Source of the DNA: Clostridia bacterium
GTDB taxonomy: Bacteria; Bacillota; Clostridia; Oscillospirales; CAG-272
Reading direction: 5' to 3'
Assembly: GCA_017397175.1 (NCBI GenBank)
Contig: JAFQKA010000062.1
Location: 1 to 42,064, forward strand
DNA: 42,064 nt
Below are positions 1 to 42,064 of this stretch, piece by piece. Positions within the stretch are counted from its first letter, which is position 1. The number at the start of each line of letters is the position of its first letter. The position numbers were made by a program, and so were the translations under genes. Below the pieces are notes generated by a model. The model was given only the letters and a program-made list of their open reading frames with translations, was not told the DNA's origin and ran no database searches.

Positions 1-1
1 C

Positions 2-295
2 TTCTCCCGTGACGACGCAGGTAAGTTCCTCAACGCTTACTACGATGCAAAGATCTTCGAGAACGATCCTTTCGCTAAGCTTGACCAGACAGGTGTTGGT
101 AAGCTGATGAACATGGCTATCACTCTCGGCCGTCCCGTAAACAAGAACCTCCATGTAGGTATCTGCGGTGAGCACGGTGGTGACCCCACATCCGTTGAGT
201 TCTGCCATAACATCGGTCTCGACTATGTATCCTGCTCTCCCTTCAGAGTACCGATCGCTCGTCTTGCAGCAGCACAGGCAGCTATCAAGGGCTGA
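2..295 (+). CDS. ppdK: Pyruvate, phosphate dikinase, C-terminal end (partial)
   Basis: Only the last 97 codons are present; the gene starts before the window. The protein interconverts pyruvate, ATP and phosphate with phosphoenolpyruvate, AMP and pyrophosphate, in the cytosol at the PEP-pyruvate node. The visible part is the end of the C-terminal PEP/pyruvate-binding barrel: the segments [10 protein letters not shown] and the [16 protein letters not shown]-type tail are characteristic, with the catalytic-lid Cys-Gly-Glu-His region intact. In anaerobic Clostridia this enzyme usually replaces or supports pyruvate kinase. It is followed by a strong intrinsic terminator at 327-355, so it is the last gene of its transcript. 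The 3' end has a diverged look-alike at 1911-1966. Confidence 0.95.
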
Positions 296-326
296 TCTGA
301 GTAATTAGATTTATAAAACAAAATTA

Positions 327-355
327 TCCGCCCGAAGATATTCGGGCGGATTTCT
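327..355 (+). terminator. Intrinsic terminator after ppdK
   Basis: A perfect 10-bp stem (327-336 with 341-350) closes a GATA loop and runs into TTTCT. It lies 31 bases after the ppdK stop. Confidence 0.9.
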
Positions 356-356
356 A

Positions 357-384
357 TTGTATTTCTCCGATTTTGTGATATAAT
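357..384 (+). promoter_or_regulatory. SigA-type promoter for the ACT/MBL gene
   Basis: TTGTAT at 357-362 and TATAAT at 379-384 are separated by 16 bases. It sits directly behind the ppdK terminator, so the next gene has its own transcript. Confidence 0.7.
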
Positions 385-428
385 GTTATTAAAAATTAAA
401 GCATTGCGTTCACTAAAAGGTGGTAATT

Positions 429-1868
429 ATGAAAAAGACCTATATAACATCTATGCCTGACCATATTGGTGCTTTTTTAAAGGCAAGCGAGTGTTTTTCC
501 TCTTTGGGAATCAATATAACTCGAGTGAATTATAATAAGGCTATTGATTCTCATATATTGTTTATTGATGCCGATGGTACGGAGGAGCAACTCAAAAAAG
601 CAGATCTTGAGCTCGAGAAAATCGGATATTTGGGGAATGATAGTAATGACAAAACAAGCGTTGTCTTGTTGGAATTTTGTTTAAAAGACGTTCCGGGAAG
701 CGTAACTGACGTTCTCAAGCTTATAAGTGAATTTAATTTTAATATTTCTTACATAAGCTCACAGGAGAACGGAACGGATTATCAATACTTTAAAATGGGA
801 TTATACGTTGATGATTCTGATAAAATTGCTTGTTTTTTGAGTCAGGCAGAAAAGCTGTGCAAGGTGCGTGTCATTGACTATAACCGTTCCAAAAACGTAT
901 ACGATAATAGTATTTTTTATAATACCTATGTTATGGGACTGTCGCAGATGATGGGGCTGTCCTCAGACGCAAAACAGGAGCTTCTGATAAATGTCAATCT
1001 TGCGATGCAAACATTGGACGAAAAAGGGTTGTCGCCTTATAGAACCTTTGACAGTATTAGTAAGTTTGCCGAGCTTTTAAGCGTCTCGAAAGGGAAAAGC
1101 TTTGTCCCGCGCATAAGTACACACCAAATTTCCGAAAACACGAAAATAACATTGATTGAGCCGCCCTGCGGCAGCAATACAATAATCATCAACAGTAACG
1201 GAGATTATTTATTCGTTGATAGCGGATATGCCTGCTATCAAAATGAAATGGTTGATATCTTTAACAAAATCATTCCCGATTTCAGTGCCGTAGAAAAGAA
1301 AATACTCATTACACACGCGGACGTAGACCATTGCGGACTTTTGCCGATGTTTGATGAGGTGATTGCAAGTCAAAAAACAGCCAACTGCCTGGAAAAGGAA
1401 TATAACGGACTCGATGGATACCGCGAGGAAAATCCGCTGCACAAGCCGTATATTAATATTTGTAAAATAATTACCGAATATAGGCCGGTGAATCCTCAAA
1501 AGGTCAAGAAAATGTGGGGAAGTGCCGAGTGTTATGACAATCCTCTGACACAAATAGGGCACTATAGCTTTGGAGAACTGAATTTTGAAGTGTATGAGGG
1601 AAAAGGCGGGCATCTTCCGGGAGAAATTGTTTTAATAGATTATACGAATAAAATTGCAATTACCGGAGATATTTACATAAACACGCACGGTCTTACGGCG
1701 GAGCAGGAAAAGTATAACAGATATGCTCCAATATTGATGACGTCTGTTGATACAGACCCGAAATTATGTTTGGAGGAAAGGAATGCAATTTTACAGCGCT
1801 TGGGAGTGGGAAAGTGGCAGATCTTCGGAGCGCATGGATTTAAAAAGGATTATTCGGTAAATACATGA
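429..1868 (+). CDS. ACT-ACT-metallo-beta-lactamase-fold hydrolase
   Basis: A 479-residue cytosolic protein. Residues about 4-70 and 78-150 look like two ACT modules, the small beta-alpha fold that usually binds amino acids; the second contains the DVPGSVTDVLKLISEFN pattern typical of ACT. Residues about 240-475 form a metallo-beta-lactamase fold: the metal motif THADVDH at 295-301 (H296, D298, D300, H301), a later His in GGHLPG (H395), Asp in TGDIY (D414) and a final His in FGAHG (H469). Such folds act as hydrolases or, with extra domains, as redox enzymes; the substrate here is unknown. I chose ATG 429 because AAAGGTGG precedes it at normal spacing; an in-frame GTG at 420 lies within that site. 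The gene is clearly more AT-rich than its neighbours, stands alone between two terminators, and may be acquired. Regulation of a hydrolase by an amino acid ligand is inference. Confidence 0.8.
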   Translation: MKKTYITSMPDHIGAFLKASECFSSLGINITRVNYNKAIDSHILFIDADGTEEQLKKADLELEKIGYLGNDSNDKTSVVLLEFCLKDVPGSVTDVLKLISEFNFNISYISSQENGTDYQYFKMGLYVDDSDKIACFLSQAEKLCKVRVIDYNRSKNVYDNSIFYNTYVMGLSQMMGLSSDAKQELLINVNLAMQTLDEKGLSPYRTFDSISKFAELLSVSKGKSFVPRISTHQISENTKITLIEPPCGSNTIIINSNGDYLFVDSGYACYQNEMVDIFNKIIPDFSAVEKKILITHADVDHCGLLPMFDEVIASQKTANCLEKEYNGLDGYREENPLHKPYINICKIITEYRPVNPQKVKKMWGSAECYDNPLTQIGHYSFGELNFEVYEGKGGHLPGEIVLIDYTNKIAITGDIYINTHGLTAEQEKYNRYAPILMTSVDTDPKLCLEERNAILQRLGVGKWQIFGAHGFKKDYSVNT

Positions 1869-1910
1869 TCTCCTTTTGATGCGTGAACAGGTTGGGATCT
1901 TTCGCGCTAT

Positions 1911-1966
1911 ACCACAGGCTGCCATCAAGGCTGATATAAAGAATAGCTGAATAACAACAAATTATT
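1911..1966 (+). pseudogene. Possible remnant of a second ppdK 3' end
   Basis: The segment starting CACAGGCTGCCATCAAGG matches the end of ppdK at 273-291 (CACAGGCAGCTATCAAGG) with two differences in 18 bases. The similarity continues in a looser form through the untranslated part up to the A-rich run before the terminator (ACAACAAATTATT here, AAACAAAATTAT at 317-328). No upstream ppdK coding sequence is preserved. It could be left from a duplication or recombination that brought in the gene at 429-1868; chance similarity is less likely but not excluded. Confidence 0.45.
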
Positions 1967-1994
1967 CCCTCGGAGAGATCCGAGGGAATTTTTG
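1964..1994 (+). terminator. Intrinsic terminator
   Basis: A 10-bp perfect stem (1964-1973 with 1980-1989), loop AGAGAT, then TTTTTG. It ends the transcript of the ACT/MBL gene. Confidence 0.85.
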
Positions 1995-2048
1995 TATTTC
2001 GGAAACCTCGTTTCCTACGTATATAGCCGAATTGCTCATTTATGCGCC

Positions 2049-2095
2049 GTAGGGGAGGATATTATCCTCCCGCGGACGAGCAATGCTCGCCCTAC
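2049..2095. repeat. REP-like double-palindrome element
   Basis: The outer ends GTAGGG (2049-2054) and CCCTAC (2090-2095) are inverted repeats. Between them lie two hairpins: GGAGGAT/ATCCTCC (2054-2070) and CGAGC/GCTCG (2077-2089). This compact, untranslated, symmetric layout is typical of dispersed intergenic repeats in Clostridia genomes. Only one copy lies in this window. Confidence 0.6.
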
Positions 2096-2141
2096 ATTGA
2101 AATTGTTTGTTTTGTCGTGTCCGAAATGTTACTTTTTTGTG

Positions 2142-2170
2142 TTGCAAGAAATGTCACTTTGTGATATAAT
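2142..2170 (+). promoter_or_regulatory. SigA-type promoter for the MFS transporter
   Basis: TTGCAA at 2142-2147 and TATAAT at 2165-2170 with a 17-base spacer. A direct repeat of GAAATGTYACTTT (2123-2135 and 2148-2160) overlaps the promoter spacer and may be an operator. Confidence 0.75.
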
Positions 2171-2210
2171 TACTTTAACTTGAACAGTTTGTAAAAAAGG
2201 AAGGTATCAT

Positions 2211-3485
2211 ATGAAAAGCAAGCTTAGCGGACGATTTTGGCTGGCTCTGACCATCTTCAGCCTTATGGGACAGGTGGCATGGGTCGTTGAAAATATGTAT
2301 TTCAACGTCTTTATTTACAAGATGTTCAACGCATCTCCCGCGGATATTTCCGCTATGGTGACAGCCTCCGCCGTTACCGCCACTCTGACTACCGTTTTTA
2401 TGGGCGCACTGTCGGATAAGATCGGCAAGCGCAAAATGTTTATATGCGGCGGATACATACTGTGGGGTGTCTCCATATTCCTGTTCGTGTTGCTTCGAGA
2501 GGATCTTATCGGAAAGACTTTCGCTTTCATGGGCTCGGCAGCCTCGGTGGGAATCAGTCTGACTATCATTCTTGACTGTCTCATGACTTTCTTTGGTTCA
2601 ACTGCCAACGACGCGGCATTTAACGCCTGGCTGACCGACTCCGTGGGCGGTGACAAACGCGGTGCGGCGGAAGGCATCAACGCTATGATGCCGCTGGTCA
2701 GTATCCTTGTGGTGTTTGGCGGATTCATGTTTTTTGATCTTGATAAGGCCTCATCGTGGTCGATCATCTACACCATAATCGGTGTAGCAGTGACCGCGGT
2801 CGGTATCCTTGGATTTTTCATTATTGACGAGCCTGAAATACAGAAGGCAGACGGTTCATATTTTGGAAGTATCATTTACGGATTCCGCCCCCAAACGATC
2901 GCTCAAAACAAGAGACTGTATTTGTCCCTGCTTGCATTTATCGTCTTCAATATCTCTATCCAGATTTTCATGCCCTATCTGATCATCTATTACGAGGTGT
3001 CTCTGGGCATGAAGGATTACGTGCTAATAATGGCTCCCGCTATCATCGTAGCATCTGTCGTCACCGCACTCTGGGGTAAGGTGTATGACAGACGCGGATA
3101 CTCTTTCTCGGGAACCGTCTCTGTCGTAATTTTGCTGATCGGATATATCGTTCTTTATCTGACCCGCACTACGCTGCCCGTATTTGTTGGTTCGCTATTG
3201 ATGATGAGTGGATATCTGTGTGGAATGGCGGTTTTCGGAGCATTTATAAGAGACAATATTCCTCAAGGTATGGCGGGCAGATTCCAGGGCGTGAGAATAT
3301 GCTCGCAGGTTCTGATCCCCGGTGTGGTAGGACCTATGATAGGTAAAAAGATTCTTGAAAACGCCGAGACTATCGTTGGCGGCGACGGCACCGTATCCTT
3401 TGTACCCAATGCGAACATTTTTCTTGCCGCCGCTGTGGTTGCCGTCTTTGTATTGCCTTCATTCATTAAAAAGAAAAAGCAATGA
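2211..3485 (+). CDS. MFS transporter
   Basis: A 424-residue integral membrane protein with about 12 hydrophobic helices, the usual size for the major facilitator superfamily. The loop after helix 2, GALSDKIGKRKMFI, is the classic MFS motif A between helices 2 and 3 (G-x-L-[SA]-D-[RK]-x-G-x-[RK]). A second similar loop, ALWGKVYDRRGY, occurs in the C-terminal half, as expected from the internal duplication of the fold. Overall it resembles the sugar-type permeases of Clostridia, but the substrate cannot be read from the sequence. The start is supported by AAGGAAGG ten bases upstream. It is a single-gene unit with its own promoter and terminator (3494-3518). Confidence 0.85.
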   Translation: MKSKLSGRFWLALTIFSLMGQVAWVVENMYFNVFIYKMFNASPADISAMVTASAVTATLTTVFMGALSDKIGKRKMFICGGYILWGVSIFLFVLLREDLIGKTFAFMGSAASVGISLTIILDCLMTFFGSTANDAAFNAWLTDSVGGDKRGAAEGINAMMPLVSILVVFGGFMFFDLDKASSWSIIYTIIGVAVTAVGILGFFIIDEPEIQKADGSYFGSIIYGFRPQTIAQNKRLYLSLLAFIVFNISIQIFMPYLIIYYEVSLGMKDYVLIMAPAIIVASVVTALWGKVYDRRGYSFSGTVSVVILLIGYIVLYLTRTTLPVFVGSLLMMSGYLCGMAVFGAFIRDNIPQGMAGRFQGVRICSQVLIPGVVGPMIGKKILENAETIVGGDGTVSFVPNANIFLAAAVVAVFVLPSFIKKKKQ

Positions 3486-3493
3486 TTGAGATG

Positions 3494-3518
3494 ATCCCCG
3501 CTTCGGCGGGGATTATTT
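3494..3518 (+). terminator. Intrinsic terminator
   Basis: Perfect 8-bp stem ATCCCCGC/GCGGGGAT with a TTCG tetraloop at 3494-3513, followed by TATTTGT. Confidence 0.85.
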
Positions 3519-3550
3519 GTCAGGGAATTGTTGGAATTTTGCATTTTCTA

Positions 3551-3579
3551 TTGTCATTTTCTGTCGGGTGTGGTAGAAT
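3551..3579 (+). promoter_or_regulatory. SigA-type promoter
   Basis: TTGTCA at 3551-3556 and TAGAAT at 3574-3579, 17-base spacer, 26 bases before the YwaF-like start. Confidence 0.65.
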
Positions 3580-3605
3580 AGGGTAAATAAAAAGGAGGAC
3601 TGTTT

Positions 3606-4373
3606 ATGCTCAACTTTATGAGATACTTCTTTGGCAAGGGTGAGGAGGTTGAATTTTCCAATTTCACCTTGGCACATTTTTTGCCGATCTTGCTCACCGC
3701 TGTGCTGATATACGTAATATATAGGTGCCGCGACAGAATAGGGGAAATGAAAAACGAGCGATATTTCCGCTATATATTGGCGTTTGGACTCATTATCAGC
3801 GAAATGGCGTACTACTGGCGTCTGATCGCCATTCCGTCTCTCGGTCCTAACCCTGTGGACCACCTGCCCATTACCGTTTGCGGTTGGGTGGCGGTTTTCG
3901 GAAGCTATATGCTGATAGGCAAGTCTCAGACGCTGTTTGACCTGTCCTATTTCTGGTCGTTGGCAGGCTCTACCTTCGCGCTTATCACTCCCACGGTCAT
4001 TACCTATACGGGTCCCACCCGTTTCCGTTATTATCAGTTTTGGGCAGAGCATCTTTTGTGCTACGTGGCGATTTTTTATATGATCTTTGTCCATAAGATG
4101 CGCCCCACAAAAAGGTCTATCGTGAAGGCTTACGGAGGATTGGTCATTTTAGCGGTAATAGCTTATTTTGCCAACCGAATGATCGGCCCGGGCGCAAATT
4201 ATCTGTTTATGGCGCGTCCCGAGGATACCCCGTCGGTGCTTGACGTACTTCCTCCGAACTTTGCCCTGCGCCTGCTTGTAATGGCGGCGGTGGTTACTCT
4301 GCTGTTCGGTCTTTCGTATCTGCCGTGGTATCTGAAGGACAGAAGGGTAGGTAACACCGAAGAAACCGGGTAA
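3606..4373 (+). CDS. YwaF/TIGR02206-family integral membrane protein
   Basis: A 255-residue protein with about seven predicted membrane helices. The motif set fits the YwaF family of Firmicutes (TIGR02206): a TLAHFLPIL start, LPITVCGW in the middle helix region, and FWAEHLLCY later; conserved His and Asn residues lie inside helices. The family has no established biochemical function; it is sometimes compared to acyltransferase-like membrane proteins, which I cannot support here. AAAGGAGG precedes the ATG at normal spacing. The gene is transcribed alone; no clear terminator is visible in the 145 bases after it. Confidence 0.8.
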   Translation: MLNFMRYFFGKGEEVEFSNFTLAHFLPILLTAVLIYVIYRCRDRIGEMKNERYFRYILAFGLIISEMAYYWRLIAIPSLGPNPVDHLPITVCGWVAVFGSYMLIGKSQTLFDLSYFWSLAGSTFALITPTVITYTGPTRFRYYQFWAEHLLCYVAIFYMIFVHKMRPTKRSIVKAYGGLVILAVIAYFANRMIGPGANYLFMARPEDTPSVLDVLPPNFALRLLVMAAVVTLLFGLSYLPWYLKDRRVGNTEETG

Positions 4374-4459
4374 AGGAGACGGATAGGGTTTTGCCAAGTC
4401 AATTTTGTATATTCTTTGTTGATTTTATAGAAATTTTATAGCGATTGTTTGAATACCTA

Positions 4460-4488
4460 TTGACAAATAACGACAAATGTGTTAAAAT
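4460..4488 (+). promoter_or_regulatory. SigA-type promoter
   Basis: A consensus TTGACA at 4460-4465 and TAAAAT at 4483-4488 with a 17-base spacer. Confidence 0.8.
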
Positions 4489-4518
4489 ATTGTTACCATA
4501 ATTTGGGAGGTATTAGAT

Positions 4519-4896
4519 ATGGCATTCTGTAGAAAATGTGGTAATCAAGTATTTGATGGAGAGGTTTTCTGTAAAACTTGCGGAACACCTGTAACAACTT
4601 CTACTTGGGACGGCGGAGTGTTTGATACAGTGATAAACTCTATTATTTCGTCACTGATCATCACTTTTACTTGTGGCATTGCAACACCCTGGGCGATTTG
4701 CTACATGATGAAGTTTGTTATTGAGCATACTATTATCAATGGCAGACGTCTGACTTTTGACGGACGCGGGGACCAGCTTTTCGGAAATTGGATCAAATGG
4801 TTCTTGCTCTGCTTAGTTAATTGTGGAATATACGGATTTTGGGTTACACCCCGACTTTACAAGTGGGTTGCAAGCCATATCCATTCTGTAGAGTAA
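4519..4896 (+). CDS. Zinc-ribbon plus DUF898-like membrane protein
   Basis: A 125-residue protein. Residues 4-22 form a zinc ribbon with two CxxC knuckles (CRKC, CKTC). The rest holds two or three hydrophobic segments and the pattern GRRLTFDGRGDQLF, which is typical of the DUF898 (YjgN-like) membrane repeat. Function unknown; zinc-ribbon/DUF898 proteins are common small membrane proteins in Clostridia. TGGGAGG lies upstream of the ATG. A hairpin with a short U-tract (4906-4931) follows at once, before the DUF2752 gene, so read-through may set the ratio of the two products. Confidence 0.75.
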   Translation: MAFCRKCGNQVFDGEVFCKTCGTPVTTSTWDGGVFDTVINSIISSLIITFTCGIATPWAICYMMKFVIEHTIINGRRLTFDGRGDQLFGNWIKWFLLCLVNCGIYGFWVTPRLYKWVASHIHSVE

Positions 4897-4905
4897 AGGC
4901 GCTTT

Positions 4906-4931
4906 GGCGGCACGTATTTGTGCCGCCTTTT
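4906..4931 (+). terminator. Hairpin with short U-tract (terminator or attenuator)
   Basis: Perfect 8-bp stem GGCGGCAC/GTGCCGCC (4906-4913, 4920-4927) followed by TTTT. It sits between the zinc-ribbon gene and the DUF2752 gene, which has no separate promoter that I can see. Confidence 0.7.
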
Positions 4932-4943
4932 GCAATATTGATT

Positions 4944-5342
4944 ATGAAAATGAAAATAGAACAAAAGAAACGCATATACAGCGTAGCATTTAAAACAGGA
5001 TTGGTGTTAGGCATAGGATTGATATATGCTGCTTTCGTTCGCTTAACCGGGTGGGGTATACCATGTGTGTTTAATCTTGTTACCGGTATGCAATGCCCCG
5101 GGTGTGGAATTTCAAGAATGTTTCTTGCTTTGCTCAAATTGGATTTTACTGCCGCGGCGCAATATAATCTGTTGGTGCTGTGTTTACTTCCGTTTGCGCT
5201 GGCTTTGTTTTTATATAAAACTTGGAAGTATGTAAAAAATGGAGAGACAGCGATGAGTATGTCAGAAAAGATCCTTTATTGCATTTCACTTGTTTTGTGC
5301 TTTGTGTTTTTTATTGTAAGAAATACAACTGATTTGATTTGA
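4944..5342 (+). CDS. DUF2752 membrane protein
   Basis: From ATG 4944 the product is 132 residues with three hydrophobic segments. The signature MQCPGCGISRMF matches DUF2752, whose members carry the CPGCG motif next to a membrane helix. Function unknown. The frame is open further upstream to 4821, but that part overlaps the previous gene and its hairpin, so I placed the start at the first Met after it. No good ribosome site precedes 4944 (the upstream bases are AATATTGATT), and ATG 4950 is an equal alternative; the start is therefore uncertain. DUF2752 genes are frequently next to zinc-ribbon or CD225-type membrane proteins, which fits this neighbourhood. Confidence 0.7.
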   Translation: MKMKIEQKKRIYSVAFKTGLVLGIGLIYAAFVRLTGWGIPCVFNLVTGMQCPGCGISRMFLALLKLDFTAAAQYNLLVLCLLPFALALFLYKTWKYVKNGETAMSMSEKILYCISLVLCFVFFIVRNTTDLI

Positions 5343-5383
5343 CAGTAACTTACATTTATTGCCCACATTTGTTGCTATATGGC

Positions 5384-5413
5384 AAATCCCCGCCGTGAGG
5401 CGGGGATTTTTTT
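5384..5413 (+). terminator. Strong intrinsic terminator
   Basis: An 11-bp perfect stem (5384-5394 with 5399-5409), GTGA loop, followed by a T-run to 5413. It ends the plus-strand pair; the minus-strand gene ending at 5418 may also use it, though a T-run on that side is weak. Confidence 0.85.
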
Positions 5414-5417
5414 AATA

Positions 5418-6800
5418 TCATTCTACCGTTACGGTGTCGAGCTTGTAATATCCGTCGGTAAAGAGCTTTTCTTCAAGCGCGAGCTTTATAGAAGTGTCTC
5501 CCTCAAACAGACCGAAAAGCAGAGTGTATTGACCGGGCGCAACCCCCTCAAGATCAAGTTTCATTCGGCAGAGTGTCGGATGATCGGAAAGCCAACCCTC
5601 ATTATTTACCGTGTCGTAGAAAACCGTGGTGCGCTGACCCTGCGCGTTTTCAAGGACTACCTTTGCGGCATAGGTATGATAAGCTCTTGCAAAGCCCTTG
5701 TTTTCAACGTTCAGCGTCAAAACAGGACAGGTCCCGGATACTAACGACGGCAGGGTAAAGCCATTGATAAAATACCAATATCCAAGGCGGTTTGCAAGAT
5801 AGTGGTGCATATCCTTTCTGTCTTTGTACCAAGTGGTTATTGCCCCGTGGAAGCCTGCATAGGTGGCGCTGGTGTCACGAAGAGCCTCGATGTGCCTGTA
5901 TCCGCCGCAGAAACGCTCGGACATTCCCGAACAGCTGTAATGCTCAAATTCAAGATCAACAGGTGCGTTCTCCTTGAACAGATTGAAAAGATCGGGAGAG
6001 CAAAGGGTATTGTAGCCCATTGTGTTGGCGTAAAACTCTACGTTTATTGAGTCATCGCGGATTCCCATGTCAAGCGCACGACAGTAATCCGCCAGCTCTA
6101 TCCAGCGATCGCCTGCATGGCGCAGAAGATCATCGTTTACGACGACTCTCGTATTTCTGAAGTGTCGAGCGTGAAGGTCGACGTGCCATTTCAGCACCTC
6201 GTATGGGAAGGTTTTTTGTGAGCCGCGGTGAGTGTGTCCCTCGCCCCAAGTGCCAAAGGTTCCGATGTCCACCGTTTCGGTGAAATCCTTGCCGTCGAAC
6301 CTGCGGGCACATTCCGCCATGAAGATATCCAGATATTTTTGGAAGACGGGATCTCCGTAATCGGGTTCGATAAATTCCACGGGCTTTCCGTCCTTTTCGC
6401 CCTTGACTGCAGTATATTTTGCACCGCGGTCAAAGACCCATTTTGGAGTTGAGAAGAAAGTTCTGCCCTCATATGTGCAGAATCGGAACATGAATTTATA
6501 TCCCACAGAACCGTATGTTTCGATTATTTCGTCTATGTAGCTCCAATCGAAGACGCCTTCCTGCGCCTCGATGTCACCCCAGTCGATCCTCAGGTACAAA
6601 AAAGGCATTCCGGGCACGTTCGCCAGATCCTCGGGACCGTTTATGTCCTCTCGGTACCAACGTCTGATCACTCCGTTGTCGATGAAATGCAGATACCAGC
6701 CTTTGTGAGGGTTCGTGAGAACCGTTTTGTCGTCTGCGTGACGTCTCAGATCGCGGTAGAAATTTTCTGTGCCGCGGCTTATATATTTCACGTTGGTCAT
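5418..6800 (-). CDS. DUF4832-like putative glycoside hydrolase
   Basis: A 460-residue protein without signal peptide, so probably cytosolic. It begins with the NPHKGWYLHFIDN-type segment, continues as a TIM-barrel-like region (PFLYLRIDWGDIEAQEG, FRFCTYEG, DIGTFGTWGEGH) and ends in a beta-rich domain; this order matches the DUF4874/DUF4832 type proteins, distant relatives of clan A glycosidases. The Glu of GTWGEGH is a plausible acid/base and sits at the end of a strand as in that clan; no enzyme activity is established for the family to my knowledge. GGAGGTGAAAT precedes the ATG. Its promoter is divergent from that of the GH5 gene at 6925. A 49-base internal piece (6468-6516) is repeated at 8245-8293. 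Confidence 0.7.
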   Translation of the reverse strand: MTNVKYISRGTENFYRDLRRHADDKTVLTNPHKGWYLHFIDNGVIRRWYREDINGPEDLANVPGMPFLYLRIDWGDIEAQEGVFDWSYIDEIIETYGSVGYKFMFRFCTYEGRTFFSTPKWVFDRGAKYTAVKGEKDGKPVEFIEPDYGDPVFQKYLDIFMAECARRFDGKDFTETVDIGTFGTWGEGHTHRGSQKTFPYEVLKWHVDLHARHFRNTRVVVNDDLLRHAGDRWIELADYCRALDMGIRDDSINVEFYANTMGYNTLCSPDLFNLFKENAPVDLEFEHYSCSGMSERFCGGYRHIEALRDTSATYAGFHGAITTWYKDRKDMHHYLANRLGYWYFINGFTLPSLVSGTCPVLTLNVENKGFARAYHTYAAKVVLENAQGQRTTVFYDTVNNEGWLSDHPTLCRMKLDLEGVAPGQYTLLFGLFEGDTSIKLALEEKLFTDGYYKLDTVTVE

Positions 6801-6827
6801 AATTTCACCTCCGTTTGTGGTAGTTTC

Positions 6828-6856
6828 ATTATAAACCTTGCGAATTTTTTTGTCAA
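6828..6856 (-). promoter_or_regulatory. SigA-type promoter (minus) for the DUF4832-like gene
   Basis: Reading the minus strand, TTGACA (6856-6851) and TATAAT (6833-6828) are both perfect consensus with a 17-base spacer. Confidence 0.85.
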
Positions 6857-6868
6857 TATAAATTTTTG

Positions 6869-6897
6869 TTGCAAACTCTTGTATTGTGTGTTATAAT
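6869..6897 (+). promoter_or_regulatory. SigA-type promoter for the first GH5 gene
   Basis: TTGCAA at 6869-6874 and TATAAT at 6892-6897, 17-base spacer; divergent from and back to back with the minus-strand promoter at 6828-6856. Confidence 0.8.
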
Positions 6898-6924
6898 CCT
6901 AAAAGAAGAAAGAGGGTGTTTCTT

Positions 6925-8172
6925 ATGGAAAAGATTTTTTACGTAGCTTTGGCTGTTATTGTTGCGGCGGGACTTGTTTTTTGCCTTGCATGCTGCGGCA
7001 AGGGCGAGCCTGCTGACAATGCGGCACAGCAAAGCGGTGAGACAACTGACGGCACGGCACAGCCGAGCGGCGATACTACCGACAAGACTGCTCCCGAGGA
7101 TACTGTCAAAGTCGATCCCGCGCCCGAATACAAGGGTGTTCTGCCATTTTCAAAGGGAATTAACGTCAACCACATGGAGACCTTCCTGTCAGACAATCCC
7201 TGGGGATTTTTCGAGATCGGCATCAAAACCGTAACGAACGAAGCAACCTATACGAACATAAAGTCTCAGGGCTTTGATTACGTGCGCCTTCCCGTAAACT
7301 TTTATTCCGCATACTATGAAGCGGCTACGGGGGATTACGACTACACAACGGAGCAGATAATGGGGTACATCGATACGGCCATTGATTTTGCCACAAAGAA
7401 CGGACTGTACGTAATGCTTGATTTCCACGGTTGGTTCTATATAGGACAGGAGCAGGACGACTACGAGCAGTTCCTTTATTGCTGGACGCAGGTTGCCAAT
7501 CGTTATAAGGATTACTCTCACATGCTTGATTTTGAGCTGCTCAACGAGCCTTGGTACACTAACGGCGCAGCACAGCCCTATCTGTCCGATAGCAGACTGA
7601 ATGAAATGCAGGCTGACGCAATCAAGATAATTCGCGATACAGGCTCCAAAAACGCAGACAGACTTATCGTATGCTGCACGGCAGACGGCAACAAGGCTTG
7701 GAAGCTTGATAAGCTGAAGCTTCCCGATGACAAGAATCTGGCAGTGGCAATTCACGAGTACGATCCCGAGGCCTTTACGGGTCAGGGCTTGACGTGGGCG
7801 GGTAAGGAGCTTGGCGCTCAGGTCAGATTGGATCCCGCGACCGATATGGGCGGTGTAAGATACGACTTTAGTCAGATCAAAAAATTTATGATTGAAAATC
7901 CCGACGTTCCGATAGTTCTGAACGAGTTCGGACTCAATCTTGATCTTGCTGCCGATGAGGACGTTTCCTATTATTTGCGTTATATAACGAAGTTTTGCAT
8001 GGAAAACGGAATTCCGTGGGCATATTGGCAGTACGACGGCAATGATTATTCAAAGGCGTCGTATTTTCGCTGGAAAATCAGAGAGGGAGAATTTGCGCTG
8101 TATCGCCAGCTTAACACCAAGGGGGTATATGACTGGGACGATCTGGCTTTGAATGCGCTTTTCTTGAAATAA
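6925..8172 (+). CDS. GH5 cellulase-family lipoprotein (copy 1)
   Basis: A 415-residue protein. Residues 1-24 are a lipoprotein signal (hydrophobic run ending LVFCLACC). Residues about 30-68 are a Thr/Ser/Gly/Asp-rich spacer with an internal duplication (QQSGETTDGTA, QPSGDTTDKTA). Residues 75-415 are a GH5-type barrel: VRLPVNF, MLDFHGW, the acid/base in LLNEPW (E208), the conserved His in AIHEYD (H277) and the nucleophile in LNEFG (E334). It should cut beta-linked glucans or mannans outside the membrane, held by lipid. ATG 6925 is chosen because AGAGGG lies upstream; an in-frame start at 6886 would overlap the promoter. A paralogue follows at 8382. The exact GH5 subfamily and substrate cannot be told. 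Confidence 0.85.
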   Translation: MEKIFYVALAVIVAAGLVFCLACCGKGEPADNAAQQSGETTDGTAQPSGDTTDKTAPEDTVKVDPAPEYKGVLPFSKGINVNHMETFLSDNPWGFFEIGIKTVTNEATYTNIKSQGFDYVRLPVNFYSAYYEAATGDYDYTTEQIMGYIDTAIDFATKNGLYVMLDFHGWFYIGQEQDDYEQFLYCWTQVANRYKDYSHMLDFELLNEPWYTNGAAQPYLSDSRLNEMQADAIKIIRDTGSKNADRLIVCCTADGNKAWKLDKLKLPDDKNLAVAIHEYDPEAFTGQGLTWAGKELGAQVRLDPATDMGGVRYDFSQIKKFMIENPDVPIVLNEFGLNLDLAADEDVSYYLRYITKFCMENGIPWAYWQYDGNDYSKASYFRWKIREGEFALYRQLNTKGVYDWDDLALNALFLK

Positions 8173-8176
8173 AAAC

Positions 8177-8206
8177 AAAAAACGACGGGCTTGCCCGTCG
8201 TTTTTT
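8177..8206. terminator. Bidirectional intrinsic terminator
   Basis: A perfect inverted repeat: AAAAAACGACGGGC (8177-8190) against GCCCGTCGTTTTTT (8193-8206). It ends the first GH5 gene on the plus strand and would equally stop a transcript from the minus side, where only gene remnants now lie. Confidence 0.9.
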
Positions 8207-8244
8207 AACGTCTTCTTCTGTAACGTCTGCTGCGCTTGTCGCGT
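8207..8244 (-). pseudogene. Possible Arg-rich 3' end of a lost minus-strand gene
   Basis: On the minus strand this stretch reads RRDKRSRRYRRRR followed by TAA and directly by a terminator. The arrangement copies that of dacA (ends in eight Arg, then a terminator). No ribosome site or body of a gene is left, so this may be the residue of a deleted gene. Low confidence. Confidence 0.3.
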
Positions 8245-8293
8245 CTCATATGTGCAGAATCGGAACATGAATTTATATCCCGCAGAACCGTAT
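8245..8293 (+). repeat. 49-base copy of an internal piece of the DUF4832-like gene
   Basis: Bases 8245-8293 equal 6468-6516 with one mismatch (A in the gene, G here at 8284 or thereabouts). In the source the piece encodes the region around KFMFRFCTYE. Here it is non-coding and lies just upstream of the second GH5 gene. Both copies have the same orientation, so they form direct repeats that flank the first GH5 gene. Confidence 0.9.
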
Positions 8294-8300
8294 TTTATTC

Positions 8301-8329
8301 TTGCCTAAAACACTTTTTTCTGTTATACT
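8301..8329 (+). promoter_or_regulatory. SigA-type promoter for the second GH5 gene
   Basis: TTGCCT at 8301-8306, 17-base spacer, TATACT at 8324-8329 with an upstream TGT that resembles an extended -10. It begins eight bases after the duplicated fragment. Confidence 0.7.
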
Positions 8330-8381
8330 GTAAACAAGAGAGCCGAATTGGCCGCGTACTTGATGATTGAAAGGATTTTTT

Positions 8382-9494
8382 ATGAAACCAAAAATATATT
8401 ACTTATTTTTGTTTATAGTATTGGCGTTGGTAGGAACGGTGGTCTTTTGTTCTTGCCAAAAGGACGAAGCCGACGGCAAGACTTCCTCGGACAAAGCCGA
8501 TACCACGGAGACTGCCGAGACCGAAACACCCGCGCCGGAAACCGAGGGAAAGCCCCCTGTCACCTCCCGTCCGAACGGAAGTTTTGAAATGGGTGTCAAC
8601 GTAAACGGACTTGAGGATCCCAATAATATCTGGAAGCTCATGACCGTACCGGGGGTCTTGAAGAGCGAAAAGACGTATATTGATATTAAGGAAAAAGGTT
8701 TTGACCATATAAGGCTTCCCGTTCCGTTCCACTCCTATTTTGACGCGGAATCGGAAAAACTTGACGAGAAGAAGATGGCGGTGGTTGACACGGCTGTCGA
8801 CCTCGCCATAGGGCAGGGGCTTGGTGTTATTCTTGATTTTCACGGCTGGTACGATTTTGATCCTGAGTCGGAGGAGCATAAAGAACTTTTTACGGCTATA
8901 TGGGCAGTGGTGGCCGACCGCTATAAGGAAAAATCCGAGCTTCTTATGTTCGAGCTGATAAACGAGCCTCATTACCACAAAAACACGGCAACGCTTATAA
9001 ATTTTGAGCTTGACGTTGTCGAGGTGATCCGACGCACCAATCCTGCCAGACTTATTCTGATTGCAGGCCCCGACTCAAACGGTCCCTGGAAGCTCCCCGA
9101 GGTGAATATTCCGAACGGCTATGAAAATCTTGCCATGGCGGTGCATATTTACGAGCCGGGAGATTTTACCCACCAGGGCTGTACCTGGGCGGGCAGAGAA
9201 GAGGGGAAGCAGATTCGCTTGACTGCCGAATATCTCGATTCTCTTAAATGGAATATCAACGAGGTGAAAAAGTTTGCACAGAGAACGGGTATCAAGGTCA
9301 TGATAACCGAGGTTGGCATGAACGTTGCCTTGGCTCACGAGGAGGATACTGACCGCTACGTGCGAACCCTGTCTCAATACTGTCACGACAGCGGCACATC
9401 TCTTGCATGGTGGAGCTACGACGGCGGCGATTTCGGGCTGTATATCAAAGGCGAATGGCGAGAAAAGGTGCTTGACGCGATCTTCCTCAAATAA
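8382..9494 (+). CDS. GH5 cellulase-family lipoprotein (copy 2)
   Basis: A 370-residue paralogue of the preceding gene. Residues 1-25 are a lipoprotein signal ending VVFCSC; residues about 27-65 are an Asp/Glu/Thr/Pro-rich spacer unlike that of copy 1; residues 68-370 form the GH5 barrel with IRLPVPF, ILDFHGW, acid/base in INEPH (E195), AVHIYEP and nucleophile in ITEVG (E310). The two proteins share the same layout but differ clearly throughout, so the duplication is old and substrate ranges may differ. GAAAGG precedes ATG 8382; an in-frame ATG at 8367 has no site of its own. It has its own promoter and ends in a bidirectional terminator shared with dacA. Confidence 0.85.
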   Translation: MKPKIYYLFLFIVLALVGTVVFCSCQKDEADGKTSSDKADTTETAETETPAPETEGKPPVTSRPNGSFEMGVNVNGLEDPNNIWKLMTVPGVLKSEKTYIDIKEKGFDHIRLPVPFHSYFDAESEKLDEKKMAVVDTAVDLAIGQGLGVILDFHGWYDFDPESEEHKELFTAIWAVVADRYKEKSELLMFELINEPHYHKNTATLINFELDVVEVIRRTNPARLILIAGPDSNGPWKLPEVNIPNGYENLAMAVHIYEPGDFTHQGCTWAGREEGKQIRLTAEYLDSLKWNINEVKKFAQRTGIKVMITEVGMNVALAHEEDTDRYVRTLSQYCHDSGTSLAWWSYDGGDFGLYIKGEWREKVLDAIFLK

Positions 9495-9529
9495 TAAAAA
9501 GACCTGCACACGCAGGTCTTTTTATTATT
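9490..9529. terminator. Bidirectional terminator between GH5 copy 2 and dacA
   Basis: An 18-bp perfect stem (9490-9507 with 9512-9529), loop ACAC, with A- and T-rich ends. It overlaps the stop region of both convergent genes. Confidence 0.9.
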
Positions 9530-10850
9530 ATCTTCTCCGTCTTCTGCGCCTTCTGCCGTGTCTTCCTCTTACCGATGCAACTATGAAAACGTATGCTGCG
9601 GTCAAGGCAATAAGGGCAATGGCACTTGCAATAAACCACCGTTGAGTGGTAAACGACTTGATCCTTTGAAGCGCGTAGAGAAATTCACTTCGCTCCACCT
9701 TGTCGGTAGTGATCAGATCTATCGTGCCCAGGATTTCGTCACCGTATTTTACGGAGATAAATCCCACGACCTGTCCCTCTGCTACGGGAGCCTCAAGCTC
9801 GGGCGCGTTCAATTTCGGCAAAAGCTCGATGTCCTTTGAAACATCAATATCCGAAGGGAGAAAGGCTGTGAGTGAGCCGGCGGGCTTTATTGTCACGTGG
9901 TCTGTGTCCTGCGCCAGAGTCACGGTCATCTCGCCGAGATAGCTGTTGACGTCAAGCACCTTTGTCTCTTTGTATGCGCTGAATGCCCAGTCGATGAGGT
10001 CGCCGGCGATCTCATATGAGCGTATTCTCTTGTTTTGTTCCTCGCCGCCCATTACAACGCAGATGTAGGATTGTCCATTGTATTCCGCCGAGGTTACAAG
10101 GCAATATCCGCCTTGATTTGTATAACCTGCGTTCATGCCCTGCGCGAGGCTGTTATAGTAGGTAGTGTCTATGTATCTTGAAATAAGATAATTTTTGTTG
10201 TATACGTTCCTCAGTTTGCTTTTGTTTGTGGCGGGCATTTCGTATTTGTTTGTGGTCACCGCCTCCATAATAAGAGGGACCTCATATGCCGCCGCGGCAA
10301 CAAGATAGGTGTCGTAGGCTGTGGTCACCATGTTATCGCTGTGCATACCCGAAACGTTTGTGTAGTTGGTGGTTTTTGTGCCAAGCTCTGCGGCTTTTTT
10401 ATTCATCAGATCCACAAATTGATCAATTCCGCCTGCCGCCAGGTGCGCCAATATCGCCGCGCAGTCGTTGTTGCCGCCGCATAGCAGACCGTAAAACATA
10501 TCGCGCACGGTGACGATCTCGCCTGCGGAAATCTTCAGATTGTTTCCCGTGACGCCAACCAGCATCTCCTCTGTCACCTCGATCTGTTCGTCAAGCCTGT
10601 CCGAAAGAAGCTGAGCGGCAACGAGACCCGTCATGAGTTTTACCGTGGACGCAGGGTAGATGACTTTGTCCGCATTTTTTTCTGCCATGACCTTATCTTG
10701 TGTCAAGTTGTAAAGATAGACCGAGGTGGCGCCGTCAAGAGAGGGCATTTCCGCCAGAGCCGAGGAGCAAGGCGAAAAAAACGCGCAGAAAATGAGTGTA
10801 AAGACCGTCAAGCAAAGTAACGACCTTGCGGATTTTTTGTTTTCCTTCAT
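9528..10850 (-). CDS. dacA: D-alanyl-D-alanine carboxypeptidase family (S11), atypical active-site motifs
   Basis: A 440-residue exported protein that would trim the pentapeptide of peptidoglycan. Signal peptide about 1-33 (ending SSALA); S11 domain about 36-295; beta-rich C-terminal domain about 300-380; membrane helix about 405-426; then a tail ending in eight Arg. The nucleophile motif is present as S68-T-V-K71. The other two motifs differ from textbook: where SxN is expected, the sequence is G126-N-N128 in LLCGGNNDC, and where KTG is expected it is N240-A-G242 in GMNAGYT. The surrounding GGYCLVTSA block confirms the alignment. It may be a Clostridia subfamily or have reduced catalysis. 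GAGGAGG precedes the start; it is the last gene of ireB-ribF-dacA, 16 bases after ribF. Confidence 0.85.
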   Translation of the reverse strand: MKENKKSARSLLCLTVFTLIFCAFFSPCSSALAEMPSLDGATSVYLYNLTQDKVMAEKNADKVIYPASTVKLMTGLVAAQLLSDRLDEQIEVTEEMLVGVTGNNLKISAGEIVTVRDMFYGLLCGGNNDCAAILAHLAAGGIDQFVDLMNKKAAELGTKTTNYTNVSGMHSDNMVTTAYDTYLVAAAAYEVPLIMEAVTTNKYEMPATNKSKLRNVYNKNYLISRYIDTTYYNSLAQGMNAGYTNQGGYCLVTSAEYNGQSYICVVMGGEEQNKRIRSYEIAGDLIDWAFSAYKETKVLDVNSYLGEMTVTLAQDTDHVTIKPAGSLTAFLPSDIDVSKDIELLPKLNAPELEAPVAEGQVVGFISVKYGDEILGTIDLITTDKVERSEFLYALQRIKSFTTQRWFIASAIALIALTAAYVFIVASVRGRHGRRRRRRRR

Positions 10851-10866
10851 TTGCCTGCCTCCTCTC

Positions 10867-11820
10867 TCAGAATCCGACCTTCAGTCGGTCAAAATATTCG
10901 TTTGAATTTGCAACATCGCCGTTTATTGCCGCCCGAAGCTCTTCAACCGAGCCGAATTTGCGCTCGGGTCGAAGTCGGGTGAAAAATTCCACTCTTAGTT
11001 CTCGGCCGTAAAGGTCGCCGCTGTATCCGATAATGTGCGTTTCGCAGTTTATTCTGTCCGCGTTCTCGACCGTCGGACGCAGTCCCACGTTTGAAACTGC
11101 ACGGTAGGTTATGCCGTCGATTTTACAGCTTGATGCGTAGATCCCGTTTTTTGGAATGAGAAGCTCCTCCGAAAAAAACTGATTTACCGTTGGAAGACCC
11201 AGGGTTCTTCCAAGCTGTTTTCCGCGCACCACCTTGCCCGTGACGCTGTATGGGTGTCCCAGAAGACGGTTTGCCTTTTCCACCTCGCCCTCAAGCAGAA
11301 GACTTCGGATTCTCGTGGAGCTTATCTCCTGACCCTCAAAGGTCACCTTGTCAACAAGAATGGCACGATCGCCAAATGCCCTTTGAAGCTCGACGTAGCT
11401 GCCTTTGCCGCCGCGGCCGAATCTGAAATTGTATCCGCAGACCACGGCTATGCAGTTGGCCTTGGTTTTCAAAAGGTCGATAAAATCCTGCGGTGAAAGA
11501 TCCCGCAGAGCGGGGAAGTTACCGAGTACGGCGACTTTTGCACCGCTTTTTTTTGCAAGCTCCAGCTTTTGCTCGAGAGTACAGATACGTTTTGGGGGCT
11601 CGGGGGAAAGAAAATCGCAGGGAGGTTTTTCAAAGCAGAATATACCGCCCTTGGCAGACATTTTTTTTGCCACGTCCGCAGCTTTTGCGATCAGAGCCTT
11701 GTGCGCCAGATGTACGCCGTCAAAATTTCCGAGCGCCAAAACAAGGGGCGTGTCCGATCTGTCGGTTTGCGCCCCTTTTTCAAGGTCAATATTCTTCAGT
11801 GCCTTGCTTGTCTCGACCAT
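10867..11820 (-). CDS. ribF: Bifunctional riboflavin kinase/FAD synthetase
   Basis: A 317-residue cytosolic enzyme that makes FMN and then FAD from riboflavin and ATP. The N-terminal nucleotidyltransferase half shows LGNFDGVHLAHKAL (about 30-43), FCGYN-type FRFGRGGKG and the ISSTRIR motif; the C-terminal riboflavin-kinase half shows GKQLGRTLGLPTVN and the GIYA strand. Length is normal for the family (about 310). In Bacillota ribF usually sits behind truB and rpsO; here it lies between ireB and dacA, 20 bases after the former and 16 before the latter. The start ATG has only a weak ribosome site, so translation may be coupled to ireB; there is no better in-frame start before the first motif. 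Confidence 0.95.
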   Translation of the reverse strand: MVETSKALKNIDLEKGAQTDRSDTPLVLALGNFDGVHLAHKALIAKAADVAKKMSAKGGIFCFEKPPCDFLSPEPPKRICTLEQKLELAKKSGAKVAVLGNFPALRDLSPQDFIDLLKTKANCIAVVCGYNFRFGRGGKGSYVELQRAFGDRAILVDKVTFEGQEISSTRIRSLLLEGEVEKANRLLGHPYSVTGKVVRGKQLGRTLGLPTVNQFFSEELLIPKNGIYASSCKIDGITYRAVSNVGLRPTVENADRINCETHIIGYSGDLYGRELRVEFFTRLRPERKFGSVEELRAAINGDVANSNEYFDRLKVGF

Positions 11821-11840
11821 GCCCGTGTCTGACTTTTTGA

Positions 11841-12092
11841 TTATTTAAGTCCCAGATAGCTTCGAACGAGAGCGTTAAGCAGCTCGTCGCGGTCGATCTT
11901 GCTGATAAGGCTGCGGGCACCGTTGTGATTCGTGATGTATGTAGGATCCTCGGAAAGCAGGTATCCGACTATCTGGTTGATGGGGTTGTAGCCCTTTTCG
12001 CTCATGGAGTCGTAGACCGAGCGAAGGATCTTGTGCATCTCCTCTTCCTTGCCGTCGGGGATCGTAAATGTTATGGTTTGTCCGTGTGCCAT
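11841..12092 (-). CDS. ireB: IreB-family regulatory phosphoprotein
   Basis: An 83-residue protein of the IreB/YrzL (DUF965) family. The block [18 protein letters not shown] is the family signature, followed by the [13 protein letters not shown] end. In Enterococcus faecalis IreB is a substrate of the Ser/Thr kinase IreK and lowers cephalosporin resistance; phosphorylation there is on N-terminal Thr residues, and this protein has Thr at positions 6, 8 and 10. I start at ATG 12092, which gives the family's normal N-terminus; the open frame continues to 12164 but adds 24 unfamiliar residues. A small hairpin (ATTCCGC/GCGGAAT-like) separates the upstream AGAAAGGA from the ATG. Usual partners alaS, ruvX and yrzB are absent; ribF and dacA follow in the same transcript. 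Confidence 0.9.
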
Positions 12093-12177
12093 AAAAAGTA
12101 CCGCTTCCGCTTTTTGCGGAATTTCCTTTCTTTTAGGGGATAGGTCTTTGCCGCCGCGCGGCAACCTTTGTGTTTTT

Positions 12178-12206
12178 ATTATATATTATTTTTTTCTCAA
12201 TTTCAA
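12178..12206 (-). promoter_or_regulatory. SigA-type promoter (minus) for ireB-ribF-dacA
   Basis: On the minus strand TTGAAA (12206-12201) and TATAAT (12183-12178), 17-base spacer. The untranslated leader to the ireB ATG is about 80 bases. Confidence 0.75.
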
Positions 12207-12236
12207 GGGTTGTTATATAATTGTAATATTTTTTTA

Positions 12237-12265
12237 TTTACATCGGGCGAAAAATGTGCTAAAAT
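12237..12265 (+). promoter_or_regulatory. SigA-type promoter for ygiQ
   Basis: TTTACA at 12237-12242 and TAAAAT at 12260-12265, 17-base spacer; divergent from the ireB promoter 30 bases away. Confidence 0.75.
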
Positions 12266-12304
12266 AGATGTGATAAAGCTCAAAAATGCCCGAAAGGAAA
12301 AGAT

Positions 12305-14236
12305 ATGTCCGAAAAAAACACAAAAAAACTGCTGACGGCGGCGGATTTTCTACCAACCACCGCGCAGGAAATGAAAAACAGAGGTTGGGACAAAGCGGAT
12401 TTCGTTTACGTTTGCGGTGACGCATACGTTGACCACCCGTCCTTTGGACTGTCTATAATCTCCCGTGTGCTTGAAGCCAAGGGCTACCGCGTGGCGATCC
12501 TGTCACAGCCCGATTATAAAAGTCCCGACGCGTTCCGCGAGTTCGGACGTCCGAGACTTGGATTTCTTGTGTCGGCGGGAAATATCGACTCGATGGTCGC
12601 CCACTACACCGTGGCGAAAAAGAAACGTTCATATGACTATTACAGCCCCGGCGGAAAGATGGGCAAGCGTCCCGACCGCGCTACCATAGTTTACTGCAAC
12701 TGTATCCGTCAGGCTTACGGCGATGTGCCGATCATCTTGGGCGGTCTTGAGGCCTCTTTGCGCCGATTTGCTCATTACGATTATTGGGACAACAAAGTGC
12801 GCCGCTCGATCCTGGTTGACAGCCGTGCCGATATTCTTACATACGGAATGGGAGAAAATATCCTCATTCGTATAGCGGAGCTTCTTGACCGCGGCGTGCC
12901 CGTGAAGAAGATACACGACGTGCGGGGAACGGTTTATCTGGCAAAGCCTGAGGACAAGATCCACTATCCTGTTGCCGCCAAGTTTGATTATGATGAGCTT
13001 AAGGCCGATACTAAAAAGTACGCGGAGGCCTTTGGGGTTCAGTATAAAAATCAGGACGCGCTGAACGGCAAGGCTATCGTCGAGCACTATGACGGCAAGG
13101 TGCTGGTGCAGAATCCGCCGATGCCGCCTCTTGAGAGGGAAGAGCTTGACTGGGTCTATTCTCTGCCGTATGCTCGCGATTATCACCCATCGTATGAGGC
13201 CGAGGGCGGTGTTCCCGCCATTGAGGAAGTGAAGTTCTCTATCACTCACAACCGCGGTTGCTTTGGTGCTTGCAATTTTTGCGCGCTTGCGTTTCACCAG
13301 GGACGCACGCTCCGTTCAAGAAGTGAGGAAAGCGTTGTGCGGGAGGCGAAGCTCATAACCGAAATGCCCGATTTTAAGGGATATATCCACGATGTGGGCG
13401 GCCCTACCGCAAACTTCCGAAATCCTGCTTGCGAAAAACAGTTGAAGGACGGCGTTTGTGCAAACCGCAAATGTCTCGCTCCGTCGCCCTGTCCCAACAT
13501 GAAGATAGATCACAGCGAATACATTCACCTGCTCGAGGAGATCGAAAAGCTTCCCAAGATCAAAAAGGTGTTTATCCGCTCGGGTATCCGATTTGATTAT
13601 CTTCTTGCAGACCGTGACGAGACGTTCTTTAAAAAGCTGGTGCGCGACCATGTCAGCGGCCAGCTGAAGGTTGCTCCCGAGCATTGCTCGTCAGCGGTGC
13701 TTGCTTGTATGGGTAAGCCGAATTTCCAGGTATACGAAAAATTCCGCCGCCGCTATTTTGAACTGACAAAAAGCATCGGCAAGGAGCAGTATCTTGTGCC
13801 GTATCTTATGTCAAGCCACCCCGGCTCGACCCTGAAGGACGCGTTGGAGCTTGCACTTTGCCTGAAGCGTGACGGATACGCCCCCGAGCAGGTGCAGGAT
13901 TTTTATCCTACCCCCGGAACGGCGTCGACAGTTATGTATTATACGGGAATAAATCCCCTGAACGGCAAAAAGGTCTACGTTTGCACCGATTACCACGAAA
14001 AACAGCTCCAGCGCGCACTTTTGCAGTTCAACCGACCGCAGAACAGGGAGTTGGTTATTGAGGCTCTGAAAAAGCTGGGCAGGGAAGATCTGATCGGCTT
14101 TGGCCCCGAATGTCTTGTGCGCCCGGTGGGCAATCAGACGGGCAAAGGCAAGAAGCCTGCACAAAAGAAGCTTCCCGCATCACGCGGCAAGACTAAAAGA
14201 AAGCCCGAAAAGAAAAATTTCAAAAAGAAAAGATAA
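12305..14236 (+). CDS. ygiQ: YgiQ-family radical SAM protein
   Basis: A 643-residue cytosolic protein. The N-terminal third (about 10-270) has the cobalamin-binding-like/UPF0313 region with DYYSPGGKMGKRPDR and ILGGLEASLRRFAHYDYW, both hallmarks of YgiQ. The radical SAM cluster motif is CFGACNFCALAFHQG (CxxxCxxC). The C-terminal part carries the DUF3362-type end, including GFGPECLVRP, and finishes in a Lys/Arg-rich tail of about 35 residues. The reaction is not known; the family is spread over most bacterial phyla. AAAGGA precedes the ATG. It is transcribed alone with its own promoter and a strong terminator. Confidence 0.95.
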   Translation: MSEKNTKKLLTAADFLPTTAQEMKNRGWDKADFVYVCGDAYVDHPSFGLSIISRVLEAKGYRVAILSQPDYKSPDAFREFGRPRLGFLVSAGNIDSMVAHYTVAKKKRSYDYYSPGGKMGKRPDRATIVYCNCIRQAYGDVPIILGGLEASLRRFAHYDYWDNKVRRSILVDSRADILTYGMGENILIRIAELLDRGVPVKKIHDVRGTVYLAKPEDKIHYPVAAKFDYDELKADTKKYAEAFGVQYKNQDALNGKAIVEHYDGKVLVQNPPMPPLEREELDWVYSLPYARDYHPSYEAEGGVPAIEEVKFSITHNRGCFGACNFCALAFHQGRTLRSRSEESVVREAKLITEMPDFKGYIHDVGGPTANFRNPACEKQLKDGVCANRKCLAPSPCPNMKIDHSEYIHLLEEIEKLPKIKKVFIRSGIRFDYLLADRDETFFKKLVRDHVSGQLKVAPEHCSSAVLACMGKPNFQVYEKFRRRYFELTKSIGKEQYLVPYLMSSHPGSTLKDALELALCLKRDGYAPEQVQDFYPTPGTASTVMYYTGINPLNGKKVYVCTDYHEKQLQRALLQFNRPQNRELVIEALKKLGREDLIGFGPECLVRPVGNQTGKGKKPAQKKLPASRGKTKRKPEKKNFKKKR

Positions 14237-14238
14237 AT

Positions 14239-14270
14239 AAAAGCAGGACGGCATGCCGTCCTGCTTTTTT
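14239..14270 (+). terminator. Intrinsic terminator after ygiQ
   Basis: A near-complete palindrome AAAAGCAGGACGGC/GCCGTCCTGCTTTT ending in six T. Confidence 0.9.
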
Positions 14271-14272
14271 GT

Positions 14273-14304
14273 AAAACAAACGGCAGACCCGCAGGTCTGC
14301 CGTT
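14273..14304 (-). terminator. Intrinsic terminator after rny (minus)
   Basis: An 11-bp stem (14279-14289 with 14294-14304); on the minus strand it is followed by TGTTTTAC. It faces the ygiQ terminator. It lies 137 bases behind the rny stop, so rny would have an AT-rich 3' untranslated region. Confidence 0.65.
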
Positions 14305-14440
14305 CCACTCATTATATATTATAACGCATATACGCTTTTACTTACCAATCGGTTTTATGTAAAATATATATATCAAAATCTCTTCCATTCGCACGGTCTT
14401 CCGCGTTGCCGATAGAAGGTATATTATGAGTTTTGTTTAA

Positions 14441-16027
14441 TTACTTTGCGTAGTCAACCGCTCTGCTTTCGCGGATAAGGTTGATCTTGATCTGTCCGGG
14501 GTACTTGACCTCGCTCTGGATCTTCTGTGCAATATCGTGTGCGATAAGAGCCATGCCCTGGTCTGTGACCTCTTCGGGCTTGACCATTACGCGGATCTCG
14601 CGGCCTGCCTGAATAGCGTAAGCCTTGTCAACGCCTGCGAATTCCGTTGCGATCTCCTCCAGCTTGCGGAGTCTCTTGATATAGTTTTCAAGATCCTCGC
14701 GGCGCGCACCGGGTCTTGCAGCGGAGATTGCGTCTGCTGCCTGAACGATGATTGCGATAACCGTCTGAGGATCAACGTCGTTGTGGTGAGCCTCAATGGC
14801 GTGAATAACTTCCTTGCTTTCCTTATACTTGCGTGCAGCCTCAACGCCGATCTGAACGTGAGAGCCTTCAACGTCATGGGGGAAAGCTTTGCCTATGTCG
14901 TGGAGAAGTCCCGCACGACGGGCGAGTGTGCTGTCAACTCCAAGCTCGTCTGCAATGATACCTGAAAGGAACGCGACCTCAACCGAATGCTGAAGTGCAT
15001 TCTGACCGTAGCTGGTTCTGTATCTCATGCGGCCAAGGAGACGCACAAGCTCGGGATTGATACCGTGAACGCCCACCTCAAGCACAGCTTTTTCGCCTGC
15101 CTGCTTGACGGAGGCCTCCACCTCTTTTCTTGACTTTTCGACCATTTCCTCGATTCTTGCAGGGTGGATTCTGCCGTCGGAAATGAGCTTTTCAAGGGAA
15201 AGTCTTGCTATTTCGCGTCTCACGGGGTCAAAGCCGGAGAGGGTGATAGCCTCAGGCGTGTCGTCGATAATGAGTTCTACGCCCGTAAGTGTTTCGATCT
15301 TCTGGATATTGCGTCCTTCGCGACCGATGATGCGTCCCTTCATTTCTTCGTTGGGCAGAGGTACGACCGAGATAGTGGCCTCGGAAACGTGGTCTGCAGC
15401 GCAACGCTGAATTGCAAGGGAAATGATGTTTCTTGCCTTTTTGTCCGCTTCGTCCTTGAACTGGGCTTCAAGATCGATCATCTTCTGGGCAAGCTCGTCC
15501 TTGATCTCCGCTTCAATGCGAGAGATAAGCTCGGCCTTTGCCTGCTCTGCGGAATATCCCGCAACCTCTTCGAGCTTTTTGTTCTGAGCTACGATGAGTT
15601 CTGCGATCTTTTCCTTTTCCAGCTCGTTTTCCTTGATCTTGCGGTCAAGAGTCTCGTTCTTGCGCTCGAGAGCTTCGTTTTTCTTGTCAAGGGTTTCTTC
15701 TTTTTGTGTGATGCGGCGCTCTGCGGCGGAAATTTCCTTGCGGCGTTCCTTTATTTCGCGGTCAGCCTCGTTTTTCAGCTGGAAGATCTCTTCTTTTGCT
15801 TCGACCAGAGCTTCTTTTTTGCGGGCGTCGGCTTCCTTGCGGACGTTGTCTGCAGCCAGCTGAATAGCCTCGGCATCGGACTTGCCCTTTTCGATAATTC
15901 TTGCGGCTTCCTTTTCGGCGGAGCCGATCTTACCTTCCGCAACAACGCGACGGACGATCACACCAATTACAATGCCCACAACAAGGGAAACAGCGGCGGC
16001 AATAATAATCGGAATGATTTTTTCCAT
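14441..16027 (-). CDS. rny: Ribonuclease Y
   Basis: A 528-residue membrane-anchored endoribonuclease that starts mRNA decay in Gram-positive bacteria. Order of parts: one N-terminal membrane helix (about 5-27), a long charged coiled coil (about 35-190, with repeated heptads rich in Lys/Glu), a KH RNA-binding domain with [12 protein letters not shown], and an HD metal-dependent domain with [17 protein letters not shown]. The C-terminus ends SRAVDYAK, as in most RNase Y proteins. Length equals the B. subtilis protein (about 520). The start has a strong AAAGGAGGAAAAGG upstream. Monocistronic between its own promoter and terminator. Confidence 0.98.
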
Positions 16028-16094
16028 TCCTTTTCCTCCTTTTCTTAGATTTTTAATTTCATTTCAGGGTACAGTAACCTACTATACCAAGTAT

Positions 16095-16123
16095 ATTTTA
16101 CAACAAAAACCCCGCTTTGTCAA
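16095..16123 (-). promoter_or_regulatory. SigA-type promoter (minus) for rny
   Basis: On the minus strand TTGACA (16123-16118) and TAAAAT (16100-16095), 17-base spacer. Confidence 0.8.
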
Positions 16124-16152
16124 GTTATTTTATATAAGATATTTCATTTCGG

Positions 16153-16181
16153 TTGACAGCTTCAAAAAAGTATGATATTAT
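16153..16181 (+). promoter_or_regulatory. SigA-type promoter for the LRR protein gene
   Basis: TTGACA at 16153-16158 and TATTAT at 16176-16181, 17-base spacer; divergent from the rny promoter. Confidence 0.75.
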
Positions 16182-16219
16182 GGTAAAAATCAGACATGTG
16201 TCTCCGAAAGGGTAAGAAT

Positions 16220-18064
16220 ATGAGAAAAATTGCAAGAATTTTGGAAATATTTTCTTTTTTTGCCGCGCTTTGCGCTGTTTTGTGCGTTGCGGCGAGCGCG
16301 TCTCTTGACGATTTTACCACCGCTTACGGTGATATCACTCCCGAAAACGGCTACGTGCATATCGGTGTTCACAATAATTCTGCGGGCACTGCTGCTGCCA
16401 CCGATTCGGACGGAGACGGCAAGGTGGAACAATATCTGACCAAAGGATACAATGCTTATTTCAATGAATCCACGGAGACTCTTGTGCTGATCTCTGTGGG
16501 GACGTATACCGGTGACTACGGTGACTGGAGCGTGACAAGCACCAAAAATACTCCCGGTAAAACCTATTTTCTCGCTTATTGGGCGGACAAAGGCGGACTT
16601 GGAAACCACACGAAGGTAAAGCATATTGAGATCCGCGGAGGCACGGCTTTCAATAATATCAGCTACGGCATACAGGCCTTTGTGTCTGTTCGGGACATAA
16701 AAATCGATTCCTCGATCGTATCTATGAGCGGTCAAAAGGAGGATACCGGCTTGTTCCACGGTCTGACGTCTCTTGTTTCCGTGGGTCACGGAAGCTTCTC
16801 AAAGACCGACGGCACCTTCGTTCCAACCACCTATAAGGAAGGTGTGGCAGATCTGTCGGGCTTCGGGAAGATCGCTCCCAACGGAAACCTCGATTTTCCG
16901 GACGGCGTTATGCTTGGAGGACATATGCTCAACGGAACGGCGGTGAAAAAGCTGATCCTGCCCGCTTCCATGACGGCAAAATCCGGTGCTTCATACCCCG
17001 AGACCGCTTACGTTGACGGCGTTCTCTGCTACGTGCTCGACACGGCGAAGGCCGCGAGCTTTTCTTCCTCCGCTTTTGAAAAGGACGGTGTCTGGTACAG
17101 CCCGAATAACAACGACGGAAAGAACGCCCGGAAGATCAATGCCGCAGAGGATATCTACGGCGGAGAATACAGAGGAATAATCCCTCACAGCGTGGCAAGA
17201 AAATGCCTTGACCTTCGGGAGGTGGTTTTCGGTGCTCCTGTGCTTGAAATCATAGAGCCGTATGCCTTTGCGGACTGCAAAAATCTCAACCTGCTCTGCA
17301 TTATGGGATCGGTTTCCGAGACGCTTTCTGTTGCGAAAGATGCTTTTTCCGGGGTCTATGATCTGACTGTGCGCCTCAACACCGTGCAGGACGCTCAGAG
17401 ATTCGGCGCGGCCATTGCGGCGGCGGGAATTAAAAACATTTTTCTTGAAATTGCAAATGCCGGAGACAGCGATCCTGTGAAAAATCCACTTACCGCCGAG
17501 GGATTCGCCATAAGAATATCGGGATATAACGGTTTGAGAGGACTGTTCTCCTTTGACGATTCAAAGATGGCAAGTAATGCATTACAAGGCTTTTCTCTTG
17601 TGGAATACGGTGTTGTGGCAACGTCAGGAGAGATTTACGACAGCCTCGGAAGTGCCGAGGGCGTTTTTTCCAACCTGATGGCGGATAACGTGATCCGGGT
17701 GCCCATATATGCCGTTGACGGCTCGGGCGTCAACCGTTACGTTGACGTGAGGACAAAGACTTTTTGCGTGACGATCACTCATATTCCGGATTTCAATTAC
17801 AAATCGGATATTTACATGATGAGCTACGTTCTTATGGAAAAGGACGGAGTAAAATACAGAATGTTCTGCGAGTATGAATATGAAAAGGACGGGAAAAACA
17901 AACGGACGATCAGCATTTTTGATACCGCGTGGGGGCTTTACCGTCAGGGACTTATCAGCGAAGAGCTTTGTCCCGAATTTGACACGGTGATAGCACCTAT
18001 CCTCAGATACGGCGGTATTACCCTCGCTGTGCCGACCGCGAAAAGGAAAGAATACTTTATATGA
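16220..18064 (+). CDS. Secreted leucine-rich-repeat (BspA-like) protein
   Basis: A 614-residue exported protein. Residues 1-28 are a signal peptide with likely cleavage after ASA. The middle has BspA-type LRR_5 units: KKLILPASM, LREVVFGAPVLEIIEPYAFADCKNLNLLCI; these proteins bind host or plant surfaces or other cells in gut Clostridia. The N-terminal part (about 30-190) contains an Asp-rich TDSDGDGK loop that resembles a calcium site and a beta-rich region of unknown type. The last 170 residues resemble the unassigned C-terminal module (EYGVVA ... YMMSYVLMEKDG) that is often found in Clostridia surface proteins. No sorting motif or membrane anchor, so it may be released. ATG 16220 follows GAAAGGG; in-frame upstream codons from 16196 are inside the promoter zone. 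Confidence 0.7.
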   Translation: MRKIARILEIFSFFAALCAVLCVAASASLDDFTTAYGDITPENGYVHIGVHNNSAGTAAATDSDGDGKVEQYLTKGYNAYFNESTETLVLISVGTYTGDYGDWSVTSTKNTPGKTYFLAYWADKGGLGNHTKVKHIEIRGGTAFNNISYGIQAFVSVRDIKIDSSIVSMSGQKEDTGLFHGLTSLVSVGHGSFSKTDGTFVPTTYKEGVADLSGFGKIAPNGNLDFPDGVMLGGHMLNGTAVKKLILPASMTAKSGASYPETAYVDGVLCYVLDTAKAASFSSSAFEKDGVWYSPNNNDGKNARKINAAEDIYGGEYRGIIPHSVARKCLDLREVVFGAPVLEIIEPYAFADCKNLNLLCIMGSVSETLSVAKDAFSGVYDLTVRLNTVQDAQRFGAAIAAAGIKNIFLEIANAGDSDPVKNPLTAEGFAIRISGYNGLRGLFSFDDSKMASNALQGFSLVEYGVVATSGEIYDSLGSAEGVFSNLMADNVIRVPIYAVDGSGVNRYVDVRTKTFCVTITHIPDFNYKSDIYMMSYVLMEKDGVKYRMFCEYEYEKDGKNKRTISIFDTAWGLYRQGLISEELCPEFDTVIAPILRYGGITLAVPTAKRKEYFI

Positions 18065-18072
18065 TGTCTCGG

Positions 18073-18106
18073 AAGGGGATCGCTAAAACGCGGTCTCCTT
18101 TCTTTT
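18073..18106 (+). terminator. Probable intrinsic terminator
   Basis: An 11-bp stem including two G-U pairs (18073-18083 with 18090-18100) followed by TTTCTTTT-like sequence. Confidence 0.65.
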
Positions 18107-18169
18107 GTTGCCTTTGTCAAAATCGCGGCACAGCCCCGCCGCTGATTGCCGAATTTTTCACGAAAAGGG

Positions 18170-18198
18170 TTGACAAATTATTTTTCCTATGATATAAT
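18170..18198 (+). promoter_or_regulatory. Strong SigA promoter of the opp operon
   Basis: TTGACA at 18170-18175 and TATAAT at 18193-18198 are perfect consensus with a 17-base spacer. A leader of about 140 bases follows, containing a hairpin (18242-18265) and a leader ORF. Confidence 0.9.
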
Positions 18199-18241
18199 CT
18201 GTGTACTGATATCCATATAATTTTCGGTCGGATCATTACGC

Positions 18242-18265
18242 GCACGAGCGAAAAAAGCTCGATGC
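18242..18265 (+). promoter_or_regulatory. Hairpin in the opp 5' leader
   Basis: GCA-CGAGC pairs with GCTCG-A-TGC around a GAAAAAA loop, with one bulged A. It lies in the untranslated leader upstream of the leader ORF. No known riboswitch class was recognised. Confidence 0.5.
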
Positions 18266-18304
18266 CCGATGCTCAAAGGGTTGTGCGGCGGAGGTTTTGA
18301 CTGT

Positions 18305-18328
18305 ATGGAATCAAGAATTTCTTATTAA
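18305..18328 (+). CDS. Possible leader peptide MESRISY
   Basis: An ATG at 18305 opens a seven-codon frame ending in TAA at 18326-18328. GGCGGAGGT (18287-18295) lies at ribosome-site distance in front. The stop codon touches the AAAAGGAG site of oppA, so translation of this ORF would deliver ribosomes to the oppA start. Whether it is translated is not known. Confidence 0.4.
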   Translation: MESRISY

Positions 18329-18343
18329 AAGGAGAAAACAAAA

Positions 18344-20524
18344 ATGAGCAAGAAACTTTTGTGCCTGCTTCTGTCTTTGATTATGATCGTTTCTGTTTTC
18401 GCTGCTTGCGGCAAGACTGATAACGGTGATGATAAGGGCAATGAAGGCGAAACTGCAACTCCTGTTGACCCCTATGCGGGCAAGGAGCACGCTGAAATCT
18501 CCGAAGACCTCTACAACAAGGTTCTCGGCGAGTTCGACACTTACTACAAGGCTGCAAAGGCAGCAACAACTGTTTCCGAGAGATTCGCTCTCATGGCTAT
18601 CGCTGAGGCAAAGCTCCTCTCCACAGGTGTAATGCTTCCCTCTACTGCACAGGGCGGTAACTATGCGATCTCCAGAATCGTTCCTTACTCCATCTCTTCT
18701 GTTCTTTGGGGTAACGATTCCGACAGATTCTACACAGCACTTATCGTAAACGAGGATCCCCTCACTCCCGCTCTCCGCGACGAGATGAAGGCTAAGTGGG
18801 CTGAGTGCGCAACTGCTGACGAGTACTTTGCATGGGTAAAGGCATTCGTAGCTGAAAAGGGCTTCACACTTGCTGACACTTATAACCTCGGCTATACATC
18901 CGACCCCAAGACTTGGGACGCACTTGCAACCTCTAAGGCTGCTGACTCCGAAGCTATCGTAAACACTTACGACGGTCTTCTTGAGTACGATGCAAAGAAC
19001 AACCAGGTTCCTGCACTTGCAGAGTCCTACACAGTTTCCGAGGACGGCCTCGTTTACTCTTTCAAGCTCCGTGAGGGCATCCAGTGGGTAGACTACCAGG
19101 GCAAGGCAATCGAGGAAGTTACAGCTGACAGCTTTGTATACGGTTTCCGTCACATGCTCGACGCTGCAGGCGGTCTTGAGTACCTCGTTCAGGGCGTAGT
19201 TAAGGGCGCATCCGAGTACATCGCAGGCGAGATCACTGACTTCGCTGAGGTTGGTGTTAAGGCTGTTGACAAGTACACAGTTGAGTACACACTCGAGGCT
19301 CCTACATCCTACTTCACAACAATGCTCGGCTACAACGTATTCGCTCCTATGTCCAAGACTTTCTATGAGTCCAAGGGCGGTGTATTCGGAGTTGAAGAGT
19401 ACGCAACAGCTATTGCTGACGCTGACAAGTACACATACGGTACATCTCACGAGAACATCGCATACTGCGGTCCTTACCTTGTAAAGAGTGCAGTTGCTGA
19501 AAACTCCATCGTATTCGAAGCTAACCCCTCTTACTGGAACACAGAGAAGGTTCAGATCAAGACTCTGTCCTGGAAGTTCATCTCCGGTAAGAACGCAACT
19601 GAGTCCTACGACCTTATGGTTGACGGCACATTCGCAGGTTCCGGTCTTAACTCCGATGCAGCTGCAAAGGCAAAGGCTGACGGCAACTTCGAGAAGTATG
19701 CTTACGTTTCTTCTACAGACGCTACTTCTTACCCCGTATTCATGAACGTTTACCGTGCACAGTACGGTAACTACAACGACGAGACAGTAGCTCCCACAAC
19801 CTTCACAGATCTTGAGAAGGTTAGAGCTAACCTGGCTATGCAGAACAAGAACTTCCGTCTCGCTCTTACAACATCTCTTGACAGAGGTGCTTACAACGCA
19901 ACAACTGTTGGCGATGACCTCAAGTTCGCTTCTCTCGTTAACTCCTACACACCCGGTAACTTCGTTAAACTCGATGAGGAAGTAACAGTTAAGATCAACG
20001 GCACAGACAAGACATATGCTGCAGGCACATTCTACGGCCAGATCATGCAGGATCAGCTCGATGCTGACGGCATTAAGGTTAAGGTTTGGGATCCTAAGGC
20101 AGATGGCGGCATCGGTGCTTCCTTCGGTTTCGACGGCTGGTACAACGTTGACTACTGCCGTGAGCTTCTCGCTAAGGCTGTTGAAGAGCTCAAGGCTGTA
20201 AACGTTGAGATCACAAAGGAGAATCCTCTTAAGCTTGAGATTCCTTACTACGATATCTCTGATATCTATTCTAACCGTGCAGCTGCTCTCGAGCAGTCTA
20301 TCGAGGCTTCCACAGAGGGTCTCGTTGACATCGTTACTATCAAGTGCGGTGGCGAGGATGCTTACAACTGGTACTACGCAACATACTTCCCTGAGGCAGG
20401 CGACGACATGAACTTCAACCTTATGGATAACTCCGGTTGGGGTCCTGACTACGGTGATCCTCAGACATACCTTGACACAATGTTCCTTGGCGGTTACATG
20501 GTCAAGTGCATCGGTCTGTACTAA
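18344..20524 (+). CDS. oppA: Oligopeptide-type ABC transporter substrate-binding lipoprotein, apparently permuted
   Basis: A 726-residue lipoprotein (signal 1-21, lipobox VFAAC) of the family 5 binding proteins that catch peptides for the importer encoded downstream. The canonical start of the fold (NTYDGLLEYDAKNNQVPALA, SFKLREGIQW) only begins near residue 205. The protein ends soon after GWGPDYGDPQTYLDTM, about 130 residues before a normal OppA would. The missing end appears to be at the front: YYKAAKAATTVSERFALMA and IAEAKLLSTGVMLPSTA resemble the C-terminal AEQQLDKDSAIVPVYYY region of E. coli OppA. This points to circular permutation. Codon use is strongly biased, as for highly expressed genes. 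AAAAGGAG precedes the ATG. Confidence 0.85.
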   Translation: MSKKLLCLLLSLIMIVSVFAACGKTDNGDDKGNEGETATPVDPYAGKEHAEISEDLYNKVLGEFDTYYKAAKAATTVSERFALMAIAEAKLLSTGVMLPSTAQGGNYAISRIVPYSISSVLWGNDSDRFYTALIVNEDPLTPALRDEMKAKWAECATADEYFAWVKAFVAEKGFTLADTYNLGYTSDPKTWDALATSKAADSEAIVNTYDGLLEYDAKNNQVPALAESYTVSEDGLVYSFKLREGIQWVDYQGKAIEEVTADSFVYGFRHMLDAAGGLEYLVQGVVKGASEYIAGEITDFAEVGVKAVDKYTVEYTLEAPTSYFTTMLGYNVFAPMSKTFYESKGGVFGVEEYATAIADADKYTYGTSHENIAYCGPYLVKSAVAENSIVFEANPSYWNTEKVQIKTLSWKFISGKNATESYDLMVDGTFAGSGLNSDAAAKAKADGNFEKYAYVSSTDATSYPVFMNVYRAQYGNYNDETVAPTTFTDLEKVRANLAMQNKNFRLALTTSLDRGAYNATTVGDDLKFASLVNSYTPGNFVKLDEEVTVKINGTDKTYAAGTFYGQIMQDQLDADGIKVKVWDPKADGGIGASFGFDGWYNVDYCRELLAKAVEELKAVNVEITKENPLKLEIPYYDISDIYSNRAAALEQSIEASTEGLVDIVTIKCGGEDAYNWYYATYFPEAGDDMNFNLMDNSGWGPDYGDPQTYLDTMFLGGYMVKCIGLY

Positions 20525-20563
20525 TTCTAACCCGATTAGGTACGATCTGATTATTTAAGTGGC

Positions 20564-20590
20564 GAGGGGATAGAAATTTTCTATCCCCTC
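20564..20590 (+). other. Hairpin without U-tract after oppA
   Basis: GAGGGGATAGAA pairs with TTCTATCCCCTC; no T-run follows. Such hairpins after binding-protein genes often protect the upstream mRNA end or reduce read-through. Confidence 0.6.
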
Positions 20591-20645
20591 TGTCGCATGA
20601 AATCGGGTATTTTTAACACATAATAAATTGACTTTGCAAATCCTG

Positions 20646-20668
20646 ACCGCGCGCGGTTGCGCGGTTTT
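20646..20668 (+). terminator. Short GC-rich hairpin with TTTT before oppB
   Basis: ACCGCGC (20646-20652) pairs with GCGCGGT (20659-20665), loop GCGGTT, followed by TTT. It ends 28 bases before the oppB start and may be a partial terminator. Confidence 0.55.
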
Positions 20669-20695
20669 CAAAATAAATTATCGGGAAATGATATT

Positions 20696-22297
20696 ATGAC
20701 AAAATATTTGCTTAAGCGAATCGTTCTCGGTCTTCTCTCGGTTGTTGTGGTCGTTGCGATCGTTATGATCCTTATCTTCACCTTCACCGACCGCGAAAAG
20801 ATATTTAACGGTGACGGCATCTACACAAAGATGTCCAATAACGACCGAGAAATGTATAAGTATTCGCAGTGGGAAAAATACGGATACCTTGATTACGTTC
20901 AGTACACAGATTATCTGATGGCACTGGCAAAATCAGGTGAAATAACAGAGGAAACCCGCGCCGATGCTGCAAAAATTGCACGTAAGGTTGACGGGAATTC
21001 CGGCGTTGTGGCGGAATACGTCGCAAAATTTAAGGAGCACTATGAGGCTCAGGGCTACAAGGTGCTTTATCTTGATGCCAAAATGCTCACGCCTACCAAG
21101 CTTGCATTGGGAGGAAAGCAGCAATACTTTGCATACAAGGATACACCTATTATCAATCGTATGTTCTCCTTCTTTGGCAGACTTGTAAACATTGATAATA
21201 TTCATTACGTTGAAGATGACATAGAGGACAGAGGTCTGACCTTTACTCTCTATGATCCCGTATATAACACGGAAGACGGAACCGGTGAGGTGGTGGAGAA
21301 GAAGTTCTCTCCCGCTATCATGGGTAACGGAACCCGCCATAAGTATCTGCTCTACTTTGATTCCAGATTCCCCTATATCCATCAGAATCTGGTGACGATC
21401 AGACTTGGTACCTCCTATTCCGTAAACCGTAACGTGGACGTATTTGACACTATGGTTCAGACCCAGGGTGCTTACGTTCAGTCCACTATGACCTATCCTA
21501 CCGGTCTTACAGAGTCGAGCGCTGACGATTTGCATACGGCTACCTATTCTTCCGCCGGAACACATCTTTCCACTCCCATTCTTTCCGACCGCTTCACAGA
21601 CGATTACACGAACGTATCGCCTTACCGTCAGAATAAGTCGAGACTCGGCTACTCCTTCGTTATCGGCGTTATCGCTTCTATTCTTGCGTACTGCGTAGGT
21701 CTTCCTATCGGTATTCTTATGGCGAGAAAGAAGGACAAGCTGCTCGATAAGATCGGTACCTTCTATATTATCTTCATCATCGCCTGCCCGTCCCTTGCAT
21801 ACATCTTCATGGTTCAGGCACTTGGTCGTGCGGCAGGTCTGCCACACTATTTCGATCTGATGAAGGAAACTCCCTTGATGTATATCCTGCCCATCGTGTC
21901 CCTGGCAATGCCTTCCATTGCAAACCTTATGAAGTGGCTCCGCCGCTACATGATCGACCAGATGAACTCGGATTACGTAAAGTTTGCCCGCTCCGGCGGT
22001 CTTACCGAGGGCGAGATATTCAGAAAGCACATCTTCAAGAACGCTGCTATTCCGATCATTCACGGTATCCCCGGAAGTATTCTCAGCTCTCTTGTAGGTG
22101 CGATCATTACCGAGAAGATCTACTACGTGCCCGGTGTAGGTAATATGCTTACCAACGCTATCGCACTTTATGATAACGCCGTTATCGTAGGTCTCACTCT
22201 CTTCTATGCGCTCATTTCTATCACAGCGATCATTCTCGGCGATATTCTTATGTCTATCGTAGACCCGAGAATCTCTTTCAGCAGTAAAGCGAGGTAA
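20696..22297 (+). CDS. oppB: Oligopeptide-type ABC permease with large external insertion
   Basis: A 533-residue inner-membrane protein; usual OppB is about 310. Residues 8-30 are the first helix. Residues about 31-315 are predicted outside and replace the usual loop of about 70: its ends still resemble OppB (KYGYLDYVQYTDYLMALAKSG near 61-80 and LGTSYSVNRNVDVFDTM near 237-253), so about 150 residues are inserted between. Helices 2-6 follow, with the EAA coupling loop SDYVKFARSGGLTEGEIFRKH at about 425-445 that contacts the ATPases. ATG 20696 is used; GGGAAATG is only a weak ribosome site and the in-frame upstream codon 20657 lies in a hairpin. oppC follows 6 bases later. Confidence 0.9.
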   Translation: MTKYLLKRIVLGLLSVVVVVAIVMILIFTFTDREKIFNGDGIYTKMSNNDREMYKYSQWEKYGYLDYVQYTDYLMALAKSGEITEETRADAAKIARKVDGNSGVVAEYVAKFKEHYEAQGYKVLYLDAKMLTPTKLALGGKQQYFAYKDTPIINRMFSFFGRLVNIDNIHYVEDDIEDRGLTFTLYDPVYNTEDGTGEVVEKKFSPAIMGNGTRHKYLLYFDSRFPYIHQNLVTIRLGTSYSVNRNVDVFDTMVQTQGAYVQSTMTYPTGLTESSADDLHTATYSSAGTHLSTPILSDRFTDDYTNVSPYRQNKSRLGYSFVIGVIASILAYCVGLPIGILMARKKDKLLDKIGTFYIIFIIACPSLAYIFMVQALGRAAGLPHYFDLMKETPLMYILPIVSLAMPSIANLMKWLRRYMIDQMNSDYVKFARSGGLTEGEIFRKHIFKNAAIPIIHGIPGSILSSLVGAIITEKIYYVPGVGNMLTNAIALYDNAVIVGLTLFYALISITAIILGDILMSIVDPRISFSSKAR

Positions 22298-22303
22298 AGA
22301 AAT

Positions 22304-23281
22304 ATGAATGAAAATTTAATAGATCTCACTGACCTCGGCTTGTCTGAGGAGGAGCTGTTCACTCACGTTGAAAACAGCGCTGCAGATGCGGAAAAGATCA
22401 CCGCGCCCAGATATTCTTACTGGCGCTCGGTTCTTCGCGTGTTCTTCCGCAAGAAGATCAACACCGTTATCCTGCTTATTCTTGCATTTCTTGTTGTGTT
22501 CTCTTTCGTTTATCCCATTTTCTCGGGCTACGACGCTACCGCAAACGTAATCGTTGAAGGCGGAAAGAATCTGAACCCCTCCGATGCTATGGATAAGTAC
22601 GGACACAATATTCACTGGATCCTTGGCTCCGGCCCCGCGGGTGAGTCCGTATTTGACAAGCTCTGGTCCGGTTCCAGAATTTCTCTTGCTCTTGCGTTCG
22701 TTTGCGCAATTATCAACATGACCATCGGCGTCGTTATCGGTGCTGTTTGGGGATTCTCAAAGAAGTTCGATATTATCATGACCGAGGTTTACAATATCGT
22801 AGGTAACGTACCTTATATCCTTTTGATCTCGGTTATCGTTATGATCCTGACCGCAAGCTTCTGGAGCATGGTCTTTGCCTTGACTCTCACAGGCTGGCTG
22901 GGTATCGCCTACTTTATCAGAACCCAGGTTATTATTATCCGTGACCGCGAGTATAACCTTGCTTCCCGCTGTCTGGGCACGTCTACTATGCGTATTGCTA
23001 TCAAGAATATCCTGCCCTTCATGGTTTCCGTTATCGTAACTCTGGCGGCAACCGAGATCCCTTCGTATATTTCTTACGAGGCGTTCCTTTCCTATATCGG
23101 TCTGCAGATGTCCGATATGTCTTTGGGTAAGATCATCGAGCGTGCAAGCGCAAGTATGTTTACTCCAGGCCGTGAGCTTCAATTCTGGGCTCCCGTTGCG
23201 GTTGCATCTGTCATTACAGTCGTTCTTTACGTGGTTGGTCAGAACTTAGGTGACGCTTCCGACCCCAGAACGCATATGTAA
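22304..23281 (+). CDS. oppC: Oligopeptide-type ABC permease
   Basis: A 325-residue partner of OppB, of normal size. It has an N-terminal cytosolic stretch of about 50 residues, six helices and the EAA loop EYNLASRCLGTSTMRIAIKN (about 225-244), where the G is at the expected place. The usual motif HWFGTDSLGRDLFSR after the first external loop is altered to HWILGSGPAGESVFDKL, so one of the most conserved sites of the family deviates. GAGGTAAAG precedes the start; it is 6 bases from oppB and 10 from oppD, consistent with tight co-expression. Confidence 0.93.
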   Translation: MNENLIDLTDLGLSEEELFTHVENSAADAEKITAPRYSYWRSVLRVFFRKKINTVILLILAFLVVFSFVYPIFSGYDATANVIVEGGKNLNPSDAMDKYGHNIHWILGSGPAGESVFDKLWSGSRISLALAFVCAIINMTIGVVIGAVWGFSKKFDIIMTEVYNIVGNVPYILLISVIVMILTASFWSMVFALTLTGWLGIAYFIRTQVIIIRDREYNLASRCLGTSTMRIAIKNILPFMVSVIVTLAATEIPSYISYEAFLSYIGLQMSDMSLGKIIERASASMFTPGRELQFWAPVAVASVITVVLYVVGQNLGDASDPRTHM

Positions 23282-23291
23282 GGAGGACAGC

Positions 23292-25043
23292 ATGGAAAAC
23301 AATAAGAAATTGTTGCTGTCCGTCAAGGATCTGCACGTAAAATTCCGCGTAAGAGGAAGAATCCTCACCGCTATCCGCGGTATTTCCCTTGATATTTACG
23401 AAAACGAGTCGATCGCCATCGTTGGTGAGTCGGGATCGGGTAAATCCGTATTTACCAAGACCTTTGCGGGTATGCTTGATGAAAACGGATATATCAGCCA
23501 GGGTGATATCATCTTTAATGACGACGAGCTGGCTGAAACGTACGTTGATTATACGGAATCCAAGAAAAAGCTGGTTGCATCTCTTGCTCTCAGACTTAAC
23601 AAATTCTCAAAGCTTGAGCTTGGTGCCCGGACTTACTGCAAGATGAAAGAGCTTGAGTTGGAAGAAAACGGCAAAATGAGCATTTCCGCTCAGCGCGAGC
23701 AGGAATTTAACGATATTATTGCCGACCTCACCTTTAAGATGACCGAGCTGTTTAATCGCCGTCAGACTATGGACCGCAAGAACGAAAAGGCGGAAATTGC
23801 GGATACTACCGCTAAGATCAATGCCTATAAGGCAGAGATAAAGCGCCTTGAAGAAGAACTTGCAAAGGAAAAAGCAGCAAACAAGGCGATCTATAAAAAC
23901 GACACTGCAGCAATTGCAAATTACAATGCGGAAATGGCTGCGCTTCGCGCACAGTACAACAGCGAGATCACCGGAAATATCTCCGACGAGACCGTTGCGA
24001 GAAATCTCAGAATTGCAAAGGAAGTATACCTTTCTGTCGGAAGATTTGGTTATGCAAAGGGCAAGAAGCTGACCCGTGAGCTGATGAACGCGCTTAAAAC
24101 GGCTATGACTATCGGTGTCGATCTCTCTGACGAGAACGAGCTGAACCGTGTGTTCGATACTATCATTTTCCGTGTTCGCTATATTGACGAAAGTGAAGAC
24201 AAGCTCCACGGAAGATGTGTTCTGAACCTGGCAAAGATCAAGGATACCAAGGACTGGACACAGATCAGAGGTAACCGAATCGCCACTGTCTTCCAGGATC
24301 CCATGACCTCTCTTAACCCTATTATCACTATCGGAAAGCAGATCTCCTCCATCATTATGAAGCATCAGCACTGCACCGAGCTTGAGGCAAGGGAGAGAGC
24401 TATATCCATGATGAAAAAGGTTGGTATTCCCAACGCCGAAAAGCGTTTCGATGACTATCCTTTCCAGTATTCCGGCGGTATGAGACAGAGAATCGTTATT
24501 GCGATCGCTCTTTCCTGCCAGCCAAAGATCCTTATTTGCGACGAGCCTACAACGGCTCTTGACGTTACCATTCAGGCTCAGATCCTGGATCTTCTCAAGA
24601 AGCTCCAGAGAGAGTTTAATTATACCATCGTATTTATCACCCATGACCTGGGAGTTGTTGCGAATATCGCCGACCGCGTCGCCGTTCTCTACGCAGGACA
24701 GGTGGTCGAGCTTGGCAACGTAAACGAGGTATTCTACGATCCCCGTCATCCTTACACATGGGCACTTCTGTCCTCCTTGCCCCAGTTGGCAGAAAGACAG
24801 TCGAAGCTCTTCTCGATCTCGGGTACGCCTCCGTCCCTCTATAACACGATCGTTGGCGACCCCTTTGCACCGAGAAATCAGTATTGCATGAAGATCGATA
24901 CTCTCAAAGAGCCTCCTATGTTCCGTGTCACGGATACACACTATGCAAAGACCTGGCTTCTTGATCCCCGTTCGCCTAAGGTTGAAAAGCCCGAGGCGAT
25001 CCATAACATTCACGAGAAGCTCAGTAATGCGTTCAATATTTAA
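23292..25043 (+). CDS. oppD: Oligopeptide-type ABC ATPase with a 230-residue insertion
   Basis: A 583-residue ATPase; usual OppD is about 330-350. Walker A GESGSGKS at 45-52, Q-loop Q335 in TVFQDPMTSLNP, signature YSGGMRQR at 393-400, Walker B ICDEP at 415-419, H-loop H451; the C-terminal oligopeptide domain ends near 583 with only some of the iron-sulfur-like Cys pattern. Normal spacing between Walker A and the Q-loop is about 50 residues; here it is 283. The extra part (about 80-320) has a charged coiled-coil stretch (about 160-225, Lys/Glu/Ala-rich) and a helical remainder. All catalytic motifs look intact, so the ATPase should work. AAGGAGG precedes ATG 23292. Confidence 0.92.
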   Translation: MENNKKLLLSVKDLHVKFRVRGRILTAIRGISLDIYENESIAIVGESGSGKSVFTKTFAGMLDENGYISQGDIIFNDDELAETYVDYTESKKKLVASLALRLNKFSKLELGARTYCKMKELELEENGKMSISAQREQEFNDIIADLTFKMTELFNRRQTMDRKNEKAEIADTTAKINAYKAEIKRLEEELAKEKAANKAIYKNDTAAIANYNAEMAALRAQYNSEITGNISDETVARNLRIAKEVYLSVGRFGYAKGKKLTRELMNALKTAMTIGVDLSDENELNRVFDTIIFRVRYIDESEDKLHGRCVLNLAKIKDTKDWTQIRGNRIATVFQDPMTSLNPIITIGKQISSIIMKHQHCTELEARERAISMMKKVGIPNAEKRFDDYPFQYSGGMRQRIVIAIALSCQPKILICDEPTTALDVTIQAQILDLLKKLQREFNYTIVFITHDLGVVANIADRVAVLYAGQVVELGNVNEVFYDPRHPYTWALLSSLPQLAERQSKLFSISGTPPSLYNTIVGDPFAPRNQYCMKIDTLKEPPMFRVTDTHYAKTWLLDPRSPKVEKPEAIHNIHEKLSNAFNI

Positions 25044-25061
25044 GAAAGGCAGGTCGGTTTT

Positions 25062-26375
25062 ATGAAAACAAACAAAGATGAAAAAGTAAAAGTAAGACAC
25101 CTGCCAGAGCATGGACCTCTGGACGAAAACGGCAGAGAAGTCCTGCTGTCTCTTGAAAACGTTGACATTACCTTCGGTAAGGGTGACAAGGCCGTAAGAG
25201 CCGTAAAGAACGCTACCTTTGATATTTATAAGGGTGAGACCTTTTCACTGGTTGGTGAGTCGGGTTCGGGTAAGACTACGATCGGTCGTGCGGTTATCCG
25301 TGTAAACCCCTGTGCTAACGGACGTATCCTCTATAAGGGTGTTCCGATCTCGGGTAAGATCCCGAAATCGCTTGACCGTGAGGTCATCAGAAATATTCAG
25401 ATGATCTTCCAGGATCCTGCGGCATCTCTTAATGAGCGTGCAACTGTTGACTATATCATTTCCGAGGGTCTTTACAACTTCAAGCTCTTCAAAAGCGAAG
25501 CAGACAGGGTTGCAAAGGTTGAAAACATGATAGAGGAGGTCGGTCTGCTCCGCGAGCATCTGACCCGTTATCCTCACGAGTTCTCGGGCGGTCAGCGTCA
25601 GAGAATCGGCGTAGCACGTGCCATGGTCATGGAGCCTGAACTGGTAGTTGCGGACGAGCCTATCTCGGCTCTTGACGTTTCTATTCGCGCACAGGTCCTG
25701 AATCTGCTGAAAAAGTTCCAGCAGGAAAGACAAACAACTTATCTCTTTATTGCCCACGACCTTTCTATCGTTCGATTCATTTCGGACAGAATCGGCGTTA
25801 TCTATAAGGGTGATATCGTTGAGGTCGCAGATGCTGAGGAGCTTTTTGACTATCCTCTGCACCCCTATACAAGATCTCTGATCTCCGCCATCCCGATCCC
25901 CGATCCTGAGCTTGAAAAGCGCAAGAAGCTGTTCGCTTACGATCCTTCTGTTCACGATTACAGCGAATGTGAGCCGTCTCTTCAGGATATCGGTCACGGA
26001 CATTACGTTTTCGGAAGCGACAGTGAGATCGCAGAGTACAAGCGTATCCGCGAGTCAGGCACACCTCTCAAGTCTATCACAATTCTGACGGACGAGGAGA
26101 TGGAGGCTGAGGCTCAGGCGCATAAGGGTGAAGAAACGGATGAGACCTCCATTCTGGATACTCCTATCCACGATACGGGAAACATTCTTTACACTATCGG
26201 TTCATTTATTCCTGTGGTCGGTACTATTGCAGGCTTTATTGCAGGAGCCATTTTCAAAAAGCATAACTATATCCGTAACTATAAGGCGTGCAAGAGAGGT
26301 GCTATTGCCGGTCTGTGTACCTTTGGTGCTATAATCGGCCTGTTCGGTCTCGCACTGCTTTCCTCTCTGCTATGA
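25062..26375 (+). CDS. oppF: Oligopeptide-type ABC ATPase with C-terminal membrane hairpin
   Basis: A 437-residue ATPase; usual OppF is about 320-340. Walker [10 protein letters not shown] 65-73, Q117, signature FSGGQRQR 174-181, Walker B VVADEP 195-200, H232; the oligopeptide-binding-protein-type C-terminal domain continues to about 340 with [15 protein letters not shown]. The last 95 residues are not part of the family: an acidic linker ([17 protein letters not shown]) and two hydrophobic segments (about 374-397 and 412-436). This would tether the ATPase itself to the membrane. GAAAGGCAGG precedes the start, 18 bases after oppD. The last four bases ATGA are the start of the next gene. Confidence 0.92.
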
Positions 26376-27640
26376 GAAGAAGTAAGGGAAGAGACAACAC
26401 GCCGTCAATAAAACCCGTTCAAAAAATCGAGCTCTCCGAAAAGGGAGTAAAGAAAAGAGCCATCCTTGCGGTGGCTCTGCTCGCTTTTGGACTTGTTTTT
26501 CTCGGGGTTGCGATATTTAATTGGCTCAGCTATGATGAGGGATGGACCCGAATTGAGCCGACATCGGAGTCTTCCGAAAGCGTTTCCTCCGATATGATAT
26601 TGCTATATGAGCTTGGGGTGTCGGATACGTCTGCTACCGCCGAGTACAAGGCCTTATCGGTACTTTACACGGAGCTGTGCAAAAAGGCATATCGAATCTT
26701 CCACGCAGATTACGGATTTGAGGATGTTCACAATCCTTATTATATCAACCGCAATATCGGGCAGGAAATAGAGGTGGAGCCTGCACTCTACCGCGTATTT
26801 GAGCAGATAGACCGAGCGCAGAACAGATTTTTGTTTGCTGCTCCGTTTTATACGGAATACAGAAATATGTTCTATGACACGGAGGATTTCTCTGCTGCAC
26901 AGTTTGATCCCTATAAAAGTGAGGACGTGGCAAAATATTTTGCGGAGCTGTCCGTTTATACGTCCAGCGAGGAGCACGTAAGGCTTGAGCTTTTGGGCAA
27001 TAATAAGGTGAAGCTGTACGTTTCCGACGAATTTCAGACCTTTGCGCAAGAGAACGCTATTGATACCTTTATTGATTTTTTCTGGGCAAAAAATGCGTTC
27101 ATCGTTGACTATATTGCCGAATCGCTTGTTGAGGAAGGATACTTGTACGGAAGTATTTCCGCCTACGATGGATTTATGAGGACCTTTGACCCAAGAAAGG
27201 ATTCTTCATATTCCTATAATCTGATAAGCAGGTACGACGGCAAGGTATATGATGCGGGAACGCTTGAATATAAGGGAGAAAACAGTATCGTTTTTCTTCG
27301 TCCATTCAAGACGAGCGACAGAGATATGATCTACTATCGCTACGAGGACGGCACGGAGCGTCACGGATACGTTGACGTAAAGGACGGGCTGTGCAAAAAC
27401 GCCCTCAACACGTTGGTTTCATATTCGCGTGACCGTAGCTGCGGCGAGGTACTTCTTTCCGTTATTCCGATCTATATTGCAAATGATTTTGACGGAGAAA
27501 AACTCAAAGGCCTTGCACAAAAAGGAATCTACTCTATTTATTCTGATGGTGCCGTACTTTGCTATAACGAGGAAGCGGTTGCCCTGAAGGATCTTTTTGA
27601 CGACGGTAAGACAAAGTTCACAGCGTCACTTGTAAAATAA
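26372..27640 (+). CDS. Opp-operon membrane protein of unknown function
   Basis: A 422-residue protein I cannot assign to a family. It starts with about 28 basic cytosolic residues, one membrane helix (about 29-51), and then an acidic domain of about 370 residues that should be outside the cell. It has few Cys and no repeat or known catalytic motif. The ATG overlaps the oppF stop (ATGA), a sign of translational coupling and of a role linked to the transporter. It could bind peptides, be a proteolytic partner or contact the enlarged OppB loop; all this is inference. A strong terminator follows at 27640-27680. The frame is open upstream to 26288 but that part overlaps oppF. Confidence 0.8.
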
Positions 27641-27680
27641 AAAGAAGCGCACCGCTCAAAGTGGTGCGCTTCTTTTTTAA
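27640..27680 (+). terminator. Strong intrinsic terminator of the opp operon
   Basis: A 16-bp stem (27640-27655 with 27661-27676, one G-U), loop TCAAA, then a T-run. Confidence 0.92.
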
Positions 27681-27682
27681 AA

Positions 27683-27707
27683 TAACCCCGTGGCAATGCC
27701 ACGGGGT
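27683..27707 (-). terminator. Intrinsic terminator (minus) after the Gfo/Idh/MocA gene
   Basis: Perfect 10-bp stem ACCCCGTGGC/GCCACGGGGT with an AAT loop; on the minus strand it is followed by TATTTT. Confidence 0.75.
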
Positions 27708-27713
27708 CCGGTT

Positions 27714-28766
27714 TTAAAATCCTTCGGGGAATATGAGTGCCTGATTCTTCTCGTGAGACTCAAAGCATGCCAGCATTACCTGCAGAACTCGTCTAACCTC
27801 AGCCTGCTTTACGATGGGAGCTTCAACGCCGTCGATCGCCTTTACCAGATTGCGGTAGAAGTCGTGAACGTCGGATACTGGACGCTCGATCTCATATGTG
27901 TCAAGAGTGATCTCGTCTCTGGGCGCCATGGTCTTGGTGATACCTGCCGCCGTCTGAACGGGCATTACCTCTTTTTCATTCCAAGCCTTCATTTTTGCTA
28001 TCTTGCACTTCTTCTGCCAGTCCTCAATAAGCGTGGAACCGGTCTTGCACTGCATATAGAAACGAGGCATGTAGATGAAGTTGTAAGTGCCGACTTCAAC
28101 GGTTGCGCGCTTACCGCTCTCAAAGGTGAGCATAAGGTGCATTCCGTCGTCGACCTCGTCGGTTGTTATGTTGTTCAGCTCGCAGTATACCTTTGTGATC
28201 TTTTCGGGGATCAGCTGAAGCATCTGGTCGATAAGGTGAACACCCCAGTCAAGCACCATTCCGCCGCCATACTGTTTGTGGCATCTCCAGTCGGAGGGGA
28301 TACCGCGAGAGCCGTGAACTCTGGATTCGATATTGATAGTCTCGCCGATCGCACCGCTTTCAATTATAGACTTGATGGCAAGGAAGTCAACGTCCCAACG
28401 TCTGTTCTGGTGAACCGTGAAGAGCTTGCCTGCCTGCTTTGCGGCATCGCACATAGCGTCAAAATCCTCAAGGGACAGAGCAACGGGTTTTTCACATACA
28501 ACGTTCTTGCCCGAGAGCAGGGAACGAACAACGATGTCCAGATGGGCGTCGTTTGGCGTTGCACAAACAACAATGTCAATATCCTTGTCGGCAAGGATTG
28601 CCTCGAAAGAATCGTAAACGAAGATGCCGGCGTCTCTTGCTGCCTGGTTTCTTTCTTCCTTAATATCGTAAATGCCTTTAAGGGTCACGACGTCGCTTTT
28701 CAGCGCGTGGTTTGCGTGCCAACCGCCCTGTCCGCCGTAACCTACTACTACAACACTTTTTTTCAT
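27714..28766 (-). CDS. Gfo/Idh/MocA-family oxidoreductase
   Basis: A 350-residue NAD(P)-dependent sugar or cyclitol dehydrogenase-type enzyme. The Rossmann start KKSVVVVGYGGQGGWHANHA (GxGxxG) is followed by VVCATPNDAH, the catalytic-region CEKPVAL and the substrate-domain HQNRRWDVDF and WGVHLIDQM. Close relatives in the window are the genes at 38633 and, less so, 37557. ATG 28766 is used: GAAAGGA lies upstream, and the frame extension to 28790 begins with TTG. It is divergent from the eda-kdgK operon and shares its control region, so it may act on the same sugar acid pathway. Substrate is not known. Confidence 0.85.
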   Translation of the reverse strand: MKKSVVVVGYGGQGGWHANHALKSDVVTLKGIYDIKEERNQAARDAGIFVYDSFEAILADKDIDIVVCATPNDAHLDIVVRSLLSGKNVVCEKPVALSLEDFDAMCDAAKQAGKLFTVHQNRRWDVDFLAIKSIIESGAIGETINIESRVHGSRGIPSDWRCHKQYGGGMVLDWGVHLIDQMLQLIPEKITKVYCELNNITTDEVDDGMHLMLTFESGKRATVEVGTYNFIYMPRFYMQCKTGSTLIEDWQKKCKIAKMKAWNEKEVMPVQTAAGITKTMAPRDEITLDTYEIERPVSDVHDFYRNLVKAIDGVEAPIVKQAEVRRVLQVMLACFESHEKNQALIFPEGF

Positions 28767-28828
28767 GATCTTAATTCGGTCCTTTCGCAATTGCCTCAGA
28801 AAAGGGCATAATTATGTATTGCACCTAA

Positions 28829-28857
28829 ATTATAGGACAAATCATGCTATTTTGCAA
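28829..28857 (-). promoter_or_regulatory. SigA-type promoter (minus) for the Gfo/Idh/MocA gene
   Basis: On the minus strand TTGCAA (28857-28852) and TATAAT (28834-28829), 17-base spacer. Confidence 0.8.
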
Positions 28858-28913
28858 GACATTTATAGACTTTTTGCGGACATAAATTGCGGTTTTGGTG
28901 AAATGTTGCAAAA

Positions 28914-28928
28914 ATACAACTGTTGTAT
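28914..28928. promoter_or_regulatory. Palindromic operator candidate
   Basis: ATACAAC-T-GTTGTAT is a perfect 7+7 inverted repeat around one base. It lies between the two divergent promoters. A weaker related site (TACAAC-TT-GTGGTA, about 28968-28983) overlaps the eda promoter spacer and -10. The shape fits a GntR- or LacI-type repressor; no such gene is adjacent. Confidence 0.5.
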
Positions 28929-28957
28929 TGTAAAAAATGCAAAAAAGAATGTTTCTA

Positions 28958-28985
28958 TTGACTTTTTTACAACTTGTGGTAAAAT
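28958..28985 (+). promoter_or_regulatory. SigA-type promoter for eda-kdgK
   Basis: TTGACT at 28958-28963 and TAAAAT at 28980-28985, 16-base spacer, with TGTGG in front of the -10. The transcript has a leader of about 90 bases with a small hairpin TTCCCC/GGGGAA at 29056-29069. Confidence 0.75.
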
Positions 28986-29079
28986 ATAAAATGAAGTAGA
29001 AGGGTCTCGGCCGCAAAGCGCGATTCCGATTCCTGCAAATACAAAGAAAGGCGGTTCCCCATTGGGGAAAATAAAGGTT

Positions 29080-30039
29080 ATGAATGACGTTTTAAAGCAA
29101 TTATCTCTTATCGGTATCGTGCCGGTAATCAAAATTGACGATGCAAAGGATGCGCTTCCTCTTGCTAAGGCGCTGATCGACGGCGGTCTGCCCTGTGCCG
29201 AGGTCACTTTCCGCACGGACGCGGCAAAGGATGCTATTGCGGCAATCGCAAAGGAATATCCCGAGATGATCGTAGGTGCAGGTACAGTCCTCACTCCCGA
29301 GCAGGCTGACATTGCCGTTGAGGCAGGCGCAAAGTTTATCGTAAGCCCCGGTCTTAACCCCGACGTTGTACGCCACTGCACAGAGAAGGGCTACCCCATC
29401 GTTCCCGGTATCAATAATCCTTCGGGTATCGAGCAGGCGCTTGCGCTGGGTCTTGATACGGTTAAATTCTTCCCCGCTGAAAACTCCGGCGGTCTTGGTA
29501 TGCTCAAGGCTATGTCCGCTCCTTACGGCAAGGTCAAGTTCATGCCCACAGGAGGAATCGGTCCCGCAAATATCCGCGATTATCTGGCGTTTAACAAGAT
29601 CCTTTGTTGCGGTGGCAGCTGGATGGTAAAGGCTGACCTCATCGCGGCAGGCGATTTTGACGGTATCAGACGTCTTACCGAGCAGGCTGTTTCTACTATG
29701 CTCAATTTTGAAGTAGCTCACGTTGGTATCAATACCGAGTCCGAGGCAGCAGCTGACGCTGACGCCGCAACTCTTGCAAAGGCATTTGGCTTTGCTCCCG
29801 ACAAGCGTTCCAAGTCCGTATTCGCAGGTACACAGATCGAGATCATGAATATGCAGGGTATGGGCACAAAGGGTCATATCGGCATCAGATGTGCCAGTGT
29901 TGACCGCGCGGTCTACCACCTTGAGCGCAAGGGCTTTGAGTTCGATTACGATACGGCAACATACGCTCCCGACGGATCTATGAAGTTCATTTACATGAAG
30001 GGCGAGATCGGCGGCTTTGCTTATCACCTGGTTAAATAA
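29080..30039 (+). CDS. eda: KDPG/KHG aldolase fused to a VOC-type domain
   Basis: A 319-residue protein; usual Eda is about 210. Residues 1-210 are the class I aldolase that splits 2-keto-3-deoxy-6-phosphogluconate to pyruvate and glyceraldehyde-3-phosphate: E41 in AEVTFRT, the Schiff-base lysine K129 in DTVKFFPAEN and the PTGGI phosphate site are present. Residues about 211-319 (starting VAHVGINTE, then GHIGIRCASVDRAVYHLERKG) have the paired beta-alpha-beta-beta-beta pattern of glyoxalase/VOC proteins, with several His and Glu that might bind a metal. The start ATG 29080 is chosen by family length; AAAGG lies only two bases in front, and a TTG at 29062 with AAAGGCGG at better spacing is an alternative. 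kdgK follows 27 bases later. Confidence 0.88.
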   Translation: MNDVLKQLSLIGIVPVIKIDDAKDALPLAKALIDGGLPCAEVTFRTDAAKDAIAAIAKEYPEMIVGAGTVLTPEQADIAVEAGAKFIVSPGLNPDVVRHCTEKGYPIVPGINNPSGIEQALALGLDTVKFFPAENSGGLGMLKAMSAPYGKVKFMPTGGIGPANIRDYLAFNKILCCGGSWMVKADLIAAGDFDGIRRLTEQAVSTMLNFEVAHVGINTESEAAADADAATLAKAFGFAPDKRSKSVFAGTQIEIMNMQGMGTKGHIGIRCASVDRAVYHLERKGFEFDYDTATYAPDGSMKFIYMKGEIGGFAYHLVK

Positions 30040-30066
30040 TTTTTTAATAGAGAGAGGAAAGACAAA

Positions 30067-31095
30067 ATGAAAAAGATAGTTACATTTGGCGAGATCATGC
30101 TCCGCCTTGCTCCCGAGGGATATTACAGATTCGTTCAGGCGAACAGCTTCGGCGCAACTTATGGCGGCGGTGAGGCAAACGTTGCGGTTTCTCTTGCAAA
30201 CTACGGCATGGATGCGGCGTTCGTTACAAAGCTTCCCGCACACGACATCGGTCAGGCGGCTGTAAACGAGCTTCGCCGTTACGGTGTTGACACCACAAAG
30301 ATCACCAGAGGCGGTGACAGAGTAGGTATCTACTTCCTTGAAAAGGGCGCAAGCCAGAGACCCTCCAAGGTCATTTACGACAGAGCAGGCTCTTCTATCG
30401 CAACCGCAACTGTTGCGGATTTTGATTGGGATGCAATTTTTGAGGGCGTTGACTGGTTCCACTTTACGGGAATTACTCCCGCTCTCGGTGACAACGTAAC
30501 CGAGATCTGCCGCGTTGCTTGTCAGAAGGCAAAGGAGAAGGGAATCACTATCAGCTGTGACCTTAACTACCGCAAGAAGCTCTGGACAAGAGAGAAGGCA
30601 GGACAGGTCATGGGCGAATTGATGCCTTTCGTTGACGTTTGCATCGCAAACGAGGAGGACGCTTCCGACGTATTCGGCATCAAGGCAGCTGACACCGACA
30701 TTTACGGCGGCAAGATCAGCAGCGAGGGTTATAAGAGCGTTGCAAAGCAGCTTTCCGACCGCTTTGGCTTCAAGAAAGTTGCGATCACGCTTCGTTCTTC
30801 TATTTCCGCGAACGACAACGACTGGAAAGCAATGCTTTACGACAAGGCTACAGATGACTACTATCTGAGCCGTGAGTACAGAATGCACATCGTTGACCGC
30901 GTTGGCGGCGGTGACAGCTTCGGTGCAGGTCTCATCTATGCAAGCCTTATGGAAATGGCTCCCCAGCAGACCATTGAGTTTGCCGTTGCGGCAAGCTGTC
31001 TCAAGCACACCATCGAGGGCGATATGAACCAGGTTTCCGTAGCTGAGGTAAATCAGCTGGCGGGCGGCGACGGCTCCGGACGTGTTGTAAGATAA
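30067..31095 (+). CDS. kdgK: 2-keto-3-deoxygluconate kinase (PfkB family)
   Basis: A 342-residue cytosolic kinase that phosphorylates 2-keto-3-deoxygluconate to the substrate of Eda encoded just upstream. The N-terminal KIVTFGEIMLRLAPEGYYR and GGGEANVAVSLANYG motifs are typical of KdgK, and the C-terminal PfkB signature with the catalytic base is VDRVGGGDSFGAGLIYA. Sugar kinases of this family with fructose or other acids as substrate cannot be excluded, but the pairing with KDPG aldolase makes this role very likely. GAGAGAGGAAAG precedes the ATG. A terminator follows, so the operon has two genes. Confidence 0.92.
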   Translation: MKKIVTFGEIMLRLAPEGYYRFVQANSFGATYGGGEANVAVSLANYGMDAAFVTKLPAHDIGQAAVNELRRYGVDTTKITRGGDRVGIYFLEKGASQRPSKVIYDRAGSSIATATVADFDWDAIFEGVDWFHFTGITPALGDNVTEICRVACQKAKEKGITISCDLNYRKKLWTREKAGQVMGELMPFVDVCIANEEDASDVFGIKAADTDIYGGKISSEGYKSVAKQLSDRFGFKKVAITLRSSISANDNDWKAMLYDKATDDYYLSREYRMHIVDRVGGGDSFGAGLIYASLMEMAPQQTIEFAVAASCLKHTIEGDMNQVSVAEVNQLAGGDGSGRVVR

Positions 31096-31102
31096 TCACA
31101 TA

Positions 31103-31137
31103 AAAAAGACCGAGGAAACTCGGTCTTTTTGATTTTT
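31103..31137 (+). terminator. Intrinsic terminator after kdgK
   Basis: A 12-bp stem (31103-31114 with 31119-31130), GAAA loop, then a T-rich tail. Confidence 0.9.
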
Positions 31138-31177
31138 TGAAGCGTAAAAAGTAAAGAAATATGCGTGAAATATAACC

Positions 31178-31205
31178 TTGACATTCTGCTAAAAGGTGGT
31201 AAAAT
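31178..31205 (+). promoter_or_regulatory. SigA-type promoter for the GH42-like gene
   Basis: TTGACA at 31178-31183 and TAAAAT at 31200-31205, 16-base spacer and GGTGG before the -10, as in the eda promoter. Confidence 0.75.
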
Positions 31206-31233
31206 GAAATTAAATCCGAAAGGGGGGTAAAAA

Positions 31234-33189
31234 ATGGAGGTCAAGATAGTTTATAAAGGGCAAAATCCTTTTTTCAGAATCAACGGAGCCGACTATTCCA
31301 CAGAAGCTTTTCGTTCGTACCGTCCCGCGCCTGCAAATATTTCGCAGTTCAAGCGTGTGGGGCTGGATTTTTATCAGATGATAGTCTCGGGCAGAAAAAA
31401 TACGCTCAACATTTATTCCTCACTTTTCGGTGAGATCTGGACGGGACCAAATGAGTATAATTTCAGCAGATTTGACAGACAAATGGAGATGTTTCGTAAA
31501 TTTGCTCCCGACAGCTACTATTCCGTTCTGATTCAGATAGACACTCCCGAATGGTGGGTGGAATCTCACCCAGGTCATGTTGACAGCTATTGGTTTTTGG
31601 GACAGAGCACCATTGACGAGGAGTGGAAAAGAGATGCCGCCGAGTATTTGCGCGCATTTATTGATTACGCCGAGGAAAAATACGGTGACGTGATCTTCAG
31701 CTACAGTATTGCGGCAGGACGTTGCAATGAGTGGTTCTGCAACGATTTTGGCGCGGAAACACCCCAAAAGCTGGCGGCTTATCGGGCTTATCTTAACGAT
31801 CCCGAAGCAAAAATTCCCGAGCGTGAAAATTATTCTGCCGAGGAAAGTTGCTACCGTTCACCCGACAGTAACGAGCTGAAATATCTGCAGTTTTCCTGCT
31901 GTCTGCACGCGGATATGATCTGCTATTTTGCCGCCGAGGCACAGAAGTCCCTTTGCCATAAAAAGCCCTTTTGTATGTTCGGTTGGTATACCCATATGTC
32001 CCCGAAAAATCAGAATCTGTGGCTGACCAACGGTTACGAAAAGATACTTGAAAGCCCCGATATTGATATGGTCTATTCCCCCGCGCCCTATCAGCACAAC
32101 CGTGATATTGACGGCGTAAGCTCCTATCAGCTGCCCCTGGATTCCCTGAAACTCCACGGAAAGCTTTATCTCCACGAGATGGATCACCGCTCCGAGTTGG
32201 CGGCCTATCCTCTTGAAAATGGTGTTGTTCTCGGTCAGAGGATCGACAATTTCTCGGATTTCAAAAACGTTCTTCGCCGTGAGATCTGCAACGTGGTCGC
32301 TCACGGGGGCTCTATGTGGTGGTTCGATTTCTTTGGCGGTTACTATGCTGCGCCCAACTATGAGCAGGAGCTTTGTGACCAGTTCAAGTTCTATAATGAA
32401 ATTATCGAGTGCCCCAACGACGACGTTTCCCAGGTTGCGGTATTCTGCGATCCCATGTCCTTCCTTTATTGCCGCGAGCACGTGGATCTGCACCAGACTA
32501 CGGTTCGTTACAATTTAGATTCAATAATCCGCTCGGGTGCGCCGTTCAGATTCTACAATTTGAACGACCTCGATAAGATAGATATTGACCGTTTCAAAGT
32601 GTTCATTTTCCTTAATGCCATTGATCCCCAAAACCGCGAGTTTATCAAGGAAAGGCTGGCAGATAAGTACAAGGTGTTCATTGGTGCGGCGGGATATTCG
32701 TATGGCGGCAAGCTTGATACCGCAGGAATTGAGGACCTGACGGGCATCAAGGTGAGTGAGTTTAAGACCGACCGTGTGCATACCGTTTCCTATTCGGGCC
32801 GCGAGTTCGGCTTTGAAGACATTGTTTCACCCATGTTTCTCGTTGAGGACGACCAAGCTGAAATTTTGGGAGAATACGCGGACGGCGGCGCGGCGATCGC
32901 GCGAAAGGGCAAGAGCTTCTACTGTGCCGTGGGCAACATTCCCTACGAATTTTTCCTTGACGTGAACCGCGCGGCAGGCGTGCATATTTACAACGACGAG
33001 GGTGGAGCAATCGCTGTTACGTCCCACATGATCTCCTGCTACGGAAAACAGGAAGAGAACACGCTTCGTCTGCCCTTTGACTGTACTCTCACCGATCTTT
33101 ATACGGGCGATGTGATAAGGACGGAGAACGGGATTGCAAAATATACAGACAAGGTTTTTGAGACAAGAGTTTTCAAGATAACAAAATAA
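31234..33189 (+). CDS. GH42-like beta-galactosidase-type glycoside hydrolase
   Basis: A 651-residue protein with no signal peptide, so it should act on imported sugars. The N-terminal barrel (about 30-380) has the clan A pattern: ISQFKRVGLDFYQM, the acid/base in AGRCNEWF (N165-E166) and a likely nucleophile in LYLHEMDHRS (E315). The middle (about 405-600) looks like the GH42 trimerisation domain (glutamine-amidotransferase-like, with DLDKIDIDRFKVFIFLNA), and a short beta domain ends the protein. Similar proteins are often annotated as beta-galactosidase; the low similarity means the sugar may be different. AAAGGGGGG precedes the ATG. Monocistronic with its own promoter and terminator, just behind the KDG pathway. 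Confidence 0.75.
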   Translation: MEVKIVYKGQNPFFRINGADYSTEAFRSYRPAPANISQFKRVGLDFYQMIVSGRKNTLNIYSSLFGEIWTGPNEYNFSRFDRQMEMFRKFAPDSYYSVLIQIDTPEWWVESHPGHVDSYWFLGQSTIDEEWKRDAAEYLRAFIDYAEEKYGDVIFSYSIAAGRCNEWFCNDFGAETPQKLAAYRAYLNDPEAKIPERENYSAEESCYRSPDSNELKYLQFSCCLHADMICYFAAEAQKSLCHKKPFCMFGWYTHMSPKNQNLWLTNGYEKILESPDIDMVYSPAPYQHNRDIDGVSSYQLPLDSLKLHGKLYLHEMDHRSELAAYPLENGVVLGQRIDNFSDFKNVLRREICNVVAHGGSMWWFDFFGGYYAAPNYEQELCDQFKFYNEIIECPNDDVSQVAVFCDPMSFLYCREHVDLHQTTVRYNLDSIIRSGAPFRFYNLNDLDKIDIDRFKVFIFLNAIDPQNREFIKERLADKYKVFIGAAGYSYGGKLDTAGIEDLTGIKVSEFKTDRVHTVSYSGREFGFEDIVSPMFLVEDDQAEILGEYADGGAAIARKGKSFYCAVGNIPYEFFLDVNRAAGVHIYNDEGGAIAVTSHMISCYGKQEENTLRLPFDCTLTDLYTGDVIRTENGIAKYTDKVFETRVFKITK

Positions 33190-33190
33190 C

Positions 33191-33220
33191 AAAAGCTCGG
33201 GATTTTTGCCCGAGCTTTTT
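33191..33220. terminator. Intrinsic terminator, probably bidirectional
   Basis: A perfect 11-bp stem AAAAGCTCGGG/CCCGAGCTTTT (33191-33201, 33209-33219). It also lies four bases after the stop of the minus-strand small gene. Confidence 0.88.
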
Positions 33221-33224
33221 TGAT

Positions 33225-33383
33225 TCATTTATCCTTTGCGGAAGCAATGATGATGGAGCCTACTAACAACACGACACCCAGAGTGAAGAAAACCACTCCC
33301 GCGACCGTGTCAAGCTGATTTGCAAAGAAGCCGATCATTCCGCCTCCCAAGGCACAGCAAAATATCTGAAATAATTTTTTCAT
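33225..33383 (-). CDS. Small membrane protein, 52 residues
   Basis: A short gene with a strong AAAAGGAGAG ribosome site seven bases before the ATG. The product begins MKKLFQIFCCALGGGM and has two hydrophobic segments (about 5-20 and 27-45), with a Gly-rich first one, and ends in KDK. I do not recognise a family. It is 22 bases behind the TOPRIM gene and directly followed by a terminator, so it is the last member of the thiI transcript. The ribosome site, position and terminator together make it likely to be real. Confidence 0.7.
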   Translation of the reverse strand: MKKLFQIFCCALGGGMIGFFANQLDTVAGVVFFTLGVVLLVGSIIIASAKDK

Positions 33384-33405
33384 TTTGATTCTCTCCTTTT
33401 GAATG

Positions 33406-33996
33406 TCACAGATTCCTTGCTATCTCAATAAATTCTTCGTAAGAAATCAGCATTTTTACGGCTTCAAGAAGCGCGTTTGGGGTCATGCCCGCGGGAAGTC
33501 CGAGTTTTGCGGCAAGAAGGTCGCGCTTTGATGCGCTATCGGGCTTGCCCGAAAGACCAAATTCATAAAAATCCGCTTTTGTAAGAGGATTTTCGGCTGT
33601 TTTTCGCTCTGCCGCCTCGCTGTCGGCATAAGGCTCAAAGAGCTTTCGCAGAATTTCAAAATCTATCCCCTCGACACCGAGAAATCCTGCCTTTGACGGC
33701 TCTGCCTTCCGCTTTTCCTTGCCCTTTATTTGCGGAGTGTAAAGCTGAATGAGCCTGTCCTTTGGGATCGCCGAGGTTATTTTTGATCGAATGAGCGTGC
33801 CTGCACCGTCGCTGTCGGTCAGCACAATAACGGGGGATTTTTCCGAGAGCTTTCTTAAAAGAGCGAGTACCTCGCCGTGTCTGAACACTCCAAAGCCCCC
33901 GGTGGTGTAGATATTGGCGTCAATGATCTCGATCAATCGCTGACGGTCGTATTTTCCCTCCACGATAACGGGGTAGGGTATTTTCAGCTTTTCCAT
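33406..33996 (-). CDS. TOPRIM plus DUF4093 protein, RNase M5-like
   Basis: A 196-residue protein. The N-terminal half is a TOPRIM domain: PVIVEGKYDRQRL (catalytic-type E13) and VLTDSDGAG (D61, D63). The C-terminal half fits DUF4093, found in RNase M5 (RnmV), which matures 5S rRNA. Many Clostridia carry one RnmV next to rsmA (ksgA) and a second relative of unclear role; the neighbour here is thiI, not rsmA, so I do not assign rnmV. The ATG shares its A with the thiI stop (TGATG), which suggests coupled translation. Confidence 0.8.
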   Translation of the reverse strand: MEKLKIPYPVIVEGKYDRQRLIEIIDANIYTTGGFGVFRHGEVLALLRKLSEKSPVIVLTDSDGAGTLIRSKITSAIPKDRLIQLYTPQIKGKEKRKAEPSKAGFLGVEGIDFEILRKLFEPYADSEAAERKTAENPLTKADFYEFGLSGKPDSASKRDLLAAKLGLPAGMTPNALLEAVKMLISYEEFIEIARNL

Positions 33997-35183
33997 CAGA
34001 AATCTGCCTGAACGTATTCGGTGGTAAGTGTGGTGAGGGCTTCTTCAACCAGAGCGTCAAAGTCGACCTTCTTTTCCTGCTCGATCACCTTTTCAAGCAC
34101 CGGCTTGGTTCTGGGGTGCTTGGGTGTAAAGACGGTGCAGCAGTCTTCATAGGGTTGGATCGAGGTCTCGAACGTCTCTATCTTACGGGCGATCTGAACG
34201 ATCTCCTCTTTGTCCATGCCGATGCAGGGACGGAAAACAGGAAGCGTTACCGCCGCGTTGGTTACGTTGATGGCTTGAATAGTCTGAGACGCTACCTGAC
34301 CTAAGCTCTCGCCTGTGATCAGTGCAAGGCAGTCGAATTTCTCGGCGACCCTCTGAGCGATAGTCATCATAAAGCGGCGAAGAAGAAGAGTAAAATACTC
34401 CTCATCGCAGTTTTTGACCAGCTCCTCCTGAATGTGAGTTAAAGATACAACGTGAACCTTCATGTTGCCAGAATATCTGGAGACGAGAGAAGCCAGCTCC
34501 ATGACCTTTTGCTTTGCTCGCTCGCTGGTGTATGGGAAGCTTTCAAAGTGAAGCGACTGAATTTTTACGCCTCTTTTTGCCATCATGTAGCCTGCAACGG
34601 GGGAGTCGATGCCGCCCGACAGGAGAAGAAGTCCGTTACCGTTAGTGGAAATGGGCAATCCTCCCGCGCCCTTTACCGTACCGGCGCTGACGTAGGCGTA
34701 TTTTTCTCTCACTTCGACCTTTACGGTCACGTCGGGGTTGTGAACGTCAACCTTTACAGAGTGGCAGAGGGACAGCACAAGACCGCCTACCTGCGCGGAA
34801 ATTTCGGGGGATTTGAGCGGGAAGCGTTTGTCCGCACGCTTTGATTCCACTTTGAAGGTTTTTTTGCCTTCGAGGAACTGGGGAATATACTCGCGGACAA
34901 CTCTTGAAATATCCTCCATATTTTTTTCAGCGCAAGCCGCGCGCTCGATGGCTACGATGCCGAAAACACGGGTAAGCATGGAAAATGCGCCCTCAATGTC
35001 GTTTTCTCCGTTGGGATTTTCAAGGGGTTCAATATAAATCGTGCTCTGTGCGTGGGAAATTGTGAACCTTCCGAAGAAGCGGAGACGGAACTTCAGCTCC
35101 TTTACGAGGGTAGATTCAAAATAGCTCTGATTTGCACCCTTGAGCACTATCTCACCGTATTTGCAGAGAAAAATTTCTTTCAT
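33996..35183 (-). CDS. thiI: tRNA 4-thiouridine synthase ThiI
   Basis: A 395-residue cytosolic enzyme that adenylates U8 of tRNA and takes sulfur from a cysteine desulfurase. Parts in order: N-terminal ferredoxin-like region, THUMP domain (about 60-165), and the PP-loop pyrophosphatase domain starting LLLLSGGIDSPVAGYMMAKRG (SGGIDSP at 189-195). The short form without a rhodanese domain is the usual one in Bacillota. The desulfurase gene that often precedes thiI is not present in this window. The start has GAGG seven bases ahead. The transcript continues to the TOPRIM and the small membrane gene. A hairpin-rich element (35199-35336) lies upstream. Confidence 0.96.
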   Translation of the reverse strand: MKEIFLCKYGEIVLKGANQSYFESTLVKELKFRLRFFGRFTISHAQSTIYIEPLENPNGENDIEGAFSMLTRVFGIVAIERAACAEKNMEDISRVVREYIPQFLEGKKTFKVESKRADKRFPLKSPEISAQVGGLVLSLCHSVKVDVHNPDVTVKVEVREKYAYVSAGTVKGAGGLPISTNGNGLLLLSGGIDSPVAGYMMAKRGVKIQSLHFESFPYTSERAKQKVMELASLVSRYSGNMKVHVVSLTHIQEELVKNCDEEYFTLLLRRFMMTIAQRVAEKFDCLALITGESLGQVASQTIQAINVTNAAVTLPVFRPCIGMDKEEIVQIARKIETFETSIQPYEDCCTVFTPKHPRTKPVLEKVIEQEKKVDFDALVEEALTTLTTEYVQADF

Positions 35184-35198
35184 ATCAACCTCTATTCA

Positions 35199-35336
35199 GC
35201 CGCTTTGCGGCGGCACAGATAGTATAGGAAACACTTGGCACCGCTTCAGCGGCAAAATGGGAGCGGGGCCCATTTTGCAAGTGTTTCATGCGTGAAATGA
35301 CTGAGCTTACGGTTCATTGTCGCTTTGTTTCACGCT
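35199..35336. repeat. Nested-hairpin intergenic element
   Basis: Outer inverted repeat GAAACACTTG (35228-35237) with CAAGTGTTTC (35278-35287) encloses CCGC-TTCA-GCGG (35241-35252) and GCAAAATGGG/CCCATTTTGC (35252-35261, 35269-35278), giving a three-way junction. Beside it lie GCGTGAAA/TTTCACGC (35290-35297, 35329-35336) and CCGC-TTT-GCGG (about 35201-35211). It is non-coding and separates the exonuclease gene from thiI. It may be a dispersed repeat, a structured RNA or a terminator region. Confidence 0.65.
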
Positions 35337-35354
35337 AATATCCTTTTCTGAATT

Positions 35355-36437
35355 TTACTCGGAAAGGTAATAATTGGGGAACAGACGGTTCCAAACGTCC
35401 TTGCAGGCGAAGGTATCTGCCGTTGAGCTGTGAGGAACTCCCGTCCACTCGATTCCAAGGCACTCCATTGCGTCAATGAGGCTGGCGTGAGACAGGTCGG
35501 GACGGTTCTCATGAATGTAGCGCACATATTCGTTTGCACAGCAACGAACCTTGTCGTGAAGAGCCATTCTCTCCTCCTCGGTGTCGTATATGTACTTGAT
35601 GTGGCTGTAGTCGGTGGAAACGCCGTAGGCTATGATGTTGTCGGCCTCAGCAAAGATAGCCTTGATCTGAGGGATCAGATCTTCAAGCAGAGGCGCGTCT
35701 TCGACCATTTCGGGGGTGATACCGTGGATCTTCTCGGTGCGCTTCCATTTCTTTGTGTGAGCGGGCTTTACGAGGGTGTCCATTATGAGCTTGCCCGCAC
35801 CGTCGATGATAGTTATGGAAAGTATCTCGTCGCGGTCGTAAAAGCCTGTCAGCTCAAGATCGAAAAAGAGAACTCTCTCCGGATCCATGCCGTAAAATTT
35901 GTTGCGGTGGAGCTCGCCCTCTGCCCGTCTGACAGCCAGATCCTCTTCAAAGCAAGCCTTACACAGCTTGTGGCGGTAGCGCACGTCACGGCCGCATTTT
36001 ACGCACATCATGGGAAGGCGCAGGGCCGTTGCCTTGTCGTAGAAATAAACGATCTCGCCGTTTGCGCGTTTTGTGTATGCCACAGGCTCCTCGATTGGAT
36101 CGTAGAACATTCTGGCAAGATTTTCCTTTGAGTAATAGCCAAGAGATGCGGCGCGTCTTCCGCCCATTCGCTCAATGACGGATCCGCCGGGCAAGGTCAT
36201 GGTCTCGCTTTTCGTGTCGCCGTACCAGCCGTCGGGGTCTGCTTCGACCACGAAAAGCGGGTCAAAGTAGAAAATGAGGTGCTCGCCGTCGGGGGACTTT
36301 GAGTAAGCCACAGGCTCCCCGTCGGGCTTCAGGTGAAGCATTGACAGGGTGTTTCTTGAAAGCAAATTGCGCATATCCGCGTCGCTCGAGTCTATGCACG
36401 GAATCTCGGCGCCGGAACGCAGTTTTATTTTATCCAA
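35355..36437 (-). CDS. DEDDh 3'-5' exonuclease with zinc ribbon and repeated N-terminal module
   Basis: A 360-residue protein. Residues about 188-355 are a DnaQ-type exonuclease: FFDLELTGF (D193, E195), IHGITPEMV, a middle Asp in YGVSTDYSHI (D276) and HSSTADTFA (H336, D341). Residues 145-162 are a zinc ribbon (CVKC, CKAC). The N-terminal 140 residues contain two copies of a short module, PVAYSKSPDGEHLIFYFD (42-59) and PVAYTKRANGEIVYFYD (118-134), not known to me. TTG 36437 is the likely start because GGAGGAAATT lies eight bases ahead; the first in-frame ATG is much later and the frame beyond 36437 crosses the promoter. No polymerase gene is nearby, so it may act in RNA or DNA turnover. Confidence 0.8.
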   Translation of the reverse strand: MDKIKLRSGAEIPCIDSSDADMRNLLSRNTLSMLHLKPDGEPVAYSKSPDGEHLIFYFDPLFVVEADPDGWYGDTKSETMTLPGGSVIERMGGRRAASLGYYSKENLARMFYDPIEEPVAYTKRANGEIVYFYDKATALRLPMMCVKCGRDVRYRHKLCKACFEEDLAVRRAEGELHRNKFYGMDPERVLFFDLELTGFYDRDEILSITIIDGAGKLIMDTLVKPAHTKKWKRTEKIHGITPEMVEDAPLLEDLIPQIKAIFAEADNIIAYGVSTDYSHIKYIYDTEEERMALHDKVRCCANEYVRYIHENRPDLSHASLIDAMECLGIEWTGVPHSSTADTFACKDVWNRLFPNYYLSE

Positions 36438-36479
36438 AATAATTTCCTCCGTAAGAAATATAAAATCACAATTACGACT

Positions 36480-36508
36480 ATTGTACCACAAAATGTCGGA
36501 TAGTTCAA
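36480..36508 (-). promoter_or_regulatory. SigA-type promoter (minus) for the exonuclease gene
   Basis: On the minus strand TTGAAC (36508-36503) and TACAAT (36485-36480), 17-base spacer. Confidence 0.7.
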
Positions 36509-36538
36509 TACCAAATTCAAAATTATTTATATATAAAT

Positions 36539-36567
36539 AAAACTCGGAGCGAAAAGCACCGAGTTTT
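36539..36567 (-). terminator. Intrinsic terminator after the AraC gene
   Basis: AAACTCGG/CCGAGTTT stem with an inner C-G pair; on the minus strand followed by TTTTATTTATA. Confidence 0.75.
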
Positions 36568-36574
36568 AAACCGT

Positions 36575-37375
36575 TTATTTTTTGAGTCTTTTTCCTTTGT
36601 ATTTTTTATATAGCTTGCAAAGGTGAGCCGCGTCGAAGAATCCCAGCTTTTCCGCGATCTCGTCAAGGGTCATTTTTGATGCCGCCAGCTCTTCGGCGAG
36701 CATCAATCGAACGTTGTTGCGGTATCTTATTGGTGAGATGCCGCCCGAATACCTTTTGAATTTTCTCAAAAATGTTGATTCGCTCATACAGGAGAGAGCG
36801 GCAAGCTCGGAGATGGTAAAGCTTTTCCACGGTTCGTTTTCTATTGCCCTGACCGCGCTTTTTATATCTTTGAGATCTTCAATACGTTCTACGCTCTTGA
36901 TTTTGTCGGAGAGCATTTCATCAAGCAAAATCGAGAGTTCGCCCGAGATTCGCAGCGCGTTTTCCTCGGGGTTGACGATTCGGGAAAGTATGTTTTTGAA
37001 GTGTGCCAGGATATTTGAGTCGTAGTCGTGCTTTATTATAATACTGTTCAGGTCAAAAAAGATCGGTTCACCCTGCGGGGAACGAAGGCGAAAGGATATT
37101 CCGATTCCCGAGAGGCGCATTTCCGGAGTCACGGGGCGTGAAAGATATTTTACACCGTGAGGAAGAAAGATCACGTCTTTTGGTGCCAACGTCGCGATCA
37201 TATTTCCGCCGTTTGAGTAGCTTCTTTCTCCCTCGATCTGATAAAAGAGCAGGTGCTTTTGACGGCCTTCCTTTTCGTAATTGTATTCGCTTAGGCTGTC
37301 TGCTCTCATGCTGTAGGCGGTGACGTCATATATTCTGCATTCGCTCTTTAGCAGGTCTGTGGGCTTAATGATCAT
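36575..37375 (-). CDS. AraC-family transcriptional regulator
   Basis: A 266-residue regulator. The N-terminal 160 residues are cupin-like (AraC ligand-binding type, with KDVIFLPHGVKYLSRP); the C-terminal 100 are a double helix-turn-helix: FTISELAALSCMSESTFLRKFKRYSG and DEIAEKLGFFDAAHLCKLYKKY. It probably senses a sugar or sugar acid and acts on the divergent operon 37557-40538. ATG 37375 fits AAGGAG seven bases before; a start at 37393 lacks a site. The intergenic region has an imperfect inverted repeat CGTCA (37414-37418)/TGACG (37435-37439) that might be its target. Confidence 0.85.
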   Translation of the reverse strand: MIIKPTDLLKSECRIYDVTAYSMRADSLSEYNYEKEGRQKHLLFYQIEGERSYSNGGNMIATLAPKDVIFLPHGVKYLSRPVTPEMRLSGIGISFRLRSPQGEPIFFDLNSIIIKHDYDSNILAHFKNILSRIVNPEENALRISGELSILLDEMLSDKIKSVERIEDLKDIKSAVRAIENEPWKSFTISELAALSCMSESTFLRKFKRYSGGISPIRYRNNVRLMLAEELAASKMTLDEIAEKLGFFDAAHLCKLYKKYKGKRLKK

Positions 37376-37470
37376 TGCATTGCTCCTTGACATTCAAAGT
37401 TTTTTTGCGTGTTCGTCAGACGATTAAAAAACGATGACGTTTTTTTACAATAAAATGCCTGTATTTTATA

Positions 37471-37499
37471 TTGTCATTACCTGTCAAATCTATTATAAT
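37471..37499 (+). promoter_or_regulatory. SigA-type promoter for the dehydrogenase operon
   Basis: TTGTCA at 37471-37476 and TATAAT at 37494-37499, 17-base spacer. Confidence 0.8.
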
Positions 37500-37556
37500 T
37501 GAATAAAAGAGAGTTGTCAATAACTCTTGGAAAAAAACAAAACGGAGGCAATAAAA

Positions 37557-38636
37557 ATGGTAAGAATAGGCATAGTAGGCATGGGCAGAATAGTTATGGA
37601 ATGGGCGCATTTGTACCAATATCAGCAGTTGACGGACATTTGTGAGATCACTGCTATCTGCGATATAGACGAGAAGAAGCTCAACGAAGCGGGCGATAAA
37701 ATGGGTATTCCTCAGGAGTATCGCTTCACAGATTACCGCGATCTTATTGCCTGCGATAAGGTTGACGCTGTGGACATCGCCACCTGGAACTGCAACCATT
37801 GCGAGATCGCTGAAGCGGCGGTGGCCGCAGGTAAGCCCTACAGCGTTGAAAAGCCCGTGGGAATGAATTATACGGAAACAAAGCACCTGTACGAGGTTAC
37901 ACAGGAAAAGGGAATCCCTTCATTTATATGTCTTTCATGGCGTTACCGCAACTATCCTCGTTACATGAGATATTTGGTGCTTGGCGGCAAGATGGGTAAG
38001 ATCTTCCACGTCAACGTAAGATGTATCAAGGATAGCGGACTTTGGGCAGGAAGATGCCGCGAGTGGAGATTCGAGCGCAAAAAGGCGGGATCGGGCGTTC
38101 TGTGCGATCTTGGCTCCCATATGATCGACGTTGTACGCTTCCTTGGACAGGAGTTCAGAGAGGTGTTTGCAAGCACGGGTATTTTCATCAAAGAGCGTCC
38201 CAGCGAGGAGACGGGTGAGCTTGTGCCCGTTGATACCGACGACTGGTGCAATATTACGGCTCACCTTGAGAGCGAGGCGAGCTGTACGATCCAGCTCTCA
38301 CGCACCGCAGCCACTTTCCCCAGTCTTGTGGAGATCGAAATTCTCGGTGAGACTGGACGTATGCTCTACGTGAATGCCAACGGCAAGGACAGCCTTACCT
38401 TTACCGATGCAAAAACAAAAGAGACGGAGGATCTTGTTCCTCCCGAGGAATTCAGCGCGATCCAGTCCCGTTCCTTTGTAAACCTTGTGAACGGCATTGA
38501 GGATGAATATACCGCAAAGCTCGCACAAGGCGTTGAATGCCAGGCAGTTATCGATGCGGCGCTTCTTTCCTCTACCGAAAACAGACCTATCCTCATTTCT
38601 GCCATCAAGGATGGCACGGAGGCAGTTAAACAGTGA
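37557..38636 (+). CDS. Gfo/Idh/MocA-family oxidoreductase
   Basis: A 359-residue NAD(P)-dependent dehydrogenase-type protein with the Rossmann motif IGIVGMGRIVMEW, the Asp-containing AICDIDEKK (a sign of NAD preference), and VEKPVGMNYTE in place of the usual EKP region. The second domain has DLGSHMIDVVRFLG. The sugar specificity is unknown. ATG 37557 is chosen for ACGGAGG in front of it; the frame is open to 37527 but would lie in the leader. Translation of the next gene starts inside its stop codon. Confidence 0.87.
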   Translation: MVRIGIVGMGRIVMEWAHLYQYQQLTDICEITAICDIDEKKLNEAGDKMGIPQEYRFTDYRDLIACDKVDAVDIATWNCNHCEIAEAAVAAGKPYSVEKPVGMNYTETKHLYEVTQEKGIPSFICLSWRYRNYPRYMRYLVLGGKMGKIFHVNVRCIKDSGLWAGRCREWRFERKKAGSGVLCDLGSHMIDVVRFLGQEFREVFASTGIFIKERPSEETGELVPVDTDDWCNITAHLESEASCTIQLSRTAATFPSLVEIEILGETGRMLYVNANGKDSLTFTDAKTKETEDLVPPEEFSAIQSRSFVNLVNGIEDEYTAKLAQGVECQAVIDAALLSSTENRPILISAIKDGTEAVKQ

Positions 38637-39694
38637 AGCACAAGGTGGGTCTTATAGGCTACGGGAACATGGGTTCCTGGCATGCTGAGAACATAACCTC
38701 ACGCATAGATGAGCTTGATATATGCGGAATATACGATATTGATCCCGAGCGGCGCGCGTTGGCTGAGGAAAAGGGTTTTTGCACCTATGATACGGCGGAG
38801 GAACTTCTGGCATCCGATGTTGAGCTTATCGTCATTGCAACGCCCAACAATTTTCACCGTCAGTATTCGATTGACGCCATGCGTGCGGGAAAGCACGTAG
38901 TGTGTGAAAAGCCTGCCTGCCTTAACTGCGAGGAGCTGGAGGAGGTCATTGCGGTCAGCCGCGAGTGCGGAAGACTGTATACGGTGCATCAGAACCGCCG
39001 TTTTGATACGGATTTCGCCATTATGAAAGAGATCATAAGCCGTAATATGCTGGGAAAACTATATTTCCTTGACTCAAGGCTTTACAGCAACCGAGGAAGC
39101 TCGGGCAGATGGCGCAGTACCTATGCGGCAGGCGGCGGAACGCTTTACGACTGGGGAATACATATGATAGACCAGGTTTTGTGCCTGGCGGACAGCGAGC
39201 CTGAATATGTTTTTGCTCAGCTTCAAAGCGTGCGGTTCCCCGAGGTTGATGACGTTTGCCGTGTAATAATCGGATTTGAGAACGGTCTGAGAGCGCAGAT
39301 AATTGCCGACCTGTGGTGTTATATCCCCGAGCCAAGGTGGCATCTGTCGGGTGACGATGGCACTGCCACAATTGAAAAATGGTTCGGAAGAGAAGGCAAA
39401 ATAGTCAAAGCCAACATCAAAGAGGTAGACTGGGAGCAGGGATGCTTCTATACGCCAAACGGTCTTTCAAAGACTATGTGGCCCAGACCCAAGCAGGAGA
39501 TCGAGGAGCTGGAGTTGCCTGTTCCCGAGCGTGAGCCTCGTTGGGAGGACTTTTACGAGAACGTAGTTCAGGTCATAGAAGGCAAGGCTGACCAGCTTGT
39601 GACCCATGAGCAGATAAGAAGGTCTATGCGTGTGATGATGGCGGCATTTGAATCGGCTCGCACGGGCAATGCTGTAAAGCTTGGAGGAAACTGA
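38633..39694 (+). CDS. Gfo/Idh/MocA-family oxidoreductase
   Basis: A 353-residue relative of the gene at 27714: both share VHQNRRFDTDF/VHQNRRWDVDF, VCEKPA/VCEKPV and the DWGIHMIDQ/DWGVHLIDQ segments, and the same length. Rossmann motif GLIGYGNMGSWHAENI. The start is GTG 38633, overlapping the previous stop (GTGA), with GGAGG 10 bases before. It is thus coupled to 37557-38636, and the pair may act in sequence on one sugar (oxidation then reduction), as known for Gfo/Idh/MocA pairs that epimerise or dehydrate; this is inference. Confidence 0.88.
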   Translation: MKHKVGLIGYGNMGSWHAENITSRIDELDICGIYDIDPERRALAEEKGFCTYDTAEELLASDVELIVIATPNNFHRQYSIDAMRAGKHVVCEKPACLNCEELEEVIAVSRECGRLYTVHQNRRFDTDFAIMKEIISRNMLGKLYFLDSRLYSNRGSSGRWRSTYAAGGGTLYDWGIHMIDQVLCLADSEPEYVFAQLQSVRFPEVDDVCRVIIGFENGLRAQIIADLWCYIPEPRWHLSGDDGTATIEKWFGREGKIVKANIKEVDWEQGCFYTPNGLSKTMWPRPKQEIEELELPVPEREPRWEDFYENVVQVIEGKADQLVTHEQIRRSMRVMMAAFESARTGNAVKLGGN

Positions 39695-39695
39695 T

Positions 39696-40538
39696 TTGAA
39701 GATAGGAACTCTTTTGAGGATAAATCACATAGACGAGGCAGAGAGTAGCTTTAAAAAGCTCTCGGACATGGGTTTTTATGCTTGTCAGCTTGTCTATAAG
39801 CCCGAGATATACAAATCTGAGGACGCCGCAGTGGTAAAAGCGGCGGCAGAAAAATACGGCGTCAAGATAGTCGCACAGTTTTGCGGATTTTACGACACGG
39901 CAACCGTATGGGATAATTACGAGGGATTCAAGACCTCGGGTCTGAACGTTGAGCCGTATGCAAAGAGCCGATTTGACTACGTTTGCGCGGCGGCAAAGTT
40001 TGCCTGCGCAGCGGGGATAGAGGATATTGTCGTCCACGGCGGTTTTGTGCCGAACAATCCTTTTTCCGAGGAATATCTCGCCCATGTGGACGTGGTAAAG
40101 CGACTTTGTCAACACCTGAAGGGATTGGGCATGAACCTTCTGCTTGAAACGGGCGGAGAATCGTCGGTGGCACTTTTGCGCCTTATTGAGGACACGGGTG
40201 CGGACAATCTGTTCGTGAACCTTGACGGAGCAAATATGCTCATGTACGGTTATGCCAATCCTGTTGATTCTCTTTATACGGTCGGAAAATACGTAAGGTG
40301 TATTCACGGCAAGGACGGCGTGCCGCCAACCGAGACGAAAAAGCTGGGCGACGAAACGCGAGTTGGAGAGGGAATGGTTGATTTCCCGAAGATGTTCGCA
40401 AAGCTCTGTGAACTCGGCTACGACAGATATGTTATTATCGAACGTGAGATCGAGGGTGAGGAGCAGATCGCGGATATCGTTCACGCAAAGAAATATTTTG
40501 AAAGAGTGCTGACGCAAGTCGGATATACGGTAGAATAA
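39696..40538 (+). CDS. TIM-barrel sugar isomerase/epimerase (AP endonuclease 2 superfamily)
   Basis: A 280-residue protein of the xylose-isomerase-like TIM-barrel class. Metal-binding positions are visible as LLETGGES (Glu), NLDGANML (Asp), RCIHGKDG (His) and IIEREIEGEE (Glu). Such proteins are sugar phosphate or keto-sugar isomerases and epimerases and often pair with Gfo/Idh/MocA enzymes, as here. I place the start at TTG 39696, two bases after the previous stop, because GGAGG (39683-39687) sits at correct distance; the open frame from 39681 starts on that very site. A terminator follows at 40541. Confidence 0.83.
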   Translation: MKIGTLLRINHIDEAESSFKKLSDMGFYACQLVYKPEIYKSEDAAVVKAAAEKYGVKIVAQFCGFYDTATVWDNYEGFKTSGLNVEPYAKSRFDYVCAAAKFACAAGIEDIVVHGGFVPNNPFSEEYLAHVDVVKRLCQHLKGLGMNLLLETGGESSVALLRLIEDTGADNLFVNLDGANMLMYGYANPVDSLYTVGKYVRCIHGKDGVPPTETKKLGDETRVGEGMVDFPKMFAKLCELGYDRYVIIEREIEGEEQIADIVHAKKYFERVLTQVGYTVE

Positions 40539-40540
40539 CA

Positions 40541-40566
40541 AAAACCCGAGGGAAACCTCGGGTTTT
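40541..40566. terminator. Bidirectional intrinsic terminator
   Basis: A perfect 11-bp stem AAAACCCGAGG/CCTCGGGTTTT with GAAA loop, between two convergent transcripts. Confidence 0.9.
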
Positions 40567-40573
40567 GTCTTGT

Positions 40574-41617
40574 TTACATATGTTCGAGAATCTGAATAAG
40601 CGCGTCTTGTGCTTTTACGAGGGCTTCGTCCTCAGAGTCGCCGATATCTGTGATCACGCGGTGAGCGGCGGCGCATACAGTTGCCATATCGACAGGCTTT
40701 GGCTCACCTACGAATTTAACGTAATTTTTGTGGATTATCTTGTCAAGCGTTTCCTCGGACAGATCAAGTCCCTTTATTGGAAGTGCGCGGTATGCGGGCA
40801 TGATAAACTCGGTCTTGTCGTGAGAGATTCCCATGCGTACAAGCTGATGTATTTGCGGGTTGATGTCCTTATAGTTGTTGCAGTCGGTGCCGTAAAGGAT
40901 TCTGTCGGAGTATTTCTCAAAGAATGCCTGCCATGCGTCGATGTCCTTTGAGAAGCCAAGGTACATCTCCCAACCGGGCGTCAGGTCGAAATTTACGTTA
41001 GGGTAGGTCTCCATCACGCGAGTCGCCTCGTCAATGAAGTTGGAGAGGAAGAAGAAGTGGGCAAAGGTCACGCGCAGACGCGGGTGGCGGTCAAGCATTT
41101 CGAACGTTTCATCGTATATTTCTTGCTTTGAGAGAAATCCTTCTTCAAAATAGCCCCAGCCTCTCTGCTTGGCTGTTTCGGACAGCTCGCGGGGAATCCA
41201 ATATTCCTCGGGGTCGTTTACGTGGATAAGAACGGGCACGTCGTTTTCTTCAAGGTAGGTGAACATCTTGTCGTAACGCTCGTCGTTTATGCCGTAGCCC
41301 AGCTTTTTGCGAGTGCCGGGGTCGAACATGAGCTTTATACCGTCACAGCCCATATCTATGAGCGCCTTTGCCTGTAGTTCAAATGGAATATTCCTGTAAA
41401 AATCAAGATTATGGGGCATTCCAAAGGCAGCGATTCGGATTTTTTTGTATGTATTTTTCCAATAAAGCATTGCTACGTTATATGCCACCGAGTGGTATGA
41501 TAGAGCTTGCAGGGCAAGGTCGGTCACGTCCTGCTCTGCCATAAGGTCAAGGAACTTTTCGCATTTCTCATATTCGGGCTCGGACATATGCACGTGGATA
41601 TCGGCAAGATTTTTCAT
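40574..41617 (-). CDS. Amidohydrolase family 2 protein
   Basis: A 347-residue metal-dependent hydrolase or lyase of the amidohydrolase-2 (TIM-barrel) class. HVH at residues 8-10 is the first metal site, then LIHVND and FAHFF His residues, and the terminal Asp in LYGTDCNN. Members cleave or decarboxylate small acids, or open lactones of sugar acids, which would fit the adjacent sugar cluster. The exact reaction is unknown. AAAAGGAGG lies 10-11 bases before the ATG. It has its own promoter and converges with the dehydrogenase operon. Confidence 0.83.
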   Translation of the reverse strand: MKNLADIHVHMSEPEYEKCEKFLDLMAEQDVTDLALQALSYHSVAYNVAMLYWKNTYKKIRIAAFGMPHNLDFYRNIPFELQAKALIDMGCDGIKLMFDPGTRKKLGYGINDERYDKMFTYLEENDVPVLIHVNDPEEYWIPRELSETAKQRGWGYFEEGFLSKQEIYDETFEMLDRHPRLRVTFAHFFFLSNFIDEATRVMETYPNVNFDLTPGWEMYLGFSKDIDAWQAFFEKYSDRILYGTDCNNYKDINPQIHQLVRMGISHDKTEFIMPAYRALPIKGLDLSEETLDKIIHKNYVKFVGEPKPVDMATVCAAAHRVITDIGDSEDEALVKAQDALIQILEHM

Positions 41618-41655
41618 AACGAAAGTGTCCTCCTTTTCACATATACTGTAAGATC

Positions 41656-41684
41656 ATTATACGGTTTTTTAAAGGGAAAGTCAA
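41656..41684 (-). promoter_or_regulatory. SigA-type promoter (minus) for the amidohydrolase gene
   Basis: On the minus strand TTGACT (41684-41679) and TATAAT (41661-41656), 17-base spacer. Confidence 0.82.
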
Positions 41685-41857
41685 GCGATAGAAGTTTGTG
41701 TTTTTGCTATCTTCTTTCTTGATTTTGCTGTAATGTGATATGGATTCGTGACCACAGCGGACGGCGCAAAGCGCCTTTCCGCACAAGAACGCATTTTGTT
41801 TTGAGGAACTTTATTGTTATGCGAACGTTCTTGGTTCGATGGGTTTGTCCCACGCGT
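41685..41857. other. Non-coding stretch between amidohydrolase promoter and tRNA cluster
   Basis: No gene is supported. It has a GGCGC-AAA-GCGCC hairpin (about 41763-41775, with extra CGGA/TCCG pairing outside), and an imperfect inverted repeat CAAGAACGCAT (41785-41795) against ATGCGAACGTTCTTG (41819-41833). The hairpins may be part of the tail of the tRNA transcript or of an unrecognised small RNA. Confidence 0.4.
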
Positions 41858-41909
41858 CCCCACCAAACAAAAAGGACTTGCGATTGCAAGTCCTTTTTGT
41901 TTGGTGGGG
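41858..41909. terminator. 24-bp perfect hairpin after tRNA-Tyr
   Basis: CCCCACCAAACAAAAAGGAC... (41858-41881) is the exact inverse of 41886-41909, loop GATT. On the minus strand the hairpin follows the tRNA-Tyr and uses eight bases of the tRNA 3' end (CCCCACCA) as the start of its 5' arm. It contains runs of T in its 3' arm and probably stops tRNA transcription. Confidence 0.8.
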
Positions 41910-41986
41910 GATGGTGGATTCGGACCACCGAAGTCAGTGACAACAGATTTACAGTCTGCCCCCTTTGGCCGCTCGGGAAATCCCCC
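41902..41986 (-). tRNA. tRNA-Tyr (GTA)
   Basis: An 85-base type II tRNA with encoded CCA. Acceptor GGGGGAT/ATCCCCC, anticodon loop CTGTAAA (GTA), long variable arm and T arm GGTGG/CCACC. The T loop reads TCCGAAT, so the nearly invariant U55 is C. Otherwise the cloverleaf is normal. It lies three bases after tRNA-Thr in the same transcript. Confidence 0.95.
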
Positions 41987-41989
41987 ATA

Positions 41990-42064
41990 TGGAGCTGGTG
42001 ATCGGAGTCGAACCAACAACCTGCTGATTACAAATCAGCTGCTCTGCCATTGAGCCACACCAGC
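41990..42064 (-). tRNA. tRNA-Thr (TGT)
   Basis: A 75-base tRNA with encoded CCA; acceptor GCTGGTG/CACCAGC, anticodon loop with TGT, T loop TTCGACT. Its 5' end coincides with the last base of the window; upstream members of the tRNA cluster may continue beyond it. Confidence 0.95.

Follow-up and report, generated by a model that had tools for sequence, protein, structure and literature searches.

The window analyzed here, i.e., the whole stretch of 42,064 nucleotides from a Clostridia bacterium (contig JAFQKA010000062.1 of assembly GCA_017397175.1), carries the six-gene opp operon that a first-pass annotation had described, with all six open reading frames at the proposed place and on the proposed strand (18344 to 27640) and with the start of the sixth gene (X) overlapping the oppF stop in the claimed ATGA arrangement (Table 1). 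More specifically, the operon unites an SBP_bac_5 binding protein, two BPD_transp_1 permeases, and two ABC ATPases with oligo_HPY tails, each scoring above the curated Pfam cut-off, and it is well supported by homology that this is a clostridial, ATP-driven importer of peptides of the Ami/Opp type. A putative sigma-70-like promoter sits upstream of oppA, and the RNA hairpin predicted between oppA and oppB (-26.7 kcal/mol, z = -7.3; 0/200 shuffles as low) is a possible processing or attenuation element.

Table 1. Genes and features of the opp operon (positions in the window)
Feature	Position	Strand	Description or basis
Sigma-70-like promoter	18170..18198	+	TTGACA, 17-base spacer, TATAAT; consensus match only, read in the sequence
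oppA	18344..20524	+	726 aa; SBP_bac_5 (Pfam); lipobox Cys22; swapped-order alignment to AmiA and 11/11 ordinary SBPs
Transposed OppA segment (residues ~56-165)	18509..18838	+	Corresponds to C-terminal end of ordinary SBPs
OppA linker region (residues ~166-178)	18839..18877	+	Between the two matched parts; limits approximate
W699-G-P-D702 of OppA	20438..20449	+	Equivalent of AliD W498/D501 clamp pair
RNA hairpin between oppA and oppB	20559..20596	+	Folding energy versus shuffles
oppB (permease)	20696..22297	+	533 aa; Pfam BPD_transp_1 at residues 335-527
Extended outer domain of OppB (residues ~31-312)	20786..21631	+	Hydropathy
oppC (permease)	22304..23281	+	325 aa; Pfam BPD_transp_1 and OppC_N
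oppD (ATPase)	23292..25043	+	583 aa; NF043079, residues 8-579 versus profile 1-557, single stretch
OppD insert (residues 85-310)	23544..24221	+	Between Walker A and Q-loop
oppF (ATPase)	25062..26375	+	437 aa; Pfam ABC_tran and oligo_HPY
Predicted C-terminal membrane hairpin of OppF (residues 375-433)	26184..26360	+	Hydropathy
X (sixth gene)	26372..27640	+	422 aa; single-pass membrane protein, diverged ApbE-like outer domain
Transmembrane segment of X (residues 31-49)	26462..26518	+	Hydropathy
ApbE-like domain of X (residues 92-406)	26645..27589	+	hhalign versus 11 ApbE proteins

The suspicion that OppA is permuted was borne out by swapped-order alignments, both to AmiA (8a42) and to ordinary binding proteins (SBPs). 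By means of phmmer, OppA residues 179 to 713 aligned with residues 15 to 497 of AmiA, and residues 61 to 154, a match that is weak on its own (i-Evalue 0.037), aligned with residues 524 to 620. Likewise, BLASTP matched OppA residues 56 to 172 to the C-terminal end in 11/11 ordinary SBPs (E = 1.3e-8 to 3.5e-5; the incomplete SBP of locus L118 was excluded), and hhalign of the transposed segment gave 97.8% (E = 9.9e-13), as against 1.5% for the best of 30 column-shuffled controls. The remainder of an ordinary peptide-binding protein is represented by residues 179 to 726, and the linker bridges the former C- and N-termini. These comparisons demonstrate, at the level of sequence, that the final ~110 residues of the ordinary binding protein now precede its old N-terminus; the ordinary N-to-C order of Opp/Dpp binding proteins is absent from the OppA of the window, and the Pfam model covers just residues 222 to 716 because of the permuted order. 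A duplication intermediate was sought among the fetched ordinary SBPs and rejected: the transposed segment aligns with the C-terminal end of these proteins, and further matches are weak (E of 0.035 or worse).

According to the available part of PMC11192437, W498 and D501 of AliD clamp the amino terminus of the peptide. Their equivalents in the window now lie 24 residues from the new C-terminus of OppA, and the W and D of this clamp are kept in 46/46 aligned OppA copies. The closest PDB relatives of OppA in the phmmer search were, by far, AmiA (E = 2.7e-65), AliB, AliC, and AliD, with nickel and sugar binders also present as weak matches. Of the 46 copies, 36 contain a simple lipobox pattern, and in these the tether of the lipid anchor measures 27 to 76 residues. 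Some of the copies missed by the pattern have over-long start calls or variant lipobox spellings. The OppA proteins of loci L134 and L181 are apparently exported without a lipid anchor, which counts against an anchor-driven reading.

Three further subunits are enlarged. OppB had been credited with ~150 extra external residues; the extension is present, flanked by hydrophobic segments (residues 9 to 27 and 322 to 340), but its size had been underestimated, the protein being ~180 to 235 residues longer than the ordinary OppBs fetched. Among the ordinary OppBs compared the extension is missing, except for a partial match in the long OppB of L108. An OppD insert of ~230 residues, as previously proposed, was confirmed as residues 85 to 310, and the membrane hairpin attributed to OppF is likewise predicted from two hydrophobic segments in its tail (residues 375 to 397 and 415 to 433). 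Loss of iron-sulphur cysteines was considered as a peculiarity of OppD and discarded, as cysteines are mostly missing at this place in the ordinary relatives as well.

As for X, a single hydrophobic segment agrees with the single-pass topology originally claimed. Its outer domain aligned collinearly with 11 ApbE proteins (hhalign, 98.5%, E = 2.9e-15, 279 columns; 11 of 14 weak X-like places were fetched for this comparison), and a second X-to-ApbE comparison by hhalign gave 96.9%. TM1553 was its only match in a PDB search (E = 0.014). The X of the window had no match in Pfam, and neither Pfam nor NCBIfam holds a name for the family; an ApbE Pfam match was obtained for 4/23 X members (best 4.4e-5) and, in a second set, for 5/47 (best 0.0079, no better than stray matches to unrelated families). 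The likeness to ApbE had gone unnoticed in the first-pass annotation. We mapped the catalytic triad of FmnB (Ser257, His273, and Asp301, as given in the available part of PMC8906456) onto the alignment columns and found the triad intact in 0/66 aligned X proteins versus 11/11 ApbE proteins, in an alignment that is uncertain near the triad (one triad-side column is gapped in 64/66 X). None of the 66 has His at the triad column (12 have one within 3 columns of it), an intact GGN, or the conserved Lys; an acidic residue fills the position of the triad aspartate in 57/66 (Glu in 40, Asp in 17), and 66/66 retain the middle glycine of GGN. We therefore set aside X as an active ApbE, given a triad intact in none of the 66 proteins; X looks to be descended from a flavin-attaching enzyme whose active site was lost. 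The operon offers this protein family, left unnamed by Pfam and NCBIfam, a likely setting.

The permuted-OppA arrangement was recovered in 100 non-redundant loci, mostly from uncultured Clostridia (107 loci passed, of which 7 were removed for an OppA identity of 99% or more). These loci (the window, L034 to L036, L084 to L106, and L119 to L198) were chosen by OppA score, and show the companions of permuted OppA rather than each part's own frequency; they do not all come from separate genomes (L174 and L186 belong to one assembly), and in three of them (L121, L163, and L164), where the OppA start is missing, permutation is assumed. Two isolates, namely, Butyrivibrio hungatei DSM 14810 and Butyrivibrio sp. 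INlla14, were found with permuted OppA among the best 80 of 437 relatives. Constant association of the extra parts, as the earlier proposal would have it, is borne out for OppA and OppB, the extended OppB accompanying permuted OppA in 92/93 scorable loci (L183, with a short OppB frame of 385 aa, was scored as not extended), and nearly so for the OppD insert (81/83 scorable loci, 5 half-length; the operons of L171 and L189 lack it). It is borne out only in part for the OppF hairpin tail and for X adjoining oppF, each of which is present in 71/77 scorable loci and absent in 6/77. Losses of X and of the hairpin fall mostly in different loci, L189 alone lacking both, and an obligate pairing of the two was rejected: L162, L170, and L173 have the hairpin without X, and L100, L101, L102, L104, and L105 have X without the hairpin. 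One subgroup of permuted operons lacks the hairpin. X was not found in five permuted-operon genomes (G553, G805, G806, G808, and G809), three Butyrivibrio genomes are without it, and in G807 it lies on a different contig, away from opp. As X is missing from genomes with permuted operons, it is not essential.

Among 59 relatives, including the window's own genome, X was present in 4, and full-length OppA in the same 4, in identical six-gene order; the four same-genus assemblies searched yielded neither, indicative of a patchy system. The order and phylum searches, both samples of larger groups, detected full-length permuted OppA in 24/394 genomes of the order (own included; in 8 weaker OppA-matching genomes the match is confined to residues 172 to 567 and the segment order is not established) and in 2/398 genomes drawn from the phylum, including that of the window. 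The OppD insert occurred in 26/389 genomes, including all 24 in which OppA is permuted; the remaining two are G105 and G385, where the contig ends before oppA. Full-length matches to the Mollicutes OppD model in the phylum draw (E <= 1e-130) came from the window genome and G553 only, the two with permuted OppA. Strong X matches (>280 bits) were obtained in 13/285 genomes, 11 directly adjoining oppF and 2 at contig edges; one displaced copy excepted, X adjoins a permuted-type operon or a contig edge in the genomes searched. In an OppC tree that includes 10 ordinary rows only, one of them on a long branch, the permuted-OppA operons form one branch (support 96). The first-pass proposal of a distinct transporter class is thus sustained as a coherent class of Opp operons whose genes keep the same order throughout the loci examined. 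It is not sustained as new as regards the OppB domain, which has a published counterpart of like place and size in AmiC, and the OppD insert, which is that of Mollicutes OppD.

Overall, the best explanation, to which we assign a probability of roughly 0.6, is a peptide importer with a permuted binding protein and companion changes, in which X would serve as a non-catalytic outer subunit. By homology, permuted OppA would still be a two-lobed peptide trap; its old C-terminus, comprising the last domain-I strands and the Ali-marking helix, would connect with the former N-terminus, and domain III would be where the new termini open. Because the termini would have moved to domain III, the lipid anchor, where present, would tether the protein by lobe 2 rather than lobe 1 (lobe boundaries follow the available part of PMC11192437), and lobe 1 could then move freely relative to the large outer domain of OppB. 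In the pneumococcal model, as described in the same part of that paper, the outer domain of AmiC wedges between the lobes of the binding protein and supports lobe 1. Most likely, X would be a docking or stabilising outside subunit without catalysis, and the OppF hairpin may keep the motor pair at the membrane; permuted OppA and extended OppB would form the core, with X and the hairpin as optional extras. A bolder version would have a distinct six-part importer, its tether shifted by permutation to the other lobe so as to cooperate with the wedge-like outer domain of OppB, and an inactive flavin-transferase fold taken over for good as an outer subunit; this version is tentative, and we lean against it.

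The position of the anchor could instead be irrelevant, the permutation having arisen by neutral drift (a single ancestor undergoing a duplication followed by a partial deletion) and spread with the operon. A single origin fits the OppC tree, the sequence reveals no functional difference, two OppA copies look unanchored, and the authors of the Treponema pallidum study discussed below likewise saw no obvious advantage (available part of PMC4990184); however, permuted OppA has been kept across 100 non-redundant loci, nearly always with an enlarged OppB, and an unrelated family of permuted, tethered sugar-binding proteins has been published (PMC4990184, same part), so that drift appears possible yet somewhat doubtful. 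That the swapped order is an assembly artefact or a spurious N-terminal match could be argued from a segment of only ~100 residues with 25 to 36% identity to ordinary proteins. Yet the segment match is significant against shuffled controls, it lies in a single open frame, and the order recurs in the two Butyrivibrio isolates (among the best 80 of 437 relatives) and in many separate assemblies; these independent genomes rule out an assembly artefact, and we give this explanation next to no weight.

Two further alternatives concern function. Substrates vary among binding proteins of the OppA fold, with metal chelates, sugars, and opines among their other ligands, and the weak nickel and sugar binders in the phmmer list would suit a non-peptide cargo; against this, AmiA, AliB, AliC, and AliD stand well ahead of any other PDB relative, and the amino-terminus clamp is universal among the aligned copies, making such a cargo improbable. 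X, for its part, might be an active or re-wired flavin-handling enzyme rather than a subunit, co-transcribed since flavin and peptide scavenging are co-regulated. Its collinear ApbE homology, the mostly acidic aspartate position, and the invariant middle glycine speak for this, whereas the missing triad, His, GGN, and Lys, together with the separate ordinary ApbE proteins in genomes of the order, speak against it, and we regard it as unlikely.

Among known systems, the Ami importer of Streptococcus pneumoniae (AmiA/AliA-D, AmiC, AmiD, AmiE, and AmiF) contains the closest solved relative of OppA, namely, AmiA. In the available part of PMC11192437, AmiC has an enlarged extracellular region (residues 31 to 278 of 498) resembling that of the window's OppB in place and size (AmiC itself was not aligned), and no sixth protein like X is named there; the Ami binding proteins have the ordinary segment order, in contrast to the permuted OppA. 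Neither X nor the OppD insert nor the OppF hairpin is present in the ten ordinary operons fetched (L108 to L117). The Mollicutes-type Opp models of NCBIfam (MMSYN1_0165 to 0169) are the best NCBIfam match for all five Opp subunits of the window, and the OppD model spans the window's OppD end to end, insert included (positions 1 to 557 of 561, in one stretch), at 719.8 bits, just below the cut-off of 740, which the OppD of G553 exceeds (756 bits). The enlarged OppB outer domain and the OppD insert do not, then, appear to be new features. The OppF model (MMSYN1_0168) is longer (649 positions), and the window's OppF (437 aa) matches it in three stretches at 448 bits versus a cut-off of 800. In the OppA model (MMSYN1_0169), a WGPDYGDP-like stretch lies at positions 707 to 736 of 896, leaving room for an ordinary C-terminal end; the moved OppA segment alone matched no NCBIfam model at E <= 1. 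The alignment with ApbE proteins, members of the ApbE/Ftp/FmnB flavin transferases (PF02424), spans most of the outer domain of X, which differs from them in its single transmembrane anchor and in lacking an intact triad.

The literature searched, which covered few subscription papers, showed no permuted peptide-binding protein among the papers listed and yielded a single published example of a transport binding protein that is circularly permuted in nature, its ligand being a sugar (PMC4990184). As described in the available part of that paper, Treponema pallidum TpMglB-2 and its Gram-positive homologues ("Type Ic / Cluster Bc"), which are present in gut Gram-positives, are also naturally permuted, membrane-tethered ABC binding proteins, and its authors, seeing no obvious advantage, proposed tethering, untested, as the driver of permutation. 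TpMglB-2 has a Type I fold, a glucose ligand, and the first N-lobe strands near its C-terminus, whereas the OppA of the window belongs to another fold class and carries its C-terminal end at the front. A second permuted case, in a different fold class and with a published docking model for its ordinary relatives, makes the tethering idea testable; if the bolder version above is true, this importer and the unrelated sugar-binding lipoproteins would together suggest that permutation is a repeated tethering solution in gut bacteria.

The oppA-oppB-oppC-oppD-oppF-X genes form a six-gene operon, with a stable hairpin between oppA and oppB, in a genome assembly of 1.52 Mb that is 72% complete. Pfam clearly assigned the five Opp subunits, and in the same search of the operon proteins gave no assignment for X, a single-pass protein with a hydrophobic segment at residues 31 to 49. 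The large domain of X is probably on the outside of the cell, because basic residues precede that segment.

Coordinates of the operon, its surroundings and genes at two further loci
Feature	Sequence	Position	Strand	Remarks
TMEM164-family membrane protein, bacterial	Window	3606-4373	+	Pfam PF14808, E 4.9e-37
Family-5 glycoside hydrolase	Window	6886-8172	+	Pfam Cellulase; 428 aa; adjoins the next
Family-5 glycoside hydrolase	Window	8367-9494	+	Pfam Cellulase; 375 aa
ORF, 622 aa	Window	16196-18064	+	Directly 5' of operon; signal peptide likely on visual inspection; no Pfam match at 1e-5
Promoter, consensus-like	Window	18170-18198		Upstream of oppA
Six-gene operon	Window	18344-27640	+	oppA to X
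X gene	Window	26372-27640	+	422 aa; downstream of oppF
ORF, 651 aa	Window	31234-33189	+	No Pfam match at 1e-5
X gene	Locus L296	1153-2352	-	Sole X gene seen well apart from opp
Permuted OppA gene	Locus L181	2609-4804		First of two
Permuted OppA gene	Locus L181	9866-12025		Second of two

Sequence comparisons show that OppA is circularly permuted, as the first-pass annotation had suspected. Its best solved-structure match was pneumococcal AmiA, to which it aligned in swapped order: OppA 179-713 matched AmiA 15-497, and OppA 61-154 matched AmiA 524-620, the latter weak taken alone (i-Evalue 0.037). The same arrangement was found against 11 ordinary binding proteins (SBPs; 12 were fetched from the same phylum, and L118, cut short, was left out): OppA 56-172 matched their C-terminal end in 11 of 11 (E 1.3e-8 to 3.5e-5), and OppA 179-726 the part ahead of it (E 6e-84 to 1e-40). 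For the moved segment, profile comparison with ordinary SBPs gave 97.8% (E 9.9e-13), relative to a top value of 1.5% among 30 column-shuffled controls. In AliD, W498 and D501 of domain III clamp the peptide amino terminus (excerpts of PMC11192437); their equivalents in the window OppA, W699 and D702, are both kept in 46/46 aligned copies, 24 to 26 residues from the new C-terminus. By the AliD limits (domain III, 297-582; last domain I piece, 583-617; C-terminal helix, 622-652; PMC11192437), the new ends would open within domain III, and the helix region would bridge the old ones. A lipobox was detected in 36 of 46 OppA proteins; those of loci L134 and L181 appear to be exported without one, an argument against an essential role for the anchor. 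L181 carries two permuted OppA genes, which suggests duplicated binding proteins serving one permease.

To define what accompanies permuted OppA, we scored 100 non-redundant loci (107 before 7 near-copies were removed). Among those that could be scored, an extended OppB was present in 92 of 93 and the OppF C-terminal tail in 71 of 77, and the OppD insert was full in 76, half in 5 and absent in 2 of 83. X followed downstream in 71 of 77, in 65 of these 71 at no more than 150 bases from oppF, and strong X matches (over 280 bits), found in 13 of 285 genomes, adjoined oppF in 11 and stood at contig edges in 2. Of 389 genomes in the order sample, 26 carried the OppD insert, namely the 24 with permuted OppA plus G105 and G385, whose contigs stop before oppA; in the phylum draw, a full-length match to the Mollicutes OppD model (E <= 1e-130) occurred only in the window's genome and Butyrivibrio hungatei DSM 14810. 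None of ten ordinary operons (L108-L117) had the insert or X; one of them (L108) had a 499-aa OppB. The constant co-occurrence of the extra parts, which the first-pass annotation named as support for its reading, holds for most loci (81 of 83 for the OppD insert), but X, the hairpin or the insert is missing from some operons. Three Butyrivibrio operons lacked X, which was found nowhere else in those three genomes; a subtype (L100, L101, L102, L104, L105) kept X without the OppF hairpin; and L171 and L189 had neither insert nor X, with no X match in their genomes. The extra parts are a coherent set, yet not an indivisible one.

In genome G807, X was on a separate contig that yielded no Opp subunit. 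The opp operon (L143) of the genome containing L296 has no adjoining X. At L183, L184, L185 and L190, from several assemblies, the OppD insert was shortened (523 aa) and X was still there.

Single X members barely matched the Pfam ApbE family, in 4 of 23 cases (best E 4.4e-5) and, in a second set, in 5 of 47 (best 0.0079), where stray matches to unrelated families were about as strong. The only PDB match of the X profile was TM1553 (E 0.014), which we take to be an ApbE protein, and X-profile searches of the order recovered ApbE proteins weakly. From 14 such weak places, 11 proteins were fetched and all 11 confirmed as ApbE by Pfam; profile comparison of X with these gave 98.5% (E 2.9e-15), collinear across 279 columns, and the second X set gave 96.9%. 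The catalytic triad of the flavin transferase FmnB, Asp301-Ser257-His273 (excerpts of PMC8906456), was assigned by its motifs to positions 309, 266 and 282, respectively, which are invariant in ApbE. This triad was fully intact in 0/66 X proteins versus 11/11 ApbE proteins, and intact GGN and Lys195 likewise occurred in 0/66; at this place X carries a different motif, D-G-F or D-G-Y in most cases. The Asp309 position is still acidic in 57/66, a His lies within 3 columns of the lost one in 12/66, and the X/ApbE alignment is gapped near the Ser; taken together, these losses and remaining signs make X most likely, though not certainly, a pseudoenzyme. A literature search, partial in coverage and so weak as evidence of absence, gave no report that connects ApbE with a peptide importer.

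Full-length OppA and X occurred together in 4 of 59 relatives (own genome included) and neither occurred without the other; the three besides the window's genome carry operons with the identical six genes in identical order, and the four other assemblies of the same genus had neither. In the order sample, 24 of 394 genomes had full-length permuted OppA and 8 more matched OppA solely within residues 172-567; in the phylum-wide draw, full-length permuted OppA was present in 2 of 398, the window's genome and B. hungatei DSM 14810. The best 80 of 437 loci in a named-genome scan came mostly from uncultured assemblies, under labels including Clostridia, Ruminococcus, Oscillospiraceae, Lachnospiraceae and Roseburia and with many titles naming rumen or gut; two Butyrivibrio isolates were also among them. 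A single origin of the permuted-type operon fits the OppC tree, one branch of which (support 96) parts 89 permuted-type operons from 10 ordinary ones.

The system is best read as an ATP-driven peptide importer, for which the subunit families, the clamp residues and the permutation are shown. We infer that the OppA anchor is now on lobe 2, which would leave lobe 1 unanchored and able to close onto the outer domain of OppB; X may be a docking or stabilising subunit, and the OppF hairpin may keep the motors at the membrane. We treat permuted OppA and extended OppB as the core, and rank X and the hairpin as accessories because they are lost separately.

The OppD insert and probably the enlarged OppB outer domain are already known. 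The latter is likened, by place and size, to the outer domain of AmiC, in the model of which one domain is wedged between the binding-protein lobes and a second supports lobe 1 (excerpts of PMC11192437). A search of solved structures with OppB gave four sequences at E <= 1e-5, none with the enlarged domain, their best stretches being confined to residues 315-528. The OppD insert belongs to the family model of Mollicutes OppD, which the window OppD matches end to end. For permutation, our literature search, partial in coverage and weak as evidence of absence, found no permuted peptide-binding protein and one earlier case of natural permutation in a tethered ABC binding protein: Treponema pallidum TpMglB-2, with homologues in treponemes and gut Gram-positives (excerpts of PMC4990184). 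TpMglB-2 has a Type I fold and glucose as its ligand, and its authors suggest tethering as a possible driving force of the permutation (PMC4990184).
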